From contig NZ_KI632511.1 in the NCBI RefSeq assembly GCF_000504285.1, positions 3,283,372 to 3,347,371 of the forward strand: a stretch of DNA of 64,000 nt, given 5' to 3'. The translations under genes were made by a program, and so were the position numbers. Positions 1 to 64,000 of this stretch are shown one piece after another. Source of the stretch: Actinospica robiniae DSM 44927 (GTDB lineage: Bacteria; Actinomycetota; Actinomycetes; Streptomycetales; Catenulisporaceae). Each line of letters starts with the position of its first letter. The stretch's first letter is position 1. The notes beneath the pieces were generated by a model. It did no database searches and had not been told where the DNA came from. It worked only from the letters and a program-made list of their open reading frames with translations.

Positions 1-2
1 TC

Positions 3-2687
3 TCGTCGGCTGCGGTGCGGCCGCACGCCATTCTGACTGCAGGCACGTGGCCGATCTTCGTTCCCGGCAAGGCGATCGGCGTGGCGGTGCCGGAATCAGC
101 CCTCGAAGCCATGGACCTGCGCGTCGGCGCCAGCGTGAGCCTGACCGATCCGAATTCCCACTCCAGCGTCGCCTTCGTGGTGACCGGCTCCTTCCGGTAT
201 GCCGACGACGATCCGGGTGCTCTGACGTGGAACCAGATCGGCATGTCGGGTGTGGAGCCGAGCGGCCCCACGACCTACTTCGGTCCGCTGGTCGCCAATC
301 CTGCGGCCTTCGCGGCCGGTGCCCTCAGTACCGCGAGTGGCACGTGGGTGCTCACTCCCGCAACGGGAGATCAGGACTCGGCGACGCTCGCGGCGCAGGC
401 CAGCGCTCTTCTACACTCCGCGGATTTGGCGCCGCAGAACGGATTCACGGTCTCCTCGGGCCTACCCGGGCTCGTCGCCGGCATCGCGGCGCGGACAGCT
501 GCGGGCCGGGCTCAACTCCTGGCGGGCGCGATCCTGCTCGGGGTGTTGGCGGGGGTCGCGCTCGCGGCCGCGGCAGGGAGCCTGGTCGCACGGAGCAGAG
601 TCCAGGCCGCGCTGCTGTGTTCGCGCGGGGCGCCGCGGCGAACCCTCGTCTCCTTCTACGTGGTGGACGTCGCGATCGTCTTCCTGTTCGCCGTGGGTGG
701 AGTGCTGACGCAGTCGGAGTTGTGGGGCGAGGACTTCGGGCGCGCGATTCCGAGCGTAGCTTGGGTATCAGGGCTCGCGGTCGCACTGGTGGCCTCGCTG
801 TTGCTCTGCGGCCGCGCGGCCCGGACCGCCGAGCCCGCGGACGTCGCCATCGCCTCCGGCCGGCAGTCTTCGGTCCCCGGAATCATCCGCGCGGGCGGCG
901 ACATCGCGTTGATCGCCCTTGCGGGCGTGGCAGTGTGGCAGGCCGGTGAGGTCGGGCTCTCCACCCGCGCGGCGAACGGGAGCGGCGCCACCCCGGTGCT
1001 GATCGTCGCCGCCGCGCCTGCTCTGGCCGTCGCCGCCGGTGCCGCGCTGTGCGGACGGCTGGTGGGCGGCGGCGCCCGGGTCGCGGAGTTCGTCGCCCGC
1101 CGGGTCCGCAGCGCACCGGTGCGGCTGGCGACCTGGGAACTGGCGCGCACACCTCTGCGGTACTTCGTTCCGGCGTTGCTGTGCGTCGCGTCGGTCGCCG
1201 GCTGCGGATCCTTGGCCGCGCAGCATGCCAGCCGACTCCGATCCGCGCACGACCAAGCCGCGTTCGTCAATGGCGCGCAGGTCGCGGTCGCGCTGCGCCA
1301 GACCCTGCCGCCTGGTGAGGTGGCCTCGGTCGCTTCCGCTCCCGGAGTCATCGCCGCCACTCCCGTCGACGAGATCGACATCGGGACCGGCACGCTCGTG
1401 GCGCTCGACGCGGCGAACGCCGCTTCGACGGTCGCGCTCCGTGCCGATCTGGTGGACGGGTCCGCGGCGAAGCTGTGGGCTGGGCTGACACCGAGCAGTT
1501 CACAGCATCCTGTGATGTCCGGTATCTCCGTGCCAGGACGGCCGGTCGCGCTCGGCCTCACCGGCACGCTGACCGCGACCGGCCACGCTTCCAACATCAG
1601 GGGGGATACGGTCTCCGTGGCTCTGACCATCCAAGACGCGGTCGGCCTGACGTATTCGATCCCTGTCGGGCAACTCGCACCCGACGAGGCCGAGCACGCC
1701 CTGAGCGCACAGATCGCACCCGATGCCAAAGCCGACTATCCGTTGCGCATCATCGGCGTCACGCTCGGAACCGCCGACAAGGCCTACAAACTCGCCATCT
1801 CCGGGTTGACCGAGCAGGTCGCGGGAGGCGGCGGCACCATCTCGTTCCCAGGCGCGGCGGCCATGGCCAAGTGGACCCGGCACAACCAGTCGACCGACGT
1901 CATGCTGGCGCCGGCGGCCGGACCCGGGCTCGTGGTTCCTGCCCTGGCCACGGATGACTACCTCAGCGCCAACGGCGTGCACATCGGGTCGACGGTCCAG
2001 CTCAGTGTGAACGGCGTGTCCGTCAGTGCTCTGATCATCGCCACGGTCTCGGCGTTCCCGGCACTCCCGGCCGGCAACCCGGACGGTCTGATCGTCGACC
2101 TTCCCACGCTGGCCGACGTCGTCAACGCCGGCGGGGCCGAGCTCTGGCCGAGCTACACCTGGTGGCTGGATACCAAGAGCGGTAATGCGCCTGCCGCACT
2201 GCCGGCCGGCGCGGTGGCTACCACTGCGGACGAGGTACAGGCCAACTTGATCTCGGATCCGTTGTCTGCGATCCCGCAACAGGCGCTTGACATCGCGACG
2301 CCCGCGCTCGTGCTTCTCGCCATGCTGGGCCTGGTGACGGCTTTGCTCGCCGCCTCACGCGACTCGGCCCGGCGCGACGCGGTGCTCGGCGCACTCGGCA
2401 CGACCCGCTCGCAGCTCGTCGGGCTCACCTGCCTCCTGCACGCGTGCGTCATCGTTCCGGCGGCTCTACTCGGCACCGGCCTCGGATTCCTCTTCGCCCG
2501 CGTGTTCACGCCGGTGTTCGTGCTCGGCGCGGACGGCTCACCACCCCGGCCTTCGGTCATGGTGCTGCTGGACGCAACCTGGAGCGCGACGGCAGCGCTG
2601 ATCATCGTCGCGACGACCGTGACAGTCGCCCTCGCGAGCTGCCTTGCGCGCACGGGCCGGTTCGCACAGTTCGGGGCTCGAGGGTGA
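3..2687 (+). CDS. FtsX/MacB-type ABC transporter permease, 5' partial
   Basis: The reading frame is open to the left edge of the window, so the N-terminus, including the first membrane segment, is missing. The visible part starts in an extracytoplasmic MacB-PCD-like domain (about residues 1-150), followed by hydrophobic segments near 165-190, 210-230 and 250-265, a second large extracytoplasmic domain, and a last membrane block ending near residue 880. This is the duplicated FtsX layout of large actinobacterial macrolide/lipid exporters. The stop overlaps the GTG of the next permease (GTGA), and two ATPase genes follow, so all four proteins probably form one complex. The exported substrate cannot be read from the sequence. 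Family call is secure. Confidence 0.85.
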   Translation, partial: SSAAVRPHAILTAGTWPIFVPGKAIGVAVPESALEAMDLRVGASVSLTDPNSHSSVAFVVTGSFRYADDDPGALTWNQIGMSGVEPSGPTTYFGPLVANPAAFAAGALSTASGTWVLTPATGDQDSATLAAQASALLHSADLAPQNGFTVSSGLPGLVAGIAARTAAGRAQLLAGAILLGVLAGVALAAAAGSLVARSRVQAALLCSRGAPRRTLVSFYVVDVAIVFLFAVGGVLTQSELWGEDFGRAIPSVAWVSGLAVALVASLLLCGRAARTAEPADVAIASGRQSSVPGIIRAGGDIALIALAGVAVWQAGEVGLSTRAANGSGATPVLIVAAAPALAVAAGAALCGRLVGGGARVAEFVARRVRSAPVRLATWELARTPLRYFVPALLCVASVAGCGSLAAQHASRLRSAHDQAAFVNGAQVAVALRQTLPPGEVASVASAPGVIAATPVDEIDIGTGTLVALDAANAASTVALRADLVDGSAAKLWAGLTPSSSQHPVMSGISVPGRPVALGLTGTLTATGHASNIRGDTVSVALTIQDAVGLTYSIPVGQLAPDEAEHALSAQIAPDAKADYPLRIIGVTLGTADKAYKLAISGLTEQVAGGGGTISFPGAAAMAKWTRHNQSTDVMLAPAAGPGLVVPALATDDYLSANGVHIGSTVQLSVNGVSVSALIIATVSAFPALPAGNPDGLIVDLPTLADVVNAGGAELWPSYTWWLDTKSGNAPAALPAGAVATTADEVQANLISDPLSAIPQQALDIATPALVLLAMLGLVTALLAASRDSARRDAVLGALGTTRSQLVGLTCLLHACVIVPAALLGTGLGFLFARVFTPVFVLGADGSPPRPSVMVLLDATWSATAALIIVATTVTVALASCLARTGRFAQFGARG

Positions 2688-4861
2688 GGGTCGCGAAGAT
2701 GGGGGTTCCTCTCAACAGGTTCGCCGCCGCGTGGCGCAGGCCCGGCTGCGCGGCCTTGGCCCTGCTCGCGGGCTGCGTCATGAGCGCGACCGCGGTCTCA
2801 GCCCGGGTGGATCTGCAATCGCGGACGAACGCGCTGCAAGCCGCGGTGAATCAGACCCCGGTCACTCTGCGCACGGTCGAGGCCGACGCGGACTATCCCT
2901 TGTTCGCCGCCGCGAACAGCGACCCGGGCACCGCGATCGATCAGGAGACCGGCCGGTTCTACGCCACGATGGCGCCGCATGTGCCCGTACAGGGCATGAC
3001 GCAGGCCTGGGCCGACCTCGTCTCGCCGCCGGTCGGCCTGAGCGACGCTCCGGCGAGCGCGATCGCCTCGCCCGGAACACCGCCGATGCTCACGGTCGAC
3101 TACCGGCAGAACCTGTCCGCGCACGCCAAGCTCGTCGCAGGACATTGGCCTGATACGACGCAGCTGATGCCGGACGGCTCGCAGGAGCTGGAGATCGCGG
3201 TCACCCCCGCGACACTCGCGAGGCTCAGCGCGCACGTCGGCTCGAGCCTGGTGGTCGGAGGGTCGCCGATGATCGTCGTCGGGGTCGTCACGCCCACCGA
3301 TCCCGACGGGGCGTTCTGGCGCTCGCGCCCCTACCTCGGTGCTCCCGTGCTGGACACGCCCGGGCTGACCCCGCCGTACTGGGACACCGGCGCCTTCATC
3401 GGGACGAACGAGATCGCTATCCTGGGCAACGTCTACGAGACCGGCGAGCTGGAGCTGAGCTGGACCGTGCCCCTCGTCGAGACCGGGTACCAGCCCGGGG
3501 AAACCGCCGCGATCGTCAGTGCACTGACCTCGGGCCTCGACGGGGATGCGTTGGAGCTCTACCGAGCCAGTGCTTCGGGCAGCAACACCGGCAACAATCT
3601 TGGCATCGGACTGGAGTTGAAATCCGGCCTCGCGCCGACTCTGGAGCGCTTCGTCGAGGGTCAGAACGACGAGGCCGTGGAGATCGCGCTGCCCATGGCG
3701 AGCCTGGTCGTGATCGGGCTCATCGCCCTCGCGCTCCTCACCCGGACGAGTCTGGACCGGCGCGCCTCGGAGTCGAGGCTTCTGCTGGCCCGCGGCGCAC
3801 CGCTGCGCGAACTGCTCGGGCGGGCTGCGGCCGACAGCATCCTGACGATGCTCCCGATGTTCGCGGTGGCGAGCGGAATCACCCTCGCCCTGCCGGGGAC
3901 GGCGCCGTCGGCTCTCTGGTGGCACCTTGGTTTGATCGGCGTCGCGGCCACGGCGGCTCCGACGGTTCTCACCTTTGGACGCTACTGGCCCGCTCTGCAT
4001 CGGCACGTGCGAGCCGAGAAGACCGGCAGTGGCCTGCGACGCCGCAGCCGTGTGTTCGCTGTCGATCGGGGCTTGGTGCTCAGAACGGCAGCGGCCGTGC
4101 TGTGCGTGGCTGGGCTCGATCAGGTGCACGCGAGCGGACTGGCGTCGGGCGGGGGCGTCGACTTCTACACGGCCTGCGCTCCCCTGCTCGCCGCCACGCT
4201 CGCCACGCTCGTGACGCTGGCGCTCGGACCAGCCGTTCTCCGTGTCCTGATGCGCCGGTCCCGGCGCGGACGTGGCGCGATCCTCCTACTCGGTCTGGGT
4301 CGCATCGCCCGCACACCCGCGCCTGCGGCCATCATCGTTTTCATCCTGACGCTCGCGCTGAGCACCGCGGACATCGCTTTCGCCCTGCATCGCACGACCG
4401 GCGCGGTGGCGCAGAGCGCTGATCAGAAGCCGCTGGCGCACGCGATCGCGATGTACCTCACCGTGCTGTCCGCGGCCGCGCTGGGCGCCGGATGCGTGAT
4501 CGTCGCCATCAGCGCCTTCGGGGACGCGGCGGAACGGCGTGCGACGACCGCCCGGCTGACGGTCACGGGAATGACGGCGGGGCAGGCGCGCGGCGTCACG
4601 GCCGTCGAACTCGGTGCGCCGATCGTGTTCGCGGTGCTCGGCGGCACGATCGCAGCGTACGTACTTCCATGGATCGTGCGGCCCGCGCTGGCGGCGGTCC
4701 TCGGCCGGGCCGGTGTGCGGCTGACCGTGGCCGACCTCGCCGTACCGGTATCGACGCTCATTCCGCTGGCCCTCCTCGCGGGCCTCGGCGGCGCCGCTCT
4801 CGCCCGGCGCGGCGCGGCCGCAGTCCTACGCCTCGGCGACCAAGCTCAGGGAGAACAGTAG
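2684..4861 (+). CDS. FtsX-like ABC transporter permease, second subunit
   Basis: The GTG at 2684 overlaps the previous stop as GTGA and is preferred to the longer upstream frame, which would run through the neighbouring gene; an ATG lies at 2699. The product of about 725 residues begins with a basic stretch and one membrane anchor, then a long extracytoplasmic domain to about residue 320. Three helices around 330-440 and a second membrane block over the last 270 residues follow. It has the FtsX/MacB permease architecture and is the likely heterodimer partner of the preceding protein. No Walker motifs are present; energy should come from the two ATPases downstream. Confidence 0.85.
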   Translation: MRVAKMGVPLNRFAAAWRRPGCAALALLAGCVMSATAVSARVDLQSRTNALQAAVNQTPVTLRTVEADADYPLFAAANSDPGTAIDQETGRFYATMAPHVPVQGMTQAWADLVSPPVGLSDAPASAIASPGTPPMLTVDYRQNLSAHAKLVAGHWPDTTQLMPDGSQELEIAVTPATLARLSAHVGSSLVVGGSPMIVVGVVTPTDPDGAFWRSRPYLGAPVLDTPGLTPPYWDTGAFIGTNEIAILGNVYETGELELSWTVPLVETGYQPGETAAIVSALTSGLDGDALELYRASASGSNTGNNLGIGLELKSGLAPTLERFVEGQNDEAVEIALPMASLVVIGLIALALLTRTSLDRRASESRLLLARGAPLRELLGRAAADSILTMLPMFAVASGITLALPGTAPSALWWHLGLIGVAATAAPTVLTFGRYWPALHRHVRAEKTGSGLRRRSRVFAVDRGLVLRTAAAVLCVAGLDQVHASGLASGGGVDFYTACAPLLAATLATLVTLALGPAVLRVLMRRSRRGRGAILLLGLGRIARTPAPAAIIVFILTLALSTADIAFALHRTTGAVAQSADQKPLAHAIAMYLTVLSAAALGAGCVIVAISAFGDAAERRATTARLTVTGMTAGQARGVTAVELGAPIVFAVLGGTIAAYVLPWIVRPALAAVLGRAGVRLTVADLAVPVSTLIPLALLAGLGGAALARRGAAAVLRLGDQAQGEQ

Positions 4862-4864
4862 GCC

Positions 4865-5845
4865 GTGAACGCGCAGACGCAGACCATAAGCGGCGCCTCG
4901 TCGTCGGCGATCGAGTGCACGTCGCTGGTGCGGATCTACCGGACCGAGAACCTGGAAGTCCAGGCCCTGCAAGGGCTCGACCTTCACGTCGCCAAGGGCG
5001 AGTTCATCGCGCTCGTGGGCGCGTCCGGGAGCGGGAAGTCGACCCTGCTGGGCATTCTCTCGGGCCTCGACTCGCCTTCGGCCGGCTCGGTTCGGGTCGA
5101 CGGGCGGGAACTGGCGGGTCTGAGCGCGCACGAGCGCATGCTCTACCGGCGGCAGAGTGTCGGCTTCATCTGGCAGAGTCCGCCGCGCAACCTGCTGCCA
5201 CAACTGACCGCCGCGCAGAACGTCGCGCTCCCCCAGCGATTCAACGGAATCGGGCGCAAGGCGCGCCGAGCGCGTGCGCTCGAACTGCTCGACTCGATGG
5301 GTGTCGCGCACTGCCGCGACCGCACTCCCGGACATCTCTCCGGCGGTGAGCAGCAGCGCGTCGCCATCGCCGTCGCACTGGCCAACTCCCCGGCGGTGCT
5401 GCTGGCCGACGAACCGACCGGTGAACTGGACGCCGAATCGGCGCGGCACGTCATCTCCGGCTTGCGCGAGGCCAACGTCGAGCACGGCGTCACCACGCTG
5501 ATCGTCACGCACGACGAGGAGGTGGCCGGCCAGGTGCGGCGCACGGTCGCCATCCGAGACGGGCGGATCGCGACGGAGACGCACCGGCCGGGCATCGCGC
5601 CCGGCGCTGAAGCGTCACTGGACGACGGCAACGGTCCCCTCCATCCTTCGAACGCAGACGTCGAATACGCAGTCATCGACCGAGCCGGCCGGCTCCAACT
5701 GCCGCCCGAGTTCACCGAACCGCTCGGCATCAAGAACCTGGTCCGCCTGACTCGCGAACCCGGGCACATCGAGGTCTGGCCCGAGCACGGACGAGCGGCC
5801 GGGTTCGACGAGGCCGACACCAAGCCCGAGCAGGACGAAGCGTGA
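4865..5845 (+). CDS. ABC transporter ATPase with AbrB-like C-terminal extension
   Basis: This is a MacB/LolD-type nucleotide-binding subunit. Walker A reads GASGSGKST near residues 55-63, the signature is LSGGEQQRV near 157, and Walker B with the Glu is LLADEPTGELD near 180. It starts at a GTG three bases after the permease stop. A LolD-type ATPase ends near residue 225; here about 95 residues follow, and positions 260-300 (VIDRAGRLQLPPEF, then LGI and VRL) resemble the SpoVT/AbrB swapped-hairpin pattern. I infer that the tail is a regulatory or dimerisation module; ATPase function is certain by motif, the tail assignment is tentative. Confidence 0.88.
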   Translation: MNAQTQTISGASSSAIECTSLVRIYRTENLEVQALQGLDLHVAKGEFIALVGASGSGKSTLLGILSGLDSPSAGSVRVDGRELAGLSAHERMLYRRQSVGFIWQSPPRNLLPQLTAAQNVALPQRFNGIGRKARRARALELLDSMGVAHCRDRTPGHLSGGEQQRVAIAVALANSPAVLLADEPTGELDAESARHVISGLREANVEHGVTTLIVTHDEEVAGQVRRTVAIRDGRIATETHRPGIAPGAEASLDDGNGPLHPSNADVEYAVIDRAGRLQLPPEFTEPLGIKNLVRLTREPGHIEVWPEHGRAAGFDEADTKPEQDEA

Positions 5846-6543
5846 ACGCGGAGATGAAGGCACCCCTGCTCGAAGCCGTCGGCGTGAGCCGCTCGTTCGG
5901 CCGGGGCAGGACGCAAGTCAATGCCCTGCGGGACATCGACCTCGTCGTGGAGGCCGGGCGCATCCACGTCGTGCGCGGCCGCTCGGGCTCGGGAAAGACC
6001 ACGCTGCTCAACATCCTCGGCGGGCTCGATCTGCCGAGCGCCGGGTCGGTGCGCATCGACGGCACCGACCTGGCCTCGCTCTCCGAGCGGGACCGGATCC
6101 TGTTGCGGCGGACCAGGATCGGCTTCGTCTTCCAGTCCTTCGGCCTCGTCTCCCACCTCAGCGCCGCGGAGAACGTCAGCATGCCGCTGCGGCTGGCGCG
6201 CGCCGATCCCCGGGAACGGGACCGGCGCGTGCGCCGCCTGCTGGACCTGGTCGGGCTGTCCGACCGGGCCGAGCACCGCCCCGCCGAGCTCTCCGGCGGC
6301 CAGCAGCAGCGCGTCTCCGTCGCCCGGTCGCTCGCCCAGCGACCCGATCTGCTGATCGCCGACGAACCGACCGGCCACCTCGACTCGAACACCGGCGCCG
6401 GCATCCTCCGCCTGCTGCGGGAGATCGCCGACGTCGAGGGCACCGCCATCGTGCTCAGCACCCACGACCGTCGCATCGCCGAAGCGGCGGACCAGGTCTT
6501 CGACCTCGGCGACGGCCGGCTCAGCGCGCCCGTCCGCGTCTGA
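5842..6543 (+). CDS. ABC transporter ATPase (LolD/MacB type)
   Basis: A compact 233-residue nucleotide-binding subunit. Walker A is GRSGSGKT near residues 48-55, the Q-loop lies near VFQSFGLV, the signature is LSGGQQQRVSVARSL, and Walker B is LLIADEPTGHLD. The GTG start overlaps the preceding stop (GTGA), so it is translationally coupled. Two different ATPases beside two permeases suggests a heterodimeric exporter. It is the last gene of the operon; the next gene converges from the other strand 17 bases later. Confidence 0.9.
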   Translation: MNAEMKAPLLEAVGVSRSFGRGRTQVNALRDIDLVVEAGRIHVVRGRSGSGKTTLLNILGGLDLPSAGSVRIDGTDLASLSERDRILLRRTRIGFVFQSFGLVSHLSAAENVSMPLRLARADPRERDRRVRRLLDLVGLSDRAEHRPAELSGGQQQRVSVARSLAQRPDLLIADEPTGHLDSNTGAGILRLLREIADVEGTAIVLSTHDRRIAEAADQVFDLGDGRLSAPVRV

Positions 6544-6560
6544 ACGGGCGAGTCGGCTGC

Positions 6561-7235
6561 TCACTTCTCCAGGGTGTGGGCGGTGATATCGCCGTTGTTG
6601 GTGCTGGCGTGGATGGCGAGGTCGGGGGTGGCGGCGCTGTTGCGCAGGGTGTTGTGGACGCGGCCGTGAAGCGTCGTGGCTTCGAGGGTGGCGCTGCTGC
6701 CGGGGATGGCGCCGACGGTGATGTCGCCGGACTGGGTGCTCAGCTCGAGGGTGCCGCGGGCCGCCTCGGCGACGCGGATGGCGCCGCGAGCGGTGGTGAT
6801 CCGGGCCGGGCCGGTCAGCCGCCCGACCTCGACGTCGCCGTCCACCGCGGTCAGCTCCAGGGCCGCGGCCTCGTCGATCTTGATGTGGCGGTGGGCGCCG
6901 TCGAAGGCGATCTCGCCCATCCGTCCGACCACGCGCACCTCGCACGCGGCGGTCTCCGCCTTCAGGTGCGAGCCGGCGGGCACCTGCACGGTGACCTCGA
7001 TCGCGCCGGTCGGGCCGAGGCGGGGGTGGGCGGGCTCGTCGGTGCGGATGCGCAGGGTCCCGTCGGCGAACTCGGCCGTGGTGCGCGCGGCGGCCTTCTG
7101 GTCGCGGGACTTGCCCGGGTCGGCCGGGCGGATCTCGACGGTGGTCTCGGCGCGGTCGGTGGCGATGAACTGGACGCGTCCGGCCGGGATCTGCAGCAGG
7201 GTGCGGATCGGGGCGGGGGTGGCGTAGGTCTGCAT
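6561..7235 (-). CDS. DUF4097-family beta-strand repeat protein
   Basis: The 224-residue product has no signal peptide or membrane segment. It is built of short repeated beta units (IRV, LELSTQSGDITVG, ARITTARGAIRV and similar), the DUF4097/adhesin-like beta-helix pattern common in actinobacteria. The ATG at 7235 follows a GAGGAGCG ribosome site. It is divergent from an HTH/MarR-like regulator, and such pairs are frequent in Streptomyces, so it is probably the main target of that regulator. Biochemical role unknown; a scaffold or cell-envelope stress function is only a guess. Confidence 0.75.
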   Translation of the reverse strand: MQTYATPAPIRTLLQIPAGRVQFIATDRAETTVEIRPADPGKSRDQKAAARTTAEFADGTLRIRTDEPAHPRLGPTGAIEVTVQVPAGSHLKAETAACEVRVVGRMGEIAFDGAHRHIKIDEAAALELTAVDGDVEVGRLTGPARITTARGAIRVAEAARGTLELSTQSGDITVGAIPGSSATLEATTLHGRVHNTLRNSAATPDLAIHASTNNGDITAHTLEK

Positions 7236-7463
7236 GGTGCGCTCCTCGGGTCATTGTTTCTGACATGGGAAACGCTACGTTGCGTTCATGGATCGCGCAA
7301 CATACTTGTTGCATCGCAGTGGAGTGCTGCGAGGTCAGAGTGAGGATTTCGTTGCATCGAGGACAGAACTAACGCAACGAAGAGCCCTGCGTTCGTTGCA
7401 TTGAATGAAGATGAACGCTATGCTGGCGGCGTCAAGGTCGAGCACGTGTGAAAGGAGCCCGCG
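7236..7463. promoter_or_regulatory. Divergent promoter region with three GTTGC dyads
   Basis: This gap separates the DUF4097 gene from its divergent regulator. It holds three inverted repeats sharing a GTTGC/GCAAC core: GTTGCG/CGCAAC at 7279-7301, TTCGTTGC/GCAACGAA at 7348-7381, and GCGTTC/GAACGC at 7389-7418, plus further single GTTGCAT half-sites. The array is the likely operator of the regulator at 7464-8249 and may control both directions. The repeats are seen directly; the binding assignment is inference. Confidence 0.65.
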
Positions 7464-8249
7464 ATGCCGGGAGGCAGGCTCACCCAGGCCGAACGTCAAC
7501 GGATCGCGTCGGGACTGGCCGACGAACTCGCCTACGCGGAGATCGCCCGGCGGCTCGACCGCCCCACCTCGACCATCACCCGCGAGGTGATGCGCAACGG
7601 CGGTCCCACCGCGTACCGCCCCGAGATGGCACAGCGCGCCACCGAGCGCCGCTCCCGTCGGCGCAAACCGGCGGCGGCGGTGCCTGCCGGCGGGCGGGTC
7701 GCGCGGGCCCAGGCCCACGGGCGCGACGACGACGCCGTGCGCGAATACGAGGAGACCTTCACCACCTTGTTCATGGCACAGGGCCTGCCGAAGATGACCT
7801 CGCGCGTGCTCACCAGCCTGTTCGTCACCGATTCCGGCAGCCTCACCGCGGCCGAACTGGTCGAGCGGCTCCAGGTGAGCCCCGCCTCGGTCTCCAAGGC
7901 GGTCACCTTCCTGGAGGGCCAGGGCCTGGTGCGCCGGGAGCGCGACGAACGCCGCCGCGAGCGCTACGCCGTCCACGAGAACCTCTGGTATCAGTCCACG
8001 ATCGCCGGCGCCCAGGGCATCGCGCAGGTCGCCGAGACCGCACGCCAGGGCGTGGCCGTCCTCGGCCGCGGCACCCCGGCCGCCGTCCGCTTGGAGAACA
8101 TCGCCCGCTTCAGCGACTTCATCAGCGAGAGCATGTTCCGCGCCGCCGAACAGGTCCGCGACATCCTCACCTCGAACCCTGAGGGGGCCACGGTCCGGGA
8201 CGACGCCGAGGAAGCCGACCCCGCGGAGTCAGTGGACTCAGTGGGCTGA
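7464..8249 (+). CDS. Chimeric HTH regulator (IS30-like HTH plus MarR/GbsR-like domain)
   Basis: The 261-residue protein combines two DNA-binding modules. Residues 1-70 resemble the N-terminal HTH of IS30-type transposases (LTQAERQRIASGLA, YAEIARRLDRPTSTITREV). After a basic linker, residues 95-200 form a MarR/GbsR-like winged helix (TAAELVERLQVSPASVSKAVTFLEGQGLVRRERDERRRERY). The ATG at 7464 has an AAAGGAG site. A role controlling the divergent DUF4097 gene is inferred from the shared intergenic dyads. Its 3' end overlaps the convergent hydrolase gene by 12 bases. Confidence 0.8.
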   Translation: MPGGRLTQAERQRIASGLADELAYAEIARRLDRPTSTITREVMRNGGPTAYRPEMAQRATERRSRRRKPAAAVPAGGRVARAQAHGRDDDAVREYEETFTTLFMAQGLPKMTSRVLTSLFVTDSGSLTAAELVERLQVSPASVSKAVTFLEGQGLVRRERDERRRERYAVHENLWYQSTIAGAQGIAQVAETARQGVAVLGRGTPAAVRLENIARFSDFISESMFRAAEQVRDILTSNPEGATVRDDAEEADPAESVDSVG

Positions 8250-8954
8250 CGGGCCGCCCCGAGCCTGCGCGCTGGCGAGTCCGAGCGCGGTCGAGGCGTC
8301 GGCGAGGACGGGCTCGCCGTGACCGAAGCAGGCCACCTCCACGGAAAGGCCGCACAGGCGGTCCAGCGACGCGATCGCCCGCGCGCGATCGAGGTTGAAG
8401 ACTCCGAGCGTCGGCCTGCCGACGTTGGCCACGGCGTCGCCCACGAACAGGACGGCCGCGGCGGGCAGGTGGATCGCGATGCTGCCCTCGGTGTGACCGG
8501 GCACGGCGACGACCTCGGCGCCGCCGCCGAAGTCGAGCACGTCGCCGTCCTCGAGCTCCCGATCCACCCGCGCGGCCGGTGCCGCCGGGAGGGCGGGCTT
8601 GTTCGCATACAGCTGGCGCTCCCAGGCGGGGGCGTCGGAGAAGTCCGGCGCCGGCCACGCAGCCTCGCCCCGGACGAACGCGGCATCGAGCCGGTGCGCG
8701 AGGACCTCCGCGTGGCCCCACGCCTGGATCTCGGCGGCCGAACCCGTGTGATCCTCATGGAAATGCGTCAGCACGACCCGGCGCAGATCCGCGGGCCCGT
8801 AGCCGAGCCGCCGTATCGACTGCGCGATCGCCTCGCCCTGGCCGACCGGCCCGGTGTCGATCAGCGTCAACGACCCGCGCTCGTCCCACAGGTACGCCTG
8901 CCCGACCGGGAAGCGAAGCAGATGCAAGCGCGGAGACAACTGGATGGCATCCAT
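8238..8954 (-). CDS. MBL-fold metallo-hydrolase
   Basis: A metallo-beta-lactamase-fold enzyme of 238 residues. The metal site is read in TLIDTG, LTHFHEDHTG (the HxHxDH motif), a later GHTEGS and a C-terminal FGHGEPV, which together supply the usual two-zinc ligands. I place the start at the ATG at 8954; a longer frame to 9116 adds 54 residues of unlikely composition. The family covers glyoxalase II-like thioesterases and other hydrolases; nothing in the context narrows the substrate. Confidence 0.82.
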   Translation of the reverse strand: MDAIQLSPRLHLLRFPVGQAYLWDERGSLTLIDTGPVGQGEAIAQSIRRLGYGPADLRRVVLTHFHEDHTGSAAEIQAWGHAEVLAHRLDAAFVRGEAAWPAPDFSDAPAWERQLYANKPALPAAPAARVDRELEDGDVLDFGGGAEVVAVPGHTEGSIAIHLPAAAVLFVGDAVANVGRPTLGVFNLDRARAIASLDRLCGLSVEVACFGHGEPVLADASTALGLASAQARGGPSAH

Positions 8955-9133
8955 GCTATGCGAGCCTATCCGCGGACCGTCGCGCGAACCACGATGTTCG
9001 CTCAGGGCAGAGAGCCGGGGAGCATCGTCAGGCTTCGGATTACTGATAGCCGACTGATTCCCGCCCGACGAGTCCTTCGTAGGGTCATGAGTGCAGGGAA
9101 GAACCCGGCACCGCAATCCGAGGAGGAGCCACC

Positions 9134-9457
9134 ATGAGGGCCTACGCCATCGCGTTCGTTCGCGAAGTCGAGTTCAACGCCGAGATCGTCGAGTACCTTC
9201 AGCACATCGACGCCGCGCTCGAGCCGTTCGACGGGCGGTTCGTGGTGCACGGCGGCGGCGCAGAGGTCGTCGAAGGAGATGCGGTGATGGACGCGATCGT
9301 CATCGAGTTCCCGAGCCGCGACCAGCTGCGGGCGTGGTGGGATTCGCCGGAGTATCAGCAGATCATGTCACTGCGCACCCGGAACATGAAGGCTGATATC
9401 GTCCTCGTCGACGGAGTGCCCGAGGGCTACCGCGGCGCCGATTCGCTCAAGCACTAA
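9134..9457 (+). CDS. DUF1330 domain protein
   Basis: A small 107-residue ferredoxin-fold protein. The hallmarks are an N-terminal YAIAFVREV strand, GGGAEVVEGD, and VIEFPSRDQLRAWWDSPEYQ, the conserved DUF1330 core. The ATG follows GAGGAGCCACC. It is an isolated gene, with its 3' end seven bases from the left end of repeat element R1. Function is uncharacterised for the family. Confidence 0.85.
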   Translation: MRAYAIAFVREVEFNAEIVEYLQHIDAALEPFDGRFVVHGGGAEVVEGDAVMDAIVIEFPSRDQLRAWWDSPEYQQIMSLRTRNMKADIVLVDGVPEGYRGADSLKH

Positions 9458-9715
9458 GGCGAATTGATGATCAGCTGAGTGCTCCTGGAGTGTGGTGGCG
9501 TGTCGGGTCGGGGCGGTCGTCTCGGTGTGGGCGGCCGCTTCGCGCCGCCCGGTTCTTCTGTCCACCCGCCCACCCGTTGCGTTGGCGGGGTGGGCTGCGG
9601 TTTCAAGCTTTCGCCTCCGGCGGGGGCCTTCCCTCGGAGAGAGATGCCGGGGTTGCGTGGGTGCTGTTGTTGGCGGGGCGGGCTGGGGTTCGGGGTGGTC
9701 GGGTGCCGGGGGCGT

Positions 9716-9866
9716 GCTCTCTCCTCGGCCGGTCCCCGGAGGCAATCAGGAACCTGCCGGGAGCTCAAGCGGCGGTGACCTGGGGCGATGCTCGATTCTG
9801 CATGGCGCCGCTTGACCTCCCGGCAGAACCCTGATCGGGCTTCGCCTGCCCGACCGAGGAGAGAGC
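9716..9866. repeat. 151-bp long hairpin, copy 1 of 4
   Basis: The outer arms are GCTCTCTCCTCGG and CCGAGGAGAGAGC; the inner arms are close to TGCCGGGAGGTCAAGCGGCG and its complement, with one substitution here (GGAGCTC). The four copies in the window (also 13622-13772, 43702-43852, 44610-44760) are all exactly 151 bp, while the loop between the inner arms varies. A length fixed against a drifting loop suggests that the folded structure matters. Confidence 0.85.
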
Positions 9867-9873
9867 CCAACCC

Positions 9874-11317
9874 CCAATGCCGTTCGTTTCAGTTGGTCTG
9901 TTTTTCGTATCGTTCGGTGTGGTGGCTCGTTGGAGGGGGTGTGAAGCATCCTTGGGCTGGTAGGACGGATCGGGTCAATCTAGGCGTGTTGACGCGGTGG
10001 GTTGCTCCGGGGTTGGTGCGGCAGGCGGTGCAGGCTCGTGCGCGGCCGGATCTGGTTCCCAATGCTTTGCCGTTGGAGTTCATGGTCTATTACGCGCTGG
10101 CGCTGGCGTTGTTTGCGCAGGACTCGTACGAGGACGTGATGGACAACCTGGTGGGCGCGATCGAGGAGTTGGCCGGGGACGTGCCGGCGAAGTCCTCGAT
10201 CCACGCGGCGCGCAAGCGCCTGGGCGCGGGAGTGATGGAAGAGCTCTTTCACCTGGTGGCCGGGCAGGTCGCGGGCGAGCGGACGGCCGGGGCGCGGTGG
10301 CGTGGGCGGCTGGTGTGCGCGATCGACGGGTTCGTGCTCGATGTGCCCGAAAGCGCGGGGAACCGGGGGTTTTTCGGCGGTCCGTCTACCCGGGTGGGTG
10401 GGCGGATCGAGTCGGGCGGCTATCCGCAGGCGCGGGTGGTGACGCTGGTAGAGACCGGGACGCGTGCGGTGCGCGAGGCGGCGATCGGCCCGTACGCGAC
10501 CGGGGAACGCGATCTGATCAAGGGCGTGGTCGCCGCGACCGGCCCCGAGATGATCGTGATCATGGACCGGGGGTTTCCCGGCCGGGAGCTGATCAGACGG
10601 TTCAACGAGCAGGGCACCGCGGTGCTCATGCGCGGATCCACCCGGATCGCCCGCGCCGACGTCCGCGTGCTCGCCGACGGCAGCTACCTGGCCGCGCTGT
10701 GGGAGCAGAGCGTGCGCGGACGCGGCCAGCCGGTATGGGTCCGGGTGATCGAGTACACCGTGCGCGGCGGGGAACGCGTCAGGCTGCTGACGAACCTGCT
10801 CGATCCGGGCGAAGCCCCGGCCGCCGAACTGGCCGCGCTCTACGCCGAGCGCTGGGAATCAGAGGGCAGCAACCGCTCGCTCAAGACCTACCAGCAAGGC
10901 CACGCGTTCGTGCTGCGCTCCGGCAGCCCCGAACTGGTGCTCCAGGAGATCTGGGCGCACCTGACCGTCAACCACGCGCTGACCCGTCTCAACGGCCTGC
11001 TGGCCGACGAGCGCGGGCGCGACCCGGACGAGATCTCCTTCACCAAGGTCTTGAAAGAGGTGCGCCGCTCGGTCATCCGCCAAGCGGCACACACCCTGGC
11101 CCGAGCAGTCACTAAAACCCTTGATATAGCAGACGACCTGCGCCGCTACGCACACAGACCCGTACCCGGACGCACCGCCGAACGCACCGTCAAACGCTCA
11201 TCCCACCGCTATGACGGCCGACCCAGAACCGCCACCGGCCGCCCCGTCACCACCCTCAGACAGCCCCCAACACCCACACTCCTCCCACTATTGAGCACAT
11301 GAAACGAACGGCATTGG
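9874..11317 (+). mobile_element. IS4-family insertion sequence
   Basis: A 1444-bp element with 18-bp perfect terminal inverted repeats, CCAATGCCGTTCGTTTCA at 9874-9891 and its complement at 11300-11317. It encodes one DDE transposase. The flanks CCCAACCC (9866-9873) and CCCACCCC (11318-11325) match at 7 of 8 positions and may be a drifted target duplication. Comparison with R2, where the sequence runs GAGAGCCCACCCCCTGAGG without a break, confirms that it inserted into the left half of R1. Confidence 0.9.
9941..11302 (+). CDS. IS4-family transposase
   Basis: The DDE catalytic triad is visible as AIDGFVLDVPES, VIMDRGFPG and AERWESEGSNRSLK, with the YREK-like box in the last motif. Residues 1-90 match the IS4 N-terminal domain (GVLTRWVAPGLVRQAV, YYALALALFAQDSYEDVM). 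I start at GTG 9941 behind GGAGGGGG; an upstream extension runs through the terminal repeat. Length 453 residues is normal, no lesion is seen, and both ends are intact, so it may be active. Confidence 0.9.
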   Translation: MKHPWAGRTDRVNLGVLTRWVAPGLVRQAVQARARPDLVPNALPLEFMVYYALALALFAQDSYEDVMDNLVGAIEELAGDVPAKSSIHAARKRLGAGVMEELFHLVAGQVAGERTAGARWRGRLVCAIDGFVLDVPESAGNRGFFGGPSTRVGGRIESGGYPQARVVTLVETGTRAVREAAIGPYATGERDLIKGVVAATGPEMIVIMDRGFPGRELIRRFNEQGTAVLMRGSTRIARADVRVLADGSYLAALWEQSVRGRGQPVWVRVIEYTVRGGERVRLLTNLLDPGEAPAAELAALYAERWESEGSNRSLKTYQQGHAFVLRSGSPELVLQEIWAHLTVNHALTRLNGLLADERGRDPDEISFTKVLKEVRRSVIRQAAHTLARAVTKTLDIADDLRRYAHRPVPGRTAERTVKRSSHRYDGRPRTATGRPVTTLRQPPTPTLLPLLST

Positions 11318-11645
11318 CCCACCCCCTGGGGCCCGGTGTGAGCTGCGCTCGGGCCGGGTTCTGTCCGGTGGCCTGGTCGCGCTCGGTGCGGAAGGATTCT
11401 GCATCGCCCTGGTGTGATTGTCCCGGTGGTCATGCGAGGCGCGGGATCGCGTGGCTCGGTCGTGGTCTGAGGGGAATTCCTGCATCTCGTACGTGCTGGA
11501 CAGTGACGATTCCGTGCGGCATGCGGCCCGGGATCTTCCGATCCGGCGTCGTACGCGAGCAAGCGGGCGCGTCCCTCGGTCACCTCCACCACCCTTCCCG
11601 CCACAAGTCCCAAGTCCCGACAACCTATGTACGCTTCCATGCTAG
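11318..11645. other. R1 internal segment between the two insertions
   Basis: No gene is supported in these 328 bases. They correspond to the segment of R2 that follows its first 151-bp hairpin (43853 onward): GTGCGAGCTGC, CGGTCGCGCTCGGTGCGGAA and TTCCATGCTAG recur in the same order, the R2 version being longer because a roughly 80-bp unit is repeated there. The segment ends in CTAG, where the IS1380 element is inserted. Confidence 0.6.
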
Positions 11646-11689
11646 CCTCGGCGCTTCAGTAGTGGCGTCCGGATCGTGGTCCTGATATA

Positions 11690-11761
11690 CGAAAGTGCTC
11701 TCTGAGCTGGAATGATGTGGCTTCTCTAGGGTCACATGTTCTGCAGCAGGGAGCACTTTCG
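11690..11761. promoter_or_regulatory. Hairpin just upstream of the IS1380 transposase start
   Basis: CGAAAGTGCTCTCTG at 11690-11704 pairs with CAGGGAGCACTTTCG at 11747-11761 (14 of 15 positions). The right arm ends two bases before the GTG start and covers its ribosome-binding region. If transcribed from outside the element it would hide the start, a known way for IS elements to avoid read-through expression. Structure seen; function inferred. Confidence 0.6.
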
Positions 11762-11763
11762 AG

Positions 11764-13176
11764 GTGAAGAGTACAACGTCGCGCCCTCGTCTTGTCGTCT
11801 CGTCCGACGGGCGCGGTGTAGTGGGGCATGCCGGGTCCCGGCTGTTGGCGGACCTGGCCGAGGCCACGGGACTGGAGTCCGCGTTCATCGACGCGCTCGC
11901 CGGGCTGCGGCAGCGGGCCGGCGGCCATGCGCCGGGACGCGTCGCGGTCGATCTCGCGGTGATGCTCGCGGACGGCGGTGAGGCGATCAGCGACCTCGCG
12001 GTGCTGCGGGACCAGGCGGAACTGTTCGGCCCCGTGGCATCGGATCCGACGGCGTGGCGGGTGTTGAACTCGATCGACGCCGCCGCGATCGCCCGGCTGC
12101 GCGGTGCGCGGGCGGTGGCGCGCGAACTCGCCTGGGTGCAGCGCGCCGAGACGCGCGGCGCGCTGCCGCAGGCCGAAGCCGCCGGCCGGGTGATACCCGG
12201 TCTGGTGCTCGATATCGACGCCTCGATCGGCATCTGCTACTCCGAGAAGGAGAACGCGACACCGACCTGGAAGAAGACGTTCGGCTACCACCCACTGCTG
12301 TGCTTTCTGGACAACACGGGTGAGGCCCTTTCAGGCGTCCTGCGCCCGGGTAGGGCCGGATCGAACACGGCGGCCGATCACATCGAGGTCCTCGACGCCG
12401 CGCTCGCGCAGATCCCGGACGAGCATCGGCACGGGGCCCCGATCCTGGTGCGCACGGATACCGCCGGGTGCACGCACGCCTTCCTCGCGCACATCAGGTC
12501 CCTGCGTGACCGGGGCGTGGACGTGCGCTTCTCGGTCGGCGCGCCGATCGACGAGCAGGTCCGGCAGGCGATCACGAAACTGCCCGCCACAGCGTGGTAC
12601 CCGGCGATCGAGGCCGACGGGCAGGTACGCGACGGCGCCGAGGTCGCCGAGATCACCGGGCTGCTCTACGGCTACGGTACGAACCTGCCCGCAGACACCC
12701 GGTTCATCGTGCGGCGCGAACGCCCGCACCCCGGCGCCCAACTGAGCCTGTTCGACACCATCGAGGGATACCGCCACCAGGTCATCGCCACCGACAGCCG
12801 GCTCAGCGACGGGCCGTTGACCTGGATCGAGGCACGTCACCGGGCACACGCTCGGGTCGAAGACCGCATCCGGACAGGCAAAGACTCCGGCTTCGGGCGC
12901 TTCCCATCCCGCGAATACGCCATCAACCAGGCCTGGCTCGAACTCGCCCTGACCGGAATCGACCTGACCTGCTGGATGAGGATGCTGCTGCTCGACGGCG
13001 CTCTCGCCCGTGCCGAGCCGAAGAAGATCCGCTACCGGCTGCTGCACGTCGCAGCGCGCATCACCAGATCGGCCCGGCGCACACGCCTGCGTATCGCCGA
13101 GCACTGGCCCTGGGCGAAACAGCTGACAGAAGCCTTCGACCGCCTCGCCGCCCTGCCCAGGCCCTGCACCTGCTGA
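11764..13176 (+). CDS. IS1380-family transposase
   Basis: A 470-residue DDE transposase. Family landmarks are the N-terminal GSRLLADLAEATGL, VDLAVMLADGGEAISDLAVLRDQ, the first Asp in LVLDIDASIGICYSEKE, TFGYHPLLCFLDNTGEALSG, the second acidic site ILVRTDTAGCTHAFL, and a C-terminal basic region of DDE_Tnp_1-like type. The GTG at 11764 is the natural start. No frameshift or stop is seen, so it may be functional. Confidence 0.9.
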   Translation: MKSTTSRPRLVVSSDGRGVVGHAGSRLLADLAEATGLESAFIDALAGLRQRAGGHAPGRVAVDLAVMLADGGEAISDLAVLRDQAELFGPVASDPTAWRVLNSIDAAAIARLRGARAVARELAWVQRAETRGALPQAEAAGRVIPGLVLDIDASIGICYSEKENATPTWKKTFGYHPLLCFLDNTGEALSGVLRPGRAGSNTAADHIEVLDAALAQIPDEHRHGAPILVRTDTAGCTHAFLAHIRSLRDRGVDVRFSVGAPIDEQVRQAITKLPATAWYPAIEADGQVRDGAEVAEITGLLYGYGTNLPADTRFIVRRERPHPGAQLSLFDTIEGYRHQVIATDSRLSDGPLTWIEARHRAHARVEDRIRTGKDSGFGRFPSREYAINQAWLELALTGIDLTCWMRMLLLDGALARAEPKKIRYRLLHVAARITRSARRTRLRIAEHWPWAKQLTEAFDRLAALPRPCTC

Positions 13177-13621
13177 CCAACCACACAGCCTCGTCCGCCG
13201 CGACCCGAAGGAACCAGGAAGAGCCCGACCATCGCGTCGGCACTTCGCCATGCCCTCGAACCCGGCACACCAACCAGCCGACTCAGACCACGAACTCACA
13301 CGCTTGGTGAAAGACGGAGGCTAGACGCCGCCACCGACAAAAGCCGTACATCTGGCTTTTACTGGATAAGGAATATTCCGGATATTTCTGGGGAACTCGG
13401 GCGTGCTCCCCGGCGTTGAAGGACTAGAGAAGAAAACAGCGGCTCAGACGGCGATGCCAGATCTCACATCAGGCGGGGCCGGACCACCGGCCCCTCCGCG
13501 CGGATCGATGATCGAGATGGTCGGATCATGGTGATGCAGGATTCTTCCGGATCGAGCGCGGCCCGGCCACAGGGAGGGACCCGGGCCCGAGCGCCGCTCA
13601 AACCACTCCCCCAGGGGGTGG

Positions 13622-13772
13622 GCTCTCTCCTCGGTCGGGCAGGCGAAGCCCGATCAGGGTTCTGCCGGGAGGTCAAGCGGCGCCATGCATGATTCACCAT
13701 CAGCGCAGGCCGCCGCCGCTTGACCTCCCGGCAGGTTCCTGATTGCCTCCGGGGACCGACTGAGGAGAGAGC
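13622..13772. repeat. 151-bp long hairpin, copy 2 of 4 (right arm of R1)
   Basis: Outer arms GCTCTCTCCTCGG and CTGAGGAGAGAGC (one mismatch); inner arms TGCCGGGAGGTCAAGCGGCG and a perfect complement. It is in inverted orientation relative to copy 1. The loop (ATGCATGATTCACC and onward) is unlike that of copy 1 although the total length is identical. Confidence 0.85.
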
Positions 13773-14097
13773 ACACCCCCGCAACCTCACCACCCCGAAC
13801 AACAGCCCGCCCCGTCACGCCAGCGCCCCACAAACCCCGGCATCTCTCTCCGAGGGAAGGGCCTGCCAGCGGCGCCTTTCGATCTTGAAACCCCAGCCCG
13901 CCCCGCCAACGCAACGGGTGGGTGGGTGGTCAGACGAACCGGGCGACGCGAAGCGGCCGCCCCCACCACGACGACCACCCCGACCCGGCAAGGCACCACG
14001 CCCCAGGAACACTCAGCCGATCATCAATGCGCAGTAAAGCAAAATCCGAGGTCCACTCCGCCGGACGCACTGTCGGGCGGAGATCACTGGACGCTCG

Positions 14098-15660
14098 CTA
14101 TGCGGAGTAGCTGTAGGTGGGTGTCGTGTCCTGGTAGCCCTGGCCGGTGGGCGTGTAGTCGAAGCTGAAACTCACGCTCTGACCCGCCGACAACGAAACC
14201 GGCTGCTGCCACTGCCCCGCCGACGCATTCCACGACATCGCATAGTTCAACTGACTCTGCCCACTGACCGTGTAATGCACATACACCGACGACACCGTGA
14301 ACCCGGACGGCTTGAAGTAGATCTCACCGCCACTCACCCCCTCCGAGAAACCCGAACCCGAAGAACCACCCGTCGCCGAAGCCGAAGCCGAAGGAGTCGG
14401 CGCCGAACTGGTCGGCGGGGGCGGAGACGCCGGGCCGCTGGCGCCTCCGGTCGGGCAGGTGCCGGTGGTGCCGTTGACGAAGATGCACTGCTTGATCGTC
14501 GTTAGGAAGTCACTCAGGATCGTCGGATTGTCCTGGACCGCCGAGTCGCCCCAGTAGCCGTTCGAGCAGCCGGTGCCGCCGGCGGCGTCGCCGTTGCCGC
14601 ACATCCACTGGGTCTGCTGATCCCAGTCGGTGTTGATGTAGGACACCACGCGGATCACGTCGCTGTTGTTCTCGATCCACTGGAAGTACGGCGCGTACCA
14701 CTGATTCCAGATGCTCTGAGCCGTGGTGCTCTGCGGGTTCTAGTTCATGATGCAGCTCTGGGTGAGGTTCGCGTTGCTGTACCCCTGCGGCGCGGACTCG
14801 GCGATCATGGCCGGCTTGTCATGCACACGGGCGAAAGTCAGCACCGTGTTCTGCAGGCTCACCGGGTCGACGCTGTAGCTGCTGCAGCCCCACTGCTCCC
14901 CTTCGGAGCCGGAGTTGTAGAAGTCCGAGAGCGCGACGTAGTCGACGTACTGGTCGCCGGGGTACCACTCGTTGAGGTGGTTCGGGTCGGTGACGATGTA
15001 GTCGTACTGCGGGTCGGAGGTGTCGGTGTCGATCGGCCACGCGGCGCTCTGCCAGACCGTGGCGACGTTCGTGGCGCCGAGCGCGTCTATCTGCTCCTTG
15101 ATGTACTGGAACGCCGAGATGTAGTAGCCCGAGTTGTAGCAGTTCCAGGGACCGTCGAACTCGTACCCGATGCGCAGGTACGTGGGTCGGTTCCAGGCCT
15201 TGAGCTGGTTGATCATCTTGGTCAGGTCACTGCGATACTGGCTGGTCATGGCCGCGGTGATGTCGGAGCCCGGGCCGCCGAGCAGGGCGCGCAGCGGCTG
15301 GTTGGTGCAGCCGGAGCCGGAATCGGACAGGTCGAGGCCGGCCGAGAGCGCGGCGTTCGGGTACTGGCTGAGGGTCTGCTGGAAGTTCACGTTCCCCGCG
15401 CCCCAGTTCGCGGTGGAGAACATGCCGGCGAGCGCGGACGGGTTCCCGCCTTCGATCAGGTTGGTGTACAGGGTGATCCCGCCGGGGCCGGGCGCGGCGA
15501 GCGAGGGGTTGTCGAGCACAGAGCTCTGATACGCGGACAGGGTGTCGCTGTCCTGGCCCACGACCATCAGGATCTTGCCGTTCGCCGGCAGGTCGCGGGC
15601 GGTGAGGGTGGCGCCGTCGAAGGCCGTCGCCGCCGCGGCGTGCGCCGGATGACCAGCCAA
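14098..15660 (-). pseudogene. Secreted GH26-like glycoside hydrolase with C-terminal CBM, broken
   Basis: The frame runs from 15660 to 14098 but is cut by a TAG at 14742-14740, after SCIMN. The protein continues in frame after it (NPQSTTAQSIWNQWYAPYFQW), so a single substitution, for example CAG to TAG, explains it. The catalytic part has YLRIGYEFDGPWN and PAMIAESAPQG, placing acid/base and nucleophile Glu as in clan GH-A, most like GH26 (mannanase/xylanase type). A Ser/Pro/Thr linker leads to a beta-rich C-terminal domain of CBM56-like appearance. The N-terminus (TTG, AGHPAHAAAAT) is only the tail of a signal peptide: the rest is lost at a junction with the sugar permease at 15672. Confidence 0.75.
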
Positions 15661-15671
15661 CGGGAGGGCTT

Positions 15672-16565
15672 GTGAGCTCCTCGGCCACCGCGGCGGCCCG
15701 ACGCCGCACCCGCACCGCGTCCCCGGCCCGCCTGGAACGGCACGGGCGGCGAGACCGGCCGAACTGGGCCGGCGCTCTGGCGGCGGCGATCTGGCTGGTG
15801 GTGGTCGGCGTGCCGCTCTACTACCTGCTCGCCAACAGCTTCTCCAGCCGCTCGAGCTACCTGAGCAGCGGTCCGCTCGCGCCGCCGGCGCACCCCGACT
15901 TCGGCAGCTACGCGAACGTGCTCGACTCCGGATTCCTCGGCTACCTGGCCAACACCGCCGCCGTCACGGTCGGCACGGTCGCGATCGTGCTCGCGCTGGC
16001 CGCTCCCGCCGCCTACGCGATGGTCCGTGGCCGCAGCCGGGGCATGCGCATCGCCTTCACGGTGATGCTGATGGGCCTGGCCGTGCCCGCGCAGGCGACC
16101 ATCATCCCGCTGTACTTCCTGATGACGCGGGTGCACATGTACGACTCCCTGCTCGCGATCATTCTGCCCACAGCGGCTTTCTCGCCGCCTATGTCAGTGC
16201 TCGTACTGAGCAGCACCATGCGCGACATCCCGGAGTCGCTCTACGAGGCGATGAGCCTGGACGGCGCCACCCCGCGCCGCGTCCTGCGCACGCTGGTGCT
16301 CCCGCTGACCCGGCCGGGCCTGCTGACCGTCGGGATCTACACGGCGCTCGGCGCGTGGAACGGATTCCTCTTCCCCCTGGTGCTCACCCAGTCCGACTCG
16401 ACCCGGGTGCTCACCCTGGGCCTGTGGAACTTCCAGGGCAACCACGGCACGGACGTGCCCTCCACCATGGCCGCCGTGGTGCTCTCCATGCTCCCGCTGC
16501 TCGTGCTCTACCTCCTCGGCCGGCGCCACCTGCTGGCCGGGCTGACCGCCGGATTCGGACGCTGA
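15672..16565 (+). CDS. Carbohydrate ABC transporter permease (MalG type), orphan
   Basis: A 297-residue inner-membrane permease with six helices and the EAA loop, ESLYEAMSLDGATPRRVLRTLVLPLTRPGL. MalG-like subunits function with a MalF-like partner and a binding protein usually encoded just upstream, but here the sequence upstream is the truncated GH26-like gene on the other strand, only 11 bases away. The GTG has a good GGGAGG site, so the start is intact. A GH43 gene follows after 34 bases, suggesting import of xylo-oligosaccharides. Without partners in this window the transporter is probably incomplete. Confidence 0.85.
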   Translation: MSSSATAAARRRTRTASPARLERHGRRDRPNWAGALAAAIWLVVVGVPLYYLLANSFSSRSSYLSSGPLAPPAHPDFGSYANVLDSGFLGYLANTAAVTVGTVAIVLALAAPAAYAMVRGRSRGMRIAFTVMLMGLAVPAQATIIPLYFLMTRVHMYDSLLAIILPTAAFSPPMSVLVLSSTMRDIPESLYEAMSLDGATPRRVLRTLVLPLTRPGLLTVGIYTALGAWNGFLFPLVLTQSDSTRVLTLGLWNFQGNHGTDVPSTMAAVVLSMLPLLVLYLLGRRHLLAGLTAGFGR

Positions 16566-16599
16566 TCCACCCACCCCCGCGCAAGGAGACCTCGCGGCG

Positions 16600-18233
16600 A
16601 TGCCCGCCGTGACCAACCCCGTCCTGCCCGGCTTCCACCCGGACCCCTCGATCCTGCGGGTCGGGGCGGACTACTACCTCGCCACCTCCACCTTCGAGTG
16701 GTACCCGGGAGTGAGCCTGCACCACTCGCGCGATCTCGCGCACTGGCGGCCGCTCGGCGGGGCGCTGACCGAGACCCGGCTGCTCGACCTCGCCGGCGCG
16801 CCGGACTCCGGCGGGGTGTGGGCGCCCTGCCTCAGCCATGCGCACGGACGCTTCCACCTGGTGTTCACCAACGTCGCCAGCCACGGCCACGGCTGGTGGG
16901 ACACCCCGAACTTCGTCACCACGGCCGAATCCGCCGAGGGGCCGTGGACGGACCCGGTCGCCGTGCACGCGCGCGGCTTCGATCCCTCGCTCTTCCACGA
17001 CGAAGAAGGGTCCTGCTATCTGCTTTCGATGACGGCGGACTGGCATCCGGGCCGCCGGCCCTTCGCCGGCATCCAGATCCAGCCGTACGACTGCGCCGCG
17101 GGCAAGCTGACCGGCGATCCGGAGACCATCTTCACCGGAACTCCCGCGGGCATCACCGAGGGCCCGCACCTCTACCGCGTCGACAGCTGGTACTACCTGA
17201 TGGTGGCGGAGGGCGGCACCGGATACGAGCATCAGGTGACGGTCGCCCGATCACGTGACATATACGGACCCTACGAAGCCGATCCGGCCGGGCCGATGCT
17301 GACCGCGCACGGCCATCCGAATCTGGTGCTACAGAAGGCGGGCCACGGCAGTCTGGTGCGCACACAGACCGTCGAGTGGTTCCTCGCCCACCTCACCGCG
17401 CGCCCCTACACGCCGCTCGGCAAGTGCGTGCTCGGCCGGGAGACGGCGGTGCAGCGGGTGGAGTGGTCGGCGGACGGCTGGCCGCGCGTCGTCGGTGGGG
17501 TGCCGCACGAGCAGGTCGAAGGCCCGGCGTTGCCCGAGCGCCCGTTTCCGCAACCGCCCGCCCACGACGACTTCGACGCGCCCGTGCTCGGTGCGCAATG
17601 GAGTACCCTGCGACGTCCGGCGGCGGTCGAGTGGCTGCGCCTGGACGCGCGCCCCTCGCACCTGCGCATCACCGGCGGCCAGTCCCCGCACGGCCCGCGC
17701 ACCCCGAGCCTGGTGGCGCGGCGGGTGACGGACAGCCGCTGTTCGCTCGCCGTCTCGCTCGATTGCGAGCCTCGCTCGTTCCACCACCTGGCGGTATCAC
17801 CGCGTACTACAACACCCGAGATTGGCACTACCTCTACGTGACCGTCACTCCCGAGGGACGACGGGAACTGCAGCTGATGACGGAAGACAACGGCTTGCGA
17901 ACGGCGCACCCCGCCGCGACGGTCGAGGTGCCCGCCGGGCCGCTCGGGCTGCGCGTCGACCTGTCCGGCCCGACCCTGCGCTTCAGCTACGACGCCGGCG
18001 AGGGCTGGCGCGGCGTCCCGGTGGAGCTCGACGCCACCATCCTCTCGGACGAGCATGTCGCCCACACCGGCGTCGTCGCCGGGCGCGACCATCCCGGCTT
18101 CACCGGCGCTTTCGTCGGCATGTGGGTCATGGACATGGCGGCCGACGGCTTCCACGCCGACTTCGACCACGCGCGGTACGAGGCGATGCCGGCTTTCAGC
18201 GGGAGCCCGTCACCTGATGACGCGTCCGCGTAG
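16600..18233 (+). pseudogene. GH43 beta-xylosidase/arabinofuranosidase, frameshifted
   Basis: The first frame (16600-17841) holds the GH43 five-bladed propeller: NPVLPGFHPDPSI with the base Asp, GFDPSLFHD with the pKa-setting Asp, and ITEGPHLY with the acid Glu. The C-terminal concanavalin-like domain starts near residue 310, but the frame shifts at about 17792: after RSFHHLA the family sequence resumes as GITAYYNTRDWHYLYV one frame away and runs to 18233. Inserting one G in the GCGGT context restores a protein of about 544 residues, the usual size. AAGGAG precedes the ATG. Probably non-functional or missing its C-terminal module; a sequencing error cannot be excluded. Confidence 0.82.
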
Positions 18234-18858
18234 GACGACCCGGCTGGGCCGGTGCAGGACGGTCGGGTCCTTCGCGGGGTCGGCATCGAAAGCGACGAGG
18301 TCGGCGGGCGAGCCGTCGGCGAGCCCGGAGAGGCCGAGCCAGCTTCTCGCCGTCCATGAGGCGGCACCGAGTGCCGCCTCAACCGGCAGGCCCGAGTCGA
18401 TCAGCCAGCCGACCTCGTCGGCGACCTTGCCGAACTCGAACATGTCCGTGCCGGCGAGGACCGTGACCCCAGCCTCGTGCGCGGCTCGGACCAGGGGCGC
18501 CATCCCCAGGCAGCCGCTCAGCAGCCAGTCCCTGCGCAAGCTCGGATCCTTCGTTCGCAGGTTGTCGATCTGGGTGACGAGGACGCTCAACGTCGGGACC
18601 AGCGCAGTACCCTGCGCTGCCATCTGGTCGAGGAGCGCCGGGTCGAGGTGCATGCCGTGCTCGAGGCTGTCGGCGCCGGCCAAGACCGCGTTGCGCGATC
18701 CTTCCGCGGTCTGGCAGTGCACGGCGACCTTGCCGCCGATCGCGTGCACGGCCTCGGTCACGGAACGCAGCAGGTGCAGCGGCACGGCCGGGTCGTCGGG
18801 CATCCAGTCGCCGATCACCTTGCACCAGCCGGATGACGCGCCCGCCGGAACAGCGTGA
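18210..18858 (-). pseudogene. Amidohydrolase (imidazolonepropionase-like), 5' truncated
   Basis: Only the C-terminal half, about 210 residues, remains: GKVAVHCQTAEGSRNAVLAGADSLEHG supplies late metal ligands of the TIM-barrel amidohydrolases, followed by VLAGTDMFEFG and the composite sandwich end DGSPADLVAFDADP. The N-terminal HxH and carboxylated-Lys regions are missing; homology begins near HAVPAGA, beside the xylanase terminator. The first in-frame start codon, GTG at 18818, lies inside the domain. It overlaps the end of the convergent GH43 gene by 24 bases. Confidence 0.7.
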
Positions 18859-18890
18859 AGCGGCCCCGTCGTCGATACGACGGGGCCGCT
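18859..18890 (-). terminator. Rho-independent-like hairpin after the xylanase gene
   Basis: AGCGGCCCCGTCGT and its perfect complement enclose a CGAT loop, a 14-bp stem 30 bases beyond the xylanase stop on the minus strand. No clear U-tract follows, as is usual in high-GC actinomycetes. Confidence 0.75.
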
Positions 18891-18920
18891 CGGATTCCGC
18901 TCGGATGATCGGGCCGGGCG

Positions 18921-20441
18921 TCAGCCGCTCGTGCAGCTCGCTCCGTTCAGAGCGAAGTTGGTCGGGGCGGCGGTGTTGCCGGTGTGGTTGGCCTGGAACC
19001 CGAAGCTGGTGGTCGCGCCGGGGGCGATGGTCCCGTTGTAGCTGAGGTTCGCCGCCGACACGGAACCGGAGCTCGGGGAGATCGTGGCGTTCCACGCGTT
19101 GGTGATCGTCTGGCCGGACGCCAGGGTGAAGGTCAGCTTCCAGCCGTTGATCGTGCTCGTGCCGGTGTTCTTGACGGTGATCTGCTCGGTCAGGCCGGTG
19201 TTCCAGGCGCTGACCACATCAGAGACCGAACACGTCCCGGCCGCGCCGGAGGTGGGCGGAGCACTGCTCGGCGGGGCGCTGCTCGGCGGCGCGGAGCTGG
19301 GCGGGGTGGTCGGCGGCGGGGTCACCGAGGTGCCGCCGAGGGCGTTGACCACGGCGGTGTACGCGGGCTTGGGCTGGTAGTTCTGGTCGAACATGGTCGC
19401 GGCGCCCTGGCCGGAGAAGGTGCCGGGCACCCACGAGTCGGCGTCGCCCACGCCCCACTGGCTCACGCCGACGCAGCGCGTCACGCCGAGGCAGTCCTTG
19501 ACCACGTTGGCGAAGTCCGTGGCCTGCTGTTGCAGGTTGGCCGAGGTGGCCGGCAGGGTGATCCGGTCGTCGAGCTCGGTGACGGCGACGTCCAGGCCGA
19601 GGCTGGCGAAACGCTGCATGTTCGCCTGCATGTCCGAGGGGACCTGGCCCAGGATGAAGTGGCTCTCGAAGCCGATTCCATTGAGCGGCACGCCCTGCGA
19701 GAGCAGCGACTGGGCCAGCGAGTACATCGCGTTGCTCTTCGCGTTCTCGCCCTCGATGTTGTAGTCGTTGAGGTAGAGCTTCGCGTTCGGGTCGGCCGCG
19801 TGCGCGGTGCGCAGCGCGTCGGCGATGTAGCCCACGCCCATGGCGTTGTAGAAGGCGTCCGAGACGTACGAGCCGTCGCCGTTGAACGGCTCGTTGACCA
19901 CGTCCCAGCTGTAGACCTCGCCCTTGTAGTGGGTGACCTCGGTGGTGATGTGGGCTTCCATCGCGGCCTGCACCTGGGTGCTGGGCAGGCTGGAGACCCA
20001 CGAGGGCAGCTGGCTCTGCCAGACCAGGTTGTGGCCGCGCACCTTCATGCCGTGGGCCTGGGCGTAGGAGACGATCTGGTCGCCGGGGCCGAAGTTGTAG
20101 GAGCCGTTCGAGGGCTCGGTGGTGTCCCACTTCATCTCGTTGCCGGGGGTCACCATGTTGAACTGGGCGTTGGCGACGGCGGTCAGGGCGGAGTTGCTCA
20201 GGTTGCTCTGGGTCAGCGCGGTGCCGAAGTAGCGGCCGCCCTGGGCCGCGGCGAGGGAGCCGAGCGAGGTGGCGGCGTTGGCCGGGCCGGCCGCGGACAG
20301 CAGGGTCGCCCCGGCCGCGAGCACGACCGCGGTGACGGCGCCGGCCGCGGCCGTCAGCCGGCGGGAGTGCCAGGGCAGGGGCTCCGCGGCCGTGGCCGGG
20401 GTAGTGGTCCGGCCGGGCCGGGCGTGGGGGTCGGAGCGCAT
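18921..20441 (-). CDS. Secreted GH10 endo-1,4-beta-xylanase with CBM2
   Basis: The enzyme cleaves internal beta-1,4 bonds of xylan outside the cell. A long actinobacterial signal peptide ends at GPANAA. The GH10 barrel carries MKWDTTEPSNG, the HNLVWQSQLP loop, the acid/base Glu in WDVVNEPFNG and the nucleophile in VTELDDR. A linker of three PPSSA repeats leads to a CBM2 with the paired CxS...ASCTSG cysteines and NGWKLTF and ITNAWNA motifs. I start at ATG 20441 behind GGAAGGACACC rather than at 20510. About 506 residues, intact, and the best preserved enzyme of this degradation region. Confidence 0.92.
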   Translation of the reverse strand: MRSDPHARPGRTTTPATAAEPLPWHSRRLTAAAGAVTAVVLAAGATLLSAAGPANAATSLGSLAAAQGGRYFGTALTQSNLSNSALTAVANAQFNMVTPGNEMKWDTTEPSNGSYNFGPGDQIVSYAQAHGMKVRGHNLVWQSQLPSWVSSLPSTQVQAAMEAHITTEVTHYKGEVYSWDVVNEPFNGDGSYVSDAFYNAMGVGYIADALRTAHAADPNAKLYLNDYNIEGENAKSNAMYSLAQSLLSQGVPLNGIGFESHFILGQVPSDMQANMQRFASLGLDVAVTELDDRITLPATSANLQQQATDFANVVKDCLGVTRCVGVSQWGVGDADSWVPGTFSGQGAATMFDQNYQPKPAYTAVVNALGGTSVTPPPTTPPSSAPPSSAPPSSAPPTSGAAGTCSVSDVVSAWNTGLTEQITVKNTGTSTINGWKLTFTLASGQTITNAWNATISPSSGSVSAANLSYNGTIAPGATTSFGFQANHTGNTAAPTNFALNGASCTSG

Positions 20442-20921
20442 GAACCGGTGTCCTTCCGAGGTTTCGCGCAAGGGAATGTTTCGAAGCCTGATGCGGGCTC
20501 CGTCGAGCATTGCGGACGCTAAGCAGGGCTCGTCACGGCGTCAAGCGGCAGCTCATGGAAGTGGAAGCGTTGCAGTTGGGATATGAAAACTTTCATATCG
20601 CGGTCCTCGCGTGGCCCTGGTTTCGGCCTACCGGCGCCGTGGTCGGGCCGTGCCCGGGCGCCCCGCCGCGGACCGGTTCGACGCCGTCCGCCGGGCGGCC
20701 CGGATGATCAGGACCGCGCGATCCCTTTACGTTTCCTAACTTTTCCTTGTTTTCTCCACGCTACTACCAGTGCTATCTCAGCATGCATCGAACCTTGACA
20801 ACTTCGCAGGGCAGTTCTAGGGTACGCGACGCAATCGTTTGCGCTCTGCGCGCCACCCCACCGATCGCCGGAATCCGCGCACGTAGCGGCTTCCGCCTTC
20901 TCTCCGAAGGACGTGACCCCC
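20442..20921. other. Divergent intergenic region between two secreted hydrolases
   Basis: 480 bases without a convincing gene. It holds the promoters of the GH10 gene (minus) and the GH-A/ricin gene (plus), an AT-rich stretch with a perfect dyad at 20580-20599, and another AT-rich segment around 20720-20770 likely to contain the rightward promoter. Confidence 0.6.
20580..20599. promoter_or_regulatory. Palindromic operator, GATATGAAA-N2-TTTCATATC
   Basis: A perfect 9-bp dyad with a two-base centre, about 140 bases upstream of the xylanase start. The GAAA-N2-TTTC core resembles the CGAA/TTCG-type elements reported for xylan-inducible genes in Streptomyces and the general LacI/ROK operator form. 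It is the obvious candidate for substrate-dependent repression. Confidence 0.6.
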
Positions 20922-22655
20922 ATGCGAATACCCAAGGCGACGGCGCCCGGGCTCGCACTCCTGCTCGCCGCGGGATTCCTCGCGCCGGGCGCGCTCACCC
21001 CGGCATCCGCGGCATCCTCGTCCAACACCCTCGTGGTCAACGCGAGCACCAACCTGCGCTCGGTCACCCATGTGGCCTCCGGCGCGCTCTACGGCCTGTC
21101 CGCGAACGGCACGCCGTCCGCGGCCGATGTCAATCCCCTGCATCCCAGCAGCTTCGTCCAGATGGCCCCCGGCGGGAAGCAGCTGCCCAACGGCGAGCCC
21201 GCGCCCGCCGGTGACGCGCTGGTCGTGGCCCCCGAGGCGGCCGCGGCCGGCGCCAAGGTCATCGTGCGGATGCCCGACTGGTACCCGAACTTCCCGTACA
21301 AGTGGGTGAGCTGGTCCGACTGGCTCTCCGCGATCGACAAGCAGGTCGCCTCGGTCAAGTCCTCGGGCGCGAGCAACATCCAGGCCATGGAGATCTGGAA
21401 CGAGCCGGACTGGACCTGGAACACCTCGGCCGCCGGCAGTTTCAACGCCGGCTGGGTCGAGTCGTACCAGGAGATCCGCAAGAACGACTCGAGCATCCCG
21501 ATCGACGGGCCGAGCTACTCGGCCTGGAACCAGAGCTCGATGTCCTCGTTCCTGAGCTACGCCAAGGCGAACAACGCCCTTCCGCAGTACCTGAGCTGGC
21601 ACGAGCTGCAGGGCCAGCAGAACATCGTCGCCGACGTGGCCGCGTGCGTGGCGCTGGAGAAGAGCCTCGGCATCAGCCCCCTGCCGATCGTGATCGAGGA
21701 GTACGCCACCACCAGCGAGGCCGGCGTGCCCGGCCCGCTGGCCGGCTACATCGCGAAGTTCGAGCGGGCCGGCGTGTACGAGGCCGATCTCGCCTTCTGG
21801 AACCAGTACGGCACCATGGGCGACACGCTCACCGGCACCGGCGGCGCGCAGAACGCGGCCTGGTGGCTGTATGACTGGTACGGCCAGATGAGCGGCGAGA
21901 TGGTCTCCACCGTTCCGCCGGCGCAGACCGGCATCGACGGAGCCGCCTCGGTCAACTCCGCCCGCAACCAGGTCAACGTGATCTTCGGCGGCGGCAGCGG
22001 CTCGGCCGCGGTCACCGTCAACGGGCTGAGCAGCCTGTCCGGCTTCAGCGGCACCGCGCACGCGGTGCTCGAACAGGTCGTCTCGGCCGGCCGGACCACG
22101 GCCTCGCTCGGGCCGCAGACGGTCTCCGTGGGCGATTACACCATCTCCAACGGATCGATCACCGTGCCGGTCAACTCGATGAACGCGTCGAACGGCTACC
22201 AGCTCATCGTGACTCCGACACCGTCCACGCTGTCCGGCACGTTCAAGCTGCAGAACGTCAACAGCGGCCTGGTGCTCGGCATCAGCGGCGCCTCGACCGC
22301 GTCGGGGGCCGGCGCGCTGCAGTGGACTGACAACGGCACCGCCGACCACGAGTGGAAGCTGGTCAGCCAGGGCAGCGACAAGTACAAGATCGTGAACGTG
22401 AACAGCGGCCTGGTCCTAGGCATCACGAACGCCTCCACGGCCGCCGGTGCCGACGCGTTGCAATGGACTGACAACGGTACCGCTGATCACCTGTGGTACA
22501 TCAACCCGGTCGGCAACGGCGAGTATCAAATCGTCAATGCCAACAGCGGTTTGGCTCTCGGCATCGCCAACGCCTCGACCACGTCCGGCGCCTTGGCGCT
22601 GCAATGGAACGACAACGGCACCTCAGACCATCTGTGGAAGCTCGTGAGCTCCTGA
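20922..22655 (+). CDS. Secreted clan GH-A glycoside hydrolase with C-terminal ricin (CBM13-like) domain
   Basis: A signal peptide (RIPKATAPGLALLLAAG to PASAAS) is followed by a barrel of about 400 residues with WNEP in MEIWNEPDWTWN as acid/base and IVIEEYATT as nucleophile candidate, a GH39/GH5-like arrangement. Three near-identical QxW-type units at the C-terminus (NVNSGLVLGI...LQWTDNGTADHxW) form a beta-trefoil carbohydrate-binding module. I choose ATG 20922 since GAAGGA lies 10 bases upstream; GTG 20913 is too close. The exact family and substrate are uncertain; xylan- or galactan-derived chains are plausible from the neighbour. Confidence 0.82.
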   Translation: MRIPKATAPGLALLLAAGFLAPGALTPASAASSSNTLVVNASTNLRSVTHVASGALYGLSANGTPSAADVNPLHPSSFVQMAPGGKQLPNGEPAPAGDALVVAPEAAAAGAKVIVRMPDWYPNFPYKWVSWSDWLSAIDKQVASVKSSGASNIQAMEIWNEPDWTWNTSAAGSFNAGWVESYQEIRKNDSSIPIDGPSYSAWNQSSMSSFLSYAKANNALPQYLSWHELQGQQNIVADVAACVALEKSLGISPLPIVIEEYATTSEAGVPGPLAGYIAKFERAGVYEADLAFWNQYGTMGDTLTGTGGAQNAAWWLYDWYGQMSGEMVSTVPPAQTGIDGAASVNSARNQVNVIFGGGSGSAAVTVNGLSSLSGFSGTAHAVLEQVVSAGRTTASLGPQTVSVGDYTISNGSITVPVNSMNASNGYQLIVTPTPSTLSGTFKLQNVNSGLVLGISGASTASGAGALQWTDNGTADHEWKLVSQGSDKYKIVNVNSGLVLGITNASTAAGADALQWTDNGTADHLWYINPVGNGEYQIVNANSGLALGIANASTTSGALALQWNDNGTSDHLWKLVSS

Positions 22656-22672
22656 CATAAGGAGCGTTGAGC

Positions 22673-22713
22673 ACGGCACGGGTCCCGCGAATTTCAGGCG
22701 GGGCCCGTGCCGT
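22673..22713. terminator. Bidirectional terminator between GH-A and sigma genes
   Basis: ACGGCACGGGTCCCGC (22673-22688) pairs with GCGGGGCCCGTGCCGT (22698-22713), 15 of 16 positions with one possible G-U. It lies between two convergent genes and overlaps the last codons of the sigma factor, so it can end transcription from both sides. Confidence 0.75.
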
Positions 22714-23974
22714 CCATTGCGGCGGCGCGGCCGGAGAGATAGCGGCGTTCGGGAAGACTGGCGGTGCGCCGGGCGGCTTCGCGGTAGTCGGTCACGGCGC
22801 CGGAGGGGTCGCCGGACATCTCCTTCAAGTGCGCGCGGGTCGCCAGGAGACGGTGGTTGCGCGCGAGCCGGCCGTCTTGTTCGAGGGCTACGACGAGATC
22901 CAGGCCCGCTTCGGGCCCGCGCACCATGGCGACCGCGACCGCTTTGTTCAATGTGGTCATGGGATTCGGCGCGACTTGCTCCAGCAGATCGTAGAGCCCG
23001 AGGATCTGCGGCCAATCAGTGTCCTGTATCGTCGGCGACTCGTCGTGCACGGCCGCGATCGCGGCGTTCAGCTGGTACGGGCCGACCACGCCCCGCGGCA
23101 GCACCTCGGAGATCAGGGCGACGCCCTCCGTGATCGAGTCCTGAGTCCAGAGTCCGCGATCCTGCTCGGCCAAGGGCACGAGCGCGCCGCCGGGCGACGT
23201 GCGGGCGGGGCGGCGGGCGTCCGTCAGCAGCATCAGGGCCAGCAGTCCGGCCGTCTCACCGTCCTCCGGCAGCGCGCGGCGCAGAAGGCGGGTGAGCCGG
23301 ATCGCCTCGTCGGACAAACTCGGCGCAGTCAGGTCCTCGCCCGACGAGGCGGTGTATCCCTCGTTGAAGACCAGGTACAGGACGTGCTGGACCGCCCGCA
23401 GACGTTCCGCGGCCTCCGCTTCGCCGGCCGGCATCTCGAACCTTATGCCGCCGGATTTGATCGTCGCCTTCGCCCGGCTGATGCGCTGCGCCATCGTCCC
23501 CTCGGGCACCAGGAACGCCGCCGCGATCTGCGCCGTCGTCAAACCGCCGACGGCGCGCAGCGTCAGCGCGATCTGGCTGGGCACGGACAACGCCGGATGG
23601 CAGCACAGGAACAGCAACTCCAGCGAGTCGTCCCGGTCCGTCGGCCCGCCCCGCGCGACCGAGTCGGCGGGACGGGCGAGCAGCTCGGACTGAGGCGTCG
23701 CCGCGAACACCGCGTCCTCACGCCGCCGACGCGACGTGTCGCTGCGGTACTCGTCGATCAGCACTCGGGTGGCCACCGTGAGCAGCCAGCTGAGCGGGTG
23801 GACCGGGACGCCGTCCTCGGGCCAGAGCCGCGCGGCCTTGATCAGCGCCTCCTGGGTGGCGTCCTCGCACGTGTCGAAGCGGCCGTAGCGGCGCGTGAGC
23901 GTGCCGAGGACTTGCGGCGCCAGCTCGCGCAGCAGGTCCTCGACCCGTCGACGGTCGTCAGTCACCGCATCCAC
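22694..23974 (-). CDS. ECF sigma factor of the ECF42 type
   Basis: A 426-residue sigma factor. Region 2 carries YGRFDTCEDATQEALIKAARLWP and WLLTVATRVLIDEYR; region 4 carries LTTAQIAAAFLVPEGTMAQRISRAKATI. A C-terminal TPR-like extension of about 220 residues (YLVFNEGYTA, NPMTTLNKAVAVAMVRGPEAGL) is diagnostic of ECF42. In this group the sigma works without an anti-sigma factor and is paired with DGPF/YCII proteins, matching the gene four bases upstream. It directs RNA polymerase to a TGTCGA/CGTC-like promoter, a copy of which precedes the pair. Confidence 0.9.
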   Translation of the reverse strand: MDAVTDDRRRVEDLLRELAPQVLGTLTRRYGRFDTCEDATQEALIKAARLWPEDGVPVHPLSWLLTVATRVLIDEYRSDTSRRRREDAVFAATPQSELLARPADSVARGGPTDRDDSLELLFLCCHPALSVPSQIALTLRAVGGLTTAQIAAAFLVPEGTMAQRISRAKATIKSGGIRFEMPAGEAEAAERLRAVQHVLYLVFNEGYTASSGEDLTAPSLSDEAIRLTRLLRRALPEDGETAGLLALMLLTDARRPARTSPGGALVPLAEQDRGLWTQDSITEGVALISEVLPRGVVGPYQLNAAIAAVHDESPTIQDTDWPQILGLYDLLEQVAPNPMTTLNKAVAVAMVRGPEAGLDLVVALEQDGRLARNHRLLATRAHLKEMSGDPSGAVTDYREAARRTASLPERRYLSGRAAAMDGTGPA

Positions 23975-23978
23975 CGGC

Positions 23979-24341
23979 TCAGACGTCGTTCGCGGCTTCG
24001 TGCAGGATCGGCCAGACCTCGGTCGGGTTCTGGTCGGCCCACGGCATGTCCGCGGCCAGCTCGTAGGCCCGCTCCTCGCTCTCGACGTCGATCAGGTAGA
24101 ACGAGGCCATGTACTCCTTCGTCTCCAGGTAGGGCCCGTCGCTCACGGCCGGCTCGCCGTCCCGTCGGGTGACCAGTCTCGCGGCCACCGCGTCGGCCAG
24201 CCCGAAGGCGCCGAGCAGCTCGCCGGTCGCGGTGTACTTCTTGTTGTAGGCGTCCTGCTTGGCGATCTCCTGCGGAAACTGCTCGGCCGGGATGCTCGCC
24301 CACTTCTCCTGGTTGCCGTAGATCATGAGCAGGTACTTCAT
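23979..24341 (-). CDS. DGPF/YCII-domain protein, partner of ECF42 sigma
   Basis: A 120-residue YCII-fold protein. The name-giving motif is present as DGPYLETKEYMASFYLIDVESEERA, and MKYLLMIYGNQE forms the first strand. It is the first gene of a two-gene operon, four bases before the sigma gene. Partners of this kind are the conserved and often the only targets of ECF42 sigma factors; biochemical function is unknown. Confidence 0.9.
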   Translation of the reverse strand: MKYLLMIYGNQEKWASIPAEQFPQEIAKQDAYNKKYTATGELLGAFGLADAVAARLVTRRDGEPAVSDGPYLETKEYMASFYLIDVESEERAYELAADMPWADQNPTEVWPILHEAANDV

Positions 24342-24391
24342 CGTGGTCGCCTTCCTCTCGGTCTGCGCGCCCGTTCGGCGCTCTCACTGAC

Positions 24392-24420
24392 GTGACGGAG
24401 CCGTCCCCGCGCCCTCGACA
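24392..24420 (-). promoter_or_regulatory. Candidate ECF42-dependent promoter
   Basis: On the minus strand, TGTCGA (24420-24415) is followed after 17 bases by CGTCAC (24397-24392). This matches the TGTCGA -35 and CGA/TC -10 described for ECF42 of Streptomyces venezuelae. It lies about 50 bases upstream of the YCII start, so the sigma would drive its own operon. Confidence 0.65.
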
Positions 24421-24528
24421 CGGTCCGCTCGATTTCTTTCTACCGAATCCGCTCGGGCCCGATGTAGAGACGCGCGCGGCGGGACCGTCTCCCCGGTGAG
24501 AGCACCGTCCGCAATCGAGGAGGAACCC

Positions 24529-24978
24529 ATGTCCAGCTCCGCCGCGTCCCTCGCGTTCCTGTCCCGCCGTCCGGTGTGGCAGGTCGCGTACCTCGCCGGG
24601 CTCGCCGCGAGCGTCGTCGTCGAGGTGTGGGGGCTGGCCGCGCGCCTGGCCGACGTGCCGATGCGCGCGGCCGGCTTCGGCTCGCATCAGGCCTCGACGA
24701 TCACTGTCGGCATGTTAGCGATGGGGACGATGGTGGTGACGTTCTGGTTCACCTTCGTCGTGATCGCACTGGCCCGCTTCGCTCGCGACCCTGCCCGGAT
24801 CTACCTCGGCCTGACGCTGCCGCTGCTCGCGCTCTCACTCCTCGTGCCGCTGACGGCCCAGGATACGGCGGTCTCCACCAAGCTGGTCCTCGCCGCCGCT
24901 CACCTGATCGCCGGAGCCGTGGTCATCCCGATCGTGGCGCGGCGGCTCGCGGCCGGGAAGTCGGCGGTGGTGAGGTAG
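24529..24978 (+). CDS. DUF6069-like four-helix membrane protein
   Basis: The 149-residue product shows four hydrophobic segments: VAYLAGLAASVVVEVWGLAAR, STITVGMLAMGTMVVTFWFTFVV, IYLGLTLPLLALSLLVPL and LVLAAAHLIAGAVVIPIV. The charged loop ALARFARDPARI and the length match the DUF6069 family. ATG 24529 is preferred because GAGGAGGAACCC precedes it. It diverges from the ECF42 operon and its 3' end overlaps the convergent ligase gene by 79 bases. Function unknown. Confidence 0.65.
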   Translation: MSSSAASLAFLSRRPVWQVAYLAGLAASVVVEVWGLAARLADVPMRAAGFGSHQASTITVGMLAMGTMVVTFWFTFVVIALARFARDPARIYLGLTLPLLALSLLVPLTAQDTAVSTKLVLAAAHLIAGAVVIPIVARRLAAGKSAVVR

Positions 24979-27098
24979 CTGCCGGTGCGCTGGCTGTCGC
25001 TCTGCTCGATGAGCCGGGCGAGGGCAGCCACCGCGTCGGGGACGGGGGTGAGATGGCCCGCCGCCTGCTCCTGGCGCAGCCAGTCGGAGACCTTGGCGGA
25101 CCACGAGCCCGGGGCCGCCTCGGTGGCGAGCTGCGTTTCGCCGAGCCCGATCTCCAGCAGCCCGGGGTGGAAGCTGAAGACCGCGACACCGTAGCGGCGG
25201 GTCTCGGCGGCGAGGTTCTCGGTCAGCTTGATCAGCGCCGCCTTCGACACCGAGTACGCGGACAGGTGCGGCCACTGCGCGACGCCCGCGTGGCTGACGA
25301 TGTTGACGATCCGGCCCTGCCGACGCTGCGTCATCACCGGCAGCACGGCGCTGCAGGCGAGCGCGGCGCTGCGCAGGTTCACCGTGATCGCCGCCCACCA
25401 CTGGTCCGGGTCGATCTTCCACAGCTCTCCGACGGGTCCCTGCACGCCGGCGTTGTTCACCAGCGTGCCGACGGGTCCGAACTCTGCTTCGGTGCGGCAC
25501 AGCACCGCCTCGAACGCGCCCGGCTCGGCGAGGTCGGCGGGAACGGAGAGGACGTCGCCGCCGAGTGCGCGCAGTTCCTCCTCGGCCCGGGCGAGCCGGT
25601 CGGAGCCACGCGCGGTCAGGACGACGCGGTGGCCGCGGCGGACGAGTTCCTCGGCGGCCGCGCGTCCGAAGCCGCGGCTGCCGCCGGTGACGACGGTGAC
25701 GGGCGCGCCGTTCCTCGTCGCAAGCCTGTGCCGCAGGACCTTTCCGCCCGAGTTGCGAGGAAGGGCCGCGACGAATTCGATCGCTCGGACCTTCTTATAG
25801 GGTGCGACGCGTTCGGCCACGTAGGCCAGCAGTTCCGCTCCGTCGGCGCCGGACGCGACGACGAAGGCTTTGGGCACCTCGCCGTAGCGCTCGTCCGGTA
25901 CGCCGACCACTGCCGCGTCGATCACGTCAGGGTGCTGCGCCAGTACGGCTTCGAGCTCGCCCGGCGCGACCTGATTGCCGTTGCACTTGATCAGCTCTTT
26001 GATGCGTCCGACGATCCGGTAGCCGCCGTCGACCGCTCGCTCGACCACGTCGCCGGTCGGCAGCCAGCCCTCCTGCACGAAATCCGGGCTGGACATCCAC
26101 AGCTCGCCCGGCTCGCCCGGATCCGCCTCCCGGCCGGTCGCATGATCCACCAGGCGGCAGCGGATACCGGGCAGCGGCAGCCCGATCGAGCCGGGCTCGG
26201 GCCGGGCGTCGTCGGGGACGGTATGGGTGGCGCCGCCCGCCTCGGTCATGCCGTAGTTCTCCACGATCCGCACGCCGAGCCGGGTCGCGGCGTGCTCGGC
26301 GAGGTCCGCTCCGAGCGGGGATCCGGCCGAGACGATCGCGCGCAGGCCGGCCAGCTCGCGATGGCGCGGGTGGTCGGCGAGCCTGCGCAGGATGGTGGGG
26401 ACGAGATAGAGGAGCGTGGCCCGGTGGCGCACGATCGCGTCGATCATCAGATCGAGGTCGAAGCGGGCGAGGGTGAGCACGCTCGCTCCGGCACGCAGAG
26501 CCGGGTGCAGCGCCGACTGGACGCCGTAGACGTGTGAGAGCGCGACGGCGCAGAAGACGACGTCGTCGGCCTCGACCCGGTGGACGGCCTCGAGGCGGGC
26601 GAGCGCGCCGATGAGGCTGCGGTGCGGCAGAGAGACGGGCTTGGGCGTGCCCGTGGTGCCGCTCGACATGAACACCATCGCCGGCGCGTCACCGTCCGCC
26701 CCGTCCGCCCCGTCTGACGAGCGCGATGGGGCCGGGCCGCACACGGCGGCCTCGATGGCGCCCGGCGGCTCGCAGATCAGCAGACCGGCGCCGGTCTGCA
26801 CCATCGCCGAGCCGGTCTCGGGCTCGGTCGTCAGGGCATTGAGTGAGACGGCCACCGCGCCCAGGCTCAGGATCGCGTGCTGGACGAGGGGCAGCTGCGG
26901 CCCGTTGGGCATGCGCACGGCCGCGGCCATGCCGGGTCTCAGGCCTTGATGACGCAGAACCTGGGCGATCTCCTCGATCCGCGCGGGGATCCGGCCGAAG
27001 GTGATCGCCTCGCCGGTCGCGGCGTCGACGACGGCGGGCTTGTCCCCGTATTCGGCCGCTCGGCCCAGGACGTAATCCGTCAGGAGGCTGCCACTCAT
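24900..27098 (-). CDS. Acyl-CoA/AMP ligase fused to short-chain dehydrogenase
   Basis: A 732-residue bifunctional protein. Residues 1-500 form an ANL adenylating enzyme: MVFMSSGTTGTPKPVSLPH (A3), VENYGMTEAGG (A5), WLPTGDV, GRIKELIKCNGNQVAPGELE (A8) and PRNSGGKVLR with the A10 lysine. Without any carrier-protein domain it passes straight into a classical SDR: VTGGSRGFGRAAAEEL for NAD(P), NNAG, the catalytic Ser in NIVSHAG and YSVSK. The ATG overlaps the previous stop (ATGA), so it is coupled to the chorismate-lyase-like fusion. I infer activation of an aromatic acid and a redox step on the product; the layout recalls a carboxylate reductase without its T domain. Confidence 0.85.
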   Translation of the reverse strand: MSGSLLTDYVLGRAAEYGDKPAVVDAATGEAITFGRIPARIEEIAQVLRHQGLRPGMAAAVRMPNGPQLPLVQHAILSLGAVAVSLNALTTEPETGSAMVQTGAGLLICEPPGAIEAAVCGPAPSRSSDGADGADGDAPAMVFMSSGTTGTPKPVSLPHRSLIGALARLEAVHRVEADDVVFCAVALSHVYGVQSALHPALRAGASVLTLARFDLDLMIDAIVRHRATLLYLVPTILRRLADHPRHRELAGLRAIVSAGSPLGADLAEHAATRLGVRIVENYGMTEAGGATHTVPDDARPEPGSIGLPLPGIRCRLVDHATGREADPGEPGELWMSSPDFVQEGWLPTGDVVERAVDGGYRIVGRIKELIKCNGNQVAPGELEAVLAQHPDVIDAAVVGVPDERYGEVPKAFVVASGADGAELLAYVAERVAPYKKVRAIEFVAALPRNSGGKVLRHRLATRNGAPVTVVTGGSRGFGRAAAEELVRRGHRVVLTARGSDRLARAEEELRALGGDVLSVPADLAEPGAFEAVLCRTEAEFGPVGTLVNNAGVQGPVGELWKIDPDQWWAAITVNLRSAALACSAVLPVMTQRRQGRIVNIVSHAGVAQWPHLSAYSVSKAALIKLTENLAAETRRYGVAVFSFHPGLLEIGLGETQLATEAAPGSWSAKVSDWLRQEQAAGHLTPVPDAVAALARLIEQSDSQRTGSYLTTADFPAASRRATIGMTTAPAIR

Positions 27099-29359
27099 GC
27101 GTACACCTCGCCGAGCAGAGCGTTGGCCGGGTCGCGCGGGTCGGCGCTCGTGAAGTAGCGCAGCGCGAACTCCGACCACTTCCCGGTATCGACCCGGTCG
27201 CCGCCGCTGAGCGTGGACAGGAACGTCACGGCGTGGTGCCGGGGCACTCCGGTCGCGGCCATGAAGGAGACGAAGCCGGAGGATTCGATCTCCCCGTCGC
27301 CGCACACGTCCGCCAACGCCACGGCGGTGTCCACCTCGGCCTTGACCAGGGTGCGGAAGTGTTCTGCGTGCGCGGTCCGCAGCGCCTGCGCGGCACTGAC
27401 GAACTGCTGCCTGCTGAGTCTGTCGCTGCCGCCGACCCGCTCTGCGAGCGAGGTCCACAGGTGAAGCTGGGCGCTGAGCGCGGCACAGACCTTGGGCGAG
27501 CTGTCGGAAAGCAGGAACGTGGAGGCGAGTTCGATGATGAACCGTTCGAGGTCGGCGCGGCTGATCCAGCCGTCTCCGTCGGTGTCGTAGAGATCGAAAC
27601 GCCGGCCCCATTTGCGTCGCGTCACATCAGGCTCCTGCATCGTCGACGCGGGTGGGGCGGCCGCAGGGCTCGTAGTCGTCGCGGCGGCCTGCGCGAAGCC
27701 GATCGCGAGGTCGACGGTGTGCAGGACGCATTCGAGCGCTCGCAAGGAGCGCTCGTCACCGCCGACGTCTTCGGCGGCGGCTTCCAGATGCAGGCCGCCG
27801 GGACGCATGCCCGCCGCGGCGTGCACGTCGAAGAACGCTGTGATCCCCGCCTGGGTGTCGCCGAGGGGATCGCAGATCCATGCCACCGGGTGTCCCGACT
27901 TCGCGACGGCCTCGAGCAGCCCGGGCAGCTTCGTCCGCAGCCGGTCGGCGCTCATCCGGGCGATCAAGGCGAGCTTGCCGGGCGTGCGCGCGGGGTTGAG
28001 GCGCGCGCACAGGCCGAGGAGCTGTTCTGATGTGGCGTCGTCGCCGACCTCGACGGAGACGGGGTTCGCGATCGACGCGGCGAACGCGATGTGCGCACCG
28101 TCGAGTTCGCGGGCATGCTCGCCGATCGCCGGCAGATGCCCGGAGGAGGCGAATACGCCCGCGGCCGGATCCGTGCGGGTCAGGGCGTATTCGTAGTCGA
28201 GGACGCGTACATCGTGCGAGACGAACGTGCGCGGCCATCCGGATCCGGGCACGGCGAACCGCGTCGCGAAGGCCGCCTGCGCGAGCGCGGCCTCTGCGCG
28301 CGGATGGCGCCCGGGCAGCTGCCCGAGACGCTCCTGCATCCGGTCCACCAGCCGCGTGTCAGCTGCCTGATCGGCATTGTGCAGCGCGTTGAGGAGGCTC
28401 GCAGTGTGCAGATACGCCTCGAACATACCCTCGAGTCGGGCACCTGCGATGCGGTTCACAGCCGCGACCGGCACGCCGAGGCCGCGGTTCGCGGTCGCGG
28501 CCAGCAGCCGGATCAGGGCGTGCCGGTCCTGCACATCCTGCTGCGTACAGCGGTCGAACCTCTTCGCACGGTCGCCGACCTGGATCACGAAGCCCTGTCC
28601 GGTCGCGGCAAGCGCCGTCAGCTCGGAGAGGGAGCGGCAGTCCGCAGCCGACACCGGCCCCGGCATGGTGCCGAGCCGCGCCCGTCGGATCTCCGCATCC
28701 TGAGAACCGGGCCGACGCGGCACCGACACGGCGGCAGGCCTGCGCCGTGCGCCGTCGTCGCGGGCGGGCACGGCGACCGGATCGGCGGTGGCCGCGGAAA
28801 CCAGCGCCGGGTTGAACAGCTCCCGCAGATACACCAGCGGCTCGTCGCCGTGGCAGATCAGATAGACCTTCACCGCCGCCCAGCGTCCGCTCGGCCCCTC
28901 CGGCCAACGGGCCAGTCCGGTCACGAGCTGCTCGCGCCGGTGTTCGACCCGCTGGCGGGCCAGTTCCGGGCCGATGCCGTGGTCGGTGCCGGACACGATC
29001 CTGCCGACCTGGGTCTCCGGGGTGTGCAGCGCGACCACGTGGTTGAGCGAGACCAGACGCGAGCGTCCGTCCACCAGGGCCGAGCATCGGTTGAGGACCG
29101 GCACTGCGCCGTCGAGACGGAGCGCCGTACGGATCGGTTCGGGCACCTCGGCGGAACCGGCGACCGCCTGGTGGAGCACCTGCAGGTGCAGCGGGCCCAC
29201 CACGGCTTCCAGCAGACGGGTCGTCGAGCCGTCGGAGCTCAGCAGCATCCGGGTGGCCGGGTCGAGAAAGGCGTGGTGGCTCACCGCGTGGACGGTGTCG
29301 GCGGAGTCCGGCGGACAGGCCCCGGCGCCGTTCATGTCAGGAATCGGATAAAGCTTCAC
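27095..29359 (-). CDS. Three-domain fusion: chorismate-lyase-like, DAHP-synthase-II-like, EF-hand
   Basis: Residues 30-190 resemble chorismate pyruvate-lyase/DUF98 (GAVPVLNRCSALVDGRSRLV, then VYLICHGDEPLVYLRELFNP). Residues 232-535 are a class II DAHP synthase by PGPVSAADCRSLSELTALA, VNRIAGARLE, DYEYALTRTDPAAG, GHLPAIGEHARELDGAHIAF, NPVSVEVGDDATSEQLL, LIARMSADRLRTKLPGL and WICDPLGDT. The metal ligands are mostly gone: QVGDR has Arg for the Cys of QGGDC, the His of CDPMHGNT is missing, GLHLE keeps its Glu, and the final CDPRLN region is absent; synthase activity is unlikely. Residues 583-740 are calerythrin-like with one canonical EF loop, DTDGDGWISRAD. Start GTG 29359 or ATG 29335. It lies between an MFS gene and the ligase/SDR gene. 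Role inferred: aromatic acid supply for a small product. Confidence 0.75.
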   Translation of the reverse strand: MKLYPIPDMNGAGACPPDSADTVHAVSHHAFLDPATRMLLSSDGSTTRLLEAVVGPLHLQVLHQAVAGSAEVPEPIRTALRLDGAVPVLNRCSALVDGRSRLVSLNHVVALHTPETQVGRIVSGTDHGIGPELARQRVEHRREQLVTGLARWPEGPSGRWAAVKVYLICHGDEPLVYLRELFNPALVSAATADPVAVPARDDGARRRPAAVSVPRRPGSQDAEIRRARLGTMPGPVSAADCRSLSELTALAATGQGFVIQVGDRAKRFDRCTQQDVQDRHALIRLLAATANRGLGVPVAAVNRIAGARLEGMFEAYLHTASLLNALHNADQAADTRLVDRMQERLGQLPGRHPRAEAALAQAAFATRFAVPGSGWPRTFVSHDVRVLDYEYALTRTDPAAGVFASSGHLPAIGEHARELDGAHIAFAASIANPVSVEVGDDATSEQLLGLCARLNPARTPGKLALIARMSADRLRTKLPGLLEAVAKSGHPVAWICDPLGDTQAGITAFFDVHAAAGMRPGGLHLEAAAEDVGGDERSLRALECVLHTVDLAIGFAQAAATTTSPAAAPPASTMQEPDVTRRKWGRRFDLYDTDGDGWISRADLERFIIELASTFLLSDSSPKVCAALSAQLHLWTSLAERVGGSDRLSRQQFVSAAQALRTAHAEHFRTLVKAEVDTAVALADVCGDGEIESSGFVSFMAATGVPRHHAVTFLSTLSGGDRVDTGKWSEFALRYFTSADPRDPANALLGEVYA

Positions 29360-29387
29360 AGGCTATACATTAGCCTCATGAAGCAGT

Positions 29388-30797
29388 TTACTGTGCAAAC
29401 ATCCCCATTTCGGACACATCACCACCGGGTACCGGCTCCGGCCGGCTTTCGGGCCCGTTGCGCAGGGCGAGCGCGATCGGCACGCCCAGGACGCACAGCG
29501 CGCTGCAGCCGAACCAGATCGCGACGTACGTACTCTGCGTCGGCACGCCCGGGCGCAGCAGGAACGAGTCGAGCAGCGCCGCTCCGGCCGCGCCCGTCGC
29601 CGCGCCGGCCAGGGTCTTGAGCGTGTTGTAGACGCCGGTGCCGATGCCGGTCTGATCCGCCGGCAGACGGTGCATCAGCAGCCCTGGCAGCAGGCTGAGC
29701 CCGAGGCCGGCGCCGAAGCCGGTGACCGCGCTGGGGGCGATGAACGCGCCCGCGCTGCCGTGGCGCAGCGCGATACCCAGGTAGCCAGCCGCGCTCAGAG
29801 CGAAGCCGCACGTCAGGACGGCGCGGCCGCCGAAGCGGCGGGCCAGCCGGTGCGCGGCGAGGGCGCCGATCATCGCGCCGAGCACCGCCGGGAGCGAGAG
29901 CAGCCCGAGCAGCTGGTCGTCGGCGGCCAGTCCGTAGCCGGTCGATGCCGGTTTGGCCGCCTCGAAGGACAGTGTCGGGGACTGCGAGCCGTAGAGCGCG
30001 CAGCCGAGCAGGAAGCTGAGGCCGAAGACCGGTGCCGTCGACCGGCGGGCGAGCATGCGCACGTCCACCGTCGGGGAGTCGGCCGTCAGCTCCTGCCGGA
30101 CGAAGAGTGCGAGCAGCACCGCCGCACCCGCCAGCAGCGCTCCCGTCATCAGGGCGCCGTAGTGCGAACCGACGCTGCTGAACCCGCCGAAGAGCAGGCC
30201 GAGGCCGAGGCTGAGCAGGGCCGCGCCGGACCAGTCCACCCGCCCGAGCGCGCGGGTGGTCGACTCCGGGACGCGGCGCCAGACCACGAGCAGCGCCAGC
30301 GCGGGCAGCGCGGCCAGGATCCACAGGCCCGGACGCAGCGCCGCGCCGACGATCGTGCCCAGCGTCAGCGAGCCGACCAGCGGGCCGACGGCGCGCCCGC
30401 CGCGATCCTCGCCGAGCCGGTCCCGCAGCAGGGCGAGCTCGAGCGGCAGCCAGCAGCTGAGCACGCCGGCCAGCGCCTGGCCGACCAGCAGCAGCGCGAG
30501 GCCGGTCGCGGCGGCGGAGAGCAGGTACCCGACGCAGGCGATCGCGAGCGTCGCGAGCAGCAGCCGACGGTGGCCGAACAGATCGCCGAGCCGGGAGGAG
30601 ACCGGGACGGTGATGCCGGAGACGAGGTAGTTCACCCCGAGCACGATGGCCTGGTCGCCCGCGCCGAAGTGCAGGGTGCGGCCGAGATCCGGGAGCAGGA
30701 CCGGGAAGGCGCCCTGCAGCGTGCCGCTGAAGAACTCGACCACCACGAGGAAGCGGACGAGCGCGGCGCCGGCGTTCGGCGGGGCAAGACGTGGCAT
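29388..30797 (-). CDS. MFS transporter (DHA2-like drug/metabolite efflux)
   Basis: About 469 residues and 13-14 hydrophobic segments. The loop between helices 2 and 3 has the MFS signature as SRLGDLFGHRRLLLATL, and motif C-like glycine-rich helices occur. ATG 30797 follows GGAAGTGCCC; the GTG at 30803 is inside that site. It is the first gene of an operon with the fusion gene 28 bases later and the ligase/SDR gene, so it most likely exports their product or protects against it. Confidence 0.85.
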   Translation of the reverse strand: MPRLAPPNAGAALVRFLVVVEFFSGTLQGAFPVLLPDLGRTLHFGAGDQAIVLGVNYLVSGITVPVSSRLGDLFGHRRLLLATLAIACVGYLLSAAATGLALLLVGQALAGVLSCWLPLELALLRDRLGEDRGGRAVGPLVGSLTLGTIVGAALRPGLWILAALPALALLVVWRRVPESTTRALGRVDWSGAALLSLGLGLLFGGFSSVGSHYGALMTGALLAGAAVLLALFVRQELTADSPTVDVRMLARRSTAPVFGLSFLLGCALYGSQSPTLSFEAAKPASTGYGLAADDQLLGLLSLPAVLGAMIGALAAHRLARRFGGRAVLTCGFALSAAGYLGIALRHGSAGAFIAPSAVTGFGAGLGLSLLPGLLMHRLPADQTGIGTGVYNTLKTLAGAATGAAGAALLDSFLLRPGVPTQSTYVAIWFGCSALCVLGVPIALALRNGPESRPEPVPGGDVSEMGMFAQ

Positions 30798-30880
30798 GGG
30801 CACTTCCGGTCGGGTCTGCGGATCGCGGGAGGTGAAGTGCGAGAAAGGATCGCCGCCGGGGGAAACGATGCGCTATCGTC

Positions 30881-30925
30881 GCACGAATCCGCCGGGAAGC
30901 CCGCCTGCACGCAAGGATCAGCCAT
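30881..30925 (+). promoter_or_regulatory. 45-bp conserved block before the Lrp gene
   Basis: GCACGAATCCGCCG, a 13-base spacer, then CACGCAAGGATCAGCCAT running into the start codon of the Lrp-type gene. The same two blocks with the same spacing occur at 33242-33286 near the divergent M20/GT2 promoters (32 of 32 block bases match except one). It is a candidate Lrp operator, or a duplicated promoter fragment. Confidence 0.55.
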
Positions 30926-32105
30926 GATCGACGAACTCGACCTCGCCCTCGTCGACGCGCTGCGGGTGGACCCGCGCGCGCCCTGGTCCAAGCTGGCCGG
31001 CCCGCTCGGCGTGGACCAGGCCACCCTGTCCCGGCGCTGGGGCCGGCTGTCCGCGGACGGCGACGCCTGGGTGACCTGCTACCCCTCGGCCGAGCGGATG
31101 GGCATCGGGCTGACCGCGCTGGTGTGTGTGGAGTGCCAGGCGGGCTCGGTCGGGTCGGTGGCCGAGACGCTGGCCGGCGACGCCCGCACGCCGACCGTGG
31201 AGGTCGTCAGCGGCGACGCGGACCTGCTGATCACCGTGGCGGCGCTGGAACCGGGCCAGGTCACGGCGTACGTCCTGGAGCGGATCGGCCGCGTCCCGGG
31301 CGTGCTGCGCACCCGTACGGCCTTCGTCGAGCGGCTGGTCCGGGAGGGCAGCACGTGGCATGAGGGGGCGTTGGACGCGGCTCAGCGCCGCGCCATCAGC
31401 GGCGAGGCGCCCTCGGTCCGTCCGGCCGAGCCGCCGCTGCGCGACGTGATGGCCGATCGGGCCCTGATGCAGGCGCTCGGCGCGGACGGCCGGATGAGCT
31501 TCGCGGAACTGGCCAAGCACACGGACATGCCGGAGTCGACGGTCCGGCGGCGGGTCGGCGACCTGCGCCGCTCCGGCCGCCTCGTGCTGCGCTGCGACGC
31601 GAGCCCGCGGCTGAGCGGCCAGTCCGTGAGCACGACGCTCTGGCTGGACGTGCCCGCGCCGGACGAATCCACGGCGGCGGGTTGGTTCGCCGAGCAGCCG
31701 GCCACCCGGATGTGCGCGATGACGGCAGGTTCCCGGGCCAACGTGGTGGCGAATGTGATGACGCATCGGATCGGCGACGCGCGGCAGGTCGAGGCGGCGC
31801 TGGCGCGCCGCGTGCCGGCCGCGCGCGTGCTCGACCGGCAGCTGACCCTGCGGACGGTGAAGCTGGTCGGCCACCTCCTCGACGCGCAGGGCCGCGCCCA
31901 CGGCTACGTGCCGATCGATCCGTGGGAAGACAACGATCAGGACACGGACGCGGCTCAGCCGCGGGCGAGCCTGCCGATCGCCAGACCCGCGAGCAGCGCC
32001 GCGCCGTCGCCGACGACCGCGTCGTCGAAGAGCGCCTCCGGCGCGTGGTTGAAGGCGGCCGTGAACGGATCGCGGTCCGCCGGGCAGGCGCCGAGCATCA
32101 CGTAG
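30924..32105 (+). CDS. Lrp/AsnC-type regulator, duplicated HTH form
   Basis: Residues 1-60 carry the first AsnC HTH (IDELDLALVDALRVDPRAPWSKLAGPLGVDQATLSRRWGRL, quoted as motif positions only by its ends) and a RAM-like domain follows; a second HTH lies at about 180-230 (SFAELAKHTDMPESTVRRRV). This tandem form is common in actinobacteria. It is divergent from the MFS-fusion-ligase operon and is its most likely regulator. Typical length is about 330 residues; the last 50 residues (from 31955) are antisense to the M20 gene and have no family look, so an ancestral stop may have been lost. Confidence 0.82.
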   Translation: MIDELDLALVDALRVDPRAPWSKLAGPLGVDQATLSRRWGRLSADGDAWVTCYPSAERMGIGLTALVCVECQAGSVGSVAETLAGDARTPTVEVVSGDADLLITVAALEPGQVTAYVLERIGRVPGVLRTRTAFVERLVREGSTWHEGALDAAQRRAISGEAPSVRPAEPPLRDVMADRALMQALGADGRMSFAELAKHTDMPESTVRRRVGDLRRSGRLVLRCDASPRLSGQSVSTTLWLDVPAPDESTAAGWFAEQPATRMCAMTAGSRANVVANVMTHRIGDARQVEAALARRVPAARVLDRQLTLRTVKLVGHLLDAQGRAHGYVPIDPWEDNDQDTDAAQPRASLPIARPASSAAPSPTTASSKSASGAWLKAAVNGSRSAGQAPSIT

Positions 32106-33148
32106 GCGGAGGGGACGAGGGCGCCGAGGACGCCGAAGTCCTCCGAGCCGGCGATGGCGTGGGGCATCTCGACGTAGCGCCCCTCCCCCAGCACCTGCTC
32201 CACCGTGCCGGCCGCGAACGCGCTCTCGGCGGCGTCGTTGACCGTGACCGGGTATCCGTACTCGAACTCAGCGTCGACGGCGAGCCCGTGCGTCGCCGCG
32301 ACGCCGCGCACCACCCGCACCGACTCCTCAGCGACCACGGCGCGGGACTGCGGCGAGAAGGAACGGACCGTCGCCGCGAAAGAGGCGGACTGCGGGATGA
32401 CGTTCTCGACGGTGCCCGCGTGCAGGGTGCCGACGGTCAGCACCACTGGGTCGAACGCGTCGAAGCGGCGGGTCACCATGGTCTGCAGGGCGAGTACGGC
32501 CTCGCAGATCGCGGGCACCGGGTCGAGCGCGAGTTGCGGGCTCGAGCCGTGACCGCCTCGGCCGTTGAAGGTCACCCGCAGCGAGTCGGCCGCGGCCATG
32601 ATCGGTCCCGGCCGTCCGGCGACCCAGCCCTGCGGCAGCAGCGCCGAGCCCACGTGCAGGGCGTAGGCGGCGACGACGCGCTCGCCCGCGGCGTCGAGAA
32701 CCCCTTCATCGATCATGATCTGCGCCCCGCCGCCGCCCTCCTCGCCGGGCTGGAACATGAAGACGACCGACCCGGCCAGCTCCGCCTTGCGCTCGGCCAG
32801 CAGCCGCGCGGCACCGACCAGAGCGGCAACGTGCAGGTCGTGGCCGCAGGCGTGCATCGCGCCGGGAACGGTCGAGGCGTACGGCAGGCCGCTCGTCTCC
32901 TGCACCGGCAGCGCGTCCATGTCCGCGCGCAGCAGTACGGCCGGCCCGGGCCGGTCGCCGCGCAGCACGGCGGTGACGCTGCTCAGCTGCTGCCCGAGCG
33001 TCACCTCCAGCCCGAGCCCGTCGAGCGCCTTCAGGACACGGGCCTGGGTCGCGGGCAGGTGCAGGCCGATCTCCGGCTCCCGGTGGATCTCCCGGCGCAG
33101 CGCGGCCAGTTCCGGCTGGAGCGCGGCGGCGGATTCGGCGAGGGTCAT
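31955..33148 (-). CDS. M20-family N-acyl-amino-acid amidohydrolase
   Basis: A 397-residue metallopeptidase of the hippurate/IAA-amino-acid hydrolase group. The dinuclear site is read in LRADMDALPVQE, MHACGHDLHVA, PGEEGGGGA, HVGS and AGSEDFG. It removes acyl groups from N-acyl amino acids in the cytoplasm; no signal peptide is seen. The gene converges on the Lrp gene and overlaps its 3' end by 151 bases. A conserved 45-bp block shared with the lrp promoter lies about 100 bases upstream, suggesting common regulation. Confidence 0.88.
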   Translation of the reverse strand: MTLAESAAALQPELAALRREIHREPEIGLHLPATQARVLKALDGLGLEVTLGQQLSSVTAVLRGDRPGPAVLLRADMDALPVQETSGLPYASTVPGAMHACGHDLHVAALVGAARLLAERKAELAGSVVFMFQPGEEGGGGAQIMIDEGVLDAAGERVVAAYALHVGSALLPQGWVAGRPGPIMAAADSLRVTFNGRGGHGSSPQLALDPVPAICEAVLALQTMVTRRFDAFDPVVLTVGTLHAGTVENVIPQSASFAATVRSFSPQSRAVVAEESVRVVRGVAATHGLAVDAEFEYGYPVTVNDAAESAFAAGTVEQVLGEGRYVEMPHAIAGSEDFGVLGALVPSAYVMLGACPADRDPFTAAFNHAPEALFDDAVVGDGAALLAGLAIGRLARG

Positions 33149-33241
33149 GGGCTTCTCCGGTGCGGTCGGGCGGGCGAGGCGGGGGCAGAGGCAGGAAACG
33201 TGCCCACATCCTCACCGGATCCGGGCGGAGCGGTCCGAGCT

Positions 33242-33286
33242 GCACGAATCCGCCGCCACCGGAGGTGTCACGCACGGATCAGCCAT
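33242..33286 (+). promoter_or_regulatory. Second copy of the 45-bp block found before the Lrp gene
   Basis: GCACGAATCCGCCG and CACGCACGGATCAGCCAT with a 13-base spacer, in the gap between the M20 gene and the divergent GT2 gene. The spacer sequence differs from that of the first copy while the outer blocks are kept, which favours a binding site over simple duplication. Confidence 0.5.
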
Positions 33287-33363
33287 CGGCGCAGAACTTA
33301 AGGGGTCTGATAAAGTCCCCCGGTGATCCAGCGGAGCAGGGCTCGATCGGACAGGCGGGAACA

Positions 33364-34290
33364 GTGGATCAGATCAGCGTCGTCATCCCGACGGCGAACC
33401 GGCCGGACGCGCTCGGCTACGCGCTGGCGAGCCTGCGGGCGCAGGACCTCGGGGGCCGCATCCAGGCGATCGTCGTGAACGACGGGGGCGCCGACGTGAC
33501 CGAGGCGGTGGCGCCGTTCCGCAACGACCTCGCGCTGGAACTGCTGGAGCTGGAAGGCAACCGGGGCCCTTCGGCCGCACGGAACGCGGCGATGGACGTG
33601 GCCGACGGCGACTTCGTGACCTTCCTCGACGATGACGACGTGCTGCTCCCGGGGCACTTCGATGCCGTGCTGCCGCCGCTCATCGAGGGCTTGGCGGACG
33701 CCGTGTACACCACGATGCTGGTCAGCGATGTGCGCGCGGAGCCGACGGCCGAGGGCTACCGGGACGCCCGGCCGGCCTTCAACTACGACTTCGACCGCGA
33801 GTTCCTGCAGATGGCCAACTTCATCCCGCCGCTGGGCCTGACCCTGCGCCGGACCGGGCCGGACTGGCCGCGGTTCGACGCGGGCATCCGGCTGGCTGAG
33901 GACTGGGAGCTGTGGCTGCGGATGGACCGGGAGGGGTACCGGTTCCACCACGCCCCCGCCGCAACGGCCGTCTACCACCGGCTTCCGCGCCACGAGCACA
34001 AGGCCGACCCGACCGAGGCGGAGTCGCGGGCGATCCACGCCTTCCAGGTGGGCTACAGCCACCTGTGCGACCTGTGGCCGGTGGCGGCCGGCTCCGTGGC
34101 CGCGCGCGGGCGCGCCTTGGTTCAGCGCGCCTACGAGATCGGCTTCGTGCAGCTGGACCAGCACAAGACCGCGCTCTCGCCGTTCTGGTACGAGAACGTG
34201 CTGCGGGTCCTGCACGACCAGTACAGCGGCGCGTTGGCGGAGGCGGACGTGGAAACCGCCTTGCAGAAGGCTGTCACGGGCCGGGAATAG
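33364..34290 (+). CDS. Family 2 glycosyltransferase
   Basis: A 308-residue GT-A fold enzyme. ISVVIPTANRPDALGYALASL opens the nucleotide-sugar fold (shown as two halves, ISVVIPTANRP and DALGYALASL), NRGPSAARNAAM follows, VTFLDDDDVLLPGHFD contains the DXD motif, and LAEDWELWLRM is the usual ED-W acceptor loop. I start at GTG 33364 behind GGCGGGAACA; the upstream frame runs into the intergenic block. No membrane anchor is seen. The next genes, convergent from the right, encode two ABC exporters, so a glycosylated peptide or surface molecule is possible but unproven. Confidence 0.85.
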   Translation: MDQISVVIPTANRPDALGYALASLRAQDLGGRIQAIVVNDGGADVTEAVAPFRNDLALELLELEGNRGPSAARNAAMDVADGDFVTFLDDDDVLLPGHFDAVLPPLIEGLADAVYTTMLVSDVRAEPTAEGYRDARPAFNYDFDREFLQMANFIPPLGLTLRRTGPDWPRFDAGIRLAEDWELWLRMDREGYRFHHAPAATAVYHRLPRHEHKADPTEAESRAIHAFQVGYSHLCDLWPVAAGSVAARGRALVQRAYEIGFVQLDQHKTALSPFWYENVLRVLHDQYSGALAEADVETALQKAVTGRE

Positions 34291-34308
34291 CAGAACCCGA
34301 AAATACTC

Positions 34309-34339
34309 GTCCGGGCGGCCGACGCGCGACCGCCCGGAC
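34309..34339. terminator. Terminator hairpin between GT2 and ABC genes
   Basis: GTCCGGGCGG and CCGCCCGGAC enclose an 11-base loop. It sits between two convergent genes 19 bases after the glycosyltransferase stop and could serve both. Confidence 0.7.
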
Positions 34340-34391
34340 ACCCGGGGAATCTCAATCAGTATTCTGTTATTCGACGGCTTCGGCCGGATGT

Positions 34392-36176
34392 TTATTCGAA
34401 CGCTGAGGCGTGCAGCGAGTAGAGCTCGGCGTACAGGCCGTCGGCCCGCATGAGCTCGTCGTGGCTGCCCGCCTCGGCTATCCTCCCGTCCGCGACCACC
34501 AGGATCTGGTCGGCCATGCTCACGGTGGAGAAGCGGTGCGAGACCAGCACGGTGATCGCCCCCGCCTCCTCGCCCACCCTTCGGGCGTTGACCGCGTACT
34601 GCTCGAAGAGCTGGTGCTCGGCCATCGCGTCGAGGGCCGAGGTCGGCTCGTCGAGCACGAGCAGCAGCGGCAGTTCCCGCATCATCGCGCGGCCGAGGGC
34701 CAGCCGTTGCCACTGGCCGCCGGAGAGCTCGGTGCCGTCGCTGTAGCCGCGGCCGAGCTCCGTCGCCAAGCCGTCCTCGAGCCGCTCGAGCACCACCGTG
34801 GCCCGGGCCCGGTCGAGCGCGCCGAGCACCGCGGCCTCGTCGTCGAGCCGCGGCAGGTCCCCGATGCCGACGGTGCGCTGGGCGGTGAGCTCGAAGCGCA
34901 CGAAGTCCTGGAAGCCGGCCGAGATCCGGCCGCGCCACTCTTCGAGCGGAAAGCGGGTGATGTCGACGCCGTCGAGGCTGATGGTCCCGTTCGAGACGTC
35001 GTAGAAGCGGCAGAGCAGCTTCACCAGGGTGGTCTTGCCCGCGCCGTTCTCCCCCACGATCGCGACCGTCGAACCGGCCTTGATCCGCAGGTTGACATCG
35101 CTGAGCACCGGCTGGGCGGTGCCCGGGTAGGTGAAGGCGACGTCGCACAGCTCGATGCCGCGCTGGATCGTCTCGGGCAGCGGCGCATCGGGGGCCGGCG
35201 GCTCCTGCTCGGCGACGAGCTTGCGCAGCCAGCGCAGCCGGGTCAGGGCGTAGGCGACGCGCTGGAGCTTCTGCAGCAGATCCAGCCCGGTGCTGACCTG
35301 CTGGTTGACCTGCGCGGCGAGCGTGACGACGAGGACCACGTCGCCGACCTGCTCGTGCCCGTGCGCGGCCTGGAACAGTACGAAGAGCACTGATCCGACG
35401 TAGGCCGCGGCGAAGCACAGCTGACCCAGGGCACTGACGTAGGTCGCGCGCAGCTGTCCGGTCCGCAGGATGCGGCTGGCGATCTCCCACTGCTCCGACT
35501 GGCGCCGGACCACCTCGCTCCGCAGTCGCAGGACCCGCAGTTCCTTCGCGCTGGCCGCGGTGGTGGCCAGCTTGTAGAAATGCTCGGCCTGGCGCAGCGG
35601 AGTGGCGGCGTAACTCTTTGACCGGTCGACCATCCGCTGGGCGAGCTGGCCGGTCCACACCGGCGGCAGCGCCGCGACCGGAAGCAGCAGCAGCCACGGG
35701 GCGACGCCCGCCAGGATGACGCTGGTGGTGACCAGCGCGACGAGCAGCGAGAGCCCGGTGAACAGCCCGGTCAGGCCGGTGTCGAAGGTGCTCAGCTCGC
35801 GCCGCAGCACGGCGATCCGGTCCGCGTACTCGGCCCGTTCGTGGTGCTCGATCCGGGCCGAGCCGTTCGCCAGCGCGATGAGCTCGGCGTCGAGGTCGAC
35901 CTCGACCATGTCGCAGGTCTCGATGTAGGGCACGTAGGAGAAGTGGTGCAGCAGCAGCACGCCGATGGCGGAGACCGCGATCGCGGCGCCGTAGCCGATC
36001 ATCGAGCCGTGCTCGTGCGCGACGGCGGCGTCCACCCCGCCCTTCATGCTCAGGGCGAGCACGGGCCAGGCCAGTCCTTCGAGCAGCACCAGGACGGTCG
36101 AGAGCAGGATGCGGCCGCGGCTGGTGCGCCAGGCGATCGCGTAGAGCTGCCAGGTGCTGGCGAGCGCGTCCCTCAT
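34392..36176 (-). CDS. ABC exporter, fused membrane and ATPase domains
   Basis: A 594-residue half-exporter with six-helix membrane domain (about 1-320) and nucleotide-binding domain. Walker A is GENGAGKTT, the signature LSGGQWQRLALGRAM, Walker B LLLVLDEPTSALD, and the H-loop VSHRFST. The ATG overlaps the stop of the upstream exporter gene as TGATG, so the two form a heterodimer. No peptidase C39 domain is present. Such pairs export peptides, lipids or drugs; the substrate is not evident. Confidence 0.88.
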   Translation of the reverse strand: MRDALASTWQLYAIAWRTSRGRILLSTVLVLLEGLAWPVLALSMKGGVDAAVAHEHGSMIGYGAAIAVSAIGVLLLHHFSYVPYIETCDMVEVDLDAELIALANGSARIEHHERAEYADRIAVLRRELSTFDTGLTGLFTGLSLLVALVTTSVILAGVAPWLLLLPVAALPPVWTGQLAQRMVDRSKSYAATPLRQAEHFYKLATTAASAKELRVLRLRSEVVRRQSEQWEIASRILRTGQLRATYVSALGQLCFAAAYVGSVLFVLFQAAHGHEQVGDVVLVVTLAAQVNQQVSTGLDLLQKLQRVAYALTRLRWLRKLVAEQEPPAPDAPLPETIQRGIELCDVAFTYPGTAQPVLSDVNLRIKAGSTVAIVGENGAGKTTLVKLLCRFYDVSNGTISLDGVDITRFPLEEWRGRISAGFQDFVRFELTAQRTVGIGDLPRLDDEAAVLGALDRARATVVLERLEDGLATELGRGYSDGTELSGGQWQRLALGRAMMRELPLLLVLDEPTSALDAMAEHQLFEQYAVNARRVGEEAGAITVLVSHRFSTVSMADQILVVADGRIAEAGSHDELMRADGLYAELYSLHASAFE

Positions 36177-38092
36177 CAGATCTCCTCCTTCTCGTCCTCG
36201 TCGTCCTCGTCGCCCTCGGCGCCCTCGGCGTCGAGGCCGGCCGCGAACCGCTCGGCCTGCAGGTGGAACAACTCCGCGTAGCGGCCTTCCTCGGTGAGCA
36301 GCGACTCGTGCGTGCCGTCCTCGATCACCCGGCCGTGTTCGAGCACGACGATCCGGTCGGCGCGGCGGACGCTGGAGAAGCGGTGCGAGATCAGCAGCGT
36401 GGTCAGGCCGCGAGTGAGGTCGACGAAGGAGTCGAAGAACTCTGCTTCCGCTCGCACGTCGAGCGCCGCGGTCGGTTCGTCGAGCACGAGGACGCGCGCG
36501 CCCGCGTCGACGGCGTAGAGCGCGCGGGCGATGGCGACGCGCTGCCACTGTCCGCCGGAGAGGTCGGCGCCGTCGTCGTACTGCCGGGCCAGCGGCGTGT
36601 CGAAGCCGCGCGGCAGCGCCTCGATCGTCTCGACCAGGCCGACTTTCCCGGCCGCGGCCCGCACCGCCTGCATGTCCACCGGGCGTTCGACCGCGCCCAC
36701 GGTGATGTTGTCGGTGACGGAGAGCTGATAGCGGGTGAAGTCCTGGAAGATGACGCCGATCTGTCGGCGCCAGGCGTCCACCTCGAAAGAGCGCACGTCG
36801 GTGCCGTCCACGCGCAGAGCGCCGGATGTCGGCTCGTAGAGGCGCGCGAGCAACTTCACCAGCGTCGTCTTGCCGGCGCCGTTGAGCCCGACGATCGCGG
36901 TGCACTCCCCCGCGTTGAGCGTCAGGTCGAGGCCGTCGAGTACCTGGCGTCCGCTGCCTGGATAGGAGAACGAGACGTCGTCGAAGCGCAGCGTCTGCGC
37001 GGGCAGGCCCTGCGCGGTGGCGATCGCGCCGTCGGGGATGTCGTCGACGACCGCGCCGGCCACCTTCGCGGCGAACTCCTCGGCCGCCGAGACGGCGTTC
37101 ATGCCGAACTGCGTCGGGAAGTCGGCCTCATGGAAGAAGACGCCGATCAGAACGGCCGCGATCGTGCCCTGCAGGCCGAGAGCGAGTTTGGTCAGCGAGA
37201 TCTCACCCGAGGCGGCGGAGCGGACGATGTAGGCGACGGCCAGCGTGTCGACGACGAGGCCGAACGCGGCGAAGACCAGGAAGTTGTAGGTGTTGCTGCG
37301 GCGCCGGGCCTTCCACATGGGCTTGAGCGAGGCGATCGCGCTGGTGCGGAACTCGCCGGTGACCCAGCCGGTCAGCCCGAAGATGCGCAGCTCCTTCGCC
37401 GCGCCCGCGGACATGCCGAGATCGCGGAAGTAGTCGCGGCGGCGCCGGTGCGGCCCGATCACCGGCCACAGCCGGCTCCAGATCCGCAACCCGGAACGGT
37501 GCCCGTAGCGGAAGGCCATCGTCGAGGCCAGCAACAGCAGCGCCACCCACCACGCGCTGACCGCGCCGACGAGCACGACGTAGCCGAGCAGGCCGGCGTA
37601 GCGGCTCAGGTAGCGCAGCATCCCGGCGGTCGCCCCGCCCGGGGTCTGCCAGCTGTGGTCGAGCTTCTCGGTCGCCTCGTCGAGGCGGTCGAGAGTGGCC
37701 GGGTCCTCCATCGGCCCGATCCCGGTCGAGTCGAGCGCCGAGGTGATCAGGGTGCGCTGGAAGTGGCCGTCCACCCGGTACTTCATCACCTCGCCGAGCG
37801 AGGTCTGCAAGGGCACGAACAGCTGCAGCACGATGAAGGCCCCGGACGCCAGCGCGAACGCGGCTATCAGCGCGTGCCACTGGCTCGAGCCGGTGCCGTG
37901 TTCTACCGCGCCCGGCACCCGGCCGATCACGTCGCTGGAGAAGAGCACGAACGCCACCGGAAGCAGGCCGACGACCAGGTCGACGGCGGCGAGCGAGACC
38001 ACCAGCGGCCAGCCCGCCGCCGGCATCATCCTGATGATCAACCACCTGTCACCTATCGCTTCGTCCGACCACGTCTTCCACCGTTGTCGCAT
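36176..38092 (-). CDS. ABC exporter, fused membrane and ATPase domains, partner subunit
   Basis: About 638 residues: six-helix domain, then Walker A GLNGAGKTT, signature LSGGQWQRVAIARAL, Walker B VLVLDEPTAALD and LISHRFSS. The C-terminus is strikingly acidic (EGAEGDEDDEDEKEE). I prefer ATG 38092 because GGGAG lies six bases upstream; ATGs at 38098 and 38113 are alternatives. It is first in a two-gene operon. The glutamine-tryptophan in both signature loops (GGQWQR) is shared by the pair and typical of actinobacterial peptide exporters. Confidence 0.87.
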   Translation of the reverse strand: MRQRWKTWSDEAIGDRWLIIRMMPAAGWPLVVSLAAVDLVVGLLPVAFVLFSSDVIGRVPGAVEHGTGSSQWHALIAAFALASGAFIVLQLFVPLQTSLGEVMKYRVDGHFQRTLITSALDSTGIGPMEDPATLDRLDEATEKLDHSWQTPGGATAGMLRYLSRYAGLLGYVVLVGAVSAWWVALLLLASTMAFRYGHRSGLRIWSRLWPVIGPHRRRRDYFRDLGMSAGAAKELRIFGLTGWVTGEFRTSAIASLKPMWKARRRSNTYNFLVFAAFGLVVDTLAVAYIVRSAASGEISLTKLALGLQGTIAAVLIGVFFHEADFPTQFGMNAVSAAEEFAAKVAGAVVDDIPDGAIATAQGLPAQTLRFDDVSFSYPGSGRQVLDGLDLTLNAGECTAIVGLNGAGKTTLVKLLARLYEPTSGALRVDGTDVRSFEVDAWRRQIGVIFQDFTRYQLSVTDNITVGAVERPVDMQAVRAAAGKVGLVETIEALPRGFDTPLARQYDDGADLSGGQWQRVAIARALYAVDAGARVLVLDEPTAALDVRAEAEFFDSFVDLTRGLTTLLISHRFSSVRRADRIVVLEHGRVIEDGTHESLLTEEGRYAELFHLQAERFAAGLDAEGAEGDEDDEDEKEEI

Positions 38093-38466
38093 GAGCATCT
38101 CCCGTTCAGCCATGGGAGGACATGATCCAGTGCAATTGAGTACCCTGTCAAGATCCTGCCCTGCACGTATCAGCGACCGGACACGGCCTTCTCCACGGTT
38201 CCGGAACTCAGCCGTTTTCCGGCCGAGCGAGCGGCCGTCCGCGGATGCGGGGAGCGGCACGTCGGGTGGGTAGGAGATGAGACTGATCCGGTTAAGGTGT
38301 AGAACTCTTATAAAGTCTGTCACATCGCGGATTCCGCTTGCCCGCACTTGCATCCGGGCGATCTGCATTGGAATCCAACTAGCACGCTCATGGAAATTGC
38401 CGGTGAATTGGTAATGGCCCTGTCTCTAGAACAACGCCGGCTCGGCGCGAGCCGGCCCAAACGCAA
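38093..38466. other. Intergenic region upstream of the ABC exporter pair
   Basis: No gene is supported. The segment around 38270-38420 is noticeably AT-richer than its surroundings and probably holds the exporter promoter. A 45-codon plus-strand frame (38277-38414) encodes a basic peptide but uses rare codons throughout, including TTA and ATA. Confidence 0.5.
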
Positions 38467-38500
38467 ATGTGGCGGACCGGCCGGAGCCGGTCCGCCACAT
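38467..38500 (-). terminator. Terminator of the CDO-rhodanese-importer operon
   Basis: ATGTGGCGGACCGGC and its perfect complement around CGGA form a 15-bp stem, 29 bases beyond the stop of the binding-protein gene on the minus strand. It marks the end of the long operon. Confidence 0.8.
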
Positions 38501-38528
38501 CAGAGTGCAGCGATGCGTCCCGCGACTG

Positions 38529-39509
38529 CTACGAGCCGAGACCCACGCTCTGCAGCCACTGGCCGGCCACCGTCAGCGGGTCTTCCTTCTGCACCTGCAC
38601 CTCGGTGTCGAGCTTGAGCAGCGTGGCGCTGTCGAGCTTGGCGTCCACCGCGTTGAGCACGTCCGCCTGGCTCTGGCTGAACGAGGACTTGTTCACCAGC
38701 GGCAGCACGTCCTGCACGCCGAAGATGCCCTTGTCGTCCGTCAGGGTGAGCAGGCCGCCCTGGGAGATGGTCGAGTCGGTGGTGAACAGGTCGCCCGCGC
38801 CCACGTCGCCGGCGGTCAGCGCCTTCTCGGTGAGCGGGCCGCCGGAGTCGAGCGTCTTGTACGTGACCTGCGACGCCTTGAGCCCGTAGGTCTTCTCCAG
38901 GCCGACCAGGCCCTGGGTGCGGGTCTGGAACTCGGAGGAGCCGCCGAGCACGAGCTTCTTCGTACCCAGCTTCGCGATGAAGTCGGAGATCGTCGCGCCC
39001 TGGGTCAGGCCCAGGCCCGCCGCCTCCTGCTTGGACAGCGTCAGCGTGTCGTTGTCCTGCGCGGTCGAGGACTGGAGTATCTCCAGGTTCGACGGCAGGG
39101 CCGCGGAGATGGCCGAGTCCACCTCGGTGGTCGAGCTCTCGGTGGCGGACTTGTCCAGGTAGGCCAGCAGCGCGCCGTTGTACTCCGGCTTGAGCGTGAT
39201 CCCACCGGACTTGATCAGTCCGTAGGTGACCTCACGGCTGCCGATGTTGAGCTTGTAGGACACCTTCGTGCCCTTGTCCGCCAGCGCCTGCCCGTAGATG
39301 TCGGCGAGCAGGATCGACTCGGCGAAGTTGTCCGAGCCGACCACGACCGTGTCCGGCGCGGCCTTCTGTACCAGCGGATTACTGCTCGGCGCGCCCGAAC
39401 TCGCACCCGAGCCGACCGGGCTCGAGGTACTGCCGCAGCCGGCCAGCAGGCCGAGCGCGAGCACAGTTGCCGTCGGGGCGGCGAAGCGGAGGTAGACCTT
39501 GCGTGCCAT
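38529..39509 (-). CDS. Substrate-binding lipoprotein, OpuC/OsmX type
   Basis: A signal peptide with lipobox LLAGC (Cys at about residue 25) anchors a 326-residue type-2 periplasmic-binding protein. VVVGSDNFAESILLADIYGQAL, GIKSGGITLKPEY-like (IKSGGITLKPEYNG), GDLFTTDSTI and NKSSFSQSQADVLNAVDAKLD follow the quaternary-amine binder pattern of ProX/OpuCC. It is the last gene of the operon. Classic substrates are glycine betaine, choline or carnitine, but the cysteine-linked context makes a sulfur-containing betaine such as ergothioneine worth considering. Confidence 0.88.
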   Translation of the reverse strand: MARKVYLRFAAPTATVLALGLLAGCGSTSSPVGSGASSGAPSSNPLVQKAAPDTVVVGSDNFAESILLADIYGQALADKGTKVSYKLNIGSREVTYGLIKSGGITLKPEYNGALLAYLDKSATESSTTEVDSAISAALPSNLEILQSSTAQDNDTLTLSKQEAAGLGLTQGATISDFIAKLGTKKLVLGGSSEFQTRTQGLVGLEKTYGLKASQVTYKTLDSGGPLTEKALTAGDVGAGDLFTTDSTISQGGLLTLTDDKGIFGVQDVLPLVNKSSFSQSQADVLNAVDAKLDSATLLKLDTEVQVQKEDPLTVAGQWLQSVGLGS

Positions 39510-39543
39510 GGTGCTCCTTTGTCGTGAAGGGGGATGGCCTGGT

Positions 39544-40209
39544 CTAGCGAGAGCGCAGGCCGGGGGAAACCAGGAGGCGGTCGAGCAGCCAGAACACGAG
39601 CAGCGTGATCACGCTGAGCCCGGCCACGAGCACCGCGCCGCCGACCACCTGGGCGTAGTCGTACTGGCTGAACCCGTCGACGATGTAGCGTCCGAGTCCG
39701 CCGAAGGACGTCTCCGCGGCCAGCGTGGCGGTGGCGACGATCTGCACCGCGGCGCTGCGCAGGCCGACCAGGATCAGCGGCAGCGCCGCCGGGATCTCGA
39801 CCCGCCGGAGGGTCTGCCAGCCGGTCATGCCGAGCCCGCGCGCCGCGTCGACGGCGGCCGGGTCGACCCCGCGCACGGCGGCGTGGGTGTAGAGCAGGAT
39901 CGGCGGGATGCCCAGCAATACGAACGGGATCATGGTCACGGCGAGGCTGAGGTTGAGCTCCACCGCGAGCAGCACCAGCAGGCCGAGGCTGGGCATCGCC
40001 CGGCCGACGACGGCCAGGCCCGAGATCACGCCCTCGCCGCGGCCGTGGTGGCCGGAGAACAGGGCCGGCGGCAACGCGATGACGACCGCGATGGCCAACG
40101 CCAGCAACGAGTACTCGCAGTGCTCCAGGAGGCGGTGGCCGATCGAGTTGTAGCCCGTGCGGTAGGCGGGGTTCTCGAAGAACTGCCGCACATAGGTCAG
40201 CAGGTTCAT
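39544..40209 (-). CDS. OpuC-type ABC importer permease, second subunit
   Basis: A 221-residue membrane protein with five to six helices and the short EAA-like loop GVDPAAVDAARGLGMTGWQTLRRVEIPAALPLIL. The ATG overlaps the preceding permease stop (ATGA). It pairs with the permease at 40206-40856 to form the transmembrane channel of a quaternary-amine type importer. Confidence 0.88.
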   Translation of the reverse strand: MNLLTYVRQFFENPAYRTGYNSIGHRLLEHCEYSLLALAIAVVIALPPALFSGHHGRGEGVISGLAVVGRAMPSLGLLVLLAVELNLSLAVTMIPFVLLGIPPILLYTHAAVRGVDPAAVDAARGLGMTGWQTLRRVEIPAALPLILVGLRSAAVQIVATATLAAETSFGGLGRYIVDGFSQYDYAQVVGGAVLVAGLSVITLLVFWLLDRLLVSPGLRSR

Positions 40210-40856
40210 CCGCCGCTCCCGGCCACTCGCGCCCACGGGGTCAGTAGCCGCTGCACCCCGCGCAGGGCCAGGTCGCAGAGGATGGAGAGCACCAGCAGCG
40301 TGATCACGCCGAGCCAGATAAGCCGGACGTTGAAGAAGCGCAGGCCGAGCGTGAACAGGTCGCCGAGGCCGCCGTAGTTCCCGATGACCGCGCCGACGCT
40401 CATCAGACTGAGCGAGGAGACGACGGCCACGCGCAGAGCGGCCATCAGCGGGGGCAGCGCGATCGGCAGCTCGACGGCCAGGTAGCGGCGTATTCGGCCG
40501 TAGCCGAGGCCGTCGGCCGCATCGAGGACCGAACGCGGCACCGAGTGGATCGCGTCGACCACCCCCGGCACCAGGACCGCCAGCGAGTAGACCGCGAGCG
40601 GGATGAACACCGAGGTGTAGCTCTCGCCGTACACGTCGATCAGCACGATGAACAAGGCGAGGGAGGGGATCGAGTAGAGGATGGTGACGATCCCGAGCAC
40701 CGGCGGGTAGAACCGCGGCAGCCGCGAGCAGAGCTGACCCACCGGAAGCGCGACCAACAGGCCGAGAAGCGTGGCGCCGAGGCCGATCTCGAGCTGAAGC
40801 CCGACGAGGCCTAGGTAGCTCTCCTGAACATAGCTCGGCAGGTCGAAAACACTCAT
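40206..40856 (-). CDS. OpuC-type ABC importer permease, first subunit
   Basis: 216 residues, with the EAA-like loop VPRSVLDAADGLGYGRIRRYLAVELPIALPPLMA between hydrophobic segments. Its ATG at 40856 overlaps, as ATGA, the stop of the second tandem 26-codon ORF rather than directly the ATPase gene. The spacing means ribosomes finishing the ATPase gene would reach the permease only by passing through the repeat ORFs, unless internal initiation occurs. Confidence 0.88.
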   Translation of the reverse strand: MSVFDLPSYVQESYLGLVGLQLEIGLGATLLGLLVALPVGQLCSRLPRFYPPVLGIVTILYSIPSLALFIVLIDVYGESYTSVFIPLAVYSLAVLVPGVVDAIHSVPRSVLDAADGLGYGRIRRYLAVELPIALPPLMAALRVAVVSSLSLMSVGAVIGNYGGLGDLFTLGLRFFNVRLIWLGVITLLVLSILCDLALRGVQRLLTPWARVAGSGG

Positions 40857-40933
40857 GAGACCACCTCGCTAGCGCTCGGTAGGCCGCATTCGCGACGCAC
40901 TGTGCCCAATGATGAGCTCGCAAGCTCGCTCAT
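40853..40933 (-). CDS. 26-codon coupled ORF, repeat copy 2
   Basis: Encodes MSELASSSLGTVRRE and CGLPSASEVVS in sequence, identical to the copy upstream. Its ATG overlaps the stop of copy 1 and its TGA overlaps the permease start, both as ATGA. No family is recognised; it may be only a translational relay. Confidence 0.4.
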   Translation of the reverse strand: MSELASSSLGTVRRECGLPSASEVVS

Positions 40934-41007
40934 GAGACCACCTCGCTAGCGCTCGGTAGGCCGCATTCGCGACGCACTGTGCCCAATGATGAGCTCGCAA
41001 GCTCGCT
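40854..41007. repeat. Perfect 77-bp tandem duplication
   Basis: Two identical 77-bp units, 40854-40930 and 40931-41007, followed by the first 12 bases of a third (CATGAGACCACC). Each unit begins at a CAT that is a minus-strand start codon. The period equals 27 codons minus the four-base ATGA overlap, so the unit is exactly one coupled ORF. Absence of any divergence points to recent duplication or gene conversion. Confidence 0.95.
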
Positions 41008-41010
41008 CAT
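40930..41010 (-). CDS. 26-codon coupled ORF, repeat copy 1
   Basis: Starts with ATG overlapping the TGA of the ATPase gene (ATGA) and ends overlapping copy 2. The tail SEVVS resembles the ATPase tail RERVVS at DNA level (GTGGTCTCATGA in both), suggesting that the unit arose around the ATPase stop. Translation is plausible from the overlaps but unproven. Confidence 0.4.
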   Translation of the reverse strand: MSELASSSLGTVRRECGLPSASEVVS

Positions 41011-42104
41011 GAGACCACCCGCTCGCGCGCGGGCTGATGGTGCGTCGCGCGGATGGCCGCGGCGATGTCCTCCTGGCTGATCACGCCGACGACACGCCCG
41101 TCCTCGTCCACGCCGACGGCCCAGCCCGAGGGGCTGAGCACCGCCGCGTCCAGGGCGGCGCGCAGCGAGTCGGTCTCGGCCACGAACGGATGCCCGATCG
41201 GCAGCTCGTCTCCGGTCGGATCGCCCGGCGCGAACCAGCCGGCCGGCCGGCGGTTCTCGTCCGTGCGCAGCAGCCACGGCAGGGCGAGTTGGGATGCGTC
41301 CGGCTCTATACCCGGCGCGACCAAGGCATCCGTGCGCAGGGTCAGGCCGGAGCTGGGTATGAAGGTCAGCCTCCGCACGCCCCGGTCCAGGCCCAGGAAC
41401 TGCTCGACGAACGCGTCGGCCGGTTTCTCCAGCAGCCGTCGCGGCGGGTCGAGCTGGGCGAGGTGGCCGCCTTCACGCAGCACCGCGATCCGGTCGCCGA
41501 GCCGGATCGCCTCGTCCACGTCGTGGGTGACGAACAGGATCGTCTTGCCGACCTCGGCCTGGATCTGCAGGAACTGCTCCTGCAAGCCCTTGCGCACGAT
41601 CGGGTCGACGGCCGAGAACGGTTCGTCCATCAACAGGATCGCCGGGTCCGCGGCCAGCGCCCGGGCCACCCCGACGCGCTGCTGCTGGCCGCCGGAGAGC
41701 TGGTGCGGGTAACGCCCGCCCAAGGCCAGGTCCAGCCCCACCAATTCCATCAGCTCCTGCGCCCGGCGCCGGGCCGCGCGCCGGTCCATGCCGAGCAGCC
41801 GCGGCACGGTGCCGATGTTCTCCGCGACGGTGCGGTGCGGGAAGAGCCCGGCGTGCTGGATGACATAGCCGATGCCGCGGCGCAGCTTGGTCAGCGGCTG
41901 GTCCCGGACGTCCACGCCGTCTATCAGGATGCGTCCGTCGCTGGGCTCGACCAGTCGGTTGGTCATCCGCAGCGTGGTGGTCTTGCCGCACCCCGAGGGC
42001 CCCACGAGCACGGTGATCGCCGCGTCGGGCGCCTCCAGGCTCAGGCCGGCGACGGCTTCGGTGCCGTCAGGGTACTTCTTCGTCACGTTCTCGAAGGTGA
42101 TCAA
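41007..42104 (-). CDS. OpuC-type ABC importer ATPase with CBS-like domain
   Basis: 365 residues. Walker A is GPSGCGKTT (35-43), then the QHAGLFPH Q-loop, LSGGQQQRVGVARAL and ILLMDEPFSAVDP. The C-terminal part contains a CBS-like unit (WAVGVDEDGRVVGVISQEDIAAAIRA), as in osmoprotectant importers, where it can sense ionic strength or nucleotides. The start is a TTG that overlaps the rhodanese stop (TTGA) and has GAGGAGAACGC just upstream; a longer frame exists but runs through the rhodanese gene. Confidence 0.87.
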   Translation of the reverse strand: MITFENVTKKYPDGTEAVAGLSLEAPDAAITVLVGPSGCGKTTTLRMTNRLVEPSDGRILIDGVDVRDQPLTKLRRGIGYVIQHAGLFPHRTVAENIGTVPRLLGMDRRAARRRAQELMELVGLDLALGGRYPHQLSGGQQQRVGVARALAADPAILLMDEPFSAVDPIVRKGLQEQFLQIQAEVGKTILFVTHDVDEAIRLGDRIAVLREGGHLAQLDPPRRLLEKPADAFVEQFLGLDRGVRRLTFIPSSGLTLRTDALVAPGIEPDASQLALPWLLRTDENRRPAGWFAPGDPTGDELPIGHPFVAETDSLRAALDAAVLSPSGWAVGVDEDGRVVGVISQEDIAAAIRATHHQPARERVVS

Positions 42105-42517
42105 GCGTTCTCCTCGGTCGGGGGCCGGGACACCGGGAGGCCGGCGGCGGCCCAGGCCTGGAATCCGCCGACCACGTCGGTGGCCCGGTGCAGCCCCAGG
42201 TCTTGCAGATCGGCCGCGGCGAGCGACGAGGCGTATCCCTCGTTGCACAGCACGAGCACCTCCACGTCGTGGTGCTCGGCCTGCGGCAGCCGGTACGGGC
42301 AAAGCGGATCGAGCCGCCACTGCAGCTCGTTGCGTTCGATGATCAGGGCGTGGGGGATGATGCCGTCGCGCCTCCGCAGTGCCTCGTACCGAATGTCGAT
42401 CAACAGCGCGCCTCGCGAGGCGCGGGAGTGCGCCTCGGTGGCACTCACCCGCTCCAGTCTGCCCCGAGCCTCCGACAGGATCTCGTCGATGGTCCGGCGC
42501 CTGGTCACACCCGCCAT
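42101..42517 (-). CDS. Rhodanese-domain sulfurtransferase
   Basis: A 138-residue single-domain rhodanese. ALLIDIRYEALRRRDGIIPHALIIER is the front half of the fold, and the catalytic loop is LVLCNEGYASSLAA with Cys91; GFQAWAAAGLP closes it. It moves sulfane sulfur from a persulfide donor to an acceptor. ATG 42517 is preferred, behind GGGAGGGGAGCG. It lies 17 bases after cysteine dioxygenase and overlaps the importer ATPase, so it belongs to the cysteine-leader operon. Confidence 0.88.
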   Translation of the reverse strand: MAGVTRRRTIDEILSEARGRLERVSATEAHSRASRGALLIDIRYEALRRRDGIIPHALIIERNELQWRLDPLCPYRLPQAEHHDVEVLVLCNEGYASSLAAADLQDLGLHRATDVVGGFQAWAAAGLPVSRPPTEENA

Positions 42518-42534
42518 CGCTCCCCTCCCGCCGC

Positions 42535-43062
42535 TCACCACTGCTCCGGACTCTCCACCATCTTGAGCTCCATTACCCGTCCACGGCGCCGGTATCTGCG
42601 GATCAAGGGCAACGGCGGGTAATAGACGTGTACGGAGACGGCATGCTCGGTCGCGCTGGGGTTGACCATCTGGTGCAGATGGTTCGGCCCGAAGGCCCTG
42701 CCCGCGCCCGCGGGCAGGTCGCGCTCCCGGTCGAGGTCGGGCAGCAGCTCGAGCGTGCGCCAGCCGGAGGTCGGCAGCGGCACGGCGAGTGAGGATTCGT
42801 GCAGGGAGCCGGCTCCGGTGACGAACGCGCCGACGGAACCGCCGTGATCATGCCACCCGGTCTCGGCGCCGGGCGGCCAGCCGATCACCCAGGCCTCACT
42901 GCCGACGGGGCCCGGCAGTGCGAACCAGGTGCGCTGGTCCGGCAGGGTCTCGAGCCGGGCGATGAGCACTGGGTCGGCGGCGGCCTGGTGCGCGAAGGCG
43001 AGCAGTTCGGCAGGCGAGGGCGCGGCGACGGGAGAGTGCGGCAGGGTTGTCTGTGCTGTCAT
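42535..43062 (-). CDS. Cysteine dioxygenase, type I
   Basis: A 175-residue cupin that oxidises L-cysteine to cysteine sulfinate with O2 and Fe(II). The three-His site is visible as GWHDHGGS (His71, His73) and PNHLHQMVNP (His128 or 130). It is the first structural gene after the Cys leader peptide. With rhodanese next to it, the pair handles surplus cysteine and sulfane sulfur. Length and motifs are normal for bacterial CDO. Confidence 0.9.
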   Translation of the reverse strand: MTAQTTLPHSPVAAPSPAELLAFAHQAAADPVLIARLETLPDQRTWFALPGPVGSEAWVIGWPPGAETGWHDHGGSVGAFVTGAGSLHESSLAVPLPTSGWRTLELLPDLDRERDLPAGAGRAFGPNHLHQMVNPSATEHAVSVHVYYPPLPLIRRYRRRGRVMELKMVESPEQW

Positions 43063-43139
43063 GGAACGGGCCTGTCTTGGTCAGACGCGTGTGCCGGAAC
43101 GCCTGGCGCACGCGGCGGCAGGCGAGGGGCCGGGAAAGA

Positions 43140-43157
43140 GGCGCGGAGGTCCGCGCC
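43140..43157 (-). terminator. Candidate attenuator hairpin between leader ORF and CDO
   Basis: GGCGCGGA and TCCGCGCC form a perfect stem, followed on the minus strand by TCTTTCCC. Another hairpin, CGCCGC/GCGGCG, lies nearer the leader ORF at about 43210-43226. Mutually exclusive folding linked to leader translation is inferred, not shown. Confidence 0.45.
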
Positions 43158-43236
43158 GAAGTCCGCCGGGCAAGGCGCCGATACATGCGGACGTGAGGAA
43201 GTTCAGGAGCGCCGCCGCGAGCGGCGGGTCAGACGG

Positions 43237-43317
43237 CTAGGCGCAACACAGGCAGCCGACGTACCGGACAGTGTCCAGGTGCGTACGGCGAACGAGCCGG
43301 ATGCCAGCCGAAGTCAT
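43237..43317 (-). CDS. Leaderless cysteine leader peptide (26 aa)
   Basis: The ORF starts MTSAGIRLVRRTHLDTVRYV and ends GCLCCA, with three Cys codons just before the stop. Short ORFs with exactly this RxRTHLDxxRxxxCLC pattern precede sulfur-metabolism genes in many actinobacteria, and in mycobacteria polycysteine leader ORFs act as cysteine-responsive attenuators. A TATACT box ends six bases before the ATG, so the transcript probably begins at the A of ATG. It lies 174 bases upstream of cysteine dioxygenase and should make the operon respond to Cys-tRNA supply. Confidence 0.85.
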   Translation of the reverse strand: MTSAGIRLVRRTHLDTVRYVGCLCCA

Positions 43318-43323
43318 GCGGCG

Positions 43324-43329
43324 AGTATA
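43324..43329 (-). promoter_or_regulatory. -10 box of the leaderless cysteine-leader transcript
   Basis: TATACT on the minus strand, six bases upstream of the leader ATG. That spacing puts the transcription start on the ATG itself. No good -35 is visible at 17 bases, which is common in actinobacterial leaderless promoters. Confidence 0.65.
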
Positions 43330-43701
43330 GGACACGCTTTCGGCCACCGGGACGACTTTCAGGCTGTGAACTCAGCGCATGGAATCGCGCGGCCAGCTGG
43401 GGTCTGCGCGAGGTTCAGATCTAGGCGGAACGGCTGATCTAGAACGATTTGATGATCGACTGAGTGTTGGTGGGAGGTGGTGGCCGGTCGGGTCGGGGTG
43501 GTCGTGGTGGTGTGGGCGGCCGCTTCGCGTCGCCTGTTTCATGTCTGACCGCCCGCCCACCCGTTGCGTTGGTGGGGTGGGCTGGGGTTTCAAGATCTCG
43601 CCTCCGGCGGGGGCCTTCCCTCGGAGAGAGTGCCGGGTCTCCGTAAGTGCTGGCGTCGGCGGGGCGGGTTGGGGTTCGGGGTGGTGGGGTTGCGGGGGTG
43701 T

Positions 43702-43852
43702 GCTCTCTCCTCGGTCGGTCCCCGGAGGCAATCAGGGACCTGCCGGGAGGTCAAGCGGCGGTGGCTTCCGCTGATGGTGGATTTTGCATGGCGCCGCTTG
43801 ACCTCCCGGCAGAACCCTGATCGGGCTTCGCCTGCCCGACCGAGGAGAGAGC
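43702..43852. repeat. 151-bp long hairpin, copy 3 of 4
   Basis: Outer arms GCTCTCTCCTCGG and CCGAGGAGAGAGC are perfect; inner arms 43741-43760 and 43792-43811 pair over 20 bases without mismatch. Loop GTGGCTTCCGCTGATGG and onward. Left arm of R2. Confidence 0.85.
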
Positions 43853-44460
43853 CCACCCCCTGAGGTCCGGTGCGAGCTGCACTCGGGCCGAGTCCAGTCC
43901 TGTGGCCCGGTCGCGCTCGGTGCGGAAGAATCCTGCATCGCCTTGGCCCGAGCATCTCGATCCTCGATCCGCGCGATCGAGTCCCGTGTCGCGGTCGCGC
44001 TCGGGGCGGAAAGATTCTGCATCACCTTGACCCGGCCATCCCGACCCTCGATCCGCCCGAAAGGTCGGCGCTCGGGTCGCGCTTGATGTCAGATCCTGCA
44101 CGGCCTCGGGGCGATCGACCCCGATCCCGGATCTCGCAGCAGAATCCCGCAGGCCGGCCGTGCCCGATGCGGAAGGATTCTCCATCACCCTCGTCCGATC
44201 GGCCCGGAGCTCACGCAACGCGCAAGATCGCGCGGCACGGTCGCACGCCGAGGACAATTCCTGCACCGTCTTCAGCCACACCCCCGCCGCCATCTGCCCA
44301 GCCACCGCGCCCACCACCCCTCCCGTCGCAAGTCCCGATCCCCCGTACATTTCCATGCTAGACACCACCACCGACAAAAGCCGCGTATCCGGCCTTTGCC
44401 GGTTAAAGAAAATCCAGGATATTTCCGGGGAACTCGGGCGCGCTCCCCGACGTTGAAAGG

Positions 44461-44510
44461 AGAAGAGAAGAGAAGAGAAGAGAAGAGAAGAGAAGAGAAG
44501 AGAAGAGAAG
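44461..44510 (+). repeat. AGAAG pentanucleotide repeat, ten units
   Basis: Ten perfect AGAAG units in a region otherwise above 70 percent GC. R1 has GAAGGACTAGAGAAG at the equivalent place, so the array expanded in R2 only. It lies in non-coding element sequence. Confidence 0.95.
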
Positions 44511-44609
44511 CGCAGCCCAGAACAGCGATGCATGATCGTGCATCAAGCGCGACCGGGCCACCGGCGGGACTCGGCCCGAGCGCAGCTCGCACCGGACCTC
44601 AGGGGGTGG

Positions 44610-44760
44610 GCTCTCTCCTCGGTCGGGCAGGCGAAGCCCCATCAGGGTTCTGCCGGGAGGTCAAGCGGCGCCATACACAATCCACCAGCAACGGAAACCA
44701 CCGCCGCTTGACCTCCCGGCAGGTCCCTGATTGCCTCCGGGGACCAACCGAGGAGAGAAC
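44610..44760. repeat. 151-bp long hairpin, copy 4 of 4
   Basis: Inverted relative to copy 3. The outer right arm is CCGAGGAGAGAAC, one mismatch; inner arms TGCCGGGAGGTCAAGCGGCG and its complement are perfect. Right arm of R2. Confidence 0.85.
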
Positions 44761-45050
44761 ACACCCCCGCAACCCCACCACCCAAAACCCCAACCCGCCC
44801 CGCCGACGCCAGCACTTACGGAGACCCGGCACTCTCTCCGAGGGAAGGGCCCGCGCCGGAGGCGAGACCTTGAAACTCCAGCCCGCCCTGCCAACGCAAC
44901 GGGTGGGCGGGTTTACAGGCGAAAAACGGACGGAGCGAAGCGGCCGACCACACCCTGACCCGACAAGTCATCCCACGCCCCACCAGCGCTCAGCCGATCA
45001 CCAAATCTCGCAATAGATATGAACCTCGCGCAGGCCCTAGAGTCCGCTCG

Positions 45051-46529
45051 ATGAGGACAGTACTGCTCGGCATGGACGACCTCGAGCCTGCCGACGTGGC
45101 CGCACTGGCACGTCGGCGCGCGGTGCCGGTGGTCGCCGCCGAGGCGCTGGCCCGCGTGGGCGCATCCCGAGGCGCCGCGATCTCCGCCCTCGCTGCTGCG
45201 GCTCCCCATCGCCCCACGTACGGATACGGCACGGGCGTGGGCGCGAACCTGACCACGCTGGTGACCGCAGACCACTTCGACCGCTTCGGCCGGGACCTGC
45301 TGCGTGCGCACAGCGGCGGATTCGGACCGCTGCTGCCGGCGCCGTCCGCGCGCGCCATGATGGCAGTACGACTCAACCAGTTGCTACGAGCGGGCACGGC
45401 GGTGGGCCGGGACGTCGTCCAGGCACTCGCCTCGACATTGGCGCGCGGCCACGTGCCCGAGGTGCATACGCACGGCTCGATTGGCACAGCGGACCTGTCT
45501 GCGCTGGCGGAACTCGCACTCACGCTGTCCGGCGAGCTTCCCTGGATGCCGGGCGAAGGCGACGGTGCATCGCCTGCTCCAGTCCGGCTTTCCGGCTGGG
45601 ACGCGCTGCCGCTGATGTCCAGCAGTGCCCTGACGATCGGCCGGGCCGCGTTGGCCTTGGAGGATCTACGGGTGCTGCTGGACTCCATCCCGCCTCTCGC
45701 CGCATTGGTGCTGCTCGCCGTGCACGGCAGCCTCGAGCCCTTCGACGTGGCCGTACACCGGATGCGTCCGCACGCCGGGGCCGCGGCGACCGCCGCCAGA
45801 ATGCGTGCCCTGATACCCGGACCGACGGCGCCGGGCAGCCGGGTTCAGGACCGCTTCGGCCTGCGTGCGCTGCCGCAGGTCCACGGCGCGGCGGTGGAGG
45901 CGTTCGACACGCTGGAAGCGGTGCTGTGCATCGAGATCAACGCCGCGGCCGAGAATCCCCTGCTCGTGCGGGACGGGCCTGACGGCGCCCCGCGCTACGT
46001 CCACCACGGCGGCTTCCACCAGGCCCGCCTCGCCCTCGCGCTCGACCATCTGCGGCTGGCGCTGGTCGGCACGGCCGAGCTTTCCGCCGCCCGGTTGGCT
46101 GAGATATTCGAGCCCTCTCGTACCGGCGTGCCGCCGTTCCTGGCGCAAAGCGAGGACGGCAGCAGTGGCCTGATGATCCTGGAGTACGGCGTCCAGTCTG
46201 CCCTCGCCCAACTGCGCTCCGCAGCTCAGCCCGCGACCCTCAACCACTCGGTCGTCTCCCGCGGCGACGAAGACCATGCGAGCTTCGCTCCGCTGGCCAC
46301 GACGAGGCTCGAGGAGTGCGTGGAGTTGCTGCGCCTGGTGCTCGCGGTCGAACTCGTGGCCGCGACACGCGCGCTGCGCATGCAGCAGGTGAACGTTGAC
46401 GCGGTCGGTTCGGCCGAACTGGTCGACTTCGCCGCCACGGCCGCCAAGGTCCTCGACCCAGGCACCGAAGACCGGAACCTGACCGAGGACGTCCATGCCG
46501 TCGCCCGCGCCTGCTTCCCAGCTGCCTGA
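45051..46529 (+). CDS. Aromatic amino acid lyase homologue without MIO tripeptide
   Basis: A 492-residue member of the HAL/PAL fold: YGYGTGVGAN resembles the YGVNTGFG loop with the catalytic Tyr, VQDRFGLRALPQVHG and CIEINAAAENPLL are further hallmarks. The Ala-Ser-Gly that cyclises into the MIO electrophile is not there: GSVGASGDLAPLA of the family reads GSIGTADLSALA, one residue shorter. It therefore cannot deaminate by the MIO route and may be a repurposed enzyme or a different lyase/mutase. It stands alone between R2 and the toxin gene. ATG 45072 is a possible alternative start. Confidence 0.8.
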   Translation: MRTVLLGMDDLEPADVAALARRRAVPVVAAEALARVGASRGAAISALAAAAPHRPTYGYGTGVGANLTTLVTADHFDRFGRDLLRAHSGGFGPLLPAPSARAMMAVRLNQLLRAGTAVGRDVVQALASTLARGHVPEVHTHGSIGTADLSALAELALTLSGELPWMPGEGDGASPAPVRLSGWDALPLMSSSALTIGRAALALEDLRVLLDSIPPLAALVLLAVHGSLEPFDVAVHRMRPHAGAAATAARMRALIPGPTAPGSRVQDRFGLRALPQVHGAAVEAFDTLEAVLCIEINAAAENPLLVRDGPDGAPRYVHHGGFHQARLALALDHLRLALVGTAELSAARLAEIFEPSRTGVPPFLAQSEDGSSGLMILEYGVQSALAQLRSAAQPATLNHSVVSRGDEDHASFAPLATTRLEECVELLRLVLAVELVAATRALRMQQVNVDAVGSAELVDFAATAAKVLDPGTEDRNLTEDVHAVARACFPAA

Positions 46530-46584
46530 CACTGTTCGCTGCGCCCGCGCCGGAAATAGACGCGTCCTGCGTCGCTCTGACAGG

Positions 46585-47595
46585 ATGCTGTGCGTGGCCG
46601 GGGATGGCGAGATACGCAAGGCGTTCGAGGATGCGGCCGAGAGCGTCGGGAAGGGCTTGGGCACCGACGCGTCCAACGCCCTCCGACAGCTCTATCAGAA
46701 GACGAAGGGCAACCTTCAGAAGATCGGCCGGGACGCCAAGGCGGGCGACGAGAAGGCCGCCAACGACCTCAAGGACGTCCTGGGGCAGATGAAGGAGAAC
46801 GCCGGCCGGGTCGGCGGCGATGTGGACAAGTCCGGGGCGAAGGCCGCGCAGACGGACCTGTACCAGAAGTTCAAGAACATCCTCTCCCCGACCGAGGAAG
46901 CGGGCAAGGGCGCGGAGGGCAAGGTCTACTCGGACGTGCTCAAGCCGCCCGAGGGCAAGGACGGGGTCCCGTGGGTCGGCGGGAGCAAGACCGACGGCGT
47001 GAAACTGGGCCAGCTGCCGGAGGATTCGGTCACCCGCGACGGCGACCTGATCACGCACGTCAAGGTGGACGGCAAGGACGTCCCGGTCGACGACTACATG
47101 AAGGGCCTCGCCGACGAGCGGCTCAAGACCTACCAGGACGCCAAGGAAGCCGGCACGTTCACCAAGAACGACACCGGCGCCGCGATGGCCGTCGGCGTCG
47201 ACCGGCGCACCGGTGCGGTCTACGAGGGCGTCAACGGCGACTCGGCGCAGGTCATCCCGACCGCCGACCGCAACCAGACGCTCTCCGACCGCGTGCAGGA
47301 CATGAAGGACGGCAAGGGCGACGACGGCTACACCTGGCGCGACTCGTCGACCGGGCACGACACCAAGGGCGACGACGACCCGTTCGGCCACGCCGAGGTG
47401 AAGGCGGCCAACGGGATGCTCAACGAGCGGCAGGCCGCGGGCGTGAACAGCGGCGACAGCGCGATCGGCGAGATGTCCTTCGCGCCGCTGTTCCCGTGGA
47501 CCAAGACCAGCCCGGCGCGGACCTGTCCGAACTGCTCGCACCTGCTGGACGGCGCCAGCCTGCCTTACGGTATGCGGAGAAGCTATGGTGATTGA
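46585..47595 (+). CDS. YwqJ-like deaminase-fold toxin
   Basis: A 336-residue protein: helical, charged N-terminal half (DAAESVGKGLGTDASNALRQ and similar), then a C-terminal deaminase domain. The zinc site is DPFGHAEVKAANGML (His269, Glu271) and ARTCPNCSHLL (Cys314, Cys317), the YwqJ/polymorphic-toxin deaminase arrangement. No secretion signal or WXG trunk is attached. Start at ATG 46585; GTG 46594 is close. The stop overlaps the next gene by 11 bases, which carries a YwqK-type antitoxin domain, confirming the toxin/immunity logic. The target (nucleic acid or free nucleotide) is not known. Confidence 0.78.
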   Translation: MLCVAGDGEIRKAFEDAAESVGKGLGTDASNALRQLYQKTKGNLQKIGRDAKAGDEKAANDLKDVLGQMKENAGRVGGDVDKSGAKAAQTDLYQKFKNILSPTEEAGKGAEGKVYSDVLKPPEGKDGVPWVGGSKTDGVKLGQLPEDSVTRDGDLITHVKVDGKDVPVDDYMKGLADERLKTYQDAKEAGTFTKNDTGAAMAVGVDRRTGAVYEGVNGDSAQVIPTADRNQTLSDRVQDMKDGKGDDGYTWRDSSTGHDTKGDDDPFGHAEVKAANGMLNERQAAGVNSGDSAIGEMSFAPLFPWTKTSPARTCPNCSHLLDGASLPYGMRRSYGD

Positions 47596-48646
47596 CATGA
47601 ACACCGAGGGCCCGAACGACGCGGGCGACGAGCTGGTACTGCGGGTCAACGAGGACGACCCGGACCTCGAGATGGACGAGGACCTCTACTACTCGTACCG
47701 CGACGAGCCCTTCACCGGCGTGATGACCGAGTACTACCCGAACGGCACGCTCGCCGCCGAGGTCGCGTACAAGGGCGGCAAGCCCGACGGCTGGGGCCGC
47801 TCGTGGTACGACGACGGCACGCCGAAGACGGAGAACTTCGTGCGCAACCGCCGCGTCGACGGGATCGCCAGGGCCTGGCACCGCAACGGCGTCGTGTCCG
47901 AGGAGCGCCGTTTCCGCGACGGCGAGTTCGTCGAGGTCAACGAGTGGGACGAGCAGGGGAACCTCATCGTCAAGCCGCCGGTCACCCGCGGCTTCAACAT
48001 CCCGCAGGACCCTGACCGCGCCGCGCGCACCGAGCGTTCGCTGCTGAGCCAGGTCGAGCGGGACCAGCCCCTTCCCTCGCCGCTGGTCCATGTCGCCGCC
48101 GTCGATCTGCGCCACCTCGACGGCGACGGGGCGCGAATCCTCCGGGCCGCCGCAGTGCTCTTCGATGCCGAGTCCGGCCTGGAGCAGGAGTCGTCGGCCG
48201 TGGACCACACGCTGAAGGACGCGCGGGAGTTCTCGCTCAACTTCGAGGAGACCTTGGCTGCCGTCGAGGCGTTGCGGGGCCTGACCATCCCGGCCGGCGT
48301 GATCGTTTGCCCGGGCAACGGCCCGAACCACGGCACGGACCTCAACCTCGCCACGCACTTGGGACTGGCCACCGGCAAGCCGACCTTCGGCCTGTCCGAC
48401 TCGGCCTACGTCGGAACGTACGCGGAGCCCGGCCCCCAGCGCGGAGCCGCGACCGACCTCGTGGACGACGAGGGCGGCGTCCTCGGCCGGGCGCTTCGCA
48501 CCCAGGAGGGGGCGGAGCCGGTGTTCGTGACCCAGGGGCAGCGGCTCGCGCTCGACGCGGCGGTGGAACTGACGTTGCGCCTCACCGAGAACTCGCGCCT
48601 CCCGCTGCTCACCACGGCCGCGGCCAACCTGACGCAGGCTTCTTAA
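47585..48646 (+). CDS. YwqK-family antitoxin fused to endonuclease V-like domain
   Basis: 353 residues in two parts. Residues 40-130 hold MORN/YwqK repeats (FTGVMTEYYPNGTLAAEVAYKGG, AWHRNGVVSEERRFRDGE, EWDEQGNL). Residues 165-350 align with endonuclease V: HVAAVDLRHLDG, FSLNFEETLAAVEAL, GVIVCPGNGPNHG, LATHLGLATGKPTFGLS, VFVTQGQRLALDAAV, SRLPLLTTAAA. Of the E. coli active-site set D35, E89, D110, H214, the first two appear kept (Asp174, Glu221/222) while D110 is Cys242 and H214 is Gln319, so cleavage is doubtful. GGAG precedes the ATG, inside the toxin gene. Immunity to the neighbouring deaminase is the obvious role. Confidence 0.8.
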   Translation: MVIDMNTEGPNDAGDELVLRVNEDDPDLEMDEDLYYSYRDEPFTGVMTEYYPNGTLAAEVAYKGGKPDGWGRSWYDDGTPKTENFVRNRRVDGIARAWHRNGVVSEERRFRDGEFVEVNEWDEQGNLIVKPPVTRGFNIPQDPDRAARTERSLLSQVERDQPLPSPLVHVAAVDLRHLDGDGARILRAAAVLFDAESGLEQESSAVDHTLKDAREFSLNFEETLAAVEALRGLTIPAGVIVCPGNGPNHGTDLNLATHLGLATGKPTFGLSDSAYVGTYAEPGPQRGAATDLVDDEGGVLGRALRTQEGAEPVFVTQGQRLALDAAVELTLRLTENSRLPLLTTAAANLTQAS

Positions 48647-48706
48647 ACTCTCGCGCGTCTTCCTCGGCTGTGGCCTCCACGGCCGACGGAAGAACGCGTT
48701 TCCCGG

Positions 48707-49441
48707 CTAGCTGCTGAAGTTCAGGCTCTGCAGATTCGACATCAGCGTCTGCGAGTGGCCTTCGATCTCTGATGCGTGCTGGTCGAAGACGTTGCTGTAG
48801 GACTCGAGCATCTCCGGATCGATGCTGAAGCTCGGCCCGACCTGCGAGGCGGAGCTGTCGCCGCCGTCGAGCATGTCGCTGACCGCGTTGAACACCATGC
48901 CGCCCACGGCCTTCTCCACCGCCTGGACCAGCGGCGGCATCGCCTTCTGCAGCACTTCGCCGATCAGGTACTGCTCGAGCTCCTGCTCCAGGAACTTGCC
49001 CAGTTCCTTGGCCGCCGCGACGATCGCCACTTCGGCCGCCTCGGCCAGGCCGAGCGTCGCGATGGAGGCCGCCTGGTCGGCGATGAACTCGGCCGCCATC
49101 ACCGCGAACTGCGCGATGGCCTCGATCTTCTTGCCCACGATGAAGTCCGCGGCCACGTCCATGGCCGTGGCCACCGTGTTGCACGCCTCGACCAGTTCCT
49201 TCATGTGCGCGTCGCTCATGTCGGCCCATCGCGAGACCAGCAGCTCGTACGAAGCACCCTGATAAGCCTGGCCGACCTGCTGGACCGTGCTGGTCGCCGA
49301 CTCGTGCGTGCTCTGGATGTTCTGCGCGAACTCGCGCACGTGGGCTCCGAACGACCGCACGGAGTCCTCATTGATCTGCGGGAAGCCGACCCCGATGAAG
49401 TTGAGGAAGTCCACGACCGGTTGGGGAAGCTCGATGGCCAT
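48707..49441 (-). CDS. WXG100/CpnT-like N-terminal trunk protein
   Basis: A 244-residue, almost entirely helical protein without a signal peptide. IELPQPVVDFLNFIGVGFPQINEDSVRSFG and SRWADMSDAHMKELVEACN (quoted by parts) match the WXG-like trunk domain of type VII-secreted polymorphic toxins such as CpnT. It carries no toxin domain. It lies tail to tail with the deaminase/antitoxin pair, 60 bases away, and may be the detached delivery part of the same system or a separate Esx-like protein. Confidence 0.7.
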   Translation of the reverse strand: MAIELPQPVVDFLNFIGVGFPQINEDSVRSFGAHVREFAQNIQSTHESATSTVQQVGQAYQGASYELLVSRWADMSDAHMKELVEACNTVATAMDVAADFIVGKKIEAIAQFAVMAAEFIADQAASIATLGLAEAAEVAIVAAAKELGKFLEQELEQYLIGEVLQKAMPPLVQAVEKAVGGMVFNAVSDMLDGGDSSASQVGPSFSIDPEMLESYSNVFDQHASEIEGHSQTLMSNLQSLNFSS

Positions 49442-49569
49442 GTGTGTGCGCCCCTCCGTGCGGCAGCCCGTGTCCGTGCGCTGCCCATCCGCGAGCTGTA
49501 TCGCTCTGCCATACCCCTGACACGGTCAGCCTGCCAGGCGCCCGCGTGCCCTGTCCACCCGACGGCGTA

Positions 49570-50820
49570 TCAGTTCGCCCAGTTTCCGGTGGTGTACAAG
49601 CCGGTCAGGAGGAGGGCCACGGGCGCGCTGACCCAGACGTAGGCTTGCCCGATCCACGGCCGTCGTTCCGAGAGGCGGGCCAGCAGCACGTAGCCGGGGA
49701 AGCAGACGAGCAGGCCGCGGTCGGCGCCCATCTGGTAGTTGACGCAGATGATGCTGGCGAGGATCAGCGCGGAGTAACAAGCCTCAGGCCACTCGCGCCG
49801 GACGAGGAGCACGATCACCAGCGCGATGGCCGCGATCGAGCACACGAGCTCCAGCTCGAAAGACCACGACCACGGGTAGAACGCCGGATCCCAGTGGTTC
49901 TCGTAGGCGTTGCGGTAGCTGTCGCGGAGCGAGACCCAAGGCCAGTCGATCTTGAGATTCCAGCCGGCCCGGCTGGCCTGCTGCCAAGCGTTCCAACTGC
50001 CGGTGACCAGGCGGAGGTAGAGCATGTAGAGGAACGGGCCGAACAACGCGGCTGCGGAGGCGGACGCGGCGCGAAGACGGGTGGTGTTGCCGGGCCGGAC
50101 GAGTCCGAACACGACCAGGGCGGGGATGAGGGCCAGCCCGTCGATCCGGGTGAAGCCGGCCAGTCCGGCCAGGAGCGGTACAGCCGACCACTCGCCGCGC
50201 TGCGCGGCGTACCAGGCGCCTACGGCGAAGGCGAGGAAGATCGGCTCGCTGTAGCCGACGGCCAGGAAGACCGCGGCCGGGGCGGTGAAAAGGAACAGCC
50301 CGGCCTTGGTGCTGCCGGCGATCCGATTGAGCAGCACGGCCGTCGCGCCTCCCGCCACCAGGGAGAGCAGCAGCACGGAGGCGAGCCAGTTGCGCACGAA
50401 CAGGTGGACGAAGGCGAGCAGGAGCGGGTAGCCGGGGAAGAACGCGGCGTCGTTCGGGGTGGACGCCCCGGAGAAGATGCCGTGCTGCGCATAGTTGACG
50501 TAGCGCAACGCGTCCCAGAATTGGAAGGATCCGTACAGCTTACTGGGAGTGTGGTTCCCGCCTTGGATCCAGGACGAGTAGTAGGCGACGATCAGCAGCG
50601 CCGCGTGCGCTCCGAACGTGACGCCGATCGCAGCCCAGTCGCCGCGAGTCGGCCGCCAACCTCGCCGGGCGGGCCGGGCCGGGCTGGTCTCGTCGCCGCT
50701 GTCGGCCGCGGGGGCGTTGTCAGGCGCGGACTCACTCTCGGCTGCAGACGCGACCTCTGTATCGGGCGCGCTCTCCTCGACTGCGACCTCTGATATGTCG
50801 TCCCGTCCGCGTGTGTCCAT
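49570..50820 (-). CDS. PIG-V-like mannosyltransferase, polytopic
   Basis: 416 residues with a hydrophilic acidic N-terminal tail (AVEESAPDTEVASAAESES) and about nine to ten membrane segments. The luminal catalytic loop FWDALRYVNYAQHGIFSG followed by DAAFFPGYPLLLAF is the PIG-V/GT-C pattern, with the Asp of FWD as likely catalytic residue. Such enzymes use polyprenyl-phosphate mannose outside the membrane to build lipoglycans. ATG 50820 starts the tail; the longer upstream frame is not credible. Confidence 0.82.
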   Translation of the reverse strand: MDTRGRDDISEVAVEESAPDTEVASAAESESAPDNAPAADSGDETSPARPARRGWRPTRGDWAAIGVTFGAHAALLIVAYYSSWIQGGNHTPSKLYGSFQFWDALRYVNYAQHGIFSGASTPNDAAFFPGYPLLLAFVHLFVRNWLASVLLLSLVAGGATAVLLNRIAGSTKAGLFLFTAPAAVFLAVGYSEPIFLAFAVGAWYAAQRGEWSAVPLLAGLAGFTRIDGLALIPALVVFGLVRPGNTTRLRAASASAAALFGPFLYMLYLRLVTGSWNAWQQASRAGWNLKIDWPWVSLRDSYRNAYENHWDPAFYPWSWSFELELVCSIAAIALVIVLLVRREWPEACYSALILASIICVNYQMGADRGLLVCFPGYVLLARLSERRPWIGQAYVWVSAPVALLLTGLYTTGNWAN

Positions 50821-51138
50821 GATGTGGGAGCGTAGCAAGACCACCCGCCCATCTCTTAGAGGCAACGCGTACGTATTTTCCCGATCCACCCGGCCATGGT
50901 GGCCGCGGCCACCCGGTCGAGCGATCCTGCGCCCAGCCGCAGGGCCCTGACGAGCATCGACGCTGCCGGGGAGCTCCCCCGGGCCGCCCAGCACGTCGAA
51001 TGGCGCCAGGAAATCAGAATACAGAGTCACTCGCCCGAACCCGTTGCAAGTTGCAATGGCGGGCTCCCGCAGGAATACCCCCACGGGGTATAGGGTTGGG
51101 CGGTGGGCCGGGCCGTCGACGGGAAGGAACCACGCCCC
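50821..51138. other. Divergent intergenic region, mannosyltransferase/permease
   Basis: 318 bases without a supported gene. The rightward promoter lies around the CsoR-like site at 51075-51091, with TATAGG overlapping its right end. No other clear signal was seen. Confidence 0.5.
51075..51091. promoter_or_regulatory. CsoR-family operator-like palindrome
   Basis: ATACCCC-CAC-GGGGTAT, a perfect 7-bp dyad. The TACCC/GGGTA type with a GC-rich centre is the recognised site class of CsoR/CstR-family repressors, which sense Cu(I), Ni or persulfides. It overlaps the probable -10 of the permease promoter. No csoR gene lies in the window. Confidence 0.65.
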
Positions 51139-52305
51139 ATGCACGCGATCGCGCACGCCCTCGCCGTCGCCGGGTCGATGACCTGGGAGATCACCTGGGC
51201 GTTGATCCTCGGCTTCGCCCTGTCCGCAGTGGTCCAGGCCGTGGTGCGCAAATCCACTGTGGCGCGCGTTCTCGGTGACGACCGGCCTCGCACGCTCGCG
51301 CTCGCCTCGCTGCTGGGGGCAGCGTCGTCCTCGTGCTCTTACGCCGCGGTTGCGCTGGCGCGCTCGCTGTTGCGCAAAGGCGCGGACTTCACGGCCGCGA
51401 TGGCGTTCGAGATCGCCTCGACCAACCTCGTCGTCGAACTCGGCGTGATCCTGGCGCTGCTGATGGGCTGGCAGTTCACGGTGGCGGAGTTCACCGGCGG
51501 TCCCATCATGATCATCGTCCTGGCGCTGCTGTTCCGGTTCTTCCTGCGCGAGCGGCGGGTGCACGAGGCGCGCCGGCAGGCAGAGCGCGGGATCGCGGGG
51601 TCGATGGAGGGGCACGCGGCGATGGACATGTCCGTCGGCGGCGAAGGGTCCTTCACCCGGCGGCTGCTCTCGCGACGCGCCTTCACCTCCGTCTCGCACC
51701 TGTTCGTCATGGAGTGGGCCGCGATCCTGCGCGATCTCGTCCTCGGGCTGCTCATCGCCGGCGCGATCGGGGCGTGGGTGCCGGACTCGTTCTGGCGCAC
51801 GTTCTTCTTCACCGGCCACCCGCTGGCGGCCAAGCTGTGGGGCCCGCTGATCGGCCCGCTGGTGGCCGTGGTCTCGTTCGTGTGCTCGATCGGCAACGTG
51901 CCGTTGGCCGTGGTGCTGTGGAAGGGCGGGATCAGCTTCGGCGGCGTGGTCGCGTTCATCTTCGCCGACCTGCTGATCCTGCCGATCCTCTCGATCTACC
52001 GGAAGTACTACGGCGCGCGGATGGCGGCGTTCCTGGCCGCTACGTTCTACGTCGCGGCCGTGCTGGCCGGATACGTCGTCGAACTCGTCTTCGGCGGCCT
52101 CGGCCTGATCCCGTCGCAGGCCGACGCGAAGATCCCGGACCAAGGCGTGAGCTGGAACTACACGACCGTCCTCAACATCGTGTTCCTGCTGTTCGCCGCC
52201 GTGCTCGTCATCCGGTTCTGCCGCACCGGCGGGATGGCCATGCTGCGGATGATGGGCGGCAGCCCCGAGCCGGCCCACGACCACGCGTCAGGGCACGAAC
52301 ACTAG
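51139..52305 (+). CDS. ArsP/DUF318-type permease
   Basis: 388 residues with about eight to ten helices and a central hydrophilic loop rich in Met/His (GSMEGHAAMDMSVGGEG). LLGAASSSCSYAAVALARSLLRKGADF and FEIASTNLVVELG are the family's conserved first half, mirrored by VSFVCSIGNVPLAVVLWKGG; the paired SSCS and CSIGNVP motifs are typical. The C-terminus ends PAHDHASGHEH, a His-rich tail. With the CsoR-like operator this suggests a metal, metalloid or sulfur-compound exporter. ATG 51139 follows AAGGAAC. The stop codon lies in a CTAG that is also the left flank of a MITE. Confidence 0.82.
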   Translation: MHAIAHALAVAGSMTWEITWALILGFALSAVVQAVVRKSTVARVLGDDRPRTLALASLLGAASSSCSYAAVALARSLLRKGADFTAAMAFEIASTNLVVELGVILALLMGWQFTVAEFTGGPIMIIVLALLFRFFLRERRVHEARRQAERGIAGSMEGHAAMDMSVGGEGSFTRRLLSRRAFTSVSHLFVMEWAAILRDLVLGLLIAGAIGAWVPDSFWRTFFFTGHPLAAKLWGPLIGPLVAVVSFVCSIGNVPLAVVLWKGGISFGGVVAFIFADLLILPILSIYRKYYGARMAAFLAATFYVAAVLAGYVVELVFGGLGLIPSQADAKIPDQGVSWNYTTVLNIVFLLFAAVLVIRFCRTGGMAMLRMMGGSPEPAHDHASGHEH

Positions 52306-52467
52306 GGCGCGTTGGAGAAGTAGCGTCGGATCAGGCCGCGGCGTCTGACGCGTGCGATCGCAAGGCGCCGGGGCGGGCGCATACTCGCCTCGTCTGTAAC
52401 CGCTCCGGCAACGCGGCGAGCGTGCGTGGCAGGCGTCGCGGCCCCGGCGATACTTCTCAAACGCGCC
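52306..52467. mobile_element. 162-bp MITE with CTAG target duplication
   Basis: GGCGCGTTGGAGAAGTA at the left and TACTTCTCAAACGCGCC at the right are inverted repeats matching at 16 of 17 positions, bounded by CTAG at 52302-52305 and 52468-52471. No ORF of its own. The ends resemble those of actinobacterial IS5-family elements (IS427 group), whose transposase could mobilise it. Confidence 0.75.
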
Positions 52468-52471
52468 CTAG

Positions 52472-54179
52472 AAGCGTCATGAAAATCATGCATTCTGGCC
52501 CGGCCGCGTAGCGGCCGGGCCAGAATGCTGTCATGCAGGGTGAGTGGACGGGTGAGCTGGTCGGGCCAGATGTGTGGGCGACGTGCCGGGAGCTGATCCC
52601 GGCCGGGAGCGTGTTCGCGTTCCTGGCCGAGCACCGGGAGGCGTTGTTTCCGGCGGAGATGTTCGCGGACATGTACCCCTCGCGCAACGGACGTCCCTCG
52701 ATGCCTCCGGCGATCCTGGCCGCGGCCGTCACCCTCCAGGCCCTTAACGGCCACTCGGACTTCGACACTGTCCAGGAGCTGCGCTGTGACCTGCGGTGGA
52801 AGGCCGCGTGCGGGCTCGGGCTGTATGACACCGGGTTCGACCCGTCGCTGCTGGCCTACTTCCGCCGACGCCTGTCGCGCTCCGCGGACCCACAGCGGAT
52901 CTTCACCGCCGTGCGCGCGGTGGTGGCCGAGACCGGGATCCTCAAGGGCAAGGTGCGCCGGGCGCTGGATTCCACCGTGCTGGATGACGCGGTGGCCACC
53001 CAGGACACCGTCACCCAGATCATCGCCGCGATCCGGCGCGTCGCGCGCGAGGTGCCCGGTGCCGCGGACGTGGTCGCGGCCGTGTGCACCGCGCACGACT
53101 ACGCCGATCCCGGGAAACCCGCGATCGCCTGGAACGACCCGCAGGCCCGGGCCGAACTCGTCGACGCGCTGGTGACCGACGCGATCCGGCTGCTGGTGGC
53201 CCTGCCCGAGCGCGAGCACGGCCCCAAGCCCGCAGACGCCCTCGGCCTGCTCGCCCTCGTCGCCGGCCAGGACGTCGAACCCGCGGAGGACTCCGACGGG
53301 CGCGACGGGCGCTGGCGCATCACCCGCGGCACCGCCGAGAACCGCGTGATCTCCACCGTCGATCCCGAATCACGGCACGTGCACAAGACCCGCACCCACA
53401 AGCAGGACGGATACAAAGCCCACCTCGCCATCGAACCCGAGACCGGGATCTACACCGCCCTCGCCATCCGCCCGGGCTCCGGGCCCGAGCACCACGAGGC
53501 CGCCGTCGCCCTCGACCTGATCAACGAAGACGACCAGGCCACCGGCCTGGACCTGTACGGCGACACCGCCTACAGCAGCGGGAGCGCCAGCGCCGCCCTG
53601 CTCGAGCGCGGACACCGCCTGTTCCTCAAACCCGCGCCGCTGACCACGGCCGTACCCGGCGGCTTCAGCCTCGACGACTTCGCCATCGACACCACCGGAC
53701 AGGTCACCTGCCCCGCCGGGCACACCATCCCGCTCACTCCACCCAGTGGAATCCACCATCAGCGCAAAGCGGTCTTCGACCAGTGCCCCACCTGCCCGCT
53801 GCGCGAGCAGTGCACGAAAGCGAAGGCCGGCCGGGTGCTGACCATCCGACCCCACCACGACCAGCAGACCGCCGCCCGACGCCAGGCCACCACCGACCCC
53901 GACTGGCAGGCCGCCTACCGCCGCTGGCGCCCACCCGTTGAACGGGCCGTCGCCTGGCTCGTCGCCGGGAACAACCGCCGCCTGCGCTACCGCGGCACCA
54001 TCCCCAACAACACCTGGATCCACACCCGCGCCGCCGCCCTGAACCTGCGCACCCTCATCAACCTCGGCCTCACCCGCACAGACGGAGCCTGGCAGCTACC
54101 CACACCAGCGTGAACAAGCGAGCGGCGGGCCGGCTACGCCAGGCCACCACATCAGAACACGAAGATTTTCATGACGCTT
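52472..54179 (+). mobile_element. IS1182-family insertion sequence
   Basis: A 1708-bp element with 16-bp perfect terminal repeats AAGCGTCATGAAAATC / GATTTTCATGACGCTT and a CTAG duplication (52468-52471, 54180-54183). The left CTAG is the right flank of the MITE, so the IS inserted after it. Confidence 0.9.
52533..54113 (+). CDS. IS1182-family transposase
   Basis: 526 residues. The N-terminal domain (YPSRNGRPSMPPAILAAAVTLQALNG, LRWKAACGLGL, DPSLLAYFRRRL) and the catalytic sites RALDSTVLDDA, LDLYGDTAYSSG and the late RPPVERAVAWLV define the family; the CPTCPLREQC zinc-like knuckle lies between. Start ATG 52533. No lesion, ends intact; probably active. Confidence 0.92.
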   Translation: MQGEWTGELVGPDVWATCRELIPAGSVFAFLAEHREALFPAEMFADMYPSRNGRPSMPPAILAAAVTLQALNGHSDFDTVQELRCDLRWKAACGLGLYDTGFDPSLLAYFRRRLSRSADPQRIFTAVRAVVAETGILKGKVRRALDSTVLDDAVATQDTVTQIIAAIRRVAREVPGAADVVAAVCTAHDYADPGKPAIAWNDPQARAELVDALVTDAIRLLVALPEREHGPKPADALGLLALVAGQDVEPAEDSDGRDGRWRITRGTAENRVISTVDPESRHVHKTRTHKQDGYKAHLAIEPETGIYTALAIRPGSGPEHHEAAVALDLINEDDQATGLDLYGDTAYSSGSASAALLERGHRLFLKPAPLTTAVPGGFSLDDFAIDTTGQVTCPAGHTIPLTPPSGIHHQRKAVFDQCPTCPLREQCTKAKAGRVLTIRPHHDQQTAARRQATTDPDWQAAYRRWRPPVERAVAWLVAGNNRRLRYRGTIPNNTWIHTRAAALNLRTLINLGLTRTDGAWQLPTPA

Positions 54180-54545
54180 CTAGCTCGGCGCCGCTCCGGC
54201 CGGCGACCAGTCGACGCCCAGCCCGTCACGTCGGCCGATCTTCGCGATCCGGTCCGCGATCGCGCCCTTGAGCCGCTCGAGCGCGGCGTCGTCGGCGGCC
54301 TCGGCACGCAGAACCAGCGCGTCCTCGTGCGCCGTCAGACCGCAGGACCCATCGGCGAACCGGATCACCGCGTGGCCGGCGCGCTGCTCGACGCTCTCGA
54401 CACGCGGCATTCCGCCGCCGTGGAGCGAGGCGGCCAAGGACGAGGGCAGGTGGCGCATGTGCGGCATCGAGCCGAGGTGGCTGCACAACTGCTCGAGGTA
54501 GCGCGCGGCGCGTTCGGTCGGTATGCGGGCTTCGCCGCTGGGCAT
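54180..54545 (-). CDS. DUF2218 family protein
   Basis: A 121-residue protein with the DUF2218 pattern: RIPTERAARYLEQLCSHLG, then FADGSCGLTAHEDALVLRAEA and AIADRIAKIGRRDGLGVDW. ATG 54545 follows GGAAAGGGCC. It is divergent from the TetR gene. Its TAG stop lies in the CTAG that flanks the IS1182 element. Function unknown; often linked to TetR regulators or siderophore-related genes. Confidence 0.8.
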   Translation of the reverse strand: MPSGEARIPTERAARYLEQLCSHLGSMPHMRHLPSSLAASLHGGGMPRVESVEQRAGHAVIRFADGSCGLTAHEDALVLRAEAADDAALERLKGAIADRIAKIGRRDGLGVDWSPAGAAPS

Positions 54546-54594
54546 CACGCGGGCCCTTTCCATTTATCAATACAGACTGTCTTCATCAAGTCAG

Positions 54595-54623
54595 AGTGTC
54601 ACACATACGTCGCGATGTACACT
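54595..54623. promoter_or_regulatory. Dyad at the TetR start, AGTGT...ACACT
   Basis: AGTGT (54595-54599) and ACACT (54619-54623) with inner ACAT and ATGT form an imperfect 29-bp dyad that covers the TetR start codon and lies in the divergent gap with DUF2218. A candidate autoregulatory site. Confidence 0.45.
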
Positions 54624-55205
54624 GCGGTGGTGCCGAAGCTGTGGAACGAGACGATCGCCGCGCACCGCGAGACCGTGCGCGAGACGGTCCTGGACGCGAC
54701 ATGGCAGCTGGTCGGCGAGCGCGGCCTGGCGGCAGTAACGATGTCCCAGATCGCCGAGCACGCCGGGATCGGAAGGGCCACGCTCTACAAGTACTTCCCC
54801 GACGTCGACGCCATCCTGCTGGCCTGGCACGAAAGGCAAGTCGGCGAGCACCTGGCACAGTTGGCCACGATCCGCGCCCAGCACGGCGACCCGGACGCGC
54901 AGCTCCACGCCGTGCTGACCGCCTACGCCTTCATCTCCCGCCACCGCGGCGCGCATCCCGGCGACCTGGCCGCTTTCCTGCACCGCGGCACCCACCTGGA
55001 ACCAGCGCAGCAACAGCTGCTCGCCCTGGTGACCGACCTGCTGACGGCCGCCGCAACGGCAGGCGCAGTGCGCGACGACACGGCCCCGGCACACCTCGCG
55101 AGCTACACTCTCCACGCGCTGACCGCCGCCTCGGCCCTCCCCGACGAGCCGTCCGTGCACCGGCTCGTCGAGGTGGTCCTCGCCGGGCTGCGGCCCCCGG
55201 CCTGA
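54615..55205 (+). CDS. TetR-family regulator
   Basis: 196 residues. The HTH is read in ILDATWQLVGERG-like VLDATWQLVGERGLAAVTM, SQIAEHAGIGRATLYKYFPDVDAILLAWHE, the classical TetR helix-turn-helix with YKYF. The ligand domain is helical and non-specific. ATG 54615 or GTG 54627/54630; no strong ribosome site is visible, so the transcript may have a very short leader. It probably represses itself and the divergent DUF2218 gene. Confidence 0.85.
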   Translation: MYTAVVPKLWNETIAAHRETVRETVLDATWQLVGERGLAAVTMSQIAEHAGIGRATLYKYFPDVDAILLAWHERQVGEHLAQLATIRAQHGDPDAQLHAVLTAYAFISRHRGAHPGDLAAFLHRGTHLEPAQQQLLALVTDLLTAAATAGAVRDDTAPAHLASYTLHALTAASALPDEPSVHRLVEVVLAGLRPPA

Positions 55206-55247
55206 CTTTCCCGCCACCATCCGAAGAATCACGAAAGAGAGCAGCGT

Positions 55248-55424
55248 ATGTGCCAGCGCGCCACCTGCAAGTCCTGCGGCAAGGCCACCTACGCCGGCTG
55301 CGGCCAGCACGTCGAGCAAGTCCTCGCCGGCATCCCGCAGTCCGACCGGTGCTCCTGCGCGCCGCAGGACACGCGCAAGAGCGGCGGCCTGGTCGCGCGG
55401 CTGCTCGGCAACCGCAAGTCGTAG
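55248..55424 (+). CDS. Small zinc-ribbon-like protein
   Basis: 58 residues starting MCQRATCKSCGKATYAGCGQ with CxxC-type knuckles (CKSC) and a second pair in RCSCAP. This short cysteine-rich family is widespread in actinobacteria and of unknown function. GAAAGAGAGCAGCGT precedes the ATG; it lies 42 bases after the TetR stop and may be co-transcribed. Confidence 0.75.
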   Translation: MCQRATCKSCGKATYAGCGQHVEQVLAGIPQSDRCSCAPQDTRKSGGLVARLLGNRKS

Positions 55425-55454
55425 GCGGTCCCGTCGCCGCGGCGCCGGCCGCGA

Positions 55455-56381
55455 TCAAAGCGTTGCGGGGAAGCCGAATCTCTGAACGAGAGCAGCGTCG
55501 CCGAACGCGGTGATGCGGCCGATGCCGGTCGGCGTCGGGTCGAGCACGAGGATTCCGTAGGCACTACCGCGGTAGTAGCCGGCCGCCGCGGGTTGCCCGT
55601 TCGCGCGCGTGGGCAGGAGCCTCCAGTCGCCCGGGGAGCCGAGGACCTGGTGCGTGAGGTAGGGCACGCAGGTCGCGCGGCCGGAGAACCACGTGCGCCA
55701 GGGAGTCGCCTCGATCCGGGCGTCGACGCGCAAGAGACGCTCGAGGGCCGCGCCATCGGCGTGCTCTACCGCGGCGATGTAGTGCGCGAGCACGCCGTCG
55801 AGCCCGATCGACCCGTCCCGCGCGCTCGGCCGGTCTAGATCGGGCGGCTCCTCGGCCAGCCGGGCCCGGGCACGCTGCAGCATGCTCTTCACCGCCGCAG
55901 TGCTCGTATCCATGACCTGCGCGACGTCCGCGGCCGACCACCCCAGCACGTCGCGCAGGATGAACACCGCCCGCTGGCGGCCCGGCAGCGCCTGGAGCGC
56001 CGCGATCAGCGCGATGCGCAGGCCCTCGCGCCCGGCGACGATCGCGGCCGGGTCGAGCATGGAGTCCGGGATCGGCTGAACCCAGCGCGTCTCCGCAGCC
56101 GAGACGGTCGGCGCCATCGGATCGTCGGCGGGCCCGGCTAGGCCTGACGGCAGGAAACGCCTGCTGTGGTGCGTCAGCGCGGAGCGGCAGGCGTTCGTCG
56201 CGATCCGGTAGAGCCAGTTGCGCACCGACGACCGGCCTTCGAATGCGTCGTACGCGCGCCAGGCACGCAGGTACGTCTCCTGGACCGCATCCTCGGCATC
56301 GTCCACCGATCCGAGCATGCGGTAGCAGTGCGCCAGCAGCTCCCGCCGATACCGTTCCGTCTCGGCTGCGAAGTCGTTCAT
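55455..56381 (-). CDS. ECF sigma factor with SnoaL-like C-terminal domain
   Basis: 308 residues. Region 2: AHCYRMLGSVDDAEDAVQETYLRAWRAYDAFEGRSSVRNWLYRIATNACRS (seen in pieces from 17 to 66). Region 4: LPGRQRAVFILRDVLGWSAADVAQVMDTSTAAVKSMLQRARARL in the same way. The last 110 residues form a SnoaL-like domain (DGVLAHYIAAVEHADGAALERLL). This is the SigG/TIGR02960-type group, which has no anti-sigma and is thought to be controlled by its own C-terminal domain. It follows the reductase gene by 10 bases. Confidence 0.87.
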   Translation of the reverse strand: MNDFAAETERYRRELLAHCYRMLGSVDDAEDAVQETYLRAWRAYDAFEGRSSVRNWLYRIATNACRSALTHHSRRFLPSGLAGPADDPMAPTVSAAETRWVQPIPDSMLDPAAIVAGREGLRIALIAALQALPGRQRAVFILRDVLGWSAADVAQVMDTSTAAVKSMLQRARARLAEEPPDLDRPSARDGSIGLDGVLAHYIAAVEHADGAALERLLRVDARIEATPWRTWFSGRATCVPYLTHQVLGSPGDWRLLPTRANGQPAAAGYYRGSAYGILVLDPTPTGIGRITAFGDAALVQRFGFPATL

Positions 56382-56391
56382 GCGGCCGCGT

Positions 56392-56946
56392 CTACTGGGC
56401 GTAGGTCAGCGTGACGACGCCGGTCTCGCTCGGCGTCGTCGACACCAGATGCAGCGGGCGCGGCAGGGCCCTGTCGAACAGCCGCCTGCCCTCGCCGAGG
56501 ACGAGCGGGTGCACGGTCAGGTTCAGCTCGTCGACGAGGTCGTGCTGCAGCAGGGTGCCGAGAAGGGTGAAGCTGCCGTACATGATGAAGGGCCCGCCGC
56601 CGCCCTGCTTGAGCCCCGCGACCGTCTCCGCCGCGTCCCCGGCCAGCACGGTGGCGTTCCACGGCAGCGGGCCGCTCAGCGTGCTCGACACCACGAGCTT
56701 GGGAATCGCGTGCATCGCCTCCGCGTACGGGCCGGTGTTGCCGGACCAGGCCTTCTCGATGATCTCGAACGTCCGCCGCCCCAGCAGGAAGGTCTCGCTC
56801 GCCCGCAAGCCGTCGGTCGCCCTCCCCCGCGCCGTCTCGTCGAAGTACGGCAGCGCCCATCCACCCCGCTCCAGCTCGCCGAAGCCGCCCGGGTCCTCGA
56901 CGACGCCGTCCAGCGTGACGAAAGCCCCTGCGATGAGCTTACGCAT
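56392..56946 (-). CDS. RibD C-terminal/dihydrofolate reductase-like protein
   Basis: 184 residues of the DHFR-like fold: MRKLIAGAFVTLDGVVEDPGG, LLGRRTFEIIEKAW, KLVVSSTLSGP, and IMYGSFTLLGTLLQHDLVDELNLTVHPLVLGEGRRLFD in parts. It likely uses NADPH, substrate unknown. GGAGAGATC precedes the ATG. Genes of this kind are frequent partners of SigG-type sigma factors and are probably regulated by the sigma factor encoded downstream. Confidence 0.85.
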   Translation of the reverse strand: MRKLIAGAFVTLDGVVEDPGGFGELERGGWALPYFDETARGRATDGLRASETFLLGRRTFEIIEKAWSGNTGPYAEAMHAIPKLVVSSTLSGPLPWNATVLAGDAAETVAGLKQGGGGPFIMYGSFTLLGTLLQHDLVDELNLTVHPLVLGEGRRLFDRALPRPLHLVSTTPSETGVVTLTYAQ

Positions 56947-57056
56947 GATCTCTCCATTCCACCGGCCGGACGTCTTCCGGCCCGTGGAATGGAGACTCGG
57001 CGAGGATCGGAAAGGAATCGGTGCGCGGCGCCGGCTCCATCCCGCACGAGCCACCG

Positions 57057-58052
57057 TCAGTTCGCGACGACCCAATCGCTGTTGGCGGTCGGCACCGAGA
57101 ACTTCAGGCTGGAGCAGCCGAGCGCGCTTCCGGACGGGATGGGCTGGAGCCCGGGGGCGTTGCTCGTGGTGGCCGCGTGCCAGGCGCCGCTGTAGTAGAT
57201 CTGGATGTGGCTGCTCTCGAAGGTGTCGCCGGCGATCTTGGAGCAGTACGGTCCGTTCGCGCCGGTCGTGGCCGGGGTCGTGTAGACCTCGTAGACGTCC
57301 CAGCCTTCGGGGGCGCCGCTCTGGTCGGTGCCGGACTGGCGGTAGAACAGGTCGTAGGCGTGGGTGGTGTAGTTGTACAGGTAGATCGACCAGGTGTTGG
57401 TGGCCGCGCTCGATTGGGCCTCGTACATGGTGTAGGCGGGGTGGCCGTTGACGGTCGTCGTGTAGGTGCTCACGAACGACGCGTTCAGCGGGACGGTCTT
57501 GGCCGCGTCGATGGCGACGCACCAGTCCCAGGCCCACAGGAAGGCGCCGCTCGGGGTGTAGGCCGTGGTGAGTTCGGCGCAGGAGCCGTCCGGCGCCTTG
57601 AGGGTCGGGGCGTAGAGGAATTCCTGCCCTGACAGGGTGAGGTTGGGGACGATGCTCTGGTCCGCCATCATCCCGGTGTCGGCGTTGCTGCCTGGGAAGA
57701 TGCCCCAGGCGTTGTGGATCGTGGTGGCGTGCGACGTGGCCGCGGGGGCGAGCGCCGCCTGGCTTCCTTCGCGGGAGGCGACGGCGTGTTCGGCGCGGAA
57801 CGCGGTGGCGGCGGGGCCGACCAGGCGCTGCGCCGCGGGGCCGGTGAGCCCCGGCACGACGCCGGTAACGGGAGCGAGCTTCCCGCGCAGGCCGGGGTCG
57901 TCGGTCGCGGGCCGCATCAGCATGAGCGGTGTGGTGGTGTGGCTCGGGGCGACGGCCCGGGCTGTGGGTGCGGCCTGGGCGGAGACGGCCGCCCAGGCCG
58001 GGATCAAGGCTGCGGCGAGTGAGACGGCGGCGAGCCTACGAATGCGGAGCAT
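57057..58052 (-). CDS. Secreted protein of unknown family
   Basis: 331 residues with a clear signal peptide (LAAVSLAAALIPAWAAVSAQAA). The mature part is rich in Ser, Thr, Tyr and Ala; about residues 110-330 look like a beta-sandwich (NAWGIFPGSNADTGMMADQS, YTTTVNGHPAYTMYEAQS, HIQIYYSGAWHAATTS). Four Cys in the mature region may form disulfides. I do not recognise the family; an adhesin, inhibitor or carbohydrate-binding role are all possible. Confidence 0.6.
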   Translation of the reverse strand: MLRIRRLAAVSLAAALIPAWAAVSAQAAPTARAVAPSHTTTPLMLMRPATDDPGLRGKLAPVTGVVPGLTGPAAQRLVGPAATAFRAEHAVASREGSQAALAPAATSHATTIHNAWGIFPGSNADTGMMADQSIVPNLTLSGQEFLYAPTLKAPDGSCAELTTAYTPSGAFLWAWDWCVAIDAAKTVPLNASFVSTYTTTVNGHPAYTMYEAQSSAATNTWSIYLYNYTTHAYDLFYRQSGTDQSGAPEGWDVYEVYTTPATTGANGPYCSKIAGDTFESSHIQIYYSGAWHAATTSNAPGLQPIPSGSALGCSSLKFSVPTANSDWVVAN

Positions 58053-58329
58053 GCCATCCTCCTGGGGCGTGGGGTGTTATCCGATATTCCGGATGGCGTC
58101 CGGTTGCCCCGGAAAGTAGGAGTGTGTTCGAACACTGTCAACGCGGGCCGGACGACTCGATCGGCGACCTTGTCGAAGCCTCCGGCGAACAAGCGCGAGG
58201 GCTCTGAAACTTTCGATCCCCGCCGCGCCGCCCCAGGTGAGTACGCGCCACTCACGACGATTCCGCGGCGCACCAGGACCATCTGCCTGGGAGATCCCGC
58301 GCCAGCGGGGTTCAGGGAGGGGAATCACC

Positions 58330-58815
58330 ATGCTCTACAAGCGATCGGCCGCCGCCGTCGCGGCGTTCGCGGCCGCGGTGGTCTCGCCCGTGCTCACCGC
58401 CGCGAGCGCGAGCGCGATCTACATCCCGTGGACCGAACAGACCGTCTTCGCCATCGGCCCGACCGGCGACCATGTGGCCGAGTGGATGGGACTGTCGCAG
58501 GGTTGGACGATCATCGGCGGCCCGGCGAGCGAGGTCTACGCCGGTTCGGCGGGCGTCTTCGACACGAACCCGACCACCGGCGACATCTACGAGTACAACG
58601 GCACCCCCGGCAGCTGGACGCAGATCAGCCAGATCGACTACGACGGCGACGGCCTGTACGCGATGGCGGAGAGCACCACGGGCCTCTACGGCGTCACTCT
58701 CGACGAATCCGACAGCGGCAGCGCGTCGACGGACGTGGAGCTCTACTCCGGCAACGGCAGCGTATGGACCGTCATCGGCGGGCCCGCCAACCCGAACCTG
58801 GCCGCAGGGGGCTGA
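58330..58815 (+). CDS. Small secreted protein with beta-propeller-like repeats
   Basis: 161 residues. The signal peptide ends at SASA. The mature part contains repeated units of the type GxWTxIGGPA (QGWTIIGGPASEVYAG, SVWTVIGGPANPN) and YEYNGTPGSWTQI, resembling tachylectin- or PQQ-like propeller blades, though three units are too few for a full propeller. GGGAGGGGAATCACC precedes the ATG. Function unknown. Confidence 0.6.
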   Translation: MLYKRSAAAVAAFAAAVVSPVLTAASASAIYIPWTEQTVFAIGPTGDHVAEWMGLSQGWTIIGGPASEVYAGSAGVFDTNPTTGDIYEYNGTPGSWTQISQIDYDGDGLYAMAESTTGLYGVTLDESDSGSASTDVELYSGNGSVWTVIGGPANPNLAAGG

Positions 58816-58873
58816 TTCGTCCGCGGTCCGCCGCCGCCCGCCCGCCGCCCGCCGCTGAGTCCGGCGCGCCGCG

Positions 58874-58948
58874 GAAAACTCTGAAAGAGCCTTTCACAAC
58901 TGCGCCCGGCGTGGTTCACTAGACCTGAAAGGCTCTTTCAGAGTTTTC
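58874..58948. promoter_or_regulatory. Perfect 23-bp inverted repeat upstream of the ArsR-like gene
   Basis: Arms at 58874-58896 and 58926-58948 (starting GAAAACTCTGAAAG and ending CTTTCAGAGTTTTC) are exact complements, 29 bases apart. Each arm contains the smaller dyad TGAAAG-N3-CTTTCA, so it looks like two operator sites placed symmetrically around the promoter. The right arm ends 14 bases before the ATG. Confidence 0.75.
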
Positions 58949-58962
58949 ACGGAGGGCGCACG

Positions 58963-59541
58963 ATGACCGAAGAGAACCGGGTCCGCATCGACGATCCCGA
59001 GGCGTTGGCGGCGCTGACCCATCCGATGCGGACCAAACTGCTCAACCATCTGATCTCCGCCGGGCCCACCACGGCGTCGCAGGCGGCGCGGGCGGTCGGA
59101 GACACGCCGTCCAACAGCAGCTACCACCTGCGGACGCTGGCCAGGTTCGGGTGGGTGGAGTCGGCGGCGCGGGACGCGGCCGACGGGCGCGAGCGGCCGT
59201 GGCGGGCGCTGGTGACCGGCTTCGAGATCGACCTCGCCGCCGATCCGCAGAGCGCGGCCGGGCGCAACGCCGCGACGCTGGCGGCGCTGACCTTGCAGCA
59301 GGCGCATCAGGAGACCCGCGAGGCCCTCGCCCGTTTCCCGACGCTCGAGCGGGCCTGGCAGGACGCGTCGTCGTTCGGCGCCTACACGCTGCGCGTCACG
59401 CCCGAAGAGCTCACCGAGGTGACCCGGCAGATCGACGCGATTCTGCGCCCCTTCATCGCCGCCGTCCGCGACGAGCGTCCGGCCGGCGCGGAGCTGGCCA
59501 CGGTCGGCTTCCACGCGTTCCCGAAGGGACCGGAGTCGTGA
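58963..59541 (+). CDS. ArsR-like winged-helix regulator
   Basis: 192 residues. EALAALTHPMRTKLLNHLISAGPTTASQAARAVGDTPSNSSYHLRTLARFGWV is the winged helix (residues 12-64), of the ArsR/HTH_20 type without metal-binding Cys. The C-terminal helical half is of the kind found next to MFS exporters. The MFS gene overlaps its stop (GTGA). Likely represses its own operon through the TGAAAG sites and releases on a transporter substrate. Confidence 0.87.
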   Translation: MTEENRVRIDDPEALAALTHPMRTKLLNHLISAGPTTASQAARAVGDTPSNSSYHLRTLARFGWVESAARDAADGRERPWRALVTGFEIDLAADPQSAAGRNAATLAALTLQQAHQETREALARFPTLERAWQDASSFGAYTLRVTPEELTEVTRQIDAILRPFIAAVRDERPAGAELATVGFHAFPKGPES

Positions 59542-60773
59542 ACGTCCTGCGTGCGCAACGGGATTTCCGCCGGTTGTGGGTGGCCGGGTTCATCTCCGAC
59601 GTCGGCGACTGGATGCTTCTGGTCGCGTTGCCGGTCCTGGTCTACCAGGCGACGGGCTCGACCCTGGGCACCGCCTTCGCCTTCCTCATCGAGCTGATAC
59701 CCGTGCTCGTGGTGACGCCGCTCGCCGCCCGCCTCGCCGAGCGCGGCAATCGCGCGATGCTGCTGGTCACCGTCTCGCTGATCCAGGCCGCGTTCCTGCT
59801 CCCGCTCCTCGCCGGCGCCCACCTGCCGATCCTCTACGGCGTGATCGCCACCCAGGCCGCGCTGGCCTCCGTCTTCGACACGACCAAGAACGCCCTGCTG
59901 CCCACGCTCGTGCCCGAGCAGGACCTCGTCACCGCGAACTCGCTGATCGGCCTGAACCAGAACCTCGGCCGCCTCATCGGAGCGTCGCTGGGCGGCGTGG
60001 CCCTGGCCGGCGGGGGCGTGTGGACGATCGTCGTCGGCGACTCCTTCAGCTTCCTGATATGCGCGGCCCTGATACGCAGCGTGCACACCGCGACGGTGGT
60101 CGCCCGGCAATCGGAAAAGGCGGCGCAGAACGGGAAATCGCGGATGAGCGAGCTCCTCGCGCGTCGCCCGATCCGCGCGGGTCTGACCGTGGTCGCGCTC
60201 ACCGCCATGGCACAAGGGCTCTTCATCGTGTTGTTCGTGGTCTTCGTCGCGCGGACCCTGCACGGCACGGCGGCGGAGAACGGCGTGTTGCGAGGCGTCC
60301 AGGCGATAGGCGCCGTCGCGGGTGGCCTCCTGCTCGCCCGATCGGGCAACGCCCGACCCGGCCGGCTGACCGCCTGGTCCTGCCTGCTGTTCGGCGCGAT
60401 CGCGTTGACGATCTGGAACCTGCCGCACGCCACCTCGTGGGAACCGATCTACGTGGCCTTATTCGTCGCGATCGGCGTTCCGGCCGTGGGCATGGTCTCG
60501 GGTCTGGTCTCCGCGCTCCAACTGGCGACGGCCGAAGGCGAGCGCGGCCAGGTGTTCGCGGTGTTCGGGGCGGCCTTCGCCGTCGGGCAGGCCGCGGGCA
60601 TGGTCGCGGCAGGCGTGCTGGGCGACCGCATCGGCATCGCCTGGCTGCTCAATGCCCAGGGCGTGTTGTCACTGCTCGGCGGAGTCGTCGCAATGCTCTG
60701 GTTGTCGGGCAGCGCGACGGACGCACCGCAGACCCCGTCATTGCTCTCAACCGCCGACGCCGTAACGGAATGA
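59538..60773 (+). CDS. MFS transporter (MFS_3/DHA3-like)
   Basis: 411 residues, twelve hydrophobic segments. FRRLWVAGFISDVGDWMLLVALPVLVYQATGS and LAARLAERGNRAMLLVTVS are typical of the macrolide-efflux-like DHA3 subfamily; VFDTTKNALLPTLVPEQDLVTANSLIGL and LGRLIGASLGG follow in helix 4-5. GTG start overlapping the regulator stop. A drug or metabolite exporter controlled by the ArsR-like protein. Confidence 0.88.
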   Translation: MNVLRAQRDFRRLWVAGFISDVGDWMLLVALPVLVYQATGSTLGTAFAFLIELIPVLVVTPLAARLAERGNRAMLLVTVSLIQAAFLLPLLAGAHLPILYGVIATQAALASVFDTTKNALLPTLVPEQDLVTANSLIGLNQNLGRLIGASLGGVALAGGGVWTIVVGDSFSFLICAALIRSVHTATVVARQSEKAAQNGKSRMSELLARRPIRAGLTVVALTAMAQGLFIVLFVVFVARTLHGTAAENGVLRGVQAIGAVAGGLLLARSGNARPGRLTAWSCLLFGAIALTIWNLPHATSWEPIYVALFVAIGVPAVGMVSGLVSALQLATAEGERGQVFAVFGAAFAVGQAAGMVAAGVLGDRIGIAWLLNAQGVLSLLGGVVAMLWLSGSATDAPQTPSLLSTADAVTE

Positions 60774-60792
60774 CGTAGGCCCTGCCCGAGGC

Positions 60793-61383
60793 CTAGGCCC
60801 CGTCTGCTTCGTCCCCCGCACGCCCTTCGCGATGCACGTGTGCGATCTCCCCGGCTCGGTCGAAGATCATGACGATCTCGGCCGGGCCGTCGACGGCGGT
60901 GACCGCGTGCGGGGTCATGGTGGCGAACTCGGCGGCCTCGCCGGTCTCGACAAGGATCTCGCGCTCGCCGAGCAGGAGGCGGATGCGGCCGTGGAGGACG
61001 AAGAGCCAGTCGTGGCCGGGGTGGACCTTCTGCTGGAGCGGGTGCTGGGCGGGTTCGAGGCGCATCTTGATCGCGACGGTGCTGCTCGAGGGGCGGCTCA
61101 GCATCCAGGTGGTGCGGTCTCGGCAGCTGCTCGGGGTCGGGCGGATGACCACGTCGTCGTCGCCGTCGGCCTCGAGCAGGGCGTTGAGGTCGGCGTGCAG
61201 TGCGGCGGCGAGGGGGACGAGGACGTCCAGGCCGATCGATCGCTTGCCGGTCTCTATCCGGCTGATCGTCGAAGGGCTGAGGTTGGTGCGAGCGGCGAGC
61301 TCGTCGAGGGAGAGGCCCGCAGCCGTGCGCAGGGCGCGCAGCCGGGTGCGCACCACCTGCTCGATGTCGCCGGACTCCGCCAT
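60793..61383 (-). CDS. XRE-family regulator with cupin sensor domain
   Basis: 196 residues: an N-terminal XRE HTH (LRALRTAAGLSLDELAARTNLSPSTISRIETGKRS in two halves) and a C-terminal cupin (HPGHDWLFVLHGRIRLLLGEREILVETGEAAEF). It is divergent from the oxidoreductase/methyltransferase fusion, with a perfect TGCAAGG dyad in the 129-base gap, so it most likely regulates both. Ligand unknown. Confidence 0.87.
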   Translation of the reverse strand: MAESGDIEQVVRTRLRALRTAAGLSLDELAARTNLSPSTISRIETGKRSIGLDVLVPLAAALHADLNALLEADGDDDVVIRPTPSSCRDRTTWMLSRPSSSTVAIKMRLEPAQHPLQQKVHPGHDWLFVLHGRIRLLLGEREILVETGEAAEFATMTPHAVTAVDGPAEIVMIFDRAGEIAHVHREGRAGDEADGA

Positions 61384-61453
61384 GGGCGCGGCTCTCCTTC
61401 CCGTGCCAACCCGTCTTCCCGAACCTGCCTCGTCCCGGCCAGCCTAGTTCGAT

Positions 61454-61480
61454 CTTGCGGATACTGCAAGGCACCTTGCA
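61454..61480. promoter_or_regulatory. Operator between XRE-cupin gene and FAD/methyltransferase gene
   Basis: TGCAAGG-CA-CCTTGCA at 61465-61480 is a perfect dyad; CTTGC at 61454-61458 provides an additional half-site. The position in the divergent gap fits autoregulation and control of the fusion gene. Confidence 0.65.
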
Positions 61481-61512
61481 AAAGCAGCCGCTCCGGGCGC
61501 ATCGTGGAGGAC

Positions 61513-63096
61513 ATGCACACGAACGAGGCCCCCCGTATCCAGCGCCACTGCGACGTGGCGATCGTCGGCGGCAGCGCGACCGGCCTGGCCGCCGCTCTGC
61601 AGCTCGGACGGCAGCGGCGATCGGTGATCGTCGTTGACTCCAGTGAGCCGCGCAACGCGCCGGCCACGCACATGCACAGCTACCTGGGGCACGAGGGACT
61701 GCCGCCGTCCGCGTTCGCGGCCCTCAGCCGGGAGGAGGTCCGCAGCTTCGGCACCGAGGTCCTGTCCGACCGGGTCGAACTCGTCACCCGGACCGACGAC
61801 GGGCGCTTCGTGCTCGAGCTCGCCGGCGGCCACTCGATCCTGGCGCGTCGAGTGCTCGCCGCGACCGGTGTGCGGGACGAACTGCCCGACATCGACGGCC
61901 TGGCCGAGCATTGGGGCACGGACGTCATCTCCTGCCCGTTCTGCCACGGCTACGAGGTGCGCGACCAGCGCATCGTGCAGCTGCTCACCCACTCCGCCGG
62001 GCTACATCCGGCCACGCTCTTCCGTCACCTGAGTTCCGCCTTCACCGTGGTCGTGCACGGCGGCGCCGACATCGAGCCCTCCGCTCTCGACCTGCTGCGA
62101 CGCGGCGGCGTCAACGTCGTCGAAGGGACGGTCAGCCGCGTCGTCGCCGGGGATGACGGGCGCGTCACAGGCATCGAACTCAGTGATCAGCGGCGCATCG
62201 ACGCCGACGCGATCGTGGTAAGCACGCGGTTCACCGCTCGCATTGAACCCTTCGCGGACCTCGGCCTGCGCGCGCAGGAACACCCGAGCGGTCTGGGCGA
62301 GTTCGTGGAGGCCGATGCGACCGGCGCGACGTCGGTGCCGGGCCTCTACGCCGCCGGCAACCTGACCGACCCGAGCCGGCAGGTGCTGCCATCGGCCGCG
62401 GACGGCAGCCGCGTCGGAGCGATGATCGCCATGAGCCTCGCCGACGAGGATCTGGAGACGGCCGCGCGCACGTCGGCGAACCAGTCCGACTGGGACCACC
62501 GCTATGGCGGAGAGCAGATCTGGAGCGGCAATCCGAACGGCACGCTCGTCCGCGAGATCAGCTCCCTGACGCCCGGACGCGTCCTCGACGTCGGCGCCGG
62601 CGAAGGCGGCGACGCGATCTGGCTGGCCGAGCAGAAGTGGAACGTGACCGCGGCCGACATCTCCCAGCGCGCGCTCGATCGGCTGCACGCCGCGGCCACG
62701 GCCCACGGGCTGGACGTCGCCTGCCGACAGGCCGATGCGAACGCGCAGGACGCCTTCGAGCCCGCCGCGTTCGACCTCGTCACTGCGCACTACGCATCGA
62801 TTCCCCGCACCCGCGACCGTCGCGGTATCAAAAACCTGATCGGTGCGGTCGCGCCGGGCGGCACCCTGCTCTTCGTCGGCCACGACCTCGAGCCCCTGCG
62901 CGACGCGGGCAACGACCATGGCCACAGCCGACCCTTCGACCCCGACGCCTACCTGCGCGTGGAGGACGTCGCGGCCGCACTCGGAGACTCCCCCGAGTGG
63001 CAGATCGAGACGTGGGAGAAGCGCCCGCGCCCGGCCGGAGCCGCGTCCGCCGGACACCACGTGCACGACGAAGTCCTCCGCGCGCGCCGCCGCTGA
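61513..63096 (+). CDS. FAD-dependent oxidoreductase fused to SAM methyltransferase
   Basis: 527 residues. Residues 10-320 form a thioredoxin-reductase-like flavoprotein: VAIVGGSATGLAAALQLGRQ for FAD, SCPFCHGYEVRD with the CxxC redox pair, and GLYAAGNLTDPSRQVL. Residues 330-525 are a class I methyltransferase with VLDVGAGEGGDAIWLA for SAM. The fusion is known in actinobacteria and is likely to detoxify or modify a small thiol-linked or metalloid compound. ATG 61513 with GTGGAGGAC upstream. The XRE-cupin gene is divergent. Confidence 0.87.
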   Translation: MHTNEAPRIQRHCDVAIVGGSATGLAAALQLGRQRRSVIVVDSSEPRNAPATHMHSYLGHEGLPPSAFAALSREEVRSFGTEVLSDRVELVTRTDDGRFVLELAGGHSILARRVLAATGVRDELPDIDGLAEHWGTDVISCPFCHGYEVRDQRIVQLLTHSAGLHPATLFRHLSSAFTVVVHGGADIEPSALDLLRRGGVNVVEGTVSRVVAGDDGRVTGIELSDQRRIDADAIVVSTRFTARIEPFADLGLRAQEHPSGLGEFVEADATGATSVPGLYAAGNLTDPSRQVLPSAADGSRVGAMIAMSLADEDLETAARTSANQSDWDHRYGGEQIWSGNPNGTLVREISSLTPGRVLDVGAGEGGDAIWLAEQKWNVTAADISQRALDRLHAAATAHGLDVACRQADANAQDAFEPAAFDLVTAHYASIPRTRDRRGIKNLIGAVAPGGTLLFVGHDLEPLRDAGNDHGHSRPFDPDAYLRVEDVAAALGDSPEWQIETWEKRPRPAGAASAGHHVHDEVLRARRR

Positions 63097-63126
63097 GCCC
63101 GGTGCGGCAGCCCCCACAGAGGCAAG

Positions 63127-63178
63127 GGCCCGGGCGGGTCGATCTCGCGCATGACGACGAGGTCGACCCGCCCGGGCC
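63127..63178 (+). terminator. Terminator after the FAD/methyltransferase gene
   Basis: GGCCCGGGCGGGTCGA and TCGACCCGCCCGGGCC, perfect 16-bp stem with a 20-base loop, followed by TCTTTGT. A strong intrinsic-type terminator for the high-GC background. Confidence 0.85.
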
Positions 63179-63342
63179 TCTTTGTCGCGCGGATCCGCGC
63201 TGAGCGACTCGGCGATTACGGTCCGGCTTCACACGCGTCGCGCTCGGATTACAAGCCAGGCGTTCGCCACTTCTTTCACTGCGGGGAGGTCTAGCGTCGG
63301 GCTGCTGCACAGAGGTTGGGCTCGTTCGCCGAGGGGGCATTC

Positions 63343-63996
63343 GTGAGTTTCCATCAACCGCCGAGACGTCGTCAGGCGCCTGCGACACCGTCGCCGGAGC
63401 CTTGGTACCGGCAGACCGTCTATATCGTGATCTTGCTGATCTTCTTCTTCCCGGTCGGCCTCGCCCTGCTCTGGATGCGTCCGGACTGGTCGGTGCGTCG
63501 GCGCGGGATCGTCACGGCCGTCATCGGCGTCGCCGTGATCATCGCGCTGGCCAGCGCGAATCCGCCGCCGACCACGACGACCGTGCTCAGCCCGACGGCG
63601 GTCGGCGCGTCACCTTCATCGCCGTCATCGTCGTCTCTGTCGCATCCGTCCTCGTCGCCGACACCACCGTCGGCTGTCAGTCAGCAGCCTGCGACGCCCT
63701 CGTCCGTCGCGACGACGTCGCTCGCTCCTGCCACGACGGCGCCGCGGAAGACGACGGCCCCCGCCGTCGTCCCGGTCCACCGCACGTCGGCCGCCCCGGT
63801 CCACACGACCAAGGCCCCGGCGCCGGTGAAGACCACCGCGCAGAAGCCGAGTTGCCACCCGCTGAGCAGTACCAACCATTGCTACAAGCCCGGCCAGTTC
63901 TGCTCCAATGCCGACCACGGCATGAGCGGCATCGACGAAGAGGGCGATCCGATCAAGTGCGTCGACAACAACGGCTGGCGCTGGGAAGCAGAGTGA
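63343..63996 (+). CDS. Membrane-anchored protein with Cys-rich C-terminal domain
   Basis: 217 residues: a proline-rich cytoplasmic start, membrane segment IVILLIFFFPVGLALLWM, a second hydrophobic stretch GIVTAVIGVAVIIALASA, a long Ser/Thr/Pro linker, and a 45-residue C-terminal domain with four Cys (CHPLSSTNHCYKPGQFC and KCVDNNGWRWE). The same domain ends many small secreted or anchored actinobacterial proteins. GTG 63343 has GAGGGGG upstream. Function unknown. Confidence 0.7.
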   Translation: MSFHQPPRRRQAPATPSPEPWYRQTVYIVILLIFFFPVGLALLWMRPDWSVRRRGIVTAVIGVAVIIALASANPPPTTTTVLSPTAVGASPSSPSSSSLSHPSSSPTPPSAVSQQPATPSSVATTSLAPATTAPRKTTAPAVVPVHRTSAAPVHTTKAPAPVKTTAQKPSCHPLSSTNHCYKPGQFCSNADHGMSGIDEEGDPIKCVDNNGWRWEAE

Positions 63997-64000
63997 TCTG

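Follow-up and report, generated by a model that had tools for sequence, protein, structure and literature searches.

Acid activation followed by reduction, as proposed below for a two-gene cassette, is performed by carboxylic acid reductases (A-T-R) and by GriC/GriD of grixazone biosynthesis; the likeness of the GriC/GriD pair to the cassette is by description only, taken from the accessible portion of its report (PMC10179220). The R domains of NRPSs and PKSs have been reported, in the accessible portion of another paper, to be extended SDRs (PMC12783407). A source of one such acid is XimC, the chorismate lyase of xiamenmycin biosynthesis, which was shown to make 4-hydroxybenzoate according to the part of the report available (PMC4053376). 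As far as the accessible text of the matches listed in the open-licence literature goes, a scope outside which most subscription papers lie, no system comparable to the cassette was found in print.

Organization of the cassette

The window analyzed here is a stretch of 64,000 nt from Actinospica robiniae DSM 44927 (NZ_KI632511.1), and all positions are coordinates within it. The features discussed are as follows.

27095..29359, minus strand: three-domain fusion gene (gene 1), from its open frame, translation and Pfam matches
28799..29242, minus strand: predicted chorismate lyase domain of gene 1, residues 40-187, Rv2949c-like/XimC type (PF01947)
27740..28666, minus strand: class II DAHP-synthase-like domain of gene 1, about residues 232-540, with a degenerate metal site (PF01474)
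27095..27613, minus strand: calerythrin-like EF-hand domain of gene 1, residues 583-754, with one canonical loop left (Pfam, motif, alignment)
24900..27098, minus strand: ligase-SDR fusion gene (gene 2), 732 aa (ATGA overlap with gene 1; Pfam)
25713..27098, minus strand: adenylate-forming ligase domain of gene 2, residues 1-462 (AMP-binding, 234.8 bits; AMP-binding_C, 72.6 bits)
24900..25712, minus strand: classical SDR domain of gene 2, residues 463-732 (adh_short, 162.1 bits)
29336..29387, minus strand: gap of 52 bases from the MFS stop to the ATG of gene 1 (read by eye)
29388..30797/30803, minus strand: MFS transporter, a neighbor probably outside the cassette (neighborhoods of its kin)
30924..32105, plus strand: double AsnC-type regulator, partner of the MFS gene (PF13404, two stretches); its true end may be earlier
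31955..33148, minus strand: M20 family hydrolase, partner of the MFS gene (PF01546, 126.3 bits)

Gene 1 encodes 754 aa from the GTG at 29359 or 746 aa from the ATG at 29335, with zero stops inside. An initial annotation of this DNA had described a fusion of a lyase-like domain, a degenerate class II DAHP synthase and a calerythrin-like EF-hand domain, and the frame, the Pfam matches and the alignments confirm it; this triple fusion was seen once only. The coupling claimed for gene 1 and gene 2 is likewise present, as an ATGA overlap at 27095-27098. Gene 2 was said to join a ligase directly to an SDR, and Pfam indeed matches AMP-binding, AMP-binding_C and adh_short; neither a PP-binding (carrier) domain nor the extended-SDR family NAD_binding_4 was found in it at E up to 1.

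The gap between the MFS gene and gene 1 holds an AT-rich stretch, and by eye a TAATGT hexamer lies 7 bases 5' of the GTG. The hexamer is a possible separate (leaderless) promoter for gene 1. A strict sigma-70 promoter and terminator scan found no match.

The lyase domain and its relatives

PF01947 matches the lyase domain at 24.7 bits when the domain is scanned alone and at 20.5 bits within the whole protein (cut-off 22); this model matches five of seven members of the lyase family. A profile of the family matches, at E 1.1e-7, a gene whose position and size identify it as ximC. Glu180, Arg142, Gly130 and Pro184 are kept in all 36 aligned lyase rows, XimC among them; Arg91 is found in 35, and the one remaining row has a gap at that column. 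The window domain and XimC thus have the Arg91, Gly130, Arg142, Glu180 and Pro184 columns in common, and differ at other conserved columns. We take the Arg91 and Glu180 columns to be the catalytic pair of UbiC.

The fold expected for this domain was that of UbiC or DUF98. Against E. coli UbiC, hhalign gave a probability of 0.4%, at which the relation is not detectable, and a single-sequence structure model of the domain had a mean pLDDT of 38. The family profile finds the structure 2nwi (E 1.5e-8), which we take to be a DUF98-type protein. The NCBIfam chorismate lyase equivalog NF037993 scores 19 bits, far under its cut-off of 175; since that model is named for the cyanobacterial branch, membership in the wider chorismate lyase family stays compatible with the low score. 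Overall, the assignment of the domain as a probable 4-hydroxybenzoate-forming chorismate lyase has good support.

We compared 34 other lyase loci (L042-L047, L088-L107 and L148-L155; 5.5 to 31.6 kb), several of which are close relatives, so that they do not amount to 34 independent cases. The XimC locus (L156) stands outside the count, as do weak lyase matches in four genomes (G480, G281, G175, G1019) and second places in two (G147, G679). Genes of unannotated loci were called by a script, and their starts may be off. Halogenase-like, glycosyltransferase-like, ACP-like and transposase-like neighbors, and one adenylation-type protein (L127), were named by eye from sequence.

In three of these loci (L090, L094, L096) a lyase, a ligase and an SDR follow one another in that order as separate genes; the ligase-SDR set is absent from the other 31. 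The genomes of the three share a genus tag with another genome, G492, and are therefore presumably Streptomyces. A gene resembling 4-hydroxybenzoate hydroxylase (PobA-like) occurs in 15 of 34. Eight FAD neighbors were scanned, and six best fit 4-hydroxybenzoate 3-monooxygenase, two of them over the subfamily cut-off. The route first suggested for this DNA, from chorismate to a hydroxybenzoate, its activation and a redox step, draws support from the family tie to XimC, the PobA-like genes and the three-gene sets. Six loci, all with a DAHP synthase, carry AMP-binding-like and aldehyde-dehydrogenase-like genes together, which resemble an acid-reductase pair; Pfam was run on the pair in L093 and L153 only, where one of the two AMP-binding proteins scanned fell under the cut-off, and no NCBIfam match to the pair was found.

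A DAHP synthase is encoded in 11 of the 34 loci and is fused to the lyase in two. These fusions, from Embleya sp. NBC_00888 (L042) and Streptomyces sp. NBC_00354 (L043, WP_328623530), have their two domains in the order of the first two of gene 1 and align with it over query residues 31-532 and 32-532, respectively, at 35.6% and 31.6% identity. Unlike gene 1, both keep QxGDCAE, PRS, HGN and the terminal RLN, and both are without an EF-hand. Their neighbors differ from those in the window: a halogenase-like gene named by eye in the former, and annotated rfbA, rfbB and aroC with a glycosyltransferase-like gene named by eye in the latter. Two MAG loci (L031, L032) considered as fusion relatives were set aside after a genome-contig scan with the whole protein, as they hold ordinary class II DAHP synthases. 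A phylogeny of 27 lyase domains gave no supported clade for the three fused forms, nor for the window with L090, L094 and L096.

A degenerate DAHP synthase domain

Aromatic biosynthesis normally begins with DAHP synthase. In gene 1, PF01474 (DAHP_synth_2) scores 188.6 bits with a match reaching residue 532, and the best solved-structure match of the domain is 6bmc (E 1.1e-38), presumably of the phenazine/PhzC type. The domain was compared with 14 aligned class II DAHP synthases or domains and with a fifteenth (L051), read by eye, which keeps GDCAE, KPRS, HGN and CDPRLN. Where the compared enzymes have QxG(D/A)C, gene 1 reads QVGDR; the (K/Q)PRS loop present in them, which we take to be the erythrose-phosphate loop, is absent. 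Gene 1 has IGEHAR in place of (I/V)GERT(R/N) (IGARTC in L051), and CDPLGDT in place of DPxH(G/A)N, whose His is present in every compared DAHP synthase. About 15 residues are deleted C-terminal to CDPLGDT, and the terminal CD(P/L)RLN stretch is missing. If Cys, His, Glu and Asp are the metal ligands, as we assume for class II DAHP synthases (AroG), one of four is kept, the Glu of HLE, and three are lost. The initial view of this domain as a pseudo-DAHP synthase, with Cys replaced by Arg, the His absent and the terminal Asp region gone, is thus supported at the level of residues.

It is highly improbable that the domain still works as an enzyme through an altered site. Its overall homology is strong and one ligand is retained; set against this are the loss of the metal-site Cys and His, the terminal Asp stretch and the KPRS loop, and a TIGR01358 equivalog score of 194.8 bits, under the cut-off of 614.7. 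DAHP synthase thus recurs as a partner across the lyase family (11 of 34 loci), and in gene 1 it has become a pseudo-enzyme.

The EF-hand domain

The C-terminal domain is recognized by EF-hand_7 (35.2 bits, residues 583-611). It is homologous to the calcium-binding protein 3aka/3akb over most of its length (3aka, E 3.2e-9) and to calerythrin 1nya over 130 residues (E 8.7e-9). The single canonical EF loop is DTDGDGWISRAD. The stretch DVCGDGEIESSG aligns with the 3aka loop DTDGDGAVTVAD, and the last loop is unrecognizable, so two of the three 3aka-type loops are degenerate. Several canonical calcium loops would be expected of a calerythrin-like sensor: gene 1 has one, whereas three are present in the EF-hand protein encoded next to the ligase-SDR fusion of a different genome (L125). 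Because only one loop of gene 1 is canonical, the case for calcium as a modulator, part of the initial annotation, is weak; like the DAHP synthase domain, the EF-hand domain appears mostly worn out.

Such losses raise the prospect that the fusion gene is decaying, with the lyase alone in use and the other two parts carried as unselected ballast. Key residues are gone from the two C-terminal modules, one stretch is deleted, and the genome has one other class II DAHP synthase, which is full-length (687 bits). Decay is nonetheless rather unlikely, given that the frame is open over 754 codons with GC3 at 0.82-0.95 in each 60-codon block and that the ATGA overlap still links it to gene 2; the GC3 argument is a weak one, since GC3 alone decays slowly.

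The MFS gene and its own partners

An MFS gene had been placed before both enzyme genes as the exporter of the pathway. The gene is there, and its membership in the operon found no support: in five of five loci its kin occur together with genes for an AsnC regulator and for an M20 hydrolase. Two of these lie in the same-genus genomes, both of which have the MFS protein at 74% identity and neither a lyase nor an SDR match. No relative of the window MFS was found in 20-kb stretches around L090, L094 and L096; the check on conserved neighborhoods proposed in the initial annotation thus has a split outcome, in that ligase and SDR genes return in few of the lyase loci (3 of 34) and the exporter does not. 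The exporter as a pathway member is accordingly an unlikely candidate, and the MFS gene probably belongs to a separate AsnC/M20 cassette. Its own kin remove it from the story of the enzyme cassette.

This bears on the reading first given to the locus, in which lyase, ligase, SDR and exporter form one operon, with the pseudo-DAHP synthase as a sensor or scaffold and with calcium acting on the protein through its EF-hand domain. A dead DAHP synthase domain beside an intact-looking lyase site and the one remaining canonical EF loop fit that reading, as does L125, where a separate EF-hand gene adjoins the ligase-SDR fusion on the opposite strand. The L125 neighbor is a single case, however, and with the degenerate calcium loops and the company kept by the exporter's kin we regard the reading as distinctly improbable.

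The ligase-SDR fusion and its SDR subfamily

The ligase and SDR of gene 2 are, respectively, 31-33% and 38-39% identical to those of L090, L094 and L096. Closer SDR relatives lie in other ligase-SDR fusions with the domain order of gene 2. Streptomyces clavuligerus pCLA1 (L108) carries two, one with an SDR at 47% identity; this locus differs from the window in having no lyase by profile, and a thioester-reductase-type gene (PF07993) and an ACP-like gene (by eye) nearby. The fusion of genome G550 (L125; SDR identity 43%) has no carrier domain by Pfam, and its locus has no lyase by profile.

At E 1e-40 or better, the SDR subfamily occurs in 12 of 391 genomes of the order, our own counted, and in one of 345 in a sample of the class, again our own. 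All 11 other loci in the order have ligase or PKS/KS-ACP genes beside the SDR (in L127 by eye only). In L124 and L126 the SDR is the last domain of a polyketide synthase, the order being DH-KR-ACP-SDR; the last module thus has a ketoreductase of its own. The searches returned no known reaction for the subfamily, for which ketone reduction is equally possible. Nor is the SDR bound to the lyase: eight of the 11 other loci in the order, and L108 as well, show none by profile, and most lyase loci (31 of 34) are without the ligase-SDR set.

The SDR could accordingly be a ketone reductase, with the ligase loading an acid other than the lyase product and an unlinked ketosynthase supplying the keto substrate. 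Subfamily members lie beside KS and ACP genes in L128 and L129; of the four best solved SDR relatives, one is named a 3-oxoacyl-ACP reductase, hence a ketone reductase, and another a hydroxypropyl-CoM dehydrogenase, hence an alcohol dehydrogenase; and no lyase was found by profile in eight of the 11 other loci. On the other hand, reading by eye showed no KS or ACP gene next to the cassette, either in the window or across the 20 kb of L090, L094 and L096, and the last module of L124 and L126 has its KR. We consider this alternative less likely than not.

A proposed route

Our preferred reading, to which we assign a probability of about 0.5, is a two-gene operon that makes, activates and probably reduces 4-hydroxybenzoate, with the pseudo-DAHP synthase serving in docking or oligomerization and the MFS gene standing apart. 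The N-terminal domain of gene 1 would convert chorismate to 4-hydroxybenzoate and pyruvate, as suggested by its family, for one member of which a published assay exists. In gene 2, the ligase would then adenylate 4-hydroxybenzoate and either form the CoA thioester or hold the adenylate, and the SDR, with NAD(P)H, may reduce the activated carboxyl to 4-hydroxybenzaldehyde or the alcohol. This carboxyl reduction is the least certain step. The DAHP synthase domain would have descended from a precursor-supply enzyme, a recurrent neighbor and fusion partner of the lyase family; lacking metal binding as in active enzymes, it is most likely an oligomerization or docking part.

The relatives with separate genes serve as a kind of Rosetta stone, suggesting that lyase, ligase and SDR cooperate and that the DAHP synthase is a recruited partner. 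As lyase, ligase and SDR are separate neighboring genes in a few relatives, the route looks like a small, unexplored one for activation and perhaps reduction of 4-hydroxybenzoate. A broader proposal would make gene 2 a carboxylic acid reductase that works without a carrier and uses a classical SDR, the SDR subfamily a hitherto unnamed reductive-release module that also ends modular PKSs and serves lyase-ligase-SDR operons, and the lyase dependent for its activity or assembly on a dead DAHP synthase; we hold this as a speculative and doubtful extension. Should members of the subfamily indeed reduce or release activated acids, a search of genomes for extended-SDR reductase domains alone would overlook a class of assembly lines and small operons that form aldehydes or alcohols. 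The fusion of a chorismate-consuming enzyme to a dead enzyme of the first shikimate step would offer a clean test case for pseudo-enzyme retention.

Comparison with known systems

XimC belongs by profile to the same lyase family as the window domain. It is, in the accessible portion of its report, a free-standing protein of 196 aa from a prenyl-benzopyran cluster (PMC4053376), whereas the window lyase is fused to two more domains. The class II DAHP synthases 6bmc and 2b7o are homologous to the second of these parts, which differs in being without the metal site and the erythrose-phosphate loop and in having stretches deleted. The third part, for its part, is an EF-hand domain of the 3aka type in which most loops have degenerated. 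Carboxylic acid reductases have an adenylation domain in common with gene 2; gene 2 differs from them in having no carrier domain and a classical rather than an extended SDR.

Gene organization

The initial annotation reported a fusion of chorismate lyase, class II DAHP-synthase-like and EF-hand domains, coupled by ATGA to a ligase-SDR fusion. This observation is real, as both the Pfam assignments and the ATGA overlap between the stop of the first gene and the start of the second were confirmed.

Genes and domains of the locus (nucleotide positions in the window; residues of the 754-aa protein)
29388-30803, minus strand, MFS transporter gene, upstream of the fusion gene
27095-29359, minus strand, fusion gene, encoding 754 aa
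Residues 40-187, Rv2949c-like chorismate lyase domain (Pfam)
Up to residue 532, class II DAHP synthase domain (Pfam)
From residue 583, EF-hand domain (Pfam)
24900-27098, minus strand, ligase-SDR gene, AMP-binding ligase joined directly to a C-terminal classical SDR (Pfam)

Pfam matched no carrier domain in the ligase-SDR protein. The triple fusion occurred once across the genomes and records searched; its own genome is a single contig of 9.9 Mb. By eye, transposase-like genes lie at 10082-11302, 11821-13176 and 52533-54113, so that mobile elements may be present in the surrounding stretch. At 18921-22655, two genes for secreted proteins were read by eye: one xylanase-like, the other divergent and glycosidase-like.

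The lyase domain

PF01947 (cut-off 22) gives the lyase domain alone 24.7 bits and the whole protein 20.5; five of seven family members match this model. Against the NCBIfam chorismate lyase model the domain reaches 19 bits, under the cut-off of 175. A profile built from seven relatives (A2) matched the solved structure 2nwi (E 1.5e-8) but bore no detectable resemblance to E. coli UbiC. Lyase matches at E <= 1e-6 were found in 27/391 genomes of the order sample and 11/306 of the class sample, own genome included in each, with some genomes present in both samples.

One order-sample genome has, besides its stronger hit, a weaker one at 214 kb (E 1.1e-7), which sits within five genes called at 514, 295, 203, 473 and 124 aa. 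Their order and sizes fit ximA-E of xiamenmycin biosynthesis, printed as 520, 313, 196, 473 and 124 aa (PMC4053376); according to that source, purified XimC makes 4-hydroxybenzoate from chorismate. Among 36 aligned lyase domains, including those of the window and XimC, Glu180, Arg142, Gly130 and Pro184 are kept in every row and Arg91 in 35, the remaining row being a gap. XimC deviates at columns conserved in the other lyases, e.g., Arg37, Ser93 and Asn106. The window domain very likely functions as a chorismate lyase.

A lyase-ligase-SDR cassette

A ligase and an SDR directly follow the lyase in 3 of 34 other lyase loci (L090, L094 and L096). Here the three are consecutive separate genes, in order genomes that are presumably Streptomyces. 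The window ligase shares 31-33% identity with their ligases, and the SDR 38-39% with their SDRs. Thus, the two window genes cover the three functions of these loci, two in fused form. The separate-gene relatives thereby lend support to the central part of the proposed operon (hydroxybenzoate formation, activation and a redox step). We put the probability that lyase, ligase and SDR act in a common pathway at roughly 70%. The lyase tree did not show the window lyase as closest to those of the three loci; the cassette may therefore have formed more than once.

The exporter is better assigned elsewhere. MFS matches at E 1e-50 were present in 5/60 genomes of relatives, own included, and an AsnC-type regulator and an M20 hydrolase accompany the MFS gene in all five loci. 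It is present in both same-genus genomes at 74% identity, yet neither of them matches the lyase profile or the SDR. In one (G002), Pfam matches nothing in the gene that follows MFS, and no lyase lies in that gene or elsewhere in the stretch; in the other, the contig breaks off within MFS or just behind it. The exporter is therefore best placed with the AsnC/M20 cassette and falls away as an operon member, although in the window it could be co-transcribed with the lyase gene.

Other neighbours of the lyase family

Neighbours were surveyed in the 34 loci besides the window by comparing their called proteins with a set of ten labelled queries (BLAST, E 1e-15); since close relatives are included, the counts are not independent events. 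PobA-like hydroxylases occur in 15/34 loci. Among eight FAD neighbours of lyases, NCBIfam gave 4-hydroxybenzoate 3-monooxygenase as the best fit for six, and two exceed that subfamily's cut-off. A class II DAHP synthase is present in 11/34, fused to the lyase in L042 and L043 and separate in L045, L088, L089, L093, L107, L148, L152, L153 and L154. The last six of these are the six of 34 loci with an AMP-binding-like/aldehyde-dehydrogenase-like gene pair, and are candidate hydroxybenzaldehyde clusters. For the pairs of L093 and L153, Pfam placed the aldehyde-dehydrogenase family over cut-off in both and AMP-binding in L153 only; NCBIfam named no member of the pair. Five of the six loci have one FAD monooxygenase type in common.

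Two further arrangements were observed. L043, L045, L088 and L089 combine dTDP-glucose genes and a glycosyltransferase-like gene (by eye) with lyase and DAHP synthase, fused in L043; the latter three also encode a terpene-cyclase-like protein, matched by Pfam (Prenyltrans/squalene-hopene cyclase) in L045 only. L092, L095, L099, L102, L105 and L155 join lyase, PobA-like hydroxylase and a UbiA-like prenyltransferase, confirmed by Pfam UbiA for L102 and without an NCBIfam match for two, and are possibly prenylated dihydroxybenzoate pathways.

The DAHP-synthase and EF-hand domains

Compared with 14 further class II DAHP synthases and domains, the window domain carries Arg where QxG(D/A)C has Cys, has no (K/Q)PRS, reads IGEHAR instead of (I/V)GERT(R/N) and is without the His of DPxH(G/A)N; ~15 residues following that motif are deleted, and the terminal CD(P/L)RLN stretch is missing. 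Of what we take to be the metal site, only the Glu remains. Catalysis has very probably been lost while frame and codon bias were kept (GC3 0.82-0.95 per 60 codons across the fusion gene). Elsewhere in the genome, one other class II DAHP synthase matches the model over its full length with 687 bits. Unlike the window domain, the L042 and L043 fusions keep most of these motifs; local divergence (GCWAGQYAQPRS in L042, SDPMHGNG in L043) leaves their full activity uncertain. A domain that feeds the route to chorismate and an enzyme that consumes chorismate are natural fusion partners. The dead domain, proposed as sensor or scaffold, more likely has a structural than a sensory role.

The EF-hand domain aligns with 3aka and calerythrin. 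Its first loop fits the canonical pattern. In the one that lines up with 3aka's second calcium loop, Cys and Gly occupy two presumed ligand positions, and the last shows no motif; the suggested calcium modulation is accordingly weak.

The SDR subfamily

At E <= 1e-40, the window SDR was found in 12/391 order genomes, own included, and in 1/345 class-sample genomes, its own. Of the 11 other order loci, three are the lyase-ligase-SDR operons, the only ones with a lyase by profile; thus, the subfamily serves other pathways too. The SDR adjoins a ligase gene in L122 (Pfam-checked), the end of an adenylation-type protein in L127 (by eye), a ligase-headed PKS in L123, and KS and ACP genes in L128 and L129. 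In L125 it is part of a ligase-SDR fusion, and a plasmid tblastn search added Streptomyces clavuligerus pCLA1 (L108), with two such fusions in one region.

Ligase-SDR fusion genes in other genomes (locus positions)
L125, 7476-10490
L108, 345-2957
L108, 11893-14274

The L108 region has no lyase by profile; it also carries a thioester-reductase-type gene (PF07993) and an ACP-like gene (by eye). Right behind the L125 fusion, on the opposite strand, lies a gene for a free-standing EF-hand protein, which has three canonical loops and 29% similarity over 128 residues to the window EF-hand domain; it may echo that domain, or, as a single case, reflect chance.

In the near-alike L124 and L126, the SDR forms the C-terminus of a modular PKS, in the Pfam order DH, KR, ACP, SDR (L124:9336-13235, L126:9897-13796). 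The last module thus already has a ketoreductase, and the SDR is possibly an unusual release domain. For the window SDR, carboxyl reduction is proposed tentatively, at somewhat under even odds; it might instead reduce a ketone. Acr1, an SDR described as reducing acyl-CoA to aldehyde (PMC11948995), provides a precedent for an SDR that does not belong to the CAR family reducing an activated acid.
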